Shown in pieces: positions 1 through 64,000 of a DNA stretch of 64,000 bases (position 1 is its first letter; each line of letters begins with the position of its first letter). The stretch is from Dioscorea cayenensis subsp. rotundata (taxonomy: Eukaryota; Streptophyta; Magnoliopsida; Dioscoreales; Dioscoreaceae), in contig NC_052474.1 in NCBI RefSeq assembly GCF_009730915.1, positions 1,337,501 to 1,401,500 on the forward strand, in the 5' to 3' direction. The position numbers were made by a program, and so were the translations under genes. The notes under the pieces were generated by a model, which did not search any database, was not told the DNA's origin, and saw only the letters and a program-made list of their open reading frames with translations.

Positions 1-3000
1 CCAAGTAGCATCAGAGTATGCACGAAGCTGTAGAGACTATGATGGGAGAAAAGGAGACCCTGAGATGGAGTCGCCTGGAGATAGCGCAAAAGCCGCAACA
101 AATGAGCATAGTGAACAGAAGTAGGTACACTGACAAACTGACTCAAAACATGCACAACATAAGCAATGTCCGGTCGGGTGATGGTAAGATAGACAAGACT
201 CCCAACTAAGTGACGGAAGCGTGTCGGATTGGACAAGAGAGTCCCCTAATCAGGACGCAACTAAAGATGAAGCTCCATAGGAGTGGTCGCGATGCGAGAG
301 TCAGAGAGAGCGACCCGAGCCAGAATATCAGAAGTGTAACGCTGCTGGAACGACTGAAAACCATCAGAAGTAGATGTGACCTCAATGCCTAAAAGATACT
401 CAAACGACCAAGATCAGTCATCTGAAAGTGCTGCTGAAGGTGAAACTTGACAAACTCTACGTGAGCAGGGTCATCACCGGTGATGATCATTCATCCACAT
501 AGAGCAACAAAAGAGTCCGGCTACGAGAGGAGGAGTACACAAACAAAGATGGATCATGCAGACTAGGTTGAAAACCAGCGGTTGCCATAGCGGAACTGAA
601 ACACGCAAACTAGGCCCAAGAAACCTGTTTGAGACCATAGAGGGCGCGTCGTAGGCGACAGACAAGGCCAGAAGGAGAGGAGAGGCCAGGGGAAGGAAGC
701 ATGTACACCTCCTGCTGAAGGTCCCCGTGAAGAAAAGCATTCTTCACGTCAAGTTAAAAGAGAAACCAAATCCCATGTAGAAGTGCGCTCGAGAGCCTCC
801 AACTCAGTAGACATAGCAGCCGGCTATTCAGGTATCTGAACAGCGCCACGGTAAGAAGCCATCTCTGGAGGGCCACTGGAAGGAGGGAGTGGTAGATCAA
901 GTAGCTGAGAAGCAAGGTTGAGGCGGTCGGGGGATGGCGATCTCGAAAGGGATAGCGACGTGCAGGAGGATCATCCTTAGGACACTCGCTAGAGGAAAGC
1001 TGAGACATTGGAGGTGAATGCTCAGGAGGAGGGTGAGAGCGACGAACATAGTGATAGGGAAGAGATTGGATAGGAACCTGGACAGGAAGATCAACAGACA
1101 ACAAAGATGAAGGTGGAGGAGAGGATGAGCGGCGCGACACAGGTGGAGATGGGGAAGGGAGAGATGGTGTGGGTAACACAGGAGATGATAAAGCAGGTGG
1201 TGGTGACATGGTAAGAAACTGGACATTAGTCGATGTAGTGAAGGAGTGAGTAGATGAAGAAGGAACAAAGAAAGGACGATCCTCGATAAATGTAACATTA
1301 CGCGAGATACGAATGCGACGCGCGGCAGGATTGTAACTCTGATAACCCTTGTGTTCAGGACTATAACCAAGGAAGACACAAGGAATAGACTGAGCAGAGA
1401 GTTTAGTCCGCTCAAGGGCAAAAGAAGGACAACACAAGCAACCAAACACACGTAGGTGAGCATATCGTGGAGGGCTTGAGAAAAGACACTCCCCGGGGCT
1501 GCGACCCTGAAGAAAAGAGGAGGGTTGAAGGTTGATAAGATAAATAGTAGTACAGACAGCCTCAGCCCAGAAGTGGGGTGGAACATGGGAGGCAATAAAA
1601 AGGGTACGAGCAGTCTCAATGATATGATGATGTTTCCTTTCCGCAGTGCACATACGCGAAGGATGACGTAAGGCGAAGATGATCGAGCACATACGCCCCA
1701 CTATGGCGATGGCCAGCTCCAATGAGGTTCCCTGTAAGACGATCCTGCACACGACACCCAAACTCATAAAAAATAACAAGGTAACCAAGGGAGGCGAGCT
1801 GGCTAGCAGAGATAAGATTCATAGATAGTTGGGATACATAGGCAACATCGAGAAGGTGGAAGTGAGTGGTATGTAAAAGGTTACGACTGGTGACGGGAAG
1901 AGTGGTGCTATTAATAATTATGACATGAAGGTCGGAGGAAATAGGCTAAGAGGAGTGAAGGTGAGTAACATCATAGATCATATGAAAAAAAGCTCTAGAA
2001 TCAAGCAACCAAGAGGATGGAGAGATACCTGTAGGGGCGGAGGTGACCAATGGATGAGAGGTGTCTGAGGTATCCTGAGGGAGGACGGGGCTGAGGATGG
2101 AGAAACTTGACTCCGGGAAAGTTGCTGGACAAGCTGCTAAAGTTGCTCTGCAGATCGAGGGCCAATCGGAGAAGCAGAATGCGAGGCTGGGGTGACGCGC
2201 TGCTGTGCTGTCTGCTGAGCTAGCTGGAGCTTGCGACACTCAGCACGAACATGACCCGGAGCATGACAGTAGTGACACCGAATAGACCGTCGCTGTGGCG
2301 CACTAGATCCTGGTCCCAAAGGCTGTGAAATAGGACGGGCGGGAGCATCAAGACCTGGTGACGACAGCAATGGAGGTGCCGGAGACAACTACGGAGCAGT
2401 GGTAGACAGTAGAATCTGCTGAGGAGCAGCAAGAACAGAGTGGGGAGCAGCAGGTGGTGGAACTGTATCTAAGGACCGAAGACGAGTCTCCTCAGCAAGC
2501 ACATAAGCCAAAGTATCACTAGCAAATGATGGGGTAACCCGGTGGAGAAACTGAGCACAAACTGCCTCGAACTCAGGCCGAAGACGCATGAGAAACTCAT
2601 AGATGCAGAGATGGTCATTCTTGAGCAATGGCGAGACACTGGGTACATGTTGGAGAAGGAGATGGGGCCATCTTTTCATACTGACGCCATAAACCACTGA
2701 GTGCTGCGAAAAAATCCTGGATAGAGCTTTCACGCTGGTAGGTGGCAGTGAGAGTCTGTAGCAAGTAGTAGCGCATTGCCTGACTGGAGGGAAGATAAAG
2801 TGCGCAAGTGATCCCAGATCTTCTTAGCCGTAGGTAAATCACAGACTGCCAAACGAATTATCCTCAGTCCACTTGGCCAAGTCCTGGGATGGGGAGGAAG
2901 ACACACTGGTAACAGTAGACTGAGAAAAGCCTGTGGAGACTGCAGTAGAAGAAACTGGAGCTGGTCAGGTACCATCAACATGACCCCAAAGATTAAGGCC

Positions 3001-3099
3001 TTGAAGGAGCACACGAAAGGTGGAGGACCACGCCTTATAATTCTTGCCATTAAGCATCACATCGGACTTCTGAAGGTAGGAGACTTGGGAAGAGGCCAT
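1..3099 (-). pseudogene. Degenerate copia gag-pol of element A (partial)
   Basis: Gag starts at 3099 (MASSQVSYLQKSDV...). A CCHC knuckle, CHYCHAPGHVRAEC, lies near 2240-2290. The protease region near 1970-2030 reads LLDSRAFFHM, so the active-site DSG glycine has become Arg. The integrase and its C-terminal part (FWAEAVCTTIYLINL, then RVFGCLCC and VFLGYSPEHKGY) are at about 1290-1660. The RT active-site YVDD region near 474-505 is broken by a frame change within the motif. RT continues leftward (LVGSLVYLTITRPDIAY near 125-205). Several frame changes separate these blocks. RNase H is off the window. Confidence 0.85.
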
Positions 3100-3349
3100 G
3101 AAATCCAACACCAAGGAAAAAACGGAAGCACCAGCGCAGTGAAGAGGAGATAGGGCGCTGGGGAAGCACCGGCGAGAGGCACCGGGCAAAAGAGAGATGA
3201 TCGTGGACAGACGCAGGCGCGCGGTGGAGAGAAGACACGGAATAGACCAGGCGCGCGGGGAAGACTTGGGTGCGCGGTGACGAGCAGGCGCGCGAAGGAA
3301 TGCAGTGAGGCGGACATGGCCGGCGACGTTGAAAAAAATTAGGGTTTGG

Positions 3350-3361
3350 CTCTTGATACCA
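3350..3361 (-). other. Primer-binding site of element A
   Basis: The minus strand reads TGGTATCAAGAG immediately after the LTR. This matches the 3' end of initiator tRNA-Met over the first eight bases, as usual for plant copia elements. Confidence 0.8.
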
Positions 3362-3490
3362 TGTTAGAATTAGATGATCTCATTATCAATCAGAACAAGG
3401 TCACATGAATATGTATATACACAAGTATACAAGTATGGCAGATGTACAAAGATGGATAGACAGTTGTATACACAGTTGTATTGCCTAACA
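3362..3490 (-). repeat. 5' LTR of element A (129 bp)
   Basis: The + strand reads TGTTAGAATTAG at the left end and TTGCCTAACA at the right, giving a 6-bp perfect terminal inverted repeat with canonical TG...CA ends. The primer-binding site abuts it on the internal side. At 129 bp it is at the short end for copia LTRs. The host side is GATAC (3491-3495), the expected target duplication if the other flank were visible. Confidence 0.85.
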
Positions 3491-6400
3491 GATACATCAT
3501 CTTCTACCATTCCCAATTTAGTATTAGGGTCCATAGGAGTACTGGTTGGCTTGCATGCAATCTTCCCCGTCTCTTTGAGAAGGTCTGTGACATACTTATG
3601 TTGAGATATAAAGATACCATTTTTTGAATGCGCTACATCTATACCCAAAAAGTATTTCAATCTGCCCAAGGTCTTGATGTCAAATTCTTTTGCTAAGCAC
3701 TTCTTCACCACTTCTTGCTCTTTTCTATCATTACCTGGCAAAATAATGTCATCCAGATACACAAGGAGCACAATAACTTCCCTTGAATTAGAATGTTTGA
3801 TAAATAGAGTATGATCTCGTTGACATTGTTTATATCCCATTTTCAACATTACCTGAGTGAACCTTCCAAACCACGCTCTAGGAGATTGTTTTAGGCCATA
3901 CGAAGCCTTCTTTGATCTGCATACTGTTTGTGGTGGCACATTACTCTCAAGTCTTAGAGGGACATTCATGTAGATTTCCTCTTCTAAATTGCCGTATAGG
4001 AAGGCATTTTTAACATCGAATTGATGCAAGTCCCACCTATAGTTAGCTGCCAAAGACAGTATTCATCTTTGCAACTGGTGCAAAAGGTTCCATAAAATCA
4101 ATCCCGTAAGTTTGTGTGTACCCTTTGGCTACCAATCTGGCTTTGTATCTTTCAATGGACCCATTTGCACCCCACAACTTTCTTCGGTAGTTGAACTAGC
4201 TCCCAAGTCTTATTTTTCTCAAGAGCTTCCAATTCTACATACATGGCTTGCCTCCATTTTTCATCAGCTAAAGCTTCATGAACATTAGAAGGTATTTGGG
4301 TGTTATGGAGGTTTCCTAAAAAGGCTTTGTAGGATTTAGACAAATTGCTAAAAGTGGAGACATGAGCAAGAGGGTATAATGGCCTTTATGTGCATTCTCG
4401 AGTTGGCTTTCTAATGGCAATAGGAACATCTAGATTTGGCATAGAATCATCTGAAGTAACAAGGGGTGTTGGATCATTGGGTTCCTGCACTGCAATAGGA
4501 GTAGAAATTGATACCTCATTTAAAGGATTCAAGGTTGATGATTGGTTGTGCATGAGTTTAGGAGCCGCCATCTTCCTCCTTGTATATACATGCTTTACAG
4601 GTGGTTTTACTGTGGAGTTTGTGTCAGCCATAATGTCTGGTGTGTGAAAGAAAAGATGACCATCCATAAAGAGATGATCCTCCTCTTCAATAGTAGGTCA
4701 TTCCTCCCCCTGAAGAGAAGAAGGGGAAAAATAGGATATACACTCATGAAAGGTAACATCACGGGATACAAAGAACTTTTGAGAGTGAGGATGGTAACAC
4801 TTGTACCCTTTTTGAGTGAGGGAGTACCCACAAAGACACACTTGAGAGTTCGAGGGTCTAGTTTTCCTCTATCTTGGCTATGAATGTGAACAAAGGCGAC
4901 ACCCGAAAACACAAGGTATAAGGTTGCTTGAGAACTGAATATGAGGATAAAAGGAAGACAAAAGTGCTATTGGACTATTCATGTCTAGGAATCTGGAAGG
5001 TAATATGTTTATAAGATAAGTGGCAGTCAAAATGGCTTCTCCCCAAAATTTTTTTGGTGTACAATGTTGAAGTAAAAGGGATCGAGTTTGGTCAAGGAGA
5101 TAGCCATTTTTCCATTCAGCTACACCATTTTGTTGTGGTGTTTTCACACATGAAGATTCATGAATAATGCCCTCTTTTTGACAAAAAGAACTAATGACTT
5201 GATTGAAATAGTCTCGAGCATTATCAGACCGTAATCTTTTAATGCTAACCCCTAATTGATTTTTAATCAAGGTCACGAATTTTGGAAATATGATACTGAG
5301 ATCAGATTTGTGCTTGAGAAGATATGTCCAAGTTACCCGGGTACATTCATCAATAAAAGTCACAAACCATTGATAGCCAGAAATAGAGGAAATAGGTGTT
5401 GGCCCCTAAATATCAGAGTGAATAAGATAAAAAGGAAATGAGCTTCTTTTATTGCTGATTGGAAAAGGAACACGCTTGTGTTTAGCAAGCTCACACACTT
5501 CACATTGAAAGCTCTCAACTTTGACATTTGTCAATAGACTAGGAAACATATTCTTAAGGACCAAAAAGGATGGATGACCAATGTGATGATGATAAAGCAA
5601 AATGTTTCTCTCACAGACTGAATAGGTATTGACAACAACTTATACTCAGACACTACAGACCCCATAAGTGGACCACCATATAGTTCAAAGAGGTAAAGGT
5701 TGCTCCTTTGCTCAGCACGTCCAATCGTCTTCCCCGAGTCCTTGGTTTGAAATACACAGTAATTACTGTTAAATATTGCAGTACAAGGCATATCTTGAGT
5801 TAATTTTTGTATGGAAATTAGATTGACAGAAATTTTGGGGACATGAACATTTTTTAGGAGTATGGAAGATGTAAGTTGGATATCACCAACACCAGCAACA
5901 GTGATGAGAGAGCCATCAGCTACAGCTATTTTCCGAGTACTCGGACAAGGTGTATAGGTGAGGAAACTGGATGCTGGAAAAGTCATATGATTTGTGGCTC
6001 CAGAATCTACAATCCAAGGAGGGGTATTTCTAATGTCTGAAGTATTTAAACTGAACAAAGATAGAGACGCACCTGAATAGATTAGGTTACTACTACCTGA
6101 AGGCTTTTCAAGGCTGTTGAGTAGGGATCTGATGCGTTCAAGAGTATCATCACTAGAGGATGTGTTTTCTGGACCATTGCTTTCAGCCATGTTAGTGTAT
6201 CCATGCCTTTTTTGAGGAGTCCCTCTTTGTCCCCACTCTCTATTTGGTGGCTTCCCATGCAATTTCCAACATTGTTCCTTTGTATGCCTTGGCTTTTTGC
6301 AATATGTGCAGAACAAGCTATCTTTATTATTTCTGAGTTGCTCTGATTTACTTATTTCAGCATGAGGACCACCCTTTTGATTTCCAAACTTAGGCTTATT

Positions 6401-7160
6401 GTGAACTTCATGTCCTGTCATAAATGCATTGACACCTTTACCTTCCTTCTGTGTATAAGTCACCATAGCTGCCTCCATGCTAGGAGAAGAGCCCATCATC
6501 AAGCTCCTACGACTCTCCTCGCCTTGAATCAAGGCAATAGCCTGATCTATCTCTGGGTTCTTATCTTTGCCTAAAATTTGCACCCTGACCTGACCATATT
6601 CTGGATTCAAGCCTGCTAGAAACAGGTACATCCTCTCTTTTTTAACATACTCCTTCACCTCGGGGCTCTTCATGGCTGCAGGCTGATAGTGATCTCGCTC
6701 TTGCCACAAAGCTTGTAGTTGATTGGCATACTCTGTAACACTTTTATTACCTTGCTTAAGAGCCATAGTTCTAAGAAGGATATCAAAAATTTGTGCATCA
6801 TCCTTAGCTTTTGAATATTTCTTACTCACTGTTTCCCAGATGGCCTTGGCATGGCAGAGTTCATGAATACATAAGGTTTACACACTTCTGGAGTCATGGA
6901 GTTCCATAACCAGGCCATAATAATTGCACCATCAGTTTCCACTTGCTGTCATTGGGATTGTTCTCCTTGCCCACAATGCGGTCTAACTTCTTTTTCCCTC
7001 TCAATATGGTTTTGATAATCTGTGACCATTTTAGATAATTTTTCCCATCAAATCTATAAGCTGCCCCCACAGAAGCTAGATCATTATGACTTTGAAAGTT
7101 GCTTTCTTGCAGCATAGTAGACTCAGTAGGATTAGAGCTGGATTTTGTGGTGTCTGCCAT
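3491..7160 (-). pseudogene. Copia gag-pol of element B (interrupted, frameshifted)
   Basis: Gag starts at 7160 (MADTTKSSSNPTEST). A frame break lies between about 6830 and 6895, then a long open stretch (6829-5531) carries the gag core, a CCHC knuckle (CTYCKKPRHTKEQC) and an intact-looking protease site (WIVDSGATNHM). Integrase follows with the pre-integrase zinc residues (GHPS..., CEVCELAKH), the DDE-type pieces IHSD and SDNARDYF, and a third block where the usual AERKN reads AEWKN. RT spans 4343-3491 with LVYLDDI at the active site, where many copia elements have YVDD. RT ends abruptly at the element A junction. Confidence 0.85.
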
Positions 7161-7466
7161 TCTCAACACAGTCCTCTAACCTTTTATGTGTCGATATAGA
7201 TATGAAAACCAATAATTAAGGCTGTTGGAATCTCTAAAAAAAATCAAAAACTCAGATTTTAAAGATGTTCCTCCAAAGAGAAAACTGAAAACGGGTGGAA
7301 TTAAGCCACCAAAATGAGACTGAATCTCCCTTGCTGAAGTATAGGTCCTTCCAGAGGGCGATGAAGGCCCTTCCAGAGGATTCAACCCTATTTTCTGACT
7401 TTTGAGTTTTCTTCTCCATCGATCCTTTAACTCTTAACACATTCCAACAGGGCTTCAGCTGTTACA

Positions 7467-7478
7467 GCTCTGATACCA
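7467..7478 (-). other. Primer-binding site of element B
   Basis: The minus strand reads TGGTATCAGAGC, a 12-base match to the consensus tRNA-iMet-complementary site of plant copia elements, directly next to the LTR edge. Confidence 0.85.
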
Positions 7479-7722
7479 TGTGCGACAATAGCAAAATGAA
7501 AGTGGTTTTACCTCATGGATTGAGTGAGCGTCTGAATTTGAGAGCTCCTCTAGCTATTTCTTCTTTCTCTTGATGTCTGGCTGTTGCCTCTCCTCATTGT
7601 TGTGGTATTTTTAAAAGACCTTTTTTATTTTTCTTATATTGCCCTTGCTTAGGCATCTTTAGGGTTTCTTTTTCTAAATTACAACTCTGTCATTGATAGG
7701 TGGCACTTGCTCCTTGCTCACA
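7479..7722 (-). repeat. Candidate 5' LTR of element B
   Basis: The inner boundary is fixed by the adjacent primer-binding site. The outer boundary at 7722 is inferred from a TGTG...CACA inverted terminus and a plausible length (244 bp). The partner LTR is not in the window, so the outer edge is not proven. The expected target duplication would be ATAGA (7723-7727). Confidence 0.55.
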
Positions 7723-8312
7723 ATAGAGATAGAGTTAGTTTGGCCTATCTGTAAATAATGTTAGCATTTCTTAATACAAATTCGTTTGGATCATGATGAC
7801 AGTTTAAAAACTCCGTATTTAATCTGCCCTGTTTGTTTTGTATGCTTGACTGGAAGCACAGAACTTTTGACGTCACAATATACTGCTGTATCTTAGATTT
7901 ATTTTCTGCCAAAATTATGGGCATAATTAGATATTGCTAGACTTATGGATTCAAATATACAATAATGAGAAAACTTGTCTTAATTTTATTTCTTTGAGAT
8001 GGATGTGGATGCATTTGAATGTAGCAATATTGCAACATTTAATGAATTTGGAAAATCATATTTTGAAGATGCATTTTGTAGAGTATCAAAGTAATACCAC
8101 TATGAGTTAATCTTTGTCAAGGAAAACAATTTCTGGAGCTAAAATCATGTCCATAATAATAGAATTCAAATGTGCATGATGTGACAGGAGATTCTTCATT
8201 TAGTGGCACTTAACTTAAAGCTATGGATATTGGGTTTTCTTGCATTTTTGAAGTCTAGAATTTCCTGGTGTGTGCGTGCGCTCATCTTTATCAATATTGC
8301 TAACTCATGCAG
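7723..8312 (+). other. Intron of the VPS13-type gene, no coding signal seen
   Basis: AT-rich sequence between the outer edge of element B and the first recognisable exon. I see no open segment with family similarity and no convincing extra exon. It ends in a normal acceptor (CTCATGCAG) at 8312. Confidence 0.6.
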
Positions 8313-11300
8313 GATAATTACATGGTGGAGTTTATTGTGACTGATCTTGGGAGAGGTACCTATCTCTTTTCTACACATTGCCTTTTGATGTTAAGTTATA
8401 TTTGGTGGTCAAATCAAAGTTCTTGATTGGGTTTGCTCTTGCAGGTGAACCTGTAGGGTTCTATTCAGCTCCACTGAAGCAGATAGCTCAAGTACTCCAT
8501 CCTAAATCAACTCTGGATAATTTTCACTTTGAGATGACTTGGGTGGAGCTTTCGAGAATGAATTTGAGGGTAAAATGCTTTGTATTTACAACTAAAAGAT
8601 CGCATTCTATTGCTATCCTTTTCCTTCTTCTTGACTGACGTAGTTTTTTTATATAAAATCTAACAGCTACATTACCAGATTTGATCATATTTATAATAAG
8701 ACATTTCTGCTTGAGACAGGAATGCCAAAGTGATGTGCACAAGAACCATGGGAGAGTTAGATGTGCTGTTTTAATTTCTCCTAGAGCTGTAAAAGATGGC
8801 AAGCAGGGATCTTCTCACAGTAGTAAACCTGGATTTATTCAAATTAGTCCAGCAAAAGAAGGGCCTTGGACAAGTGTTAGGCTGAATTATGCTGCCCCTG
8901 CTGCATGTTGGAGGCTAGGGTATGATGTTATTGCCAGTGAAGTAACTGTTAAGGATGGTAACAGATATGTCAGTATACGCTCTCTTGTTTCTATTACTAA
9001 TAATACAGATTTTGTCATTGAACTGCGCCTGAAATCCAAAAGTTCTAAAGAGAGCATTAGTTCTAATGGTGGCAACAAAGACTCTGGAAGTAGTGAGTCT
9101 GACCAGAAGACAGTTGGAACTGAGGAATTTTTTGAAATAGAAAAATATTCCCCTTCTCTTGGTTGGATTAGCTGTTCACAACATTTGCCGGTTTCATCTC
9201 AATCTAAACCAGAGTCTTCAGGTGGGGAAAACCAGGTAAAAATCGATATTTCATGGCTTCTGTTTATGATATCATATGCATTAGAAAGTATTTTTGAAAA
9301 TTTACCGTCCTGTGTTGGTGTAAGAACACTGAGAATAGGCAAATGGCTTGTTTGGTTCATGCATGTATGTGATCATGACTGTGGATGGGTGTTTGTTGTA
9401 ATTGATCGGTTGCAGTAAGAAGGTTCTTATGGCTTGTTGGATTCATGCATGCACATGGGCATGCTCTTGCTTGTTGGATTCATGCATCACATGGGCTTAT
9501 TAATGGGTGTGTTGTGTAGTTGGTCAATTGCAATTTTAAGTAACATTGTTAGCAAGTGCTATTCTCTAACAGATCCTTCAGTGGTAGATATTGATGAAAC
9601 AAACATAACATTTCCTTGAAGCATTATTTTTAGGAGAATGAGAGTGTTCAATGTTATGGAGATGCTATCTGTTCTTGGCAGTTAATACATGTAAGGGAGT
9701 TTATTTTGAACTCCTGATTAATTCTCTTTTGAAGTAATACTCTAGATTCCCACAATCTTATAATTTTCTGCTATGTAGTGCTAATGTTGTTGTTAGAGAG
9801 AAAGATCCCTATGGAGTGGTCATGTCTTTGTTGAGTCATTGTGACTATCAATCAAGAAATTTTTTTTCATTTTTGCATGTTCGCATGATCATTTGTAGAG
9901 ACTGAACCTAAAAATAAAATTAGAAAATTCATATTGTCATGGTTGTTTCCTGTGATTATGGGAAATCTATAGCGGCATGAGTTGTGTTGATTTTATTAAT
10001 GACAATTTGTCATCTTGTAGGATCAATCTCATTCTGTTATTTTATATAGGGTATCTCCAACATTGAGCTTCCTGAAGGCTGGGAATGGACTGATGATTGG
10101 CATGTTGATAAGTCACCTGGTTGCAAGGATGATGGATGGATCTATGCTCCAGATACTGGGCATATAATGTGGCCTGAGTCAGCAGGTCTTTCCAATCCTG
10201 CAAATTCTGCAAGGCAAAGGAGATGGATCAGGCACAGGCAGTATATGCCTTCAAATGAAAAGGATCAAATTTTGATTGGATTACTGAAACCAGGTAGTTG
10301 TATTCCTCTTCCTCTCTCAGGCTTGACACAACCGTATATCTTGGAGTTCAGACCAAAGAATGATAACGGCCAAAACGAATATTCATGGAGTGTTGTACTT
10401 GAGAAGCATTGCCTCAGTGATTTTTCCCTTGAACTAGAAAATTCTGATGAAATATATCTTTCAATGCTCACTGAGTCTGTTGGACTCTTGTACTGTTCTG
10501 AAATAAGTGGATCTTCATCGAACAACAGAAAGGGCTTATGGTTTTGCTTGAACACTGAGGCTACTGAAATTGGAAAAGATTTACACTCAAATCCCATACA
10601 TGATTGGAATCTGAAAATTTACTCTCCATTATCTATTACTAATTTTCTTCCTCTATCTACCGAGTATGCTGTCATTGATCAACTGCCTACTGAAGAAAGT
10701 GTTGCATGCTCTGAGGATATTATTGTTCCTGGTGAAACCATCAATATCTATAATGCTGATCCACGAGATCCTTTGTACTTGTCAGTTCTCCCTCAAGGAG
10801 GATGGAAAATGTTGCATGTATGACATACAAATTCACATGTCTATATTTGTCTCCTGCCTCTTGATTTTACTTCCTGTGATGAACTGTTCTGTTCATTTGC
10901 AGGGACCTGTACCAATAACACATCATGGCAAGATGACATCTCAAATGTTAACTCTGCAAAACTCTTTTTCTGAAAGGTGTGCTGGTGACAAACACACTCC
11001 TGAAAGTGCTACTAGATTTGTTCCTATCACCATTTTATAATGCCTAACTTTTATTGCTGCAGGATTGTTCAAATCATAGTGGAGGAAAATTTTGAGAAGA
11101 AGCACCTTATAGCAAAAGTCATTAAAATCTATGTTCCATTTTGGATTGCAAGTGCTAGATGTCCTCCACTTATTTACAGATTTATTGACATGCCAGGGAA
11201 AAGAATGCGAAGGCATTTTCCAGTCCCATTCCGTGCAAATGAGGGAAATGAAAAGGTTCGCTGGCAAATTGTAAAAGATGAATTAGTTGGGGGGTTTACA

Positions 11301-14300
11301 ATTGTTTCTGCATTGAACTTCAGACATTTGGGCTTCTCAGCTTCAATTAGTCAACCTGGCAAAGAACAATTTGGGCCTGCTAAGGATCTGACACCCCTTT
11401 GTGATATGGTAGGCTTTAATGGACGTTGGTTTTTCTATGCTCTTTAACTGATCTTCTTTGAATGAAAATGAAGGTTTTGGTATCAGCTTTCAAGTATAAC
11501 ACTTTCTTTGACTAGGATGGTTCAATTGATCTCCGTGCTTATGATACTGAAGGAAACTGCTTTCACATTTTTGTGACCTCAAAACCATCCCCATATCCAT
11601 CTGTTCCTACTAAGGTATTCACGCCTTTGAAAAGTTTTTCAATCAATTACTCAGCTCAATTGTGTATAACAATCTCCAATTTTTGTAGGTTATTTCCATT
11701 CGTCCCTTCATGACTTTCACAAATAGGCTTGGGGAAAATATTTATCTCAAGTTTAGTATTGGAGATCAACAAAAAGTTCTGTCTCCATCAGATTCAACAG
11801 TTTCTTTTATCTACCATGAAGGAGAACAGGAGAAATTACAGGTAATGTTTCAAAGTCCTCATTAACTTTTGTTTGGCAGTTTTGGTGGTGGTGGTGGTTA
11901 ATTTGCCATATTATTTGTTCAGCGTGAACTGTTTCTTTTGTCCTGGCAGTCAGGCAACTATGTGGATGAAGTTTATTAAGCACTAACGATGGCTTATAGA
12001 ATAGTTTCTTGAGGCTGATTCTTCCATTTTTTATCTTACGGTTTATATTTTTTTTGTATTTTATTGGGCGTGGTTGGTTTGAAAGAAAATGGAAGAGAAA
12101 TATAAATAGAATAATGGGAAATGATGGAAGGCAAAATCAAAGAAAATTTTATCAATGCTTTTCTTGTTCATTTGCTTGTCATTCAACCACACAAGTGTAT
12201 ACAACTTTTAAACCCTTTTTCACTGTACAACTTGTATAAAAAAAATCATGAGAGAATTATAGAACTTGTAATTCTGCGAAATATAATAAAATAAAATTGT
12301 TTAGTTGTACAATATTAAGATGCCATTTTGCATTTATTCTTAATTTCATGTTTGAAAGTTATTTCTCATATGCTGTTTATCAGTTGTGCAAGTGACCGAC
12401 ATTCTAGACATGCATTGGAACCTTGAATCATGCATTAAATGGTTAATTGGCCAGATTGTGATTATATAATTTGGTTTTAAGTTGGCTGAGGTTTAAGTAA
12501 TTTTTTGTTACACCTGCATCAAAGTCTTGTTATGATAGCCTAGGACTTTGTTAATCTGTGTGCTTCCACTAGGATGGAATAAGTGGGAAAACATTAGAGC
12601 CCCAAATATCTGACTGTTGATTTTACATAATTCAGATTGTCCTGCATGTTGGATCTTTTGGCATTTAAGGTTCTGGACGCCAAATGGAAAACAGATGCTG
12701 GAAGTATATTACACTTTCCTTGGCCTTTGCAATTGGAAAAATCTATAAGTTAAGTCATATAGTTCATACTGTATTTTATCCCAGAATCACTCTGGAGTGG
12801 ATAGGATGAGTACTTACTGATATTGCTCATAAAATCATCCAAGTTACTTAAAAAGATTTTAAATCTTTTCCGTACAAGAATCTCCTACCCTATGTATGAT
12901 ATTTCACAAGGCTAAATCAACCTACGCCGATTTTTAATCAAATGAAAGATGTTGCCTTTCCCAAAAATGCTGGTATCAGTATTTTATTATTCTTGGGTGA
13001 TGTCTTCACTCTGATGTTCTAATTTAAGGTTGTGTGAGAATTACTCTTCAGTTAGTGTTTTTGTAGAATTTGAGAAGAGAAATATTCATCCTTTTCATTC
13101 CGTTTGAACATGCTTATATACACAGAGATCTTTTTGGATCTCTAAAAATAGAACTAGCTAACTAATGATACACAATCAAGGAGAAAAATCTGCTAACAAA
13201 TTAACATCCTTAATTTCCTGCTGGTTACTATATTTACATTACACAAATATACCGCTAGCATTCCAAAATAGGTTTCTACACTCCCCCTCAAGCTAGGCTA
13301 TATATGCTACTCATGCCTAGCTTGAAACATAAATCTTGGAAATTAGGACGATGAAGACCTTTTGTTAGGATATCTGCAATTTGGTGATGTGTAGGAACAT
13401 AGTTGAGTGAGATAGTCTTGTCTTCAATTTTCTCACTTATAAAGTGTTGATCTATCTCAACATGCTTAGTCCTATCATGATGAACTGGATTCTTAGCTAT
13501 AGCTATAGCTGATTGACTGTCACTCTTTAGATTAATAGGCCCTTCCATAGTGATGTGAAGTTCCTGCAATAGTCTTCTTAGCCATATTCCCTCACATATA
13601 CCATGTGCCAATGCCCTGAATTCTGCTTCAGCACTACTTCTAGCAACAACGGGTTGTTTCTTACTTCGCCATATTACCAAGTTCCCCCACACAAATGAAC
13701 AATACCCTGATGTTGATCTTCTGTCTATAGGAGATCCAGCCCAGTCTGCATCTGTGAAGACTTCAACAGTTCTATTTGTGATTTTTTTTTGAAAAACAAT
13801 CCCTTACCTGGATCCTTCTTAAGATATCGCAGGATCCTATAAACTGCATCCATATGTTCGTTAGATGGGTTGTTCATAAATTGACTAACTAGACTGACTG
13901 AGAACCTAATATCTGGACGAGTATGGGCAAGATAGATTAGTTTCCCCACCAAACGTTGATATCTGCTTTTGTCAACTGCTATACCATCAGTTTGAACTCC
14001 TAGTTTTGTATTAGGATCCATAGGAGTGTCAGCAGGTTTGCTCCCCATCATTCCAGTTTCTTTGAGAACGTCCAGTACATATTTCCTCTGAGAGATTGAG
14101 ATGCCTTTGCTTGATCTAGCTACTTCCATCCCAAGGAAATACTTCAGATTTCCAAGATCCTTAATTTCAAATTCCTTTGCTAGTAACTTCTTTATACATC
14201 TTATTTCTTCCACATTGTTTCTAGTAAGAACGATGTCATCAACATACACAATGAGAGCAATGAGTTTTCCATTTGTAGTATGTTTAACAAATAAGGTGTG

Positions 14301-17300
14301 ATTGGCTTGACATTGAAGATAACCATCTTTCTTGAGGACTTTTGTAAATCTATCAAACTATGCTCGAGGGGATTGTTTGAGGCCATACAAGGATTTTTTG
14401 AGCTTGCATACTTTGTTAGCTGTAGAGTCATTCTCAAATCCCGGGGGTATGTTCATGTACACTTCTTCCTTAAGATCTCCGTTGAGGAAAGCATTTTTTA
14501 CATCTAGCTGAAGAAGAGGCCATTCCTGATTAACTGCAATGGAAATGAGAACTCTGATAGTGTTTAGCTTGGCTACAGGAGCAAACGTTTCTTGGTAGTC
14601 GATGCCATAAGATTTAGTAAATCCCTTCGCCACCAGGCGGGCCTTGAATCTTTCCACACTACCATCTGCCTTGTGCTTTACAGAGAATAACCACTTACAT
14701 CCCACAATATGCTTGCCAGGAGGAAGAGTGGTAATTGTCCATGTTTCATTCTTTTCAAGGGCTCTGATCTCTTCAAGAGTAGCAGCTTTCCATTCAGGTA
14801 TCTGCAAGGCTTCATGGACTGTGGTAGGGACTAGAGTCTGGTCAATCTTTGTAACAAATGCTCTAAAATTTGGTGAGAGCTTTGCATATGACAAGTGATG
14901 TTGGAGTGGATGATGTGTGCAGGATCTGACTCCTTTCCGCAAAGCAATAGGTAGGTCCAAATCTGACATTGAAGCTGGTAACTGATCAGACATAGAAACT
15001 GGAAGAGTGTCTGCCTTACCTTGGATATTTTCAATAGACGTTGGAGCCGAGGAAAAATCCTGGTTATGCTGAGATTGTGCAGGCTGTAATTGTGACTGCT
15101 CTGGATTATGTTTTCTTCTTGAATAGACTTGGAGTTCAGTCTCCTTAGTAGGACAAGAAATTGAGACAGTTTCAGGTAAATTTGACGATGACTCGACTGA
15201 CTCTGGAGTGATGACCATTTCTGGTAAAGGTGGGGACAGAATCTGTGACTCAACTGTGGAAGTATTTTGGATAAGAGAATCCCAATCCCAATTTTGAGAT
15301 TCTGTTATGTTCTCCCCTTGAATTGAGGATTTAAGGTAAAAAGGTTGATGCTCAAAGAAGGTGACATTCATGGAGTGAAAGACTCGTTTAGTGAGAGGAC
15401 AATAGCATTTGTAACCTTTTTTATTGGGAGAGTAACCAAGAAATATACATTTTGTGGCTCGGGGATCCAATTTTCCTCTATGTTGGGCATGGATATGGAT
15501 AAACACAGAACAACCGAAGATTTTGAGTGGAATTTAGGTTATAAGATGAGATGTAGGGAAAGCTTCATGAAGAGACTGACTTGGAGTTTTGAAGTTCAGA
15601 ATCTTGGAGGGCATTCTGTTGATGAGGTAAGTAGCTGTGAGGACTGCTTCACCCCAGAATCTTTTGGGAACATGAGAGGTGAACAATAAGGAGCGTGCAA
15701 CCTCCAACAAATGACGATTTTTCCTCTCGGCTGTTCCATTTTGTTGGGGTGTATCAACACATGAACTTTGATGAATAATGCCATGAATTTGCAAATATTC
15801 CCCAAGGATGGAGTTGAAAAAATCTCTAGCATTGTCAGTCTTAAAAACTTGGATATTTGTGTTGAACTGGTTTTGGATCATGACATGAAAGGATTTGAAT
15901 ATTTGATTTGTTTCGGATTTGTCTTTCATGAGAAATACCCAACTTAGCCGAGTATGATCATCAACAAATAGCAAAAACCATCGAGCCCCGTTAACATTGG
16001 CAACTCGTGAGGAGCCCCAGATGTCACAGTGTATGAGTGAGAAAGGGTGTGAAGTTTTGTATGGTCGAGAATGATAGGAACTTCGAGTATGTTTTGATAA
16101 CTGACAGATATCACAATGAAAAAATTTCGAACTTTTATGAGTAAACAATGATGGAAAAAGTCGTTCGAGGTACATGAAATTTGGGTGACCAAGGCGATAG
16201 TGCCACATCATAACATCACTATCTTTATTTGACAAGCTAGATGATAAGGAAATGCTAGAAGACTGATATTCTGGATTAAGACTAATAGAATGACAAGACT
16301 TTCTTTTAGGAGACTCGTCATGTCTGAGAATGTAGAGACCTGCACAAAGCTGAGCATTGCCAATCATTCTCCCCGATCCCAAGTCCTGAAAAACACAATA
16401 GTGTGCAGAAAATTTTGTTATGCAATCCAAGGCACTTGTAAGTTTGCTCACAGACAATAAATTGCAATCTAAATTTGGCACAAAGAGGACAGAATGTAAA
16501 GTTAAATTTTGTGATAAAGTGGTAGTTCCAACACCATCCACTTTAGAATAAGTCCCATCGGCTATTTGAACAAACATAGGTTTCTGGCATGGGTGGTATG
16601 CTGTGAACAGGGCACAATTGCCAGTCATGTGATCTGAGGCGCCTGAGTCAATTATCCACTTGTTTGAGTAAGGCTTGGCTACACCAAAGGCCAAGGAAGT
16701 ATTACCTTTGCATGCCATACTACCATTAGCAATAATGGTAGAGGATGATGGAGCATTAGCTTGAGTAATCAACTGCTGAAGAGCCTCAAGCTAGTCTTTG
16801 GTAAAAGGTGTTTCAGCGATGACAGTATTACCACGAGTTTCACGCTCATTTGGCTCTCGATTAGATTTCCAACCTGCAGGTTTGCCGTGAAGTTTCCAGC
16901 AAGTCTCCTTGAGATGCCCAGGCTTTCGGCAGTGGTCGCACCAAGGTCTCCCTTGACGTGGCCTGTTATCGTGCATATGTTGTGGAGGACCACGAATAGC
17001 ATGAGCTTGAGCCGAGGCATCGTTGTGAGAGGGCTGCATATATCGAGCTGCGAGGGCTGAACCTTCAGAAGAAGGAAGAGTCTCAGGTTGTCCCAACATA
17101 ACCTTCCGTCGGCTTTCTTCTCGTCGGACTTCAGAAAATGCTTCCCTGAGACTAGGAAGAGGTTTGGTAGCAAGAAGACGACCCCTAACTTCATCAAGAG
17201 ACTTATCAAGTCCCATGAGAAATTTAAAGACCCGCTTAGTCTCCACAAACTTTCTGAATGTGGCTCCATCATCAGGGCATTTCCAATCATTGGTTTCAAA

Positions 17301-20300
17301 CAGATCTAGTTGCTGCCAGTATCTTGTAAGATTAGAGAAATAGGTGGTGACAAATGAGGTTCCTTGTTTCAGATCTTGAAGAACATTCTCCATATGAAAT
17401 AGTTCAGAAGTATTCTCATGGCTGGAAAAAGTCTCACGTGCGGCCTCCCAGATTTCCAGAGCCGTGGAATAAAGAAGAAAATTCTCACCAATTTCAGTAG
17501 TCATGCAGTTGATTAACCAAGACATGACCATTTATTATCAGCATGCCAAACTTTAAATTGGGATTGGATTTGTTTGGTGGCTCAGCAAGACCGGTGAGAT
17601 AGTCATCACGGCCTTTGCCGCTAATGAACAACATAACGGATTGGGACCATTGCAAATAATTGTGACCACTTAATTTGTGGTTAGTCACAGGAAGAAGACT
17701 GCCATCAAGAACGGAAGGATTGGCAGTAGATGTGCGACCCGAAGATAAGTTGCTAGCTGTGTTTGTTTCAGCCATGATTAATATGGAACAGAAAACAGGA
17801 AACAAGGGAGAATAGCGAGGATGACCCTCAGGAATTGAAAAAAAAAAATTCAGTGGTGGTGGAGCTAGAGTTCCAATGAGATCTCTGATACCATGTAGAA
17901 TTTGAGAAGAGAAATATTCACCCTTTTCATTCCGTTTGAACATGCTTATATACACAGAGAAGATCTTTTTGGATCTCTAAAAATAGAACTAGCTAACTAA
18001 TGATACACAATCAAGGAGAAAAATATGCTAACAAATTAACATCCCTAATTTCCTGCTGGTTACTATATTTACATTACACAAATATNNNNNNNNNNNNNNN
18101 NNNNNNNNNNNNNNNNNNNNNNNNNNNNNNNNNNNNNNNNNNNNNNNNNNNNNNNNNNNNNNNNNNNNNNNNNNNNNNNNNNNNNNNNNNNNNNNNNNNN
18201 NNNNNNNNNNNNNNNNNNNNNNNNNNNNNNNNNNNNNNNNNNNNNNNNNNNNNNNNNNNNNNNNNNNNNNNNNNNNNNNNNNNNNNNNNNNNNNNNNNNN
18301 NNNNNNNNNNNNNNNNNNNNNNNNNNNNNNNNNNNNNNNNNNNNNNNNNNNNNNNNNNNNNNNNNNNNNNNNNNNNNNNNNNNNNNNNNNNNNNNNNNNN
18401 NNNNNNNNNNNNNNNNNNNNNNNNNNNNNNNNNNNNNNNNNNNNNNNNNNNNNNNNNNNNNNNNNNNNNNNNNNNNNNNNNNNNNNNNNNNNNNNNNNNN
18501 NNNNNNNNNNNNNNNNNNNNNNNNNNNNNNNNNNNNNNNNNNNNNNNNNNNNNNNNNNNNNNNNNNNNNNNNNNNNNNNNNNNNNNNNNNNNNNNNNNNN
18601 NNNNNNNNNNNNNNNNNNNNNNNNNNNNNNNNNNNNNNNNNNNNNNNNNNNNNNNNNNNNNNNNNNNNNNNNNNNNNNNNNNNNNNNNNNNNNNNNNNNN
18701 NNNNNNNNNNNNNNNNNNNNNNNNNNNNNNNNNNNNNNNNNNNNNNNNNNNNNNNNNNNNNNNNNNNNNNNNNNNNNNNNNNNNNNNNNNNNNNNNNNNN
18801 NNNNNNNNNNNNNNNNNNNNNNNNNNNNNNNNNNNNNNNNNNNNNNNNNNNNNNNNNNNNNNNNNNNNNNNNNNNNNNNNNNNNNNNNNNNNNNNNNNNN
18901 NNNNNNNNNNNNNNNNNNNNNNNNNNNNNNNNNNNNNNNNNNNNNNNNNNNNNNNNNNNNNNNNNNNNNNNNNNNNNNNNNNNNNNNNNNNNNNNNNNNN
19001 NNNNNNNNNNNNNNNNNNNNNNNNNNNNNNNNNNNNNNNNNNNNNNNNNNNNNNNNNNNNNNNNNNNNNNNNNNNNNNNNNNNNNATTTCCAAAATAGTT
19101 TTCTACAGTTTTCAACATTGGTTACATGCTGGTGTTTGTTATTGACATGTTATTTTTGTTGCAGTTTTAGTAAATTATGCAGGTTATTTTCTTCTTGCTT
19201 GATTTGCTTCAAAATTATCTTCAGCAGCCTTAAATTTTTTTCAGGTGAGACTAAATGACACTGATTGGTGCTGTCCTATGGAAATTGTGAAGGAAGATAC
19301 CATCGTTATTGTGCTAAGAAAGCATGAAGGTGGTCGCATATTTATCAAAACAGAAGTCCGTGGTTATGATGAAGGTTCACGCTTCTCAATAGTGTTCCGT
19401 TTAGGATCACCCCATGGCCCAATCAGGTGACATGATATTTTCTCTTTGCATCAAAATTGGCTTTTAATTCAAGTGAATATAAATTACAAGCTCTTAATTA
19501 AGCCATTGGTGGACAGAATTGAGAATAGGACGTTGGGCTCAAAAATTGGCATTCGTCAAGCTGGGTTAGATGATGGTGCCTGGGTTTACTTGGATCCCCA
19601 TTCAACTGTAAATTTCTCTTGGGAGGATCCATATGGGCAGAGACTAATGGATATTTGCATCCAGAGTGAAATTAATACTTACGTCCCAAATGTCAGCTTG
19701 GAGAAAACGACAGAATGTTGTACTATTTTGCAGGGTCATGGTATCCGATATGATGTTATTGAGTCTGGAGATATGAAGATTGCTCGATTTACTGAAGGTA
19801 GAAGTGTGTTATATGGAAATCCTGAACTACTTGCTTCCAATTGGGGCATCTCACCCTTGCCTAATGAGGCACAAAGCAACAATTCACCTTTGGAACTGGT
19901 GATAGAATTGGGGATTTTGGGGATTTCTCTGATTGATCATAGACCGAGGGAGCTCTTGTATCTATATTTGGAGAAAGTCTTTGTATCGTATTCTACTGGT
20001 TATGATGCTGGACTGACAAACAGGTTTGTTTTTGGTTTAAACTTTATAAATTTGCTAGCTTTCAAAATAAAGTTTTGTTTTGCAAGCTTGTGGATTTTGT
20101 GGTTCATTTTTTATTTTATTACCACTGTGTTTGGATGTTGTAGTTGAGTTCGTTGTTGAAACCTTGAACTGCTAAAAACAGAAATAAAAATGTTGCCTGG
20201 AACCTATTCACATCATATAAGTTAGCCGATAATTGATGGCAGTCCTGCTGTCTAATCTGCGTATCCTGATACCAAGAAGGAAAAGCACCATGTCAGTCAT

Positions 20301-23300
20301 TGGAGCAGTGATTCTATTTTCACTTAAAGGCTAGTAGTTCTTTTGATTCTTAAATTCATTGGAGTTGTGTGATCCAAACCTAAAGAGTGTTGTGTTTCCT
20401 AATAACTCACTTGATCTATGTCAGAGTAATGGTATAAAGATGAATTTTCCATCTGTCAAAGTTAGTTTTTTTTTTTCTTCTGTCATTACCTTAAGCTTAC
20501 AAAAGATTATGCTTTGTCTGTTAATATGCACCTACATTTCTCCATAACAGGTGCTTAGTTTGAATTGATTTTTTTCCCTTGGAACTTGGAAGCTCTGTTG
20601 GATCTTTAGATTCTCCATAACATGATAATTTTGGCTTTGATCAAAATATTCATCAAATTCTAAGTTTCAAACTTGTCTATCATGTCAATCTACACATATT
20701 GAAAAGTTCATTAGTTTACAAATATGGTCAAGTATAATTATTTCAACCTGCTTACTGAGATAATGTTGTGTTGATGTCAAGAATTTGATTCTAGCTTGAA
20801 AAACCTTCTTTTTCCGGTAAGTAGTAGGTAAGCAGTAAGATTTATATTTTCTTGATTCTAACATGTTTTCTTGCCATTCGTGCCATCTTTCTTCTACTAC
20901 TTGTGAATATGTTATTGTTGTTATACCTTCTTTCATATTTTTCTTGCTCATGTGGATCATGTTTATTGTCTACTGTTTAGCTGAGTATTTTTTAAAACAA
21001 TATTCGTGACAGGTTCAAGCTAATTATTGGACGGCTGCAAGTTGATAACCAGCTGCCTTTAACGCCAGTACCTGTTCTATTGGCACCAGAGGACATACCT
21101 GATATAAACCATCCAGTATTTAAGGCAACAGTTACAATGAACAAGGAAAATATAGATGGTATCGAGGTTTACCCATATGTCTACATAAGGGTAATGCTTT
21201 GTCTATAGCTTCAAGCATTATCTTGTATCTTGTATCTTGAAGTGTAAGCCATACAAGCCATATTTCCTTTGTTTGGTGACATTGCTGCTCTTTTCACTAA
21301 TCAGGTAACTGAAAAGTGTTGGCGCGTTGATATTCATGAGCCAATTATATGGGCACTGGTAGATTTTTACAATAATCTTCGGTTAGATGGTACCTCAAGT
21401 TCTTCAAGCATTACTCAAGTGGATCCTGAAATTCGATTTGAGTAAGATTATTATGTTGATCCCAATTCTTTTTCATGAATTTCTCAGTATTTTGATGCGC
21501 TGTTTGTTTGTACTCTTTGTACCTGCAATTGGCTGCTCACTCATGTTCTATATGTGCCATCATCTAACTGCCTGAATAGGTTATTGCATGCCAATAGCAC
21601 TCTCTGGTGATGTCATAATATCAGTCGTTAGGCTCTATAGTACATATATATTTATATTTGTCGAAGTCAGGCCTTTTGTGAACCTACATCAACAGCTATA
21701 TAGAGTTCCTATATTTAAGGGTCAGAAACTTTGAAGCATTATTTTAGCATCTAAATCTTTCAGAGGAAAAAGTTATATGGACAGAAAATGGTTGTTGATT
21801 CCATTAAAGCATGGGAAATGACTAAGTGACTTGGAAATATTATAGCCATTTCCCGAGTGTTATGAGAGTTGAGTCTCCAAATATAAAATGTTTTGCGTGT
21901 TAGTTGCAAGAGAGTCCTGTACTTTTTATTATAGTTGATAGACAGCGTTTATATGCTATGTCATAGGTGGTTTTACTCTGTGATTTCTCTGATCATGATG
22001 TACTATTGAACTTGATCAGAAAGGCATTAAGTGGTCAAAGGTCTGAAATTCTTATCAAGATATTTTTATGACATATTATATGTAGCAAACTGTCAATCTA
22101 GCCTTATTTGCTTCTGTTGCTTTTGTCATGATGATCTACTCCTAATATCTAATTGATCACCTACTGTGTACTCTAAAATTGCTTTTTTCTTATCTTCTTC
22201 ATAGTTGAATGTTTACTCATATCTATAGAAACTATTAGTTCAGAGTCTTCAGACCATCTCAATGGGTTATCTTACTTCCCCAACTGCAAGGATTTTGCAT
22301 TGGGGTTGTGTGTTGTGTTTTTTAGATATAAAAAATGATACCTCTTTATATATTTTACTATTTTTTCAGACTAATTGACATCTCAGAGGTAAGGCTGAAG
22401 CTATCACTGGAGACTGAACCAACTCATAGACCTCCAGGTGCCCTGGGAATATGGAGCCCTGTTTTGTCTGCAGTTGGGAATGCGCTCAAGATTCAGGTTG
22501 GTGCTGACCAATTGGATGTTTTAGGGTTTGGATGAAAGAAAAGTTGCCTTCATTTAGTTCTTATTTGTAGGTGGTTTTTCCATATAACTTTGTTGAAATG
22601 TGTAGTTAACACATTCTACTATTTTGCATGTTTTTATTGTTATTGTCATTAACAATAGGAATTTTCAAGAGCAGCATCAGTTGGCACTTGGCACATGAAT
22701 ATTCTATTGTATTTAATACACATCTCTTTTTAGTTTTAATTTGCTGTGACATTTCAGTTTCTCCCATTAATATTTTTCATTTCTTTTGTCTCAGGTCCAT
22801 CTTAGAAAGGTAATGCACAGAAGCAAGTTCATGCGGAAAAGCACCATTGCCCCTGCTATATTAAACCGTATTAGAAGAGATCTTATCCACAATCCTTTAC
22901 ATTTAATATTCTCAGTGGATGTACTTGGCATGACCAAATCAACTTTATCTTCACTGAGTAAAGGTTTTGCAGAGCTGTCAACTGATGGACAGTTTTTACA
23001 ATTGCGTTCAAAGCAGGTAGAAATTCCATCTCCCCTGCTCTCTGCTTCCCTCTTGTCTCTAACTATCATGCGCTATTTTAGGTGTGGTCAAGGAGAATTA
23101 CCGGTGTTAGTGATGGTATTCTCCAAGGAACTGAAGCTCTTGCACAAGGTGTAGCTTTTGGAGTGTCTGGCGTTGTCAGGAAGCCTATTGAGAGCACTAG
23201 ACAATATGGTCCTCTAGGACTTGCCCATGGACTTGGTCGTGCTTTTCTAGGGATTTTTGTGCAGCCATTGAGTGGGGCTCTGGATTTTGTTTCCCTGACT

Positions 23301-26300
23301 GTTGACGGTGTTGGTGCCAGCTTTTCAAGATGCATGGAGATTTTAAGTAACAGGACAATTGCCCAAAGGATCAGGAACCCACGGGCTTTTCATGCAGATG
23401 GCATTGTTAGGGAGTACTCTGAAAAAGAAGCAGTTGGACAGGTATTATATTCTATCCTTCATTTTCTAGATCCTCTTTCATTGTCTTGGGATTGTATATC
23501 AACTTTCATGTCTAAATAAGTTTTCTTGTTTGAATTTGATTTGCTCTCGCATTTATGACAATTTTGATCTTCATTTTGTGGTAATCCTTTATTTATTTAT
23601 TTATTTTTGTGGCTTGGTTGAAGAACTTTGAATTGAATACTGGTAACTAAATCTAATGAATGTAAGTACACAGTATTGTTTTAATAAATGAATAGAGATT
23701 TAGTGATCAAAGAATACGACGGTTTATATACAAGGGTGCCCAAATCATGCACTAGAGAAAACATAATGTTATCCTGAGGATGTGATAATTCATTCACTAA
23801 TGAGATTTTTTTTTTCTACTCAGTTTTTTACACCCAATATCAATAAAAATCTTTTTGTCTTTATTCTGAGTTGAAACTTACTTTGCTTCATTTACGTTCT
23901 TGTTGAATAGTTGATTTTTGTTTGTTTGCCATGATTTACCATATATTTTTGTGGGAATACATCAAGTCCTTGAATATTACTCCCTCCGTTCTTTTTTTTT
24001 CTGTCGTGATTAACCAAATCTCACGTACCAATAAAGTTAGTTATTTCACAAAATTTTATAAAAAACTAGTTATTTTTTTCAAAAATATCCCTAATTTATA
24101 TTTTCACATTTCTCTCTCATATTTCATTCCAAGAAGAGAATTAAATAGTGTTAAGGGTAATTTTGGGAAAAAAAATAATAAATACTTCTTAATGTTAGAA
24201 AATGACAGATAAAAAAGAATTTGGATTTGTGACAAATAAAAAGGAACGGAGGGAGTAATTTGAAAGAGGAAAGTCCTCTATTATCATGGGATCCCATCCC
24301 AAACAGTATATTGAGTCCTCTTCTGAAAAGTCCTACAACAGAATGCTTCCTGCATCAAGCGCCTATAAAATATTGTATCTGATGGTGAAACCCAGTTCTA
24401 TCTGAATTGTGTGAATTTTAGGTTGAATTGAAAAATCTTTATATAACAAAAAAAATGGCTGTAGGTGGTAGCTTTTATGTTTAATATTATAATGTGGTTT
24501 CCAATCCTAATCTCCTCCACAACAAAATATTTCAAGGCTCTAAATGTTCATGATATTGCGTCTAGTGCCAAAACTATGTTCTGTTTTGTATATTGGGAAC
24601 TTTATCTTGAAGATCAAAATTGTTTGTTGTTACACACTCTTTCCCAATTGTTTGGGTGTGTCTACAATTCAAAAAATATATAAAGGTTGCTTACATTTTG
24701 TTAGATCTGAAAACTGCATTTATGCCATGGTAGTCTTCAGTTTAGTCCTGTTTCTAAGCAGCATTGTTTCTGAGCTATCATTTATGCCAAATGTTTCTTG
24801 ATAATTGATGTGGTCATGGCCCCAAAATCAGAAAGTGAAATGAATAATGTGTACATAGCATTCAAGTTCCTGCTACTTCCAGTTTATAATAGCAAACTTG
24901 TTGCTATAGATAGCCCTCTGTTTTTCAATGAATGCCCCAGTTTAATCATAATTATCTCTCCCTTCCAGATGATCCTTTACCTGGCAGAAGCAAGTCGCCA
25001 TATAGGCTGTTCAGATTTATTTAAGGAGCCATCAAAATATGCATGGTCGGATTCTTATGAAGACCATTTTATTGTGCCTTACCAAAGAACTGTTCTTATA
25101 ACGAACAAGCGAGTTATGCTGCTGCAGGTTAGGAGAATGTGATGCAGCTCTATTGATATCTTTATTTATTTATTTTTTCTATTGCCATTAATGTTCTCTC
25201 TGTTTTTTCATCCCACTGCTAGTGCACCGCTCCAGAAAAATTGGACAGAAAGCCCTCCAAGATATTATGGGATGTACCCTGGGAGGAAATCCTGGCTTTG
25301 GAATTGGCGAAAGCTGGATGTCCTGAACCCTCTCATGTAATAATTCACCTAAAGAACTTTAGAAGATCTGAAAGCTTTGTTCGGCTTATAAAGTGCCTTA
25401 TCATGGAAGATGGTGAGCAAGAACCACAGGCTGTAAGGATCTGTTCCTCTGTACGAAAAATGTGGCGAGCACATCAGTCCAGGAAACTTCTAAATTTAAA
25501 GGTTGGCCCTGTTTTTATGTTTGTGTTGGGGAATGCATGTGACCTACTAAATTTTAATTTATCGTGCTACAACGCATGTTATTTAGGTGCCTTCAAGCCA
25601 GCGATATGTAGAGTTTGCTGCGGATGAAACAAAAGTGTTGGATTCAAGCAACAAGAATAAGCCAATAATAAAATTGAGGGGGTTTTCTTCTGTTAATTCT
25701 CTTTCTGATGATAAGAGATTCGTAAAGCACAGTGTCAACTTTCAAAAGGTTTGGAGTAGTGAGCATGAGTCCAAAAGCCAGTGCACATTGTTCCTGAAAC
25801 AGGTAAAGAAGAGAGGCTATCCACTTTAACTTCCATGGTTATCTACCTTTATGTAGTGCGACTAATGTCTTTGGTTTTCTTAGGTTGCTGGTGATGACAT
25901 CCTATGCAGCATTTGGAGACCCTTGTGTCCTATTGGGTAACAAATTTTCTTTGAACCCCAAATATTTTGCAATTCGTAAATTTGGGTTGTCTTCCTATCA
26001 TTGTACATCTGTAAGATTATTCAAGCATCGCATCTATGGCATCTGTGGCCAACATAATGCTAGGGAAATAAATTACAAAAGAGCTAAAAGCTCATAGCTC
26101 ATGATGCTTGATGTACTTTTTTCTGTATGAGGGCTAGCATATCATCTATGAATAGCCGTCTTATTTTCTAGAATAACCTCTTCCTGCCATTTAATTTGCA
26201 GTACAGTAATGGAAGTAATGTCAGTAATGCACCAGTAAAATTCTATTTACGCATTCAGTTCATTAGTTCCTTTTACTGTTAGATTGGTTCTGGTAAAGTT

Positions 26301-27336
26301 CTATTATATTCTTCTGAGGCCCCAATCAACTTGGATAATTAAAGAGTTCTGGTTTACTATCTTATCTATTAAGTCATTCATTTGAACAGTACTCTGATTT
26401 AAAAGAGATGATGGTGATAAAGTCGTCATCTAAGTTGCTAATAGTCAGGTTTAGGGTTTGGGCTTTCAGGTATGTTTCAGTTGGAGATGTGGCTCACGTC
26501 GGTGCTCACCAACCAAATGTTGCTGCAGTTTACCTGGCTTCTGCTGGTAGCTTTTCAGTTCCTGTTGGTTATGACCTCGTGAGTATTCTATGCCCAAACC
26601 GTTTGGCTCTATAGGAAATTAAATAGATTGGTCGATTTCATTTCTGTCAAAGATCGAGCTAGCAATGCAATTCAATGTTACTTCGATGATGAAGATGGTA
26701 TTCCCATCTCCTATTTATGAGTTCCTTCACAAGTTAAATGGGAGAACTTTATAGTACTTGGACACTGTAATTTTTAAGGGAAAAGTATATCATGTTTGGG
26801 ATTATATCGTTTTAGAGTGAAATTTACTTGTCCAAGGAATTGAAGATCATTGAGAGAAACTAATTCGATGTTGTATTTCTTTATTTTTTTATTTTAAGGT
26901 ATGGAGGAACTGCCCCGAAGATTATTCTTATCCTGTGTCAATATGGCTTCCTAGAGCACCAGATGGCTTTGTTGCAGTGGGATGTGTGGCAGTGGCAGGT
27001 TATGCAGAGCCTGAACTAGACTCTGCCTATTGTGTAAGCGCAGACATGGCTGAAGAGACATCCTTTGAGGAGCGAAGGGTGTGGACTGCACCAGACTCTT
27101 ATCCTTGGGCATGCCACATATATCAAGTTAGAAGTGAAGCCCTCCATTTTGTCGCATTGCGACAACAGAAAGAAGATTCTGACTGGAAGCCCATGAGAGT
27201 TTTGGATCGTCAATCTCTGGAAGCATCATCAGAATTCCCAAGACAGTCGAATGTAGATAATAATGCAGAGAAAGGATCTACAAGTGCAAGCCTACCACAT
27301 GAAAGTCAAAGCAAAGATGAAAATAAAACTCAATAG
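8313..27336 (+). CDS. VPS13-family bridge-like lipid transfer protein, C-terminal 1,696 codons
   Basis: Exons: 8313-8355, 8445-8569, 8720-9235, 10050-10817, 10903-10976, 11063-11408, 11516-11614, 11689-11841, 19245-19426, 19517-20023, 21013-21190, 21305-21441, 22370-22496, 22795-23016, 23082-23441, 24969-25127, 25223-25501, 25587-25802, 25884-25936, 26470-26578, 26899-27336. All junctions are GT-AG and the total is 5,091 nt in one frame, ending TAG. Visible residues ~57-620 carry the SHR-binding/VPS13-adaptor region (LPEGWEWTDDWHVD, ARQRRWIRHRQ). Residues ~1086-1280 match the conserved VPS13 C-terminal region. Residues ~1280-1500 look PH-like (KLDRKPSKILWDVPWEE). Residues ~1498-1650 are a Vps62-type domain (SVGDVAHVGAHQPNVAA, VWRNCPEDYSYPVSIW). 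The N-terminal lipid channel is left of the window. VPS13 proteins move lipids between membranes at contact sites. Whether this is the SHRUBBY (VPS13S) or VPS13M subtype I cannot decide. Confidence 0.9.
13062..13280 (-). repeat. 3' LTR of element C (219 bp)
   Basis: Ends are TGTAGAA...TTCTACA, a 7-bp perfect inverted repeat. It is flanked outside by GTTTT and inside by the polypurine tract. It aligns along its length with 17894-18085 plus 19086-19107. Confidence 0.95.
13281..13292 (-). other. Polypurine tract of element C
   Basis: The minus strand reads CTTGAGGGGGAG directly before the 3' LTR, the normal place for the plus-strand primer. The last codons of the polyprotein (stop at 13288-13290) overlap it. 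Confidence 0.8.
13288..17775 (-). pseudogene. Copia gag-pol polyprotein of element C, with stops and frameshifts
   Basis: Gag starts at 17775 (MAETNTASNLSSGRTS), with a frame break near 17530-17560, then a long gag core with CCHC knuckle CDHCRKPGHLKETC (about 16885-16940). An in-frame TAG (16791-16793) follows six codons past the gag end; the same frame continues into protease (WIIDSGASDHM, about 16626-16655) and integrase (CDICQLSKH, IHCDIWG, KTDNARDFF, TAERKN) to about 15534. After a frame break, RT runs to 14358, where TAG (14358-14360) stands at a normally Trp position. RT resumes with MYVDDIV (about 14235-14249). RNase H (SSAEAEFRALAHG, DSQSAIAIAKNP) ends at 13288. All domains are present in copia order, but the copy is not autonomous as sequenced. 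Confidence 0.9.
17882..17893 (-). other. Primer-binding site of element C
   Basis: The minus strand reads TGGTATCAGAGA directly after the 5' LTR, complementary to initiator tRNA-Met. Confidence 0.85.
17894..19107 (-). repeat. 5' LTR of element C, interrupted by the N gap
   Basis: 192 bp at 17894-18085 and 22 bp at 19086-19107 match the two ends of the 219-bp 3' LTR. Only about 9 bp of the 3' LTR (13251-13259) has no counterpart. The LTR terminus TTCTACA is followed by the target duplication GTTTT. Confidence 0.9.
18086..19085. other. Assembly gap, exactly 1000 N
   Basis: A run of exactly 1000 N within one LTR. The round length suggests an arbitrary scaffold spacer rather than a measured distance. 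Alignment of the two LTRs implies that only about 9 bp is missing. Open frames drawn through it are meaningless. Confidence 0.95.
23980..24255. mobile_element. Stowaway-type MITE (276 bp)
   Basis: Terminal inverted repeats CTCCCTCCGTTC... and ...GAACGGAGGGAG, flanked by TA on both sides (23978-23979 and 24256-24257), which is the hallmark of Stowaway elements of the Tc1/mariner superfamily. The inverted similarity extends imperfectly for about 40 bp. AT-rich and non-coding. It lies in the VPS13-type intron between exons ending 23441 and starting 24969. Confidence 0.9.
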
Positions 27337-27955
27337 AGCTTCAGATGATTTACTTTTGTATACAATTACATCTGTGGTACATGCTTATGCATCCGAGTGC
27401 GATCATATTATCCAGCAAAGTTACATTTTGTAAAAATGTTTTGTTTTCATTGTATGTTTTTTGACTAAAGATGTAATTCACACATCACCTCAACTCAACA
27501 GTTCTCTAATTATTATCTTTTATCTTCCACTTATTTTGGTTGTCTGTAGCTAATGAAGATGGATTAATTGTGTTTGCAGAAAACCCGAAAGGCCTGCTTT
27601 TCCCTCTGGTTTGAATGGGGGGGAGCATTGACGGAGGTGTTTATTTCTAAACTGGCCGTGTTTCCACTGTCCTGTTTAGTGACTCAAATTTTGTAAGTTT
27701 TTCAAACAATTTCTTCTTTTCCTTGGCTAACTACTTTTGACATTTAATGTTTGTATGTTGTTAAAAAAAAAACAGTTTTCTTTTCAAGATTCAAATTACT
27801 ACATTAGAAAACAACAAGAAACGTGTTTTGATGGCATGCAATCAACCGTTAATTGAGATACGTTGTGTTTGTTCTCCACTTGTTCTTATTGCGTGGTATT
27901 ATTAATTATTCATAACATTTCCTTTCATTGCCAACTACTTTTTGACAATCAGTGC

Positions 27956-27992
27956 TTGTCTGTTGTAAAATAATTTTTTTTACAACAGACAA
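27956..27992. repeat. Perfect 15-bp inverted repeat with 7-nt loop
   Basis: Left arm TTGTCTGTTGTAAAA (27956-27970) and right arm TTTTACAACAGACAA (27978-27992) are exact reverse complements separated by TAATTTT. It may be part of a small decayed mobile element, since the flanking sequence is duplicated nearby. No coding context. Confidence 0.8.
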
Positions 27993-30036
27993 ACGAGAAG
28001 CGTGTTTTGATGGCATGGAATCAACCGTTGATTGTTTGTATTGTATGATTATATTGTAATTAAGTTGGCCAAACCATCACCGGCTCCTTGCTCTACAACA
28101 AGCAATGGCCAAAGGTCTTAAATAAATAAATAAATAAATTAATAAATAAGTAGATAGATCTGGCGAAGATATCTGGACAGTGACATACATTGACTCATTT
28201 GAGGAAACTTCCATGCATTAATAACTCCCTCCCATGTTTCTTCAAAAATGCTTTTTGATAGAGATTCTAAGAGAGAAAAAAAAAAATTATCTAGTTTCAT
28301 TGGTTTAGATATTTCTAGTTCAGACAGGATAAACCTGAGAAACAATACTGCTGCTTTCCAATCCCACATTTAACAAACACAAGTGTCTCTTTTCTTTTTC
28401 TTTTTTTTTTTAATTTTGTGACCAAATGATCTCTTAAAAATTGTACTAAATTTGTTATATGTATGTATGTATGTATAATTATCTTATTATTAGTATTATA
28501 CTATTATCAAAAGAAGGGAATAAAAAGTACACCAAAATCCTTCACCTTGTTCATGCTTTAAAGGAAAAGAGTGGCATATTCACCCTCTATAAGTAATTGT
28601 CTGTTTTGGCAAGAGGGAATGAATGGTAGGGTCAATGATGACTGATTAGGGCCACATAAAAAGGGAATCATTTAAGCTTGTGGACATTGAGAAATCTAGT
28701 TTTTTTGCCAACCTCCTCCTGATCACTATCAGACTTTTCAGTAAGTAATTAAGAAGAAGAAGTAAAAGGAAGGAGGAATTAAAGTAGGGAAGGGATAAGG
28801 CTTGATACCCTCCACACAAGCATCTCTTGGCAAAGTGAAGGAGCAATGTCACCACCAGCTCAGCTTTGGGGTCCCCTCTTTCTCTCTATTTCACTTTTTG
28901 CTAATAAGACATATATTGACGGCAACCTCTTCTTCTTATTACTATTCCACATGCACCCTGATTTTGATCCATTTTCCATACTTTGATTTTTTTTTTTTTC
29001 TTTATTTTATAAAAAAAAATTAAGAAAAATTGGATGACAACCACTAAAATATTAGAATAAATATAAAAATACGTAATTAGTCGAGTATAGAAATACTTCA
29101 TAGAAAATTAACCATCATAAATTCTTTAAGTCAAAATGCATGCACTCTTGTTCCACAGATAGATAGTGTAGAAATATAAATAAACAATATAATAAAATTG
29201 AGAACCGGATATATCGGTGATAGCACAAGGCTGAAGTTTATCCTCTGACACAAACGCTGCAAATTTTGAATTGCTGTATCTCTCTCTCCCTCTTGATTTT
29301 TTAATGTCGTTGTGTCCATGATTTCCATGCATTAATTACTGTTTGATATGATTGGTAGATTGCTTAACTTTGTTTTATTATTGTTGTTTAGAATAAATAT
29401 ATATATAGGTGTCAGGTGGTGATTTGATTTTGTTTATTGATGCGGAAATTTCACCGAATGGAAGTGAGAACTGATTGAAAACGTTTAAGAAATAAATACA
29501 TAATCTTATATAAATAAAGAATATATATATATATATATTAAAATAAAGTCAGGACAAGACAAATTGGATTTCCAACATGACCGAACTTGGTAGGATTTTC
29601 TTGCGTGTTAGTTTGTAAATCCAAACAGATGCCAAATAATCTAGTTTTTAAAATCTCTTTGCCTTTAAAATTTTTTTCAATAAACATTTAAATAAATAAA
29701 TAAAAAAGCGTTAATTATTTAATAAAAACATAAAAAGGGGGGAAAATCCAACTTTTACACAAACTCATGCTTATCATACTCATACGTATTATATATAAGA
29801 CAAAAGACGGTATAATATTCCAACCCCCAAAATCAACCTCATGACTGAGAAATTTTTATCCAAAAACTCTTGGTGGATATTTTCACCAACGACTTTCATG
29901 CACTTTTTCTTCCTCTTTTTCTTTAAAAATTTTTTTTTTTTATTTTTTATTTCCCTCTAAAACGTGTCCACACTGTTACCCCACCAACCAAACTCTGAAA
30001 ATCCACACAACTCCCTCTCATTTTGTTTAGTTTATC

Positions 30037-30044
30037 TATAAAAA
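30037..30044 (+). promoter_or_regulatory. TATA box of the beta-amylase gene
   Basis: TATAAAAA, 160 bp before the ATG at 30204, followed by a CT-rich leader. This implies transcription start near 30065-30075 and a 5' UTR of roughly 130 nt. Confidence 0.6.
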
Positions 30045-30203
30045 CACACCACTTCCTCCTTCACCTTCTCCTCACTACTCCTTCATTCATATTATTTAAA
30101 TTCTCCAAACCAAACTTACTTCTTTATTTCTTTATTTATATTTGTATATTATATCTCTATTAGTAGTGCAATTCCCTTATTTATACAAGCAATTAATTAA
30201 TTA

Positions 30204-32766
30204 ATGGCCGGCTTAACACTACGTTTATCCACATCATCATTCATGAGTACCATAGACACAACCAAAGCCCACAAGCCCAACGATGACTTCCCAGCCAACT
30301 CAGTGGTCCGTGCTTTCCCGGCGGCTTCTCGGCCACCACCGGCGTCCAAGCTGAGAACTAGAGCAACCAACAGCACACAAGAGATGAAGGTTGAGGGTGG
30401 AGTACTAGTGGCTGAGAGATTGCATCATTTGGTTAAGCATGAAGGAATGACGTCGTCGACGGCGAGGGTGCCGGTGTACGTGATGTTGCCGTTGGACACG
30501 GTGACGATGAACGGAGGAGGGTTGCATAAAGGGAAAGCTTTGAATGCGAGTTTGATGGCGTTGAGAAGTGCTGGTGTGGAAGGAGTGATGGTGGATGTTT
30601 GGTGGGGGATTGTTGAAAAAGAAGGACCTTTGAAGTATAATTGGGAGGGTTATAGAGAGCTTTTGGACATGATTAAGAAAAATGGTCTTAAGGTTCAGAT
30701 GGTTATGTCTTTTCATCAGTGTGGTGGCAATGTTGGGGATTCTTGCAGGTAACTACTTTTTTTTTTTATTATTATCTAGAGTTAATATTATTATTATTAT
30801 TATTTTCTTATCAAAAAATTTTTTTTTGGTGTAATATTTACTTATTTTTCATATTTATTTATATTTAGATGGATAGATTTGAAGTATTAATTTAATACTT
30901 TCACGTAACATGTTTTTTTTTGGACGGAGCACGTGAGAAAAATCTTTTGTTTTCATTCAATGAATTTTGGTCACGAAATTTTGATTCAAATATCTTCTCA
31001 CCCATTTAAAAGCACCAAATCTCCTGGTTTATTGGTGGGGAAAAACAAATCAATTTTTGGAGTTTTTTTTTCTCCTAAAAATCAATCTTTGTTATCACTA
31101 ATGACAAAGGAAAAAAAATAAATTCAAACAGTCCTAAACATCACTTTGTATACTCTCTTCACTAGAAATGAATGAAAAATTTTGTAGAACTTGATAAGGA
31201 AGGCTTCAAAGTAAACATAGTGCCCCTTTTGTATTTTTTTTTTTAATGATTTATTTATTTATTATTATTTTTTGGTGAGAATTCAAAGTTCTAAGCATGA
31301 ATGTGTGTTTCTGCAGCATACCACTGCCACCATGGGTTCATGAAGAAATGAGCAGGGACCAAGATATTGTATACACAGACAGATCTGGCAGGAGAAACCC
31401 TGAATACATCTCATTAGGTTGTGACATGTTACCAGTGCTGAAGGGCAGGACACCGATCCAGGTCTACTCCGACTACATGAGGAGTTTCCGTGACAGATTC
31501 AACGATTACTTCGGCGATGTCATTGTGGTAATAGATTCATTTTCCAAGCATTCATGCACTTGATATGTAGGTTTATATATGCAGGCAATAGACGAGAGCG
31601 AGAAAAAATAATAGATGATCTCAATTGTTTTTATATCTGTTGCATATACCTGATCATGAACATGATAATAACTGATGGTGAATTTCAAATCTGGTTTCAG
31701 GAGATTCAAGTTGGGATGGGTCCTTGTGGGGAGTTGAGATATCCGTCTTATCCCGGAGAGCAATGGAACTTGGAGGTTCCCAGGAATCGGAGAATTTCAA
31801 TGTTATGACAAAGTAAGCAGTAAAGAAAGCATAAAAACTCAAAATTTTCCTGCCCTTAATGATGATGATCTTGCATAGATGTATTTCTCAGGCATACATG
31901 GATAATATGACTATATTTTTTTCAAGTAAATGGAAGTTTCTGATGCATTGATAATTGATTTATAACAGTACATGAAAGCTTCCTTACTAGAATCAGCGAT
32001 CGCGGTTGGACACAAGGAATGGGGCTATGGTGGACCACATGACTCAGGATATTACAACCAATTCCCTGAGGAGACAGGTTTCTTTAGAAGGGAAGGAGCA
32101 TGGAACACAGACTATGGGAGATTTTTCCTTGAATGGTATTCCAACATGCTCTTGGAACATGGAGACCGAATCCTAGCATCTGCCGAGGAGATTTTCAGAG
32201 GTACCAACACTAAACTATCAGCCAAGGTTGCTGGAATCCATTGGCATTACAAGACTCGCTCCCATCCAGCAGAACTCACTGCTGGATATTACAACACAAG
32301 ATATAGAGATGGGTACCTCCCAATCGCTCAGATGTTGGCAAAGAAAGGTGTTGTCTTAAATTTCACATGCATGGAAATGAAGGATGAACAACAACCAGGA
32401 CATGCAAATTGTTCTCCAGAACTGCTTGTAAAACAAGTGAAACTAGCAGCAAAGGCTGCTGGAGCTGAACTCGCTGGGGAGAATGCCCTGGAAAGGTATG
32501 ATGAGTCAGCATTCTCCCAGGTTAGGGCAACAAGCAGGTCTGATGCAGGTGATGGTTTGTGTGCTTTCACATATTTAAGGATGAACAAGAGGTTGTTTGA
32601 AGAACATAATTGGAGACAGTTTGTGGCATTTGTCAAGAGCATGGATGAAGGTGGAAGAAGAATTTCGCTACCTAAGAGTGATTCAACTCATTCTGACCTC
32701 AACGTTGGGTTTATTATCAACAACAGTCAGAAGAAAGAGTCGACTGAGACAGCTGGTGCGCTGTAA
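30204..32766 (+). CDS. Plastid beta-amylase, BAM3-like, with a one-base frameshift in exon 3
   Basis: Hydrolyses starch from non-reducing ends to release maltose; BAM3 is the main leaf-starch enzyme in plastids. Exons: 30204-30748, 31317-31527, 31701-31812, 31969-32766. With the frame corrected the product is about 554 residues, near the usual BAM3 length. Residues 1-~85 are Ser/Thr/Pro-rich, fitting a transit peptide. The catalytic domain begins [17 protein letters not shown]. Flexible-loop region [13 protein letters not shown], catalytic Glu in [12 protein letters not shown] (codon 31731-31733), second catalytic Glu in [12 protein letters not shown]. Exon 3 is 112 nt where 111 would keep frame: an extra base in CCCGG (31752-31756) makes the reading run to TGA at 31806-31808, removing the second half of the enzyme. 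Either a pseudogene allele or a sequence error. Everything else looks intact. Confidence 0.88.
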
Positions 32767-33858
32767 ATATACTAGCATGATTACACGTAAAATTAAAATT
32801 GCATCAAATACATATAAAAGCATAAATAAGGAAACATCTTGAAGTATATTGGACGCTGAAACATAGACATGATTTTCTATGTAAAAGGCATGTAGAGTTT
32901 TTCTGTTACAGGCCATTGTACAACATACTATACACTGAAAGAAAATCAAATAATATTTAGAATGCCACTGCAGATCTATTGATTGATAAAATTCAGAAAT
33001 TCCCATCATCATATTGGTGTGCGCTATTTTGTACGGTAGAGGAACTGTTTCATCATTCCTCAAAATTATCACCTCGACAAATTTCTTATTTTGAGATGTT
33101 AACCAATCTTCCACTGCCTATCGGAAGCAAAACTAACCAATGAATTATGAAATCATCCTAATACTGAAAACATGTCATGAGGCGTCAAAGAAAACCATCT
33201 CTAGCCAGTTGACATTGCAATTGAGCTTCCTAAAATTTATAACACGCACATCATAGTCTTCGATCAACAAGGCAAAATTTATAACAAGCATATCACCTTG
33301 ACAAATTTATGTATCAAATTATTTTTAGGTCAATTACCAAGGAAGATAAGGACACCAAATATGAGTTTGGCGCCAATGTTATGGCTTCCTATCACTTACC
33401 AGGAAAATTTAGAGTGTGCAATCAAAGAATCACAACTGGATGTGTGACAGAAACTAAGTCTGTAAACACTCAGTTGAACAAAGGAGAAGCTTATCATAAA
33501 ACCTTGAAGCCTAGTAACTGAGTGGGGATATCCATTCACCAGCAGCCTAGGCTAAACTCATGGCAACAAAGAGAGACATTTAATACTATAATTTCAACAA
33601 GCCCCTCAAGGAGCCAATACATGGATGATCTATGATAAACCATACAACTCTAAGCATAAGATTTGAACACCCTTTTCCTAAAAATTACTTTTTTCCAACA
33701 TCAAAATCCCATAACATGTTTTCCCATAATGAAAATATAACCAACAATCAAACAATCAAAAGAAGCCACAGCGACAACAACGAGATCAGAACCTAAAACC
33801 GAACTTCTCAATAAAAACTTTTATTGTGACGCAAGCACAGTTACCTCAATGCATCAAT
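32767..33858. other. Intergenic between convergent BAM3-like and microprotein genes
   Basis: 1.1 kb of AT-rich sequence that must contain the two 3' UTRs. I see no coding similarity in either strand. Confidence 0.6.
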
Positions 33859-34115
33859 TCAAGAGCTCCCCTTGGAACCTTCATTGCCGCGCCGGAGATC
33901 CTCCACCAGATCCGCCAGTTCCTTCCGAGCCGATTCCCTCCCAAACATAAACCCATACCTATCCAAAAAAACCAAACACCACTCAGATCGAGAGAAGGAC
34001 AAAGGGAAAGAGTATTGAAACCCTAACCCTAGATAGAAGATGCTCACCAGAAGGAAACCGCAGAGAAGACCCCCGCCGTCGCAAGGGTTTGGAGCAGCGA
34101 GAGCTTTTTCTCCAT
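33859..34115 (-). CDS. 55-residue single-pass membrane microprotein
   Basis: Two exons on the minus strand: 34115-34048 (68 nt) and 33958-33859 (100 nt), joined by a GT-AG intron (GTGAGC...GGATAG), giving 55 codons plus TGA. It starts MEKKLSLLQTLATAGVF. Residues ~6-24 form one hydrophobic segment, and the C-terminal half is charged (FGRESARKELADLVEDLRR). From memory, similarly short plant proteins with the same 'FGRESARKELADLVEDLR' block exist and are uncharacterised. The coding frame stays open exactly across the splice (TTC TG|G TAT), which supports it as real. Its start codon is 215 bp from the PPR start in the opposite direction, so the two probably share a promoter. Function unknown; localisation to an endomembrane or organelle membrane is a guess. 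Confidence 0.75.
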
Positions 34116-34330
34116 CGCGATTGGGTCTCTAAACCCTTCCCGCCCTCAACCCTTAATAGGACTTTCAATCAGGATCCGATAACCCGAATCCGATAACCCC
34201 CACCGTCGCAAGGGTTTAGAGTCTGACTTATAAATTATCGGGTCGGATTCAAATCGGATTCGGGTTCGGGTTTCACGAGAAAGTCCGCATTGCCCTCAAA
34301 AGGCTCCGATGCCGCCGTCCCCATCCTCCA
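34116..34330. promoter_or_regulatory. Short shared (bidirectional) promoter region
   Basis: 215 bp between the ATG of the minus-strand microprotein gene and the ATG of the PPR gene. It contains two copies of ATCCGATAACCC (from about 34174 and 34188), inverted against GGATTCGGGTT near 34256-34266, and a 22-bp near-repeat of the microprotein's first exon (34074-34095 versus 34200-34221, both containing CCGTCGCAAGGGTTT). A telo-box-like AAACCCTAA is at 34018-34026 inside the microprotein intron; such motifs are common in translation- and organelle-related plant genes. Shared control is inferred from spacing only. Confidence 0.55.
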
Positions 34331-34374
34331 ATGCTCTCCGCCGTGCGCCGCCTCTCGCGCCACCGGTTCTCTGA
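34309..34374 (+). other. Out-of-frame uORF overlapping the PPR start
   Basis: ATG at 34309 opens a 21-codon frame that ends in TGA at 34372-34374, past the PPR ATG at 34331 and in another frame. If the transcript begins upstream of 34309, ribosomes starting there would bypass the main start. It matters only if the transcription start is that far 5'. Confidence 0.5.
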
Positions 34375-36766
34375 GCTCCATCCTTGCCGCCCCATCTCCG
34401 CCGCCGCCGACACCGCCTCCGGCAGTGCCTTCGATCCTATCCTCCAGTTCCTCCCTCCTCTCCCCCTGCCATCTCGAACACTCCCGCTTTCCCTCCGCCG
34501 CGCGCTCCTCCTCTCACTCGCTCGCGCCCTCAAGAGCGATCCCATCTCCCACCCCTCCCTTGTCTCCTTCTCCTTCTCCTCCGCTCTCCTTCTCTCCTCC
34601 TCCTCCCCTTCCTCCCAAATTCTCGCCCAGCACCTCCTCTCCTCCCTCCTCCTCCTCCATTCCCCTTCTCATTCCCTCCACGAAGAGCTCCTCCAATGGG
34701 CCCGCCAAGAATCTCACTACGCCGCTCTCCATCTAACCCTCCGAGCCTTCCTCGGCGCCAGCATGCCCTCCGCCGCTCTCTCCGCGCTCCATCTCATCCG
34801 CCTGTCCAACAAAACTCCGCCGCTCTCCGCCCTCTCCATCCTGCTGCGCCTTCTCTTCAAAAAAGGTGACACCTTTGATGCTTGGAATGTTTTCAAGGAA
34901 ATGCTTGCAAGAGGCCCCCGACCGGGCGTTCGTACATTCAACATCATGATTCTTGGCTCTTGCTGGAGAGGCAATTTGAGGGTCGGGATGGCGCTTTTGG
35001 AGGTCATGCGGAAGTTCTCTTGTGAGCCTGATACCTGTAGCTATAACATCTTGATGAAGGCTCATTGCTTGCTCGGAAGATACAGTGATGCACGTAAGGT
35101 GTTTGAGAAAATGTCCAAATGGGGTTGTATGCCGAGCATTGTTGCTTATAATATATTGATCGATTCCTTATGCAAGGAAGGGAGGATGGAGGATGCGAGA
35201 ATATGTTTTGATGAAATGGAGAAAACAGGTTTCAAATCGAATACGGTTACTTATAATGTGCTCATTAGTGGGTATGCTAAATCAGGGCAGCTAGAGAAGG
35301 CAAATGTGGTTTATGAGGAGATGAGAAAGAAGGGATTAGCACCTGATTGTTACACTGTCAACATTCTTCTTGCAGGGCATTGCAAGTTTGAGAGAGATGT
35401 GAATTATGACCGGCTGTTGAATGATGTCTTGAGGCCTGACCTGTTCAGGGATGACACAGTGTTGGATGTTTTGATAGCAAGATGTTGCTGGGATGGCCGG
35501 TTTCATGAGGCTAGGGATCTTTTGAAGCAGCTGATCGATAAGGGTGTCATGATCAGAGTAGCTGCATTTAACTCTGTTATCACAGGTTATTGCAAGGAGG
35601 GATTGGATGAAGATGCTTTTGACTTGTTTCGAGCTATGGTAGATGCTGGGTTGTCACCTTCAGCCACCACTTGCAATTCTTTGCTCATGGGCTTGTGCAA
35701 GAAAGGGAGACTGAGTGATGCAAGCAAACTGATTGAAAAGATGGTAAGCAATGGGTTGTGTATGAATATATCTGCTTTTACAATCTTTTTGGATGCATGC
35801 TTTAGAGTAGGCGATCTAGATAGTGCTAAGAAGTGTTGGAATGACATGAAGATGCAAGGGATTCACCCTGATGTCATTGCCTTCTCAGCCTATGTTAATG
35901 GTCTATGTAGAGCTAATTATATAGAAGAGGCACACGAGGCTTTCCTTCAGATGTCCAAGAGAGGATTGGTTCCCAATAACTTTGCTTACAATTCACTGAT
36001 ATCTGGATATTCTAGAGTTGGAAATGTTGATGATGCTTTGAAATTGGAAAGTAAGATGAAAGAAAACAGACTTGTTCCTGATATCTTCACCACAAACATA
36101 CTTATTAACGGACACTGCAAACAAGGAAGTTTGAAGCGGGCAAATAACATGCTTATGCAACTTTATGACCGTGGATTAACCCCTGATGTTGTTACTTACA
36201 ACACAATAATTGGGGCTTATTGTAAAGCTTCTGATATGGCAAATGCGGAGAGATTTGTTAGTAAGATGCTTGCAGAAGGGATTGAACCCGATATATTCAC
36301 ATATAACATTTTGATCCATGGTCTTTGCAGTAACTATATGATGAACAGAGCTATGGAGATGGTAGATGGGCTTCTGTCAATGGGATTTGCACCTAATACA
36401 GTTACTTACAACACCATGATGAATGGTACTTGCAATGATGTTCTTGATCGCGCTATGATCCTGACTGGGAAGTTACTTAAAATGATCTTCCTTACAAATG
36501 TTGTTACCATTAATCTGCTGCTCTCTCATTTCTGCAAGCAACACATGTATAAGAAGGCATTGATATGGGGCGAGAAACTTAGTCAGCTACCCTTCAACTT
36601 CGATGATGCCACATGGAATATACTTAAACAAGCTTATGATAACCCACAAGAAGATGCAGTGAGTTCTAAGACGGAACACAGCAGGGAGCCTGTTTCTGGA
36701 ATTTTCTCATGTATAGCACCTATGAATATCTACTCAGGAATAAGCCTGCTGAACATAAACAATTGA
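34331..36766 (+). CDS. P-class pentatricopeptide repeat protein, organelle-targeted
   Basis: 811 residues in a single exon, as typical for PPR genes. The first ~120 residues are rich in Arg, Ser, Pro and Leu and begin MLSAVRRLSRHRFSELH, fitting a mitochondrial (or dual) targeting peptide. From about residue 178 to 780 there are roughly 15-16 tandem 35-residue PPR motifs of the P type, for example TYNVLISGYAKSGQLEKA, AYNILIDSLCKEGRMEDA and TYNTIIGAYCKASDMANA. No E, DYW or SMR domain follows. P-class proteins bind specific organelle RNAs and affect their stability, splicing or translation. The target cannot be told here. The first ~530 bp is strongly GC- and CT-rich, unlike the rest. Confidence 0.93.
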   Translation: MLSAVRRLSRHRFSELHPCRPISAAADTASGSAFDPILQFLPPLPLPSRTLPLSLRRALLLSLARALKSDPISHPSLVSFSFSSALLLSSSSPSSQILAQHLLSSLLLLHSPSHSLHEELLQWARQESHYAALHLTLRAFLGASMPSAALSALHLIRLSNKTPPLSALSILLRLLFKKGDTFDAWNVFKEMLARGPRPGVRTFNIMILGSCWRGNLRVGMALLEVMRKFSCEPDTCSYNILMKAHCLLGRYSDARKVFEKMSKWGCMPSIVAYNILIDSLCKEGRMEDARICFDEMEKTGFKSNTVTYNVLISGYAKSGQLEKANVVYEEMRKKGLAPDCYTVNILLAGHCKFERDVNYDRLLNDVLRPDLFRDDTVLDVLIARCCWDGRFHEARDLLKQLIDKGVMIRVAAFNSVITGYCKEGLDEDAFDLFRAMVDAGLSPSATTCNSLLMGLCKKGRLSDASKLIEKMVSNGLCMNISAFTIFLDACFRVGDLDSAKKCWNDMKMQGIHPDVIAFSAYVNGLCRANYIEEAHEAFLQMSKRGLVPNNFAYNSLISGYSRVGNVDDALKLESKMKENRLVPDIFTTNILINGHCKQGSLKRANNMLMQLYDRGLTPDVVTYNTIIGAYCKASDMANAERFVSKMLAEGIEPDIFTYNILIHGLCSNYMMNRAMEMVDGLLSMGFAPNTVTYNTMMNGTCNDVLDRAMILTGKLLKMIFLTNVVTINLLLSHFCKQHMYKKALIWGEKLSQLPFNFDDATWNILKQAYDNPQEDAVSSKTEHSREPVSGIFSCIAPMNIYSGISLLNINN

Positions 36767-38682
36767 TGATTCCAGATATAATTGATCATGGGATCTCTTT
36801 GTCATCCAAGATGATGGATGTGAGGTAGTTATGTGGGAGATGTCAGTGCTTTGACCGTTGAGGCTCTTGGGATCAATGTCAACTTTCATATATGCCGAGC
36901 TCTTCGTGGCAAAGTAATTTATTGACGTTGGAGCTCTTCATGGCTAAGTAATTTAAAGTAATTTATTGGCGTTGGAGGATGGGTGAAGGACCTGCTTTGG
37001 TGTCAGTTCTTGTGCTCATCAGAGTACTGCAGTCAATGGATTAGTTGCTGCACCGCTGAGGAGGACTCCAAATTACTGATGGAATTGACAATTCTTCTTG
37101 TCAATTGACAATATTTAAGATCGGTGATGATAGAAATACTGTAGCATTTGTTCATTATGAAATGATAGAGAATACTTTCTGGCTTTGATCTGTTTGGGTT
37201 GTTGGTCATGAGATGATAGCTGAAAAAGTTTTGGCCTATAACTCTGTTAGAAGACCAATAGATCCAAGATTCTGCATTCAGATCTTTGTTGTACACTTTC
37301 TCAACCATTCTTTTCATAACACGGCTGATTTTTATTTATGATGATTGTTAGAAGTTGAGAGGCAACATGTGCTGTGAAATTGTTGTACAAGTACCGATTT
37401 GCCCTGTTTGGGTATCATGTGTATCATATTATACTTTTCTGCAGGTAAACAAATGTTGCTGGAGTTTTGTTATGTCTTAATAAAGGTCTTCACTACTGGC
37501 AGATAAGAATAGGCTGTGTGAATTTATCTGGATAAAACAGTGATGCTGAGAGTCATTGAAGTTCAACTTAGTTTATTCTTTCTGGTTCTCCATGTACTAT
37601 GATCAAGTCATCAGACTTGCATGGTGAAGTTTGCTGGTTCTGAGGTGCCTGTACTTGCTGGAAAATAAAGCCATTTGTCTTTCACATTAGTTACTGAAGC
37701 AATCATGATTCTTCTATTCATGTCACTCATTAGTAACCCAATAATTATTTGGTGTTTATCTTCAACCGACTTCACTTGTAAGTATTACATATGTTCTTCT
37801 CATCGTCATCATTTCTCATGTAATGGCATGATTTACTTTTACCTATTGAGATGATAAGTATTCCCGTTTCTGTAGCAGATTGATACCAACTTCTAAATGC
37901 ACTTTCCACTCATGCATTTGATGCTGATCTTTCAAGTTACTCTGATTAGAAACTGGAGTGAACCATTGCCTTATCTTCTCAGTCTATTAGCATTGCATTG
38001 ATCTAAAAATTTGGCAATTGACCATTGTTTTCACAAAACATGATTTGGCACGCCTACCATTTTCTTCAACGAGGACCAAAACCAAGTAACACCTAGAGGT
38101 GCCATTAAGCAGCGATTGTTGAATGAAAATTAGTCAAAAGTTTCAGGTGACTATTTTTTTCTTAGTTATATTTTATTGTCAAATGAGATCATATCATGAA
38201 ACGCAAGGCAATTTGTTTTAAAAAATTCCCCTCAGGAGGATTTCCAGAGTTCATACCGTCAATATAAGTGTTTCACTGCTGAACTCTTATTTTCAATGCA
38301 ATGTTGCCAAATATTTTTTTAATCAAATGAGCTTTTTGACTATCTGTTTTCTAAATTGCAGCAAAAATTTGTTCAACTTTCGTGTGTAAAATGTTGCCTA
38401 ATAGAATGAATAAGCTTCAAGAAAAGCTCAGACAATTGATATTACATAGATCAAGATATACAGCGCACATCAAACTTGCCTCACTATTTCTCATAAATCA
38501 GAAACACTATGTCAGGCTAACCTCCATCCATACTAGTTACTCCAAACTTGTGAAATAATTCAAGAAAAAAAAAATCATCAAGGCATTCAAAGACATACAT
38601 CAGATTAGACCAGCTTGCCGATCATCGTTTCAAGCATAGAACATATACACACAAAACTGAAGAAGTTATATCTGCACGTAAT
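36767..38682. other. Intergenic between convergent PPR and RLCK genes
   Basis: 1.9 kb with no coding signal. Includes a small local duplication (GAGCTCTTCGTGGC... near 36896-36929 and GAGCTCTTCATGGC... near 36930-36977) in what is probably the PPR 3' UTR. Confidence 0.6.
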
Positions 38683-41087
38683 TTACCTCGAGTTTGCAGC
38701 ATTCATCATCACAAATTTTCGCATGCCGATGGCATTTGCATTCTCATTCAGTTTAGCCAGGTGAAGCATTCGTCTTTTCTGAGATTCAACACCACTTGCT
38801 TGTTCAACTTTCTTCTCATTATCAGAATCAGTGAAAGCAAACTCCTCCATGGACTCCTCTGGACCACTCAAATCAGTAAATTGCATCGCTTGCTTCAACC
38901 ACTCAACCACATCGCTCATCTTCGGGCGATCCTTGGCATTCTTCTCCAGGCAACTGTAAGCTATTTTTGCAACTTCCTTAGCACCCTTCATCGAGTACTG
39001 ATTTTCAAGCCTCAGATCCATAATCTTGCTGAAACTCTTGCATTGTTTCAGCCAATCCAAAAGTTTCTGCTCGTGTCTTGGACGGTTTCTCTCCATTGAT
39101 CGCCTTCCGGTGAGGATCTCGAACAGTACTACTCCAAAACTGTAAACATCACTCTTCGATGTCAGATGGCCAGTCTCGACATAATCCGGAGCTGCATACC
39201 CGTATGTCCCCATTACCTAACCACCACAATAAAACCATTAGAATGACATTACAGCCAAAACATGTGCGTAAGTAGGAGTTACAAGCAGAAAGTTACATAC
39301 TGCAGTGGATACATGAGTGTCCCCTTCTGCCGGTCCTTCTCTTGCTAACCCAAAATCTGAAAGTTTTGGGTTAAATTCTCCATCTAACAGAACATTCGAG
39401 GCTTTAAAATCTCTATATATTACCTGTACAAAGCAGCATACGTCAAACATGCGAATCATAAAAATTAAACTGAAGAATACCGATGTTAATGGTAGATTTA
39501 ATTAACCTGGACTTCCAGCCCTTCATGCAGATAAGCTAACCCCTCAGCTGCACCCAATGCAATATGGAGTCTTGTACTCCATGGGAGAAAAGGATAAGCT
39601 TTGTTGAACAAATGATCCTCTAAACTTTTATTAGGCATGAACTCATACACCAACAACCTTTGTATTCCTCTTTCACCGTCTTCAGAACAATAACCGAGGA
39701 GCTTTACAAGGTTTGGGTGTTCAACAACTCCAAGAAACTGAACTTCTGCCAACCATTGCTTGTGCCCCTACATTAGTTTAGATTTGAGATTGACAATAGG
39801 CAGTCTTCAATAGTATGAATGGTAAATCATGAAACCTTTAAATTGAGCAAAGACAGATAATTTAACTCAAACTTGCTAGTGATGATCCTGACAGTGTCCA
39901 TTTGGCTTTACCACAAGTGTACTCCTCATCAATAAATTTTAAACAATTTAATAATGCAAGGTGGACTTCCTTTAAACCTGCCAGTGATGATCCTGACAAT
40001 GTCGGTTTGGCTTTACAACAGATAATTTATACTGAGTAAAGACAGAAATTTTAACTCAAACTTGGTAGTGATCAATGTCCATTTGGCTTTACAACTAGTG
40101 TACTCCTCATTAATAAATTTTAAACAATCTAATAATGCAAGGAGGACTCCCTATAAACCTGTTGCTCTACTTGGGTGCTTGTCTCACATTCTCTGTTAGT
40201 ATCTCTTTATCTGTATGATGTTTTTCTATTTTCGGTGATTGTTCATCGTTACTTCCTGTGGAATGATATCCTTTCATCTAATGCAAGGAGATAGGACTAA
40301 CCAGTTGAATTTAACTTCATTTATTGCAACAGAAACCATTAACAACTGAGTTTGTCATAGCCACTTCATGTGGCATGATATCTTTTCATCTAATGCGACA
40401 GATATGACTAACCAGCCAAATTTGACTTCATTTATTGCAGCAGAAACCATTAATAATTGACATTGTCATTCAGAAGCCTCATTATTAGAGGAAGATTTTA
40501 GAGAAAAGCATGGTGAACATACAAACAATTCCTCCTCAATTTTTGTTTTTCTTTCTAACATATGATGATAAAGAAAAGCTCAATAAGCATGTCAACACAT
40601 AGTATCATAACAATGAAGAGAATACAAAACAACAAGAACCAAAAGCAGGTGAAAAAAGCATTAGATGATACCACATGGCATGGAATGAGTATAATGGCAT
40701 AAGAACAAGCATCACCTGCAAACCATTCTGGTTTAGCTTCTTCACTGCAACTATGGTGCTTTCTTTCTTGCTACCAAAAGGCTTAATTAAACCCTTATAT
40801 ACACTTCCAAAACCACCCTCCCCAATCTTCAACAGTCTGCTGAAATCATTAGTAGCATTCCTGAGCTCCTTAAGATCGAAAACACGCAAATGTTGTGCTT
40901 TCTCTTCATACAGTGCTGGTATGCTGCGTTGTGAAGAGGAAGACCCTGAAGACTTGCTTGTTTGCTTGCCAGCACCTGAATCAGTGGATCTACTTGTCCC
41001 ATGGTTGGACGTTGTTGCAGAGATAGGAGTTGATCTTCTTTGCTGCTTATACTTGAGCTTCTCTTTGAAGTAGTCAAAACAACCCAT
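38683..41087 (-). CDS. Receptor-like cytoplasmic kinase, RLCK-VII (PBL/PCRK-type)
   Basis: Four exons on the minus strand: 41087-40716, 39767-39507, 39423-39301, 39216-38683, giving 429 residues in one frame. It starts [10 protein letters not shown]: Gly2 and Cys3 suggest N-myristoylation and palmitoylation, so attachment to the plasma membrane. A Ser-rich linker follows to about residue 55. Kinase: G-loop [11 protein letters not shown] (89-99), catalytic Lys116 in [12 protein letters not shown] with Asp216, SDFG with Asp234, then [30 protein letters not shown] replaces the textbook APE. The HRD His is Tyr, as is usual in this family. Such kinases relay signals from pattern-recognition receptors in immunity and growth. 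The C-terminal ~55 residues are acidic, then basic. Intron 1 holds tandem duplications. Confidence 0.93.
39846..40161. repeat. Degenerate tandem duplication in RLCK intron 1
   Basis: Two ~130-bp copies (39846-39980 and 40034-40161) share AAAGACAGA, TGTCCATTTGGCTTTAC, GTGTACTCCTCAT and TAATGCAAGG. A shorter third copy of the core lies at 39981-40024. Non-coding. Confidence 0.8.
40251..40469. repeat. Second tandem duplication in RLCK intron 1
   Basis: Two ~108-bp copies (40251-40358 and 40362-40469) share ACTTC.TGTGG, TTTTCATCTAATGC, TTCATTTATTGCA and CAGAAACCATTAA. Unrelated in sequence to the preceding pair, so the intron grew by more than one duplication. Confidence 0.8.
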
Positions 41088-42474
41088 TCCTTTTAATGTG
41101 GATGATATCTTCTTGTTGTGATGTTCGGGCTCTCTTTCTTTAAGGTTTTTTTTTACATCTAGTACTAGATTTTAGTGAAATGAGATTGAATTGAAGAAGG
41201 GAAATGAATAAAAGGGAGAAAATGCAAGCAAGTATGAACTAAAAAGGAGAAATAGGTGAGCTAATTGAAGGAAAGGAGTGAACTTTTAGACTTTTAGATG
41301 AACAAGACTGGTAAAATTGATAGAAAGCAAAGAAAACATAACAAAAACCAGAAAGGTGTGAACTTTACTACTAGAGAAGTTCAGGAAAAAAAAACAGCAA
41401 CAAAGTGCAAATGAAACAAAAATCAAACTAATCTCATACAGAATGAGGGAAAAAGTATACCTTTAAGATACCAAACAAATATGAACAACAACCAGAGAAA
41501 AGAAAATGGGGATCTAAGGACAGAACAAGCAAAGAACAACCACAAAACACAAAATTTAGAATAAAATAGCACAAGCTTTATATGCAGGTAGAACTCTATC
41601 CAACTCAAAAGTCAAATCAAACAATCCAAAGCCCGTGAAGCGAAGGTAGTGGCATTGAAAGAGAGAGAGAAAACGACACCCGCGATGACCTCAATCGCGT
41701 ACCCTTTTCTCAGGTCTACGGCCAAAAAGGAATGAAGATAGAGAGAGAAGGAGAGAAGGAGAGAAACCTCCGCGCTGATTCCTTGGTCCCAGTGCTCCTT
41801 CGAAGGGGAGACAGAGAGAAAGAGAGCAAACAAATGAAGAAAGATGGCTTTTTTATCGTGTTCGAGAAGGCAAAGGATTCATTGAGCTTTAGTTTGTCGT
41901 GTTGAAAGTTGAAACGAGAAAAGGACTTTTTCGTAAAAATAAAATACTAAGGGGTTCAAAGCGCAAAAAATTGTTGCAATTGAAAAAAGGACTTATTTGT
42001 AAAAATAAAATATTAGGAGGATCAAAGTGCAAAATTGCTGCAGTTGGGTTGCTGTTACTTTCTCATTGATTTTGTCAAGGAGAAATAAAGTCCAAGTTTG
42101 TTGAGTGACCCTTTGAATGTATTGATACATCACTTATTTAATATTAGCAATTGGAGCATTTCACCCAATCAGGTTTTTTCCCCTTCTTCTTTTTATTATT
42201 TTTAAAATTTATCCTTTTGAAAAAAATAATTAATTAATTGATTAATTGATGGTGAGTTGGTGGGTGTGACCCGTGTGAGGGTTTATTTTGGCGTTGACTG
42301 CGTAAATAAGAGAATAATGAGGTGGATGTATATATATATATATATACTTTTCTCTAAAAAAAAGATCAACTTAATTATAATTTTTAATTAATGGGTTTTG
42401 TGAAATATATTTGTGATTTTAAGTAATATTTAACTTTTTTTTTAAATAGCGGCATATATAAGGCTCAAACTTTG

Positions 42475-42517
<43 letters not shown>

Positions 42518-44202
42518 AATAATTAAAACCAAACTTGTAAAGTTGACATCAATCATTAAATAGTTCAGTAGTAAGGAATCTAAATAGTAAGAGAGTGTTG
42601 TTAGGTCATGGGTTTTTTTAAAAAAAAATTGTATTCTCTATATATTAGGTATGATAATTCAGAATATTTATTATTATGAAATTGTAATTCCTAATATATT
42701 TTTACAATGTATGTTAATCTGCTCTATGATAAATTTACATAGTTAATTAATAAAAATCATTACTCACTTGACCTATTTAATAATCTCGTGGAGGCACTTA
42801 TAGCTTTTGTCAAATATATATATATATATATATAGAGAGGCTTGAGAGGTTAATAATATGATCACCATCGTCATAGTGAAAAATGGACTTACATGTTAAT
42901 GATTTTAATTAAAACTTTTTCATGGATTAAATGGAAAAAAAAAAACCTAAATTGAAATGAATGAACCGTACATTACACTCTGGCAATCTTAAAAAAGGTT
43001 GATGAACATGAGCTGTGTAATATGTCAATATTTATTTAAATAAAAGACTTGGGACTAACAAAGGGTAGTCAATCTTAAATTTAATAAAATATTATCAAAC
43101 ACTTTTTATTTATTTATTTTGAGAAAATAAAAGAATTGCAAATGGTTTTCAATCACATGTCGGTATGTAGTTACCAAATTATTTAAATAATTAAGTTTTA
43201 ATATTAAACTATTAAAAAAAGGTTTAATTTTAAATGTGATTCTCATCCAAACAACAACCATTATTATGTAGGATCACCAGAAACTATTTTTTTATATTAA
43301 TTTTTAACCTTAAGAATTAAAAAATTATGAGATATATGATTTTTATTATTCTTCTTTTTAAAATTTAGCTATGGAAGCAGAAAACTTTTTTTAACTTAAT
43401 CTTTACTTAAAAAATAAAAATTAAGAGATATATCATATAAGATTTTTATTTTTATTAAAAAAAAAAAGCTTAAACCAATGGAACGTTTCCCCGTGAATTC
43501 CGTGAAACCGTTTGCATTAAAACACGTTTCCCTACTCCATATATATGCAGAGTTCAGTCGACGTAGCGCGCTTCTCTAAACCCTAAATTTCAACTATTTT
43601 CAAATATTTCCGATCAAAAACCCCAAATTTATCCTGAGATTAATCCTTCAAACCAGCAATTCTTCCAGTTGGGCAAAGAAAGGTACCACCTTTTATCTCC
43701 TTTTGCTTTACAAGTGAACTTTTTCAGGTTGATTTGTGGGAAAAATATATTGTTTTTGCAGTACTGAAATTAATTAATTTCTGAAATAGTTTGTATTATA
43801 GATTCTTTGTTCATTTTCATGGTTTCTATATCTTGTGATGTTTTACTTTTCTTAAATTTAGTCCTTTTTTTTAATCTGAAATCTTATGTTTTATTTTTTT
43901 TATAATCTTTGTTGTGAACACTGCACCATTGAATTCTAGTCTTCATGATCTTTTAAGGTTTGTGTGATTTACCATATGATTGATTTTTCTTTTTCAATGT
44001 GCTCTACTTTGAGTTTTCATTTTGTCCTGAGTCTATAATTGATAAGGCTTGCAGAGAGATCTACTTAATTAGGTGCATGCAATTGATGACACTGAATGAG
44101 ATGCATAGAATTAAAACAGAGATATGAATTAAGTTTGGGTACAATAGAGACAATTAAGTGTCAATCATTTAATCATATTAAGTATGTCAGAGAATTTCAT
44201 CA
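41088..44202. other. Intergenic and leader sequence, AT-rich
   Basis: 41088-41880 is probably promoter and leader of the RLCK gene. Then very AT-rich spacer with TA microsatellites at 42329-42346, 42478-42511 and 42814-42834. From about 43560 the sequence resembles the leader of the intact eIF4G-derived gene downstream, including a shared GCAAAGAAAG|GT donor (43673-43684 region). No intact gene seen. Confidence 0.6.
44086..44127 (+). other. Fossil start / uORF upstream of the decayed MIF4G gene
   Basis: ATGACACTGAATGAGATGCA... encodes MTLNEMHRIKTEI then TGA. It repeats the beginning of the real coding start at 44203 (MALNEMHKSAKRYEVG). The same duplicated start exists upstream of the intact paralogue. 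Confidence 0.65.
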
Positions 44203-46424
44203 ATGGCACTGAATGAGATGCATAAATCTGCAAAGAGATATGAAGTTGGGAGAGTGCTTGGAGGAGAAGATGCAATGCAAAGGAAATTGAAATTGATACT
44301 AAACAAGATCACACCTCAGAATCTCAACATTCATTTTAAACAAGTGAGAGAGGCCAGTACCATGGAGACTTTTAGTCTTAGTGATTTTGTCTTGCAGATT
44401 GTTCGAAGGGCTGTTGCCGAAGAGGTATACTGTGAAATGTATATATGTTGAGTTCTTTGGTCTCATGGATGATATTCTGTCATATTTCAACAGTAGCAAG
44501 CAAAGAATTGCTGTCAAAATAGAGAAAGAATGTCAGAAGATATTTGATAGAAGTTGTTTGTATGATGAAGGTATCAGTAAATTATCTGAAGAGGAAAGGA
44601 TGGATGAAAAGATCAAAGTGAAAATTTATAAGTTTGGAAGTGTTCGGTGAATTGGGGAATTATTCAGAAAGAACATGATTCACTCTCATATCCTGCTTTA
44701 TTGTATTAGTGTTTTGTTAGAACTGGATGAAAATCCTGATGAGGAAAATATTGAAGCTTTATGCCTCTTGATGAGTCTGGCAGGTAAGAAGCTTGATACT
44801 GTGCATAAGATTTCTGTGGGTATAAGTTTTTGGAAAATGGAGAAGCTATTAAGAAGCCAAAAAATATCTTATCGTTGTCGATTCATGCTGAGGAATTGTA
44901 TTGATCTCAGAAACAATGGGTGGTAAGAAAGAAAGGAAATTGAGAAGCCAAAAAAGATTTGGGAGTTGCACAAGGCTGAGAGGAGATATGAAGTTGGTAG
45001 AGTGTTTGGCACTGAAGATGCCAAACAGAGAAAGCTAAGATCAATACTTAACAAGTTAACACCCCAGAATTTGGCAATCTCTTTTCAGAAGTTAGAAACT
45101 TAGAAAAGTGAATATCAACCGAATTGCCGTTCTTTCTTTTTTCGTCTCTCAGATCTTTCGCAGAGCTTTATCCGAACCTACTTACTGCCAATTATATGCA
45201 GATTTCTGCTCTTATCTTGTCAATGAACTTCCTGTGTTTTGCAGTGACACTGAAACAGTTACTTTTAGAAGTTTACTTTTAAACAAATGCAACCAGAAAT
45301 TTTATCACAGGGATAGAACTCAGCCAAATGTGAAGAACAGAGAAGGAAGTATTTGAAGTTGACTCAGTGGAGTCAGAGATCAGGGAACGCTGCCAATGGC
45401 TGGAAAACATTCAGTTTATTGGAGAATTGTGTAGAGTTAAGGTTTTGACAGAAAGGATACTGGTTCATTGTATTAAAAACTTATTAGAGCACCAGAGTTT
45501 TGATGACAAAGGAGTTGAAGGCTTGTGCAAATTGATTAGTTTTGTCGGTGAAATGATAGACCTTCCCTCATTTAAGGAACATGTGGATGAATATTTTGGC
45601 ATAATGGAGCAGATATCAACTGTTAAAAATTTACCTTACAGGATTAGATTTAAGTTGATGGATGTGATTGATGGCAGAAAGGATGAATGGCAAAGAATGA
45701 TGAAAACTGAACAGCTAAAGAACACCGAAGAGATGCATATAAGACTTAGAAATGATGAAACAAGTGTGATAAACTTTGGTCCTTCGGAAGAGAATTATGA
45801 AGATTTGGATGTCAGGGTAGTAAGAAACGAGATAGAGTTCGATGAAGATTGCTACATTTTGGAGTTGGATCCTTGCCAGTCACTGACAACTACTGATCTC
45901 AACCACAAACTTGAACTTGCTGATGATCAAGAAGAGGATTTCTGCATTGTTGCAGAAAAGTGCCAGGTGCTCTTGTATTTGTTAATTTCTGACAAAACCT
46001 GAATAACATTCTGAAAGTGATAAAAATTTCCTCAAGTTGCACGGAATTATCATAAACATAATCTTCAACTTCAATTTCTGAATATGTTTGCAGGTTGCAT
46101 GTAGAGATTATCCCCACTCAAGACATCTTTGTTGTACAATACCCTTTCAACATGACAAAGCATGAGAAATCTTGTGCTCAGATACTGGTACTATTTCTGA
46201 TTTGGATCTTTATCAGAAATGTGTAGAATGAACATGAAAATTTCACCTTGATCTTTGGAAATGTTCAGTGTTATTGTTACGTATGCGAAGAACAAGCTCC
46301 CTGTGGACTATGGGAAGGGAAATCTGGCCATTACCATGCTTCTGATAAAGAATATAAGTGGACTCATCTGAGGCATGCTTTCAGAAACCAACGTAAAAAA
46401 AATTTGAAAGATAACTTATGCTAG
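44203..46424 (+). pseudogene. Decayed paralogue of the tandem-MIF4G gene
   Basis: Collinear with the intact gene at 47854-50864: start MALNEMHKSAKRYEVG, first MIF4G-like region, second MIF4G-like region, acidic tail (DEDCYILELDPCQSL), then two short 3' exons (46094-46181 and 46269-46424). Lesions: frame breaks near 44440 and 45100, TGA at 44648-44650, TAA at 44924-44926 and a further stop near 45354. One extra base lies in the 88-nt second exon (87 nt in the intact gene). The donor after it (46182-46183) is AT instead of GT. A conserved His of the Cys/His module has become Tyr (GHYHAS versus GHCHAS). The second half of exon 1 (45357-45966) is still open, so decay is uneven. Confidence 0.85.
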
Positions 46425-47853
46425 GACACAAGGTCCTTTCAATTTTATGTAACTTATTCTTCAGTGACATAAATAATACTTAGTTTCTTTGTAAATTATC
46501 CAAAGAAGACTAAAAGTCTTTGAGTTTGTCTCTAATTTTTGGTTTTCATTGTTTGCATTGTTTTACTGTCATGTTCTGGTTTGATTGAGGTTGTTCATCA
46601 TGTAACTCGAGCGAGTGCGGAAAAAGAGGCATGGAAACGCAATTCCTTTGTAAAGGTTGCCAAAACTCATATATATATTTGAAAAAATAATTTGTATAAT
46701 ATATATACACTAATTTATAAAAAACCAATAGACCAAATTATAAATTTAGAAATCTATCATATAACCCAATTTATAATGTCAAGCGCCAACCAAGAAAATT
46801 TTTTAACTATTTTTTCTAAAACTATATTTTTTTTTTATAGTATATATAATAATTTGTTAAAAAACTAATTAGTTAAACGATTGATTTTTGCAAAAATTAT
46901 ATAAATGATGTTCACACATATTTTTTTTTCTTTCTAAAAGTATATATTTTTAATTATTTGTATCAATTTGTAAAATAATAATTTTTATATATCAATTTTA
47001 AAAAATAATATTTTAAAAAAAAAAACAAAATAAAACAAAACAAAAGGGAGGGCAGCTCTGCCTATGCCTTTTCCCATGCCCGCTACATTTCCCATTTGCT
47101 TTGATGAAAACGAAGATCAATCAGCGCTTTTTTCCCGAAACCCTAGATCAAATATCAACAATTTTTCATGGTTTTGTGAGAGATGGATCCTCTTAAGCAG
47201 CAATTCTTCCCGTGAAGCAAAGAAAGGTGCCACCTTTTATCTACTTTTACTTTGCCAGTGACTTTTTTTTAGGTTGGTTTGGGGAAAAATATAATGTTTT
47301 ATGATGAAATTTCTGAGAAATCGTGTTCTTTAATCTCTTGATCATTTTAATGGTTTAGAATCAAATCTCTTCTTTTAGAGCCATGAAATCAGTGAACAGT
47401 AATGATCCTTGCTACTGAATTGAGAATTTAGTTGGGATTCTTGGGAACAATCATGGACCAGAGGAAAAGTACTCCTTTTTTTTTTTGGACTGAAAATTTT
47501 ATTTTAATTTGAGCGTTTATATGTTTTCAATGTTAACATGTTTGTTGTGAGCACTGCACCATGGCAATCTTGTCTCCATGGTTTCTTAGGGTTTGTGTGA
47601 TTGACCACAAAATGATTGGTTTTGTTCATGGTGACAGGGGGAGCTGAATAGTAACTATGTTCTTTTTGTTGGTCATGGATTTTTTACATTGAGTTATGCT
47701 TTGAGTTTTCATTTTGTGGCTGAGTTGGAAACCAGTGTATGTCAACTAGTTCAATCAATGACACTGAATGAGATGCACGCCAGAGATGTGAAGTTGGTTT
47801 CCGGAGATGCGCTTTCTCGCCAATCATCTAATTGTCACTAACAGAGGGATTGC
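46425..47853. other. Spacer and leader of the intact MIF4G gene
   Basis: Very AT-rich to about 47040, then a leader resembling that of the decayed copy: CAGCAATTCTTCC...GCAAAGAAAG followed by a GTGCCACC donor near 47226, indicating a spliced 5' UTR. It contains a 27-codon uORF. Confidence 0.6.
47758..47841 (+). other. uORF with duplicated coding start, 12 nt before the main ATG
   Basis: ATG at 47758 encodes MTLNEMHARDVKLVSGDA... for 27 codons, ending TAA at 47839-47841. Its first residues copy the main start (MALNEIH...RYEVG). It ends 12 nt before the ATG at 47854, so it could lower translation of the main frame if it remains in the mature leader. Confidence 0.6.
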
Positions 47854-50800
47854 ATGCCAGCTATTCCATCAATGGCACTGAATGAGATCCATACAGCTGA
47901 GAAGAGATATGAAGTCGGGAGAGAGTTTGGAAAACAAGAGGCAAAGCAGAGGCAATTGAGATCCATACTTAACAAGCTCACACCTGCAAATTTTGAGGTT
48001 CTCTTTGAACAAGTGCTAGATGTCGCTTTGGTTGACGCTAGCGTTGTTCCTGATTTTGTCTCGCAGATTGTTGGAAGAGCTATTGGGGAACCAATTTACT
48101 GTGAAATGTATGCTGAGCTCTGCTACCTCATCGATGGTAAACTATCGGTTTATTATAGCAGCGATAATAATATATTTACTGTGAAAAGATTGGTCCTGAA
48201 TGAATGTCAGAAGATATGTGAGAGAGATTTTGGGGTTGTAGATGAAGAAACGATTAAATTGTCTGAAGATGGAAGAAATTATGACAAGATCAAAACACAT
48301 ATTCATATGCTTGGAAGCATTCAATTCATTGGGGAACTCTTCAAAACGACAATGATTCCCTTGAAAATCATGCATCATATCATTCAGGTGTTGTTAGAAG
48401 GGTATCAGAATCCTGATGAAAAAAATATAGAAGCTTTATGCTTGTTGATGAGTACTGCAGGCGAGATGCTAGATGGTAAGAGTGAAAAATTAATGGATAA
48501 ATATTTTTGCAGGATGCTGGAGCTATCAGCAAACAAAAAACTATCTTCTCGTGTTAGATTCAAGGTGATGAATGCTATTGATCTTAGAAATAATGACTGG
48601 CAAGAAAGGAGGAAAATTGAGAGGCCAACAAAGATTTGGGAGATGCATTTAGCATGCAAGCGGCATACTCAATATCGTCCCTATGGTTTCACCATTATCT
48701 CTCAAACACAGCTTGACTATGACTCTCCAGTCCCTTGTGTTCAAGATGTTTTTGAAGAGGGAGTGCTCAATAGAAGGTACGAACACATTGGGCGCACGCT
48801 GTCTCGAAGCAGTCCCAATGATCTAATTAGATCCTCACATGCAAAGATGTTAGATCCTGACAATCCTGACAGACTACCTTTTGGATATGGATCAAGGGAA
48901 CATCAATTAGGCCCTTCAGATGTTGTAGAAACACAAAGAAAATTGGTTCCTTCTTCTCGGACACCTTTGGTTGTGTTGCACAAAGCTGAGAGGAGGTATG
49001 AAGTGGGTAGAGTGTTTGGCAGAGAAGATGCCAAACAAAGAAAGCTTAGGGCTATACTTAACAAGTTAACTTTCCAGAATCTTGGCAAACTCCTTTTAGA
49101 AGTCAGAGAGGTAAATATTGAACATATTATCACTCTTTCTGGTTTTGTCTCACAGATCTTTGACAAAGCTTTACTTGAACCAACTTACAGTGAGGTATAT
49201 GCAAATTTCTGCTCCTGTCTTGTCAATGAACTTCCTGGTTTTCACAGGAATGATGAAACAGTTACTTTTAGAAGGTTGCTTCTAACCAAATGCCAAGAGA
49301 AATTTGAAAGAAGGGATAGAGATCAACCACCTGTGAAAGGAGGCGAGGGGGAAGGCATTGATAGTAAGTTATATGAAGTTGACTCAAAGGTATCAGAGTT
49401 CCAGGGATGCCACCAAAGACTGGGAAATATTCAGTTTATTGGAGAATTGTATAGAGTGCGGATGTTGGCAGAAGGGATAATGCTGTGTTGCATTCAGACC
49501 TTGTTGAATGGGCACCAGAGTCCTAATGGTGAAGATATTGAAGCCTTGTGCAAATTGATCAGCATTATTGGTGATAAGATAGACCATCCCAGAACGAAGA
49601 AACGTCTTGATGCATATTTTGTCATTATGGAACAGTTGTCCACTAGTCAAAAGTTATCTCATCGGATTAGATTTATGTTGATGGATGTGATTGACCTTAG
49701 ACAAAATGAATGGCAAAGAATAAGGAAAACTGAAAAGCTGCAGAAAACTGAAGATGTGCATACAATATATAGAAACGGATTGAACGTGATAGACTTATGT
49801 TCTTCGGATGAGAATGATGTCAATTTGGATGATCACTTTGTTAATAACACATGCTTGGATGCCAAGATACCGAGGAAGGAGAGAATGGTCGAGGAGGATT
49901 GCTACATTTTGGAGCCAGATGCTTGTCAGTCACTGGCTGCTGATCTTGAGCACAAAGTTGCACTTACTGATGATTCAGAAGAAGATGTCTGTATTATTTC
50001 TGAAAAAGGCCAGGTATTCTTGTATTTATTAATTTATGGTAGAGCACAACATACACCATAATGTTCATAGTTTTGAGAAAAATATATTTTTAGGCATTCA
50101 CTACATGTTCAAACATTTCTCCTATTTGATCTAAAATATGACTTCGAATTGATCAAGTTGTCCAAATGGATTTTAGTCTATCTAATTGTAAAAAATCTGA
50201 AGAGTTGAGACTCTGACCTGATTGAACATGCATGAGATTCTGGTCAGAAATCTTATGCTTCTTAACACATTTATGTTGGAAATATCATAGACGATTGTGA
50301 ACAGACCATGGTAATGCTATGTTTCAAGAATGATAAATTCAATGCTACTTTAGGAAAAGAATGAATGAATGCCTTTGAGAAGAACAAAACTTTTATTGAT
50401 AATAAATCCCTTGCTTTTCTAAGCAATGCACCAAATAGAAGTATAAAACCATATTTTGCTACTGGTGATCTTTTAATGCAATTTCTGATCATATTTGCAG
50501 GTTGCATGTAGAGATTACCCCCATCCCCGGCATCTTTGTGCACAATATCCCTTTAACTTGACAAATCATGAGAATTCTTGTTCTCAGGTATTGTTTCTAA
50601 TTTATTTCTTTATTTATTCAGTAAAATAAGTCAAGACATAACAAAGAAATTCAGTTTACTATTGAGCTATTATTATTCAGATAAGCATTCCTGCCTCACA
50701 AGTTCATCTTGATCTTTCAAAATGTCCAGTGTTATTGTTATGTTTGCGATGAACGAGCTCCCTGTGAACAGTGGGAAGGGCAACTCGGCCATTGCCATGC

Positions 50801-50864
50801 TTCTGACAAAGAACATAAGTGGATTGATCTGAGAGCTGTTTTCAGAATTAAAAGGAAAATTTGA
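47854..50864 (+). CDS. eIF4G-derived protein with two MIF4G domains and a Cys/His-rich tail
   Basis: Exons: 47854-50013, 50501-50587, 50730-50864; 793 residues, GT-AG junctions, one frame. Residues ~12-262 are a MIF4G domain of the plant eIF4G type (RYEVGREFGKQEAKQRQLRS, ILNKLTPANFEVLFEQV, IQFIGELF). Residues 263-374 form a linker. Residues ~375-640 are a second, closer MIF4G copy (RRYEVGRVFGREDAKQRKL, VSQIFDKALLEPTYSEVYA, NIQFIGELYRVRML). Then comes VIDLCSSDE (645-653), a SUMO-interacting-type motif, an acidic stretch, and a terminal module VACRDYPHPRHLC...CSQCYCYVCDERAPCEQW...GHCHASDKEHKW. The eIF4G N-terminal region with the eIF4E-binding site, and the MA3 region, are absent. I recall a similar Cys-rich block in RIN13-type plant proteins, with low certainty. 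MIF4G domains bind eIF4A and RNA; function here unknown. A second in-frame Met (47872) matches the paralogue's start and may be the true one. Confidence 0.8.
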
Positions 50865-51954
50865 AGATGTCTGATACTATTTAACTTTCTTTTAAAATGT
50901 TCAACCAGTAACTGCATTTCATTTGCTACTGCAGCTGTTGTTATGTGTATATGAAACTGTATACATCTTCCTTTCACTGTAAATTCATGAAGCTATACAC
51001 CGTATGAGTTTAAAAAACTTAATGTAAATCTTGATTTATTGTAATCTATAAATTTATATATATATATATTTTTTATAAGGTGGACAAGTCATCGTAGGTC
51101 AGGGGCCCGGCAATGGCATGGCGGAGTTAGTCCTTCAATGCCGCACTGACGGCACACTATAGTTTCATTCCTTCTATACGTAGCTTCATTTATATGTGTA
51201 TATAACTTTTAACTTTATATGTAGCATTATCTAAATTTAAGATGCACTTCTTCAGCAGCAAGGCAATGAAGTTAGTACTTGTTTGCATTGTAATTTACCT
51301 AAAGAAAAGAGTCCTTGGATAATAACATTAAAGAAATTTCCATTCTAAAATCATATATTTGACATCTTGTTTGAGTTTCTTAAAAAAGAAAATATGATGA
51401 TAAATTTCCATTAAAAAAATCATAAAATAACTGCCAAGTGGGTTTATCAATCCAAAGTGCTTGGTCAAAGTCCAAACTTTTGATTAATGGCAAGTGTCAC
51501 TTATTATCATAAATTAAACACATTCAAGTTAATTTTTTTTTTCATTGAAAAATTTTCTAGTCAATTTAATTAAATGAATTTATCCATATCAGTAAACCAT
51601 CCCACTTATTAAGAGAGAAGCTCCTCAGTACTCGTCTCTCTAATTTGCTTAATTTTATATACATTAATCATTAAAAATTTGTAATTATGAAAATACGGAG
51701 ACAGACAATAAAGTCAAGAAACAATGAGTCATTAAAGGACCATTTTGAAACCATATTAGTATTTATAGAATAATAATAATGATTTTAATAATAAATATTT
51801 CAAGAGATGGAGACAAGAGTAATGATGTATGGGCCCTAAAAAATCTAGGCTCGGGCCTGTAATTTCCTGGTTAGATTTAGTCAGATTCAGACACATGCAT
51901 GGAAGAAGTAAATCATGTGTTGGAAATTGACCAAAAAGGGAGGAAAAAAAAAAG
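50865..51954. other. Spacer after the MIF4G gene
   Basis: AT-rich, with a more GC-rich patch at about 51080-51175 that I cannot assign. No coding signal. Confidence 0.5.
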
Positions 51955-52137
51955 ATAAAAAAGCACACGGGCGTATGCTAGGAATTATTAGGTTAATTAG
52001 AGAATTATACAAACTGAAAATGTTGACAGAAAGAACCATGCATTAATGCATTAAAAAAATTGTTAGGGCAGTATCCAAATTGTGATCTAAAAGATATAGA
52101 GATATGCAAAAGTCTCGTAGGAGCAAGTAGAAATAGG
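51955..52137 (+). pseudogene. Relic of an eIF4G MIF4G domain
   Basis: Translation of the + strand from about 51955 reads KKAHGRMLGIIRLIRELYK, then LKMLTERTMH-stop-CIKKIV, and after a one-base frame change GQYPNCDLKDIEICKSLVGA. It is collinear with the central part of the plant eIF4G MIF4G domain and with residues ~520-570 of the intact gene 2 kb upstream. It is closer to canonical eIF4G (RLIGELYK.KMLTER) than the neighbours are. About 180 bp survives, with a stop and a frame break. Confidence 0.75.
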
Positions 52138-52695
52138 ATCTACGTATATGTGGTTATGGAGATCACCTGCATACACTCACTACTCACACACCCAAAAATA
52201 TATCTTTATCTATGATTCGAGTTTTTTCACTTGCGAAGAGTTGTGAAAACCTGAATACCTACAAATCATTTGATAATTGGTAATCCTGATTAGAGTTGGT
52301 GCCGAAAAGTGTATCATGAAACTAATGCCACATTTCACACAATTCATTCATTCATTCCTTTTCCCTTCTTTTGTCCTCTACTTTTCAATGTCATTACCAA
52401 TCAATCTCTTTTTTTATTAAGTTTCCTAATTGTCATCTAAGTTCACATATTTAATGATATGATTCATCTCATCTTTATTAACACATGCTCACATAATTTT
52501 TAACTAACCCAGTTTCAAATTCTAATCAATTTATTAGTTTATATAACCGAGTTCAAATATAACTTATAATACACTAATGGTGTGAATACACGCTATATAT
52601 ACACTGGATCATGTTTTGGAATCAAAGTGCACGAATCTAAAAGGAACAAGTAAGCGGATATATATCCGTTGCAGTTCTAAGACTAACTCACACGA

Positions 52696-52709
52696 GTGTC
52701 ACGTGACAC
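52696..52709. promoter_or_regulatory. 14-bp palindrome containing a G-box
   Basis: GTGTCACGTGACAC is a perfect palindrome centred on CACGTG, the core bound by bZIP and bHLH factors. It lies about 700 bp before the MAP65 ATG and about 220 bp before the CT tract. Confidence 0.55.
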
Positions 52710-52920
52710 CAGGTCATGATAACTTGAACCGCCGCTTAACTGAGGCCCACTAAATACCATAGAATCCGCTGGCATTAAGTAAGGCAAGATTAGCAATCAT
52801 AATTGCCCACGTTGGCGATACCTTCCTTTTTGGATGTTCCTGCGGTCCATTAAATCCCGCCCTCCATTTCAAATCCAAACCCTCTTTCTCTCTTCTCTTT
52901 TTCAAATCCCCATCTCCAAC

Positions 52921-52921
<1 letters not shown>

Positions 52922-52961
<40 letters not shown>
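52922..52961 (+). repeat. CT microsatellite
   Basis: About 20 uninterrupted CT units near the start of the MAP65 leader. Long CT/GA tracts are common in plant 5' UTRs and core promoters and can vary in length between individuals. Confidence 0.9.
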
Positions 52962-52964
<3 letters not shown>

Positions 52965-53408
52965 GGGGTTCATTGTCTTGGAGATTTGAGGAAGAACTCG
53001 GTTGTTTGATTCGGAGCGGGTGCTGGATTTCAGGGTTTCAATTGGTGAGGTGTTTTGAGCTCTTGTTTCTCTGAAGTTAGATCAAAGGTGTGGGATTGGT
53101 AGAGTGAGAAGGCCAGGTTTTAGCTGATTGTTAGGTTTTTTTTTTAAATTGTATTGGATTTGATGTTGAATTTCTTGATTGGACTTCTGTTAATACTGTT
53201 TTATTGATTGAATTTCTTGATCTAAAAGTTGGCTCTTTTAGATCTTCATGATTTCATAGCATTCTTTCTATTTTCTATCTTCTAGACTTTTTTTTTTCAT
53301 AGCTATTTAGCTGGAGAGGATGTGAATTTTCTATTTGCTTTGATTTCACAAGCTTATTCTGTGTGTGCTGAATGCCATTATGTGTTGCAGTGTGAGAATC
53401 AGTTCAAA

Positions 53409-56400
53409 ATGTCTAACCTTCTGAACGATCAGCTTTTGCAAGTGGAAACAACATGTGGAACTCTTCTATGTGAGCTTCAGGTATATCTATCAAACTTTGG
53501 CTTGTTTTGCTTGTGGTTTCTTTTCATATATTCTTGGTAAAAAGATGATTTTTGTCTCTTCATTATCATTTGCCAATTTTGTCATTTGTGAGGTTTCAAA
53601 ATTGATATTCACATTGTATATTCAGCCAAATTTGAAACCTCAAGACTAAAGTCGTCAAATTTAAAGATGAGGACCAAATTTAGAAGGAATTATGCTACCT
53701 TCCCTTTTAAGTAGTTTGAATTTTCCCCCCTCCTTGAAATGTGCCCATTTTTACACATTCCAATGGACATTAGTATACAGATTGTGTGCCCATTCGTTTG
53801 TTGTTAAATCATCTAAGCCATGTGGTTTGCAGAGATTAATTTTGTGGAGAATGTGTATTGATTACAGATAATATGGGATGAAGTTGGGGAATCTGATGTG
53901 GAAAGGGACAAATTGCTATTCCAGTTAGAGCAAGAATGCCTGGAGGTGTACAGAAGAAAAGTTGACCAGGCAAATAAATCGAGAGCTCAACTGCGACAAG
54001 CCATTGCTGATTCCGAAGCAGAGCTTGCTGCTATCTGTTCTGCAATGGGTGAACGTCCAGTGCATAATGGGCAGGTTTGTTTCCTGTCCATCCTTTCTAA
54101 TCACTATGTGTATAACTCCCAAGAATGGCTTTTCAATGTCTATGCTTGCTAATCTATTTAGGCAAATAAGTAAATAAAGAAATAAATAAAAGGGTAGTTA
54201 CAATTGCTTCTCTTAGATAACTATTTGTTTCCATAATATTAGAAGCAGTCTCACGTACCGAAATAAGCATCCCATGCATCTATCATGTGGTTCTTTTCTT
54301 TGAGCAGAAAGCGGGGACCTTAAAAGAAGAGCTTAGGGCAATTACTCCACAGCTAGAGGAAATGCGAAAGAAGAAGAATGAGAGAAGAAACCAATTTCTT
54401 GTAGTTAATGAGCAAATACAACATATCTTGAATGAGATCAGGCCTGCAGAACAAAATAGATGCAAGAATGCTTTAGATGAATCTGACCTATCTATTAAAA
54501 GGCTCGAGGAATTGCATAGGCAGTTGCAGTCCCTTCAAAAGGAGAAGGTTTCAAGTTGAACAGAAGCCCAAAAGGATGATTCCTTTTGTGAAATCCTTTT
54601 TTTTTTTTAAATGTTCAGTTCATTCTGCTTACTGATTAGGTTTTTGTTTTCCACAGAGTGAACGTCTGAAGCAGGTGCTGGATCATTTGGGCACATTGAA
54701 ATGTTTATGCTCAGTGCTTGGCATGGATTTCAAGCAAACAGTTAGTGAGGTACACCATAGTCTAGAAGGAGCTGAAGTATCAGTAAGTGTCAGCAACGAA
54801 ACAATTGAAAGGCTGGCATCTGCAGTGCATAGATTGAGGGAGATGAAATTACAACGAATGCAAAAGGTAAATGGCTTTCTTTGTATGAAGCAAACTCAAA
54901 AACTTCTATCCTCTTAATCTCTTGGCTTTTGGCAGCTACAAGATCTTGCAACAACTATGTTAGAACTTTGGAATTTGATGGATACACCCATTGAAGAGCA
55001 ACAAATGTTTCAGAATGTAACATGCAATGTAGCCGCATCTGAACATGAAATAACTGATGCAAACATGCTTTCCGAGGACTACATTAATTATGTGAGTTAA
55101 TATTGACGTAGAGGTGTATGAATGCTGTTTCTTTACTGATTGTAACTTTTTTTTTTTCTATTCATTATATGAACCATTGAGTGAATGCATTTATGATACA
55201 GGTGGAGGCAGAAGTTTTGAGGCTTGAAGAACTAAAGACTAGCAAGATGAAAGAACTGGTTCTGAAGAAAAAAACAGAATTAGAAGAGCTTCGGAGGAGA
55301 ACACATCTGGTTGCAGATGCATATAACGAAATTGAGTATGCAATTGAAGCCATTGAGTCTGGTAAGCCTTATCATTTTTCCTGCTTGTACCAGTCCGTGG
55401 TTATTCTGCTGAATTTATGTTATCCCAAAAGATCTTTACTGTACATTATACGTTCCTTGATTAGGTGCTGTTGATGCTTCTTTGGTCTTGGAGCAAATTG
55501 ATCTACAAATATCAGCTGTCAAAGAAGAAGCTTTTAGCAGGAAAGATATTCTTGAAAGAGTGGAGAAATGGTTGGCAGCCTGTGATGAGGAATCCTGGCT
55601 AGAGGAGTACAACAGGGTTGGCATTATGCTTTTCTTTGTTTGGCTCAGCATATTCTAAATATGATACTGATCTTATTCTAGATATGATACTGATCTTATG
55701 GTTTATGCAGGATGAGAATCGGTACAGTGCTGGACGAGGCGCTCATCTCACTCTCAAACGTGCGGAAAAAGCCCGAGCTATTGTTAACAAACTTCCAAGT
55801 AATTGATCTATGGCCAATATTTTACAAATCACAGATTTAGACAGCAATTTATTAAACCTCTAATCAGATAATATCACCATCTCTAGCATGTAAATACTTT
55901 GTATTACATCTGATTTATTTCATGTTATATCTGGAGCAGCAATTGTGGATGCTTTGACTACTAAAGTTGCAGCATGGGAAAAGGAGAGAGGGATTGAGTT
56001 CACTTACGATGGGGTGAGTCTACTGCTTCCAATGAAACACTGATAAGTAATACAAATTTAATCTAACAAGTTTATCGACTTAACTAACCAAATCATTTGG
56101 ATGGTCAATTTGGTGAAGCTGCTTGTAACAAATAACATAATTAAAATACCATAAAACACTTGCAGGTCCGCCTATTGTCAATGCTGGAAGAGTACAGCAT
56201 TTTGAGGCAGGAGAAAGAGCAAGAGCGCAAGAGGCAGAGGGTAATGCCTATGCCCCTCAGATACTTGCAAATTTATCACTGCATTTGATGTGCTACTTTG
56301 TAACAACTTGATCATCTCTTTCTCCAGGATCAGAGGAAACTTCAGGGTCAGCTCATAGCTGAGCAGGAAGCACTCTATGGATCCAAACCAAGTCCATCAA

Positions 56401-57061
56401 AACCCCAGAGTGCTAAAAAGGTGCCGAGGAATTCCACTGGTGGTCCAGGGAGACGGCTATCATTAGGTGGAGCAGTTCTTCACCCTGCAAAACATGATTT
56501 CCACCATTCAACAAAATCAACTCGCTCAACGAGGAAGGTTGATGAGGGTGCTGCACTCTCAGCCGGTTAGTTTTCTCTCATTCCATCAATATCCAATCAA
56601 ATAATGAAGCCTTATCTTCCACCATCTATTTATCCTTAGATTTTTCAAGTTCTTTCTAGTATAGATTTCAAAACCAATCCTCAAATGCCTTGTATACGTT
56701 CACAGTCAGCAGGGGTCTGGATGTTGCTGGTCTTCCAGTGAAGAAGCTTTCCTTCCCATCATCCAATGCCCGTGAAATCGACACTCCCCGGCAGCCCTTC
56801 ACTTCCCTGCTACCAGTAAACGCTGTGCCATCAACACCTTTGAAGCCGATCACTAGCATCACAACGGAGGAGATCATGACTCCCCAAACAATGCCTATCA
56901 TGACTCCCAAAACACCTTCTACCGTGTCAATGCCAATGCAAGTGGCTAATACACCTGCCCCAGTTTTTGCTTATGAATTAGCATCAGGTGCAGCAGAGAG
57001 GACAGAAGACATAGAGTACTCCTTTGAAGAAAAAAGACTGGCGGTACTCCTTAAGGCATAG
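53409..57061 (+). CDS. MAP65-1-like microtubule-bundling protein (Ase1/PRC1 family)
   Basis: Exons: 53409-53480, 53868-54074, 54308-54547, 54657-54866, 54936-55091, 55202-55361, 55465-55616, 55711-55798, 55940-56013, 56166-56240, 56328-56565, 56706-57061; 2,028 nt in one frame, 675 residues. It cross-links antiparallel microtubules in the cortex, spindle and phragmoplast. N-terminal coiled coil ([17 protein letters not shown]), spectrin-like middle ([34 protein letters not shown]), and the conserved microtubule-binding segment ([35 protein letters not shown]). The variable C-terminus has many Thr-Pro and Ser-Pro sites (SLGGA, TPLKP, TPQTM, TPKTPS), the kind regulated by CDK and MAPK, and ends [12 protein letters not shown] as in MAP65-1 relatives. 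The start follows a 5' UTR intron. Confidence 0.93.
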
Positions 57062-57468
57062 CTGAGCAGTGTTTCCTTTTGTATAAAAAAGTTCACACTG
57101 GATGCACAAGCATGAGTCTCTATGATGGATGCAAGTCAATTATAATTGGCTTTTCTAGTATACTTAACAATTTGTGTTGCATCTTTCATAGAGAGTGAGT
57201 AGTGACTTTGATATCAAGTGATTCTATTTAGTAATGATGCTCTTCAAGAATTATTGCAAAATTCATCTTATCGACAATCTGATTTTTCAATGCTGTCCTC
57301 ACATGTAGTGAAAAATAAGTTTACATCCCAAATACATGAGTTTGTGAATGAATATTGTCATATATGTAAAAAATTAGTACTGCCAGACTGATACAAACTA
57401 TACAAGCACAAGCAAGCAAGATGCCCAAGCTGCGAGAAAATAATCAGATAGAGGATTACCCAGTACCA
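57062..57468. other. Intergenic between convergent MAP65 and metacaspase genes
   Basis: About 400 bp shared by two 3' UTRs. Nothing else seen. Confidence 0.6.
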
Positions 57469-59743
57469 CTAAAGAGAGAAAGGCTTCGCATAAACATCAA
57501 ACATGTCACCAGCCGTAAGTTGTGGCTCCTGCAAAGGTGATGAAAAACAAAATAGACATGAGAACAAGACATTTTGTTTGCCTTCAGTGTACCTCAAGAG
57601 TATAACAGCAAGAAGTTCAACCTTGCTGTGAAAGTACCTGTCTCAAGCCGCCACTGCTAAGGCTGCCTCCTGTCAACAACATTGTGATGAGTGATGTAAC
57701 AGGACCGCCACCCGTTGCATCACCAGTGCTTCGGATGGTTGTTCTCATTGAATTGAGTATGCTTCCATACGTGGCCCCATGCCCCCGTTCAATGGCTTGA
57801 ATAAAACAAAATGTCATCGCACCGGTTGAGGTGATCTTTGAAAGAGCCTACACATTTCAATTAAAGAAATTTTTTTGTAAATCAATTATATTTAAGTATT
57901 TCCCTTCTCACAACAGCTATTCAGGCAGATAATAATTCAAAATATTATCTGAAGATAAACCTGAAATTGAGGAGAATGGCTTTCAACTAATTAAGAAATG
58001 TTGTTTCTATCTTAGTATCATTCCAGTATGAGAGCTGTTTGCCCATATTAGTCCATTTTAATAATTTTAGTATCATACTATTTATAGTCATGAAGGTGCA
58101 CATTATTTATTTTTTTCTCACACCACTATATTAATGAAGATGGCATCATTATTGAAACTGAAAAGGAATGCTGGAAAAGATCATTGGCCAAATTGTTCCA
58201 AGTACCATTTTTGATCTTTTGGCAGGGGTTTTAACAACTGAAGGCATTTACATATAGATGTTGTCAAATGAGCAATTTTTCTTTCTATAATTTGCATTGT
58301 TATGTATAGATAGAAGAATGAAGATTTAATGATAACTAACAGTCATTCCTCTTGAAAGTCCAGAGGTAAGCATAATAAAATTACCGAGGTATCAGCAGAT
58401 GTTTGGTGATCATCACAACCACTGAAGGAAATAGCTTCACCACCATGTGTGCCCTTCCAAACACCGGATGGTGGACGATGATCTTCCCACCAATATTGAC
58501 CATTCCTACATCAACATGAGTTCCAGAAACTAAGCCCAACGTTTATTGCCAAAGGAAAATTCAGAAAAAGAAAAGAAAATAGAGCTTTCAGCACACATAC
58601 ATACTAAATAAACTGAATGCTAAATTTATCATATGACAACTATTACCTATCCATCCTGCAGAGATACGGAAGATCAAGAACAGTCCCACTGTGACAAGCA
58701 TCTATAATGGCATGAAGCTTTGCACCATGAGGCAGTGGTCTGACAATGGTTGCATTGATTTCATCATCAACAATCATTCCTTGGGTTTCAAAGTCCAGTG
58801 GGCAAAGAGTTTCATCATATCCATCAGCCTCGTCGCCATTATAATTCCTCTGTTGTGAACCATGGCCTGAGTAGTGAAACACCAACGAATCCCCCGGTTG
58901 ACAACCTTGCACAAGCCAGAAAAGTGCCATCCTTATGTTGTGCTTAGTTGGTATTTTATTCGGATCAGTCTCTTCTTCTGCAAATTGACATCCAATATAC
59001 ATAAGGTCCAGCTATGGTGAAAAGCTAACATTCATTAACAAGAGAAAGGAGAGATTGATGATTGATCACAATTCACTCCAAAGAAGATCAATTCCCAAAC
59101 TTGATCCTAATTCGTCAAAGCAGCAAGAAAGCCAGTTTTTCAATGCACACACATTAACACAAATATACCACAAATCATCAACACATATCCCTAATAAAAT
59201 AGCAAAAAAGAAAGCAGTACAAGAGGGTAAATTGTTTTCTAATGAAACAACTCCTAAAGATCCAATCTTTGGCAAAATCTTCATTTCATAGACGAACCAT
59301 GCAACGAAAATTTATGACACTAATTTCCCAAAAACAAGAGGGGGAAAAAACAGATCTTGGTACAGGGTTCGAGATGAGATTCTCACCAGTGAGCATGATG
59401 ATCGACGACTCCGGGAACCGGAACTTGTTGATAAGAAGATACTTCATGCACTTGGCGTCATTAATGCATCCCTTGAGCTCGTGGCGAGAGAAACGATACG
59501 AGATCCCACAGATCACCGCACGCTTCCGGCCATGTACCGACGGAGGGGGTCCCCTGTGGTGCTCCATATGGTGATGGCGGAGGGGCGAAAACTTTGGGAG
59601 GACGCCGGAGAATGCGATGGCACCACCGAGCGTGGGTCAGCGACATGCGTGACGGCATGGCAGAGCGCGCAGCGGATGGACTTGACTCCCGGCGGGAGCT
59701 GCAGGGGAGTCTGGCAGTGAGAGCAGTTGATGAGCATCAACAT
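57469..59743 (-). CDS. Type I metacaspase with LSD1 zinc finger (AMC1-like), frame break in exon 1
   Basis: Arg/Lys-specific cysteine protease; AMC1 relatives promote hypersensitive cell death. Exons on the minus strand: 59743-59387, 58977-58647, 58505-58385, 57847-57638, 57528-57469. Residues 1-~40 hold the LSD1-type finger (INCSHCQTPLQLPPGVKSIR, CALC). A Pro/Ser-rich linker follows, then the peptidase C14 domain: GRKRAVICGISYRFSRHELK, catalytic His in FHYSGHGSQ and catalytic Cys in IDACHSGT, ending DVYAKPFSL. The exon total is 1,079 nt, one short of a multiple of three. The finger and the peptidase are in different frames, so a net single base is missing between about 59540 and 59640, near the GGGGACCCCC run. 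As written, translation stops at a TGA just after the linker. Real mutation or assembly error. Confidence 0.88.
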
Positions 59744-60699
59744 GATCGGATCTCCGGTGCTAGGGTTCGACGGAGATGAAGAAGCGAGTGGTGGCGCCGG
59801 CGTTGGAAAAACGCTTCTTTTAATGGAAGGGTGGGCGTCCGCGTCTTGACCTTGATGTTGGTTTCTGGTGAACCTCGAGAATACTATATCTTATGCTGTT
59901 CTCGGTACCTTGCAGCATGGATGGACGAGATCACAATTAATGAACGCGTGAGATGAGGGGAGAAGAATTTATTATTTTATCCCGCGGAGCAGAGTAGTGG
60001 TTCACACAACGCGGGCTTATTAAAGGGCTTGATTTGATCTCTTGTTGCGCTTTTGTTACAAGTCTTTTTTTCCTATATATGTATATATATATATATATAT
60101 AATGTTGTATACACCCATGTATAACTAATATTAATTTGATAAAATTATGTTATTATTATTATTATTTAACAAAGTCACAATAGCTACCCACCCCTAATGG
60201 GATTGTCTAAAAATGAACAAATATAACAGTGAACTAATTACGGTGATTTATTAATTATTTAATAAAATTTTAATCTGGCAGACATCATGTAAGGCATGAA
60301 GCAATAATAATTTTTTTATATACAAAAATCAAACAGAGCTAATAAATTTTCTCTATGATACGGTCGTGGAAGTAGAAATTTAATATCTCTTATATAAGAC
60401 TCATATAACTAATTTGAAAATAGTACTATATGTGCTCAAAATAATATTACAGTATTATGAACAATAACACATGCATAGTGGAAACTTTGCTTCTTTGCTC
60501 ACCCACTCCAAGTTGCTTCGATTGGGTAAGGAGTGATTATTATTATTATTATTATTATTATTATTTACTAAATTTAGAAACAATTTAAAAAAATAGATAA
60601 AAAGAAATATCTAAAAAAGATAATAAAAAAATTATTTCCGAAAATTAAAAAAATGGGAACCAGGCTTAGCACTGAAGTATATGACCGAGACCAGCGAGT
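59744..60699. other. Divergent upstream region of metacaspase and GOT1-like genes
   Basis: GC-rich near 59744-59830 (metacaspase leader), then AT-rich with TA repeats at 60081-60101 and a TTA repeat at 60537-60565. No coding signal. It must hold both promoters, about 0.9 kb apart. Confidence 0.6.
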
Positions 60700-61739
60700 G
60701 CCGTATAAAATGCAAGCCAAGACCTCGAAGGCACCGCGGTGCTCGATTGGGCGGTTACGCTACGGGCGAGACAACCTCCGGCGTTTCTCTGAAGAAACAC
60801 GCTTTGCATCACCGGAAATCTCTCTTCGCTCTGGTAATTTTGATCTGTTAGGACATTGTTTTGATTTGATTCTTGATCGATGTGTTTTCTTGGATCCCTT
60901 CTATTGATGATTTCTCCATGGATTTGTTCAAATTCGTCGTCGTGTATTGTTTTTGGAGCCGATTAGGGTTGGATAACTTGTCCTCTATTTTGCATAGGAG
61001 GTGAATTTTTTTTTTGGATCTTGATTTATTTTTCCTGTGATTAACCCTAATTTGTTTCCTGTATTTCATGTTAAATTAATTTGTTTCCTGATAGGTCGCG
61101 AAATACTTCTCTTGAATGATTTTCTGAGTTTAATTTGTATGTTCAATGTGGGGAATTAGGGTTGAGATGGGCTGATGATATTCTTGTTTGTGTTGATTCT
61201 TGAGCTTGACTGGAGATTTTGAATCTCAAATTTCCATTTTAAATATTAGCTTAGTTGTGGAAGAGGCTTAGTGGAACTTTTCAGATCTCCAAATTTAGCT
61301 TATTGTGTTATTTACCTATTTGTTATCTAATGAATTACTTAGACCTTGTGTAGATCGGCTATCTCTAGTTGCTACCTCAGGATGGAATTTTCTTGATCCT
61401 AGAAGAAGCTTTTAAACTCTTGGAACTTTTGAAGTTTTTCTTCTTATTGAATCTTTTTTTACATGTATTTCTTATTCCAAATGCCTTCGTTATTATATGC
61501 AATATTCTTTTTATGCATTCATATATGCTGTGCTTTTTGTTTGATATATTTGCTATTTCTAACAGATTTATTTAATCAATTCCTTGTATTTCATGCTTTG
61601 TTATTTGGTTACTTGAGTTATTGTTCTTTTGTGAGTCGTTTGTACTGTTGTTTATCAATCACATTTGGTCATTATTCTTATGGGATCTTGTTGGAACAGG
61701 CTATTGAGCATCTTTTGACAGCAGTCTTGATTTGGCATA
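60700..61739 (+). other. 5' UTR exon and leader intron of the GOT1-like gene
   Basis: GC-richer sequence about 60700-60835 ends at a donor (CGCTCTG|GTAATT, 60836). A long T-rich intron follows to the acceptor TTGGAACAG at 61699, then 40 nt of leader before the ATG at 61740. The exon's 5' edge is estimated. Confidence 0.5.
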
Positions 61740-61770
61740 ATGGTTTCCTTTGAGATGAATGATCGGAAAA
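61740..61770 (+). CDS. First coding exon (31 nt) of a probable GOT1 vesicle-transport protein
   Basis: ATG at 61740 encodes MVSFEMNDRK plus one base, then a donor AAAA|GTAAAT at 61771. The peptide matches what I recall as the N-terminus of plant GOT1 proteins (small four-helix membrane proteins of ER-Golgi transport), where it is followed by a Lys and the first hydrophobic segment. The rest must be right of the window, because I find no continuation in the remaining 2.2 kb. Ten residues is slim evidence, so the family call is tentative. The splice sites on both sides and the leader structure support a real exon. Confidence 0.5.
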
Positions 61771-62542
61771 GTAAATTTCGTCACTCTGCTCTGCATCTTT
61801 ATATCCCATTTTTATGGATTCTTGTTACGGTTTTATTTCACAGACTTATTGCCTAGTAGGATCTTCATGCATGAGGCCTTCATTTATTTTTCCGACTAGA
61901 GGCGTTCACCAGAATGTGACTCTGTGCTCCTTTAAGTACTAGGTTTCAGTGAGGGTCTAATGAGGCTCTAGTCTTAATTTTTGTTATTTAATGGATTCTT
62001 GCAATCGATCATAATCACCAAATCAAAAACTTGCAAAGCCAACTAAAGCTCCTTTGCAATATTTGCTAAACTAGTTGATTCTAGTATGCTTGGTAGTTTC
62101 TCGTTGAGGACATTACATAGTGTTATCAGAATATGCAGAAAAATAACGTGTTCTCAGCATGATGTTAATTTACCTTGGTTCATTAAACAAAAAGAGTTTT
62201 GATTTCATTCATCTTAATTTTTTTAGTTTTCAATCACAATATTCCCTTTTTTTTAATTACCTTATCTTTTTCTTATCTTCTTAAACCCTACAATTGTTTA
62301 TGCTTTTTTAATCTTAATGAATTGTTTATTGCCTTTCGAATCTTTTTAATAGTGAGTCTCGTGATTTTGAAAAAAAAATTATTTTATTGTAAATTCTAAT
62401 ATGATTTAAATCCCTTGCCCTAAGTTTTGTTTCTTTAAAAGCCACTTACATATTTAGAAAAGCACTGCAAATTTGTTACTAAAATGTTCTCCATTCTTAT
62501 GAAATAACTTGATTCATTCGTGCTCACACGCACACACACGAG

Positions 62543-62683
62543 CTTGTGTATTTGTGGCTGTCCACATATTCGATTCTCATTAAATTCAAGTGTTGGATAC
62601 TCTCCTATACCATTTGTGTGTGCATTTATGGCTGCCCACATATCTGGTTGTCATTAAATTCAAGTGTTGGACACTCTCCAATA
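62543..62683. repeat. Tandem duplication, about 70-bp unit
   Basis: Copies 62543-62610 and 62614-62683 share GGCTG.CCACATAT, CATTAAATTCAAGTGTTGGA and ACTCTCC.ATAC. A short CA run precedes the first copy. Confidence 0.85.
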
Positions 62684-62821
62684 CTTGGATACTCAACCCT
62701 TTTACCCGCATCTAGGTAGCACTGACATGGATGCAATATTGTGTCAAAGATTCTAGTTCCTTTTAAATTTATGTTGGTTGATTTAGATGGCAATTTGTTC
62801 TTTTGTTATATTTGTTCTAGG

Positions 62822-63262
62822 TCAAAAGATGTAATTTAATTTTCTGCAACATTCTGTTGTTTGTGCCAAATTTGATATTTTATAATGAAGCAATTTCATG
62901 GCTTCCCTGCAGTTTTTTTAGGTTTACATAAATTGTACTGGCCCTTTTCTACTTTTTGGCTGCCTATAACTTTTTCTTGAGAAAAGAAATTTTGTCTTTA
63001 CCTTAATGAGACAAAGCTTTGTTTTGATGATAATGTATTGTCACAAACATGGATGCCATAGTTCAGGAGATATAATGTAGTTATCTGCAGCATTTTGTTA
63101 TTTCTGCCAAAACCATTATTCTACAGTGAAACAATTTCATAGCATTTAAGTTTAGATAATTTGTATGAACCCATGTCTACTTTGTTACTTGTAACTTTGG
63201 AGGGAGAAAAGAGATTTGATATATTAATAATGAGATAAAACTTTATTGTGATTAGACTCTAG
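62822..63262. repeat. Diverged tandem duplication, about 200-240-bp unit
   Basis: Copies about 62822-63034 and 63064-63262 share, in order, TCTGCA.CATT.TGTT, GCCAAA, GAA.CAATTTCAT.GC, TCTACTTT, GAGAAAAGA.ATTT and AATGAGA.AAA.CTTT. They are more diverged than the 70-bp pair, so older. Confidence 0.75.
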
Positions 63263-64000
63263 TGTGATGAGGAGGATAATAGGAAGAAGTGCAACTGACA
63301 ATGGATGGCTTAAGCTGATCTGTCATCCTTTTCTGTAGCACCTAGCATATTGTATGAACTCTTGTCTACTTCTTCTTTCTTTCTTTCCTTCCTTTTATTA
63401 TTTATTTATTTTATGGCTGACCCAAATTAATAGCATTGGACTTTTCATCTCTTGACCAACTTGATGCCTCTGGAATATCCAGGATTTCTGGATGGATGTT
63501 ACTATTTTGAACATTTTGTTCAAATTAAATTTCAAAATTGAATAACGTTGAAATTTTGAAATTCTTTTTTTCTAGATATTATGAATCTTGAAGACATGGA
63601 AATCTTTTTCCTACTGTCTGCATTTAAAGGAGATTTAGTCATAACACTCCATACATTTCTGACACACTGTGTTGTCTTTTCTTTTTTTTTATTTTAATGA
63701 AGTATTATTCAATTGTTGAAAATGTATTTAGGCAACTTCATTGATTTCCCCTTACAAGTATGAAAGAATTGCTCAAGAAATATCCAACATGTGAAGGGGA
63801 TTTTTTTCTTTTTTTGGTGGGTATCTGATAATCCAATAACTGTATGCCTAAAAGCTTGCAGTTTGAAAAGAAAAGGGATACCAAGAAGAGGTCTTCTGTT
63901 TAACAAGGATTTGCATCTATGACTAGTCATTAATATGTTAGATCATGTTTATGCCTAAACTAAGTTCATGCAATAAAATTAGGGTTTTGGCATGGTTAGA

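Follow-up and report, generated by a model that had tools for sequence, protein, structure and literature searches.

A plant gene with two eIF4G-type MIF4G domains and a Cys/His-rich tail, probably coding for a regulator and not for a standard translation factor

In a stretch of 64,000 nucleotides from Dioscorea cayenensis subsp. rotundata (NCBI RefSeq assembly GCF_009730915.1, contig NC_052474.1, positions 1,337,501 to 1,401,500), which is referred to as the window and to which all coordinates refer, we have identified an intact gene that has been maintained by selection and that, as judged from its sequence, probably encodes a regulator and not a standard translation factor. Its product combines two MIF4G domains of the eIF4G type with an acidic stretch and a tail rich in cysteine and histidine, and a decayed tandem copy of the same layout resides in its vicinity. 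In our preferred reading, to which we assign a probability of roughly 45%, the protein would be an adaptor or competitor acting independently of the cap: it would hold on to eIF4A or another, related DEAD-box helicase, and its tail would determine where it is located. The features of the locus are:

44194-46397, forward strand: decayed tandem copy, same layout without the linker, two in-frame stops and four frame breaks
47758-47841, forward strand: upstream frame of 27 codons, closed by a stop of its own and in the same phase as the main ATG, its start resembling that of MIF4G-1
47854-50013, forward strand: coding exon 1, 2,160 nt, 720 codons, encompassing the next four features
47950-48597, forward strand: MIF4G-1, residues 33-248, Pfam PF02854 at 123.6 bits
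48679-48963, forward strand: linker of about 95 residues (276-370), absent from the decayed copy and skipped in the DNA alignment
49036-49707, forward strand: MIF4G-2, residues 395-618, the better-kept half
49774-50013, forward strand: acidic stretch, residues 641-720, with 21 D/E and 6 K/R
50014-50500, forward strand: intron 1, GT-AG, phase 0, donor and acceptor context similar in the decayed copy
50501-50587, forward strand: exon 2, 87 nt, first half of the Cys/His tail
50588-50729, forward strand: intron 2, GT-AG, phase 0, acceptor context common to the decayed copy, donor context not
50730-50864, forward strand: exon 3, 135 nt including the stop, second half of the Cys/His tail

As read from the sequence, the three exons join in phase 0 to yield 793 codons followed by a stop, with the splice junctions being defined by the sequence and by matching sites in the decayed copy. 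The coordinates and lengths of the exons and the 793-residue product had been proposed in a first-pass annotation and proved to be correct, with GT-AG borders at both introns. The open frame extending over exon 1 comprises 739 codons, whereas the longest frame in 500 mononucleotide shuffles of this stretch, read in all six frames, comprises 210, and an origin by chance was thus rejected.

Both MIF4G copies are of the eIF4G type by sequence, with stronger matches to eIF4G than to the other MIF4G proteins. The Pfam MIF4G family matches exon 1 in two stretches with a total of 251.2 bits (E 9.6e-75), and the halves scored separately reach 123.6 and 139.7 bits at a cut-off of 30.8. This domain search, which the first-pass annotation had suggested as a check, bears out its description of two MIF4G copies in a single exon of 2,160 nt. 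Sequence matches of MIF4G-1 include eIF4GII (E 3e-32), SLIP1 (MIF4G domain-containing protein B, E 0.069) and UPF2 (E 0.52), those of MIF4G-2 eIF4GII (E 1.3e-45), SLIP1 (E 0.0012) and PAIP1 (E 0.0053), with UPF2 being absent from the latter up to E 0.01. The two domains share 43% of their residues, and an alignment of the halves reveals that a short segment preceding MIF4G-1 from about residue 11 is repeated ahead of MIF4G-2. The linker region between them (48652-48972) is not matched by any Pfam family at E values up to 1. For MIF4G-2, the eIF4G type is also reflected in the predicted fold: in a Foldseek search with its model, chains of eIF4G and DAP5 occupy the top nine places of 542 matches with E up to 10, and in the ranking by Z they occupy the top seven among the best 50 matches listed, with CWC22 complexes scoring high as well (Z 17.9), a point against our preferred reading. 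A single-sequence structure prediction for exon 1 was too poor to be interpreted (mean pLDDT 40.3). The canonical eIF4E motif (Y-x4-L-hydrophobic) was not detected in a scan of all 793 residues and the MA3 domain was not matched by Pfam, neither in exon 1 up to E 1 nor in the tail up to E 10, which agrees with the proposed absence of the eIF4E-binding and MA3 regions of eIF4G.

The tail, correctly described before as a Cys/His-dense block encoded on two short exons, contains 8 cysteines and 6 histidines in 74 residues. Reading the pieces of the decayed copy one by one shows that it retains 7 of these 8 cysteines and 5 of the 6 histidines. The tail is a putative zinc-binding and targeting module, which may resemble the tail of RIN13-type plant proteins. 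Pfam gave no match to it up to E 10, and a comparison with PDB sequences returned TRIM3 as sole match, which is weak and uninformative (E 0.047). Peptide words of the tail did not match open-licence PMC papers. A degenerate DNA pattern for CYCYVCD/E occurs in 23 stretches of genome contigs and 18 of viral contigs, which were taken as chance because a tblastn search with the tail over these 41 loci gave a best E of 0.28; a protein scan of the viral contigs found one pattern match and no relative. In the preceding acidic stretch, two segments (645-655 and 706-715) resemble SUMO-interacting motifs by eye.

In the decayed copy, MIF4G-1, MIF4G-2, the acidic stretch and the two tail exons follow each other in the same order. 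Its MIF4G-1 contains both in-frame stops and, around the middle, one of the frame breaks; of the other three, two interrupt MIF4G-2 and one exon 2. The two copies agree at donor 1, acceptor 2 and acceptor 3, while in intron 2 of the decayed one the GT is missing at the expected donor and another GT is found 6 nt further. The 5' regions of both copies share similar blocks (43636-43756 and 47180-47300, 82%), and the gene was therefore duplicated together with its leader. A counterpart of the short upstream frame is found 5' of the decayed copy at about 44087-44130; this frame may be the remnant of a further copy or module and, if it is contained in the leader, an upstream open reading frame. The common layout implies that the combination of two MIF4G domains and a tail is older than the tandem duplication. 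It had been proposed that a piece of eIF4G was captured, duplicated internally and fused to the tail. The origin from eIF4G, based on sequence and fold, and the duplication, based on the 43% identity between the halves, are both upheld, whereas the idea that fusion and duplication were particular to the intact gene has to be abandoned, as the decayed copy has both, with matching exon borders.

Other features of the window are:

3373-6877, reverse strand: further retroelement pieces, assigned by eye, 68-70% alike to parts of the following element
13062-18085, reverse strand: retroelement, Copia-type by the order of its parts, with integrase pieces at 15537-16790
34220-36763, forward strand: pentatricopeptide-repeat gene, 13 PPR_2 stretches in a single open frame of 848 codons
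38686-39216 and 40608-41171, reverse strand: pieces of a kinase gene, the first by a Pfam kinase match, the second by eye
51963-52067, forward strand: separate eIF4G relic, a MIF4G fragment with one stop, matching human eIF4GII at E 1.6e-5
53862-54152, forward strand: exon of a MAP65/ASE1 gene, by domain match
58646-59011, reverse strand: exon of a caspase-like gene, by domain match, which we take to be of the metacaspase type

The larger retroelement is bounded by direct repeats (13062-13250 and 17894-18085, 96.9% alike), is followed by a long run of N and sits between lookalikes of VPS13-like exons, for which a Pfam match was obtained at 10050-10820 and the remainder assigned by eye. A gene of the GH14 beta-amylase type is also among the neighbours. 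NCBIfam gave one match far below its cut-off, and Rfam none at gathering score within 43000-53000. The alignment scores of the eIF4G relic, whose frame by eye continues in shifted form to about 52116, are 89 for human eIF4GII and 59 and 60 for MIF4G-1 and MIF4G-2; when the human piece was shuffled 1000 times, the score did not exceed 44. The relic is thus probably a separate piece of eIF4G and not a copy of the intact gene.

To quantify constraint, dN/dS was determined by the NG86 method between the intact gene and its decayed paralogue on 656 codon pairs with 200 bootstraps, after omitting pairs with stops or gaps, the linker and residues between aligned pieces. For this paralogue pair, the ratio is 0.55 (0.44-0.67) overall, 0.76 in MIF4G-1 (0.55-1.03, a range including neutrality), 0.47 (0.33-0.67) in MIF4G-2, 0.59 (0.24-1.24) in the acidic stretch and 0.23 (0.09-0.47) in the tail, which is thus the most constrained part, with MIF4G-1 being the least. 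In MIF4G-1, first, second and third codon positions differ to a similar extent (0.284, 0.292 and 0.288), which speaks against constraint on this domain.

Following our preferred reading, the middle HEAT-1/MIF4G module of eIF4G would have been duplicated internally, and a separate Cys/His tail would have joined the double module prior to the local tandem duplication. MIF4G-2 would grip eIF4A or another DEAD-box helicase related to it, and MIF4G-1 would do so more weakly. Lacking an eIF4E site and an MA3 domain, the protein would take no part in normal cap-dependent initiation, and its tail, which looks like a zinc-binding module, would direct it to a partner or a compartment. Helicase and zinc binding, targeting by the tail and an effect on translation are all predictions. 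The first of these predictions can be related to residues of human eIF4GI that are modelled at the interface with eIF4A (S738, R764, S767, T773, Q779, Q783 and D982; PMC7470955). Except for S738, which is located outside, six of these seven positions can be aligned, with the numbering counted along the eIF4GI sequence. At positions 764, 767, 773, 779, 783 and 982, MIF4G-2 contains K, A, T, K, E and D, thus keeping T773 and D982 and at 764 showing the residue of eIF4GII, whereas MIF4G-1 contains Q, S, T, V, Q and N and keeps S767, T773 and Q783, the acidic residue at 982 being lost. With two to three of the six alignable positions kept per half, and thus about half of them gone in each, helicase binding is possibly weak or lost, although it appears plausible for MIF4G-2.

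This erosion in both halves is in favour of a reading in which the tail would be the working part of a RIN13-type nuclear or immune-signalling protein, the MIF4G pair a mere protein-binding scaffold and translation unaffected. This leading alternative, which is also consistent with the lowest dN/dS being found in the tail and the highest in MIF4G-1, we regard as unlikely but deserving of serious attention. Against it, MIF4G-2 is still constrained, the likeness to RIN13 is presumed, and a search of open-licence PMC papers gave none that names both MIF4G and RIN13.

A broken neighbour, the relic of eIF4G nearby and the nearly neutral evolution of MIF4G-1 could instead indicate that the gene is just an ordinary duplicated piece of eIF4G on its way to decay, whose frame has so far escaped breakage. 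Besides the low dN/dS of tail and MIF4G-2, this explanation conflicts with neutral simulations of the intact coding sequence, which introduced substitutions without indels at two transition biases in 400 runs each. A dS of about 0.5 corresponds to about 0.25 substitutions per site on each branch, if both branches are equal. At this value, half of the observed synonymous divergence, and equally at 0.10, none of the 400 runs remained free of stops with either bias, which implies that selection acted on the intact frame over the greater part of its branch. The suggestion of the first-pass annotation that the frame is under selection is hence well founded, and a long-term neutral survivor was rejected. 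A very recent loss of function, below about 0.05 substitutions per site, is better compatible with the simulations, where at 0.05 four of 400 runs stayed open with the stronger bias and none with the other; as a whole, we consider the dying duplicate improbable. The mean number of simulated stops was 16-20 at 0.25 and 4-6 at 0.05. Since the decayed copy, in a somewhat shorter alignment, contains only two, it would have broken late, and most of the measured divergence would have arisen while both copies were open. If so, the fast evolution of MIF4G-1 would be a property of working genes, either relaxed or changing.

The frame of exon 1 stays open for 45 nt beyond its donor, which would allow for an unspliced end and for tail exons that belong to another gene, their fusion being an annotation artefact. 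This is very improbable: the exon phases join in the intact gene, and in the decayed copy the blocks and their order are unchanged, with equivalent donor 1 and acceptors 2 and 3, and the artefact was rejected on these matching borders. Hardly credible is a UPF2-like scaffold of nonsense-mediated decay, which was rejected on sequence and domain count, since UPF2, although described with tandem MIF4G domains and an acidic region following the third (PMC3936715), has three such domains of distant sequence and a UPF1-binding end, compared with two domains here that match eIF4G in sequence, MIF4G-1 matching UPF2 at no better than E 0.52.

A relation to viruses is no more than an idea. In rice, virus resistance maps to the gene for eIF(iso)4G1 (RYMV1; PMC7236528), and a gene with a MIF4G domain is a candidate for a virus-resistance locus in bean (PMC8277298). 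A tandem sink for eIF4A, or for viral proteins seeking eIF4G, combined in a plant lineage with an immune-type zinc tail, could form a switch between defence signalling and translation, with repeated duplication and decay at the locus and the fast MIF4G-1 as signs of an arms race, a scenario that we consider a long shot.

An architecture of two MIF4G domains plus tail was not found among the open-licence PMC papers listed in our searches, which is weak evidence, as most subscription papers are outside this scope. With eIF4G, the gene shares the MIF4G/HEAT-1 domain, which is of the eIF4G type in both copies, but it differs by the presence of two copies, the added Cys/His tail and the lack of a canonical eIF4E motif and of MA3, the domain in which plant eIF4G and eIFiso4G end (PMC3850090). 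Competition in translation would be an obvious role for a selected protein that has the helicase-binding core twice and no recognisable cap-binding region, and its conserved tail offers a tractable uncharacterised module. RIN13 is not known to contain a MIF4G domain. CWC22 combines MIF4G with MA3, unlike the present gene, which is without MA3 in Pfam scans. DAP5/p97 (eIF4G2), which gave the second best Z for the MIF4G-2 model among the matches listed (21.4), equally contains an eIF4G-type MIF4G domain without an eIF4E site. DAP5 has one MIF4G domain plus C-terminal MA3 and W2 domains, whereas the protein described here has two and a Cys/His tail, with neither MA3 nor W2 in Pfam scans. If it indeed acts as a decoy, it would be a plant counterpart of DAP5-type regulation that was separately arrived at.
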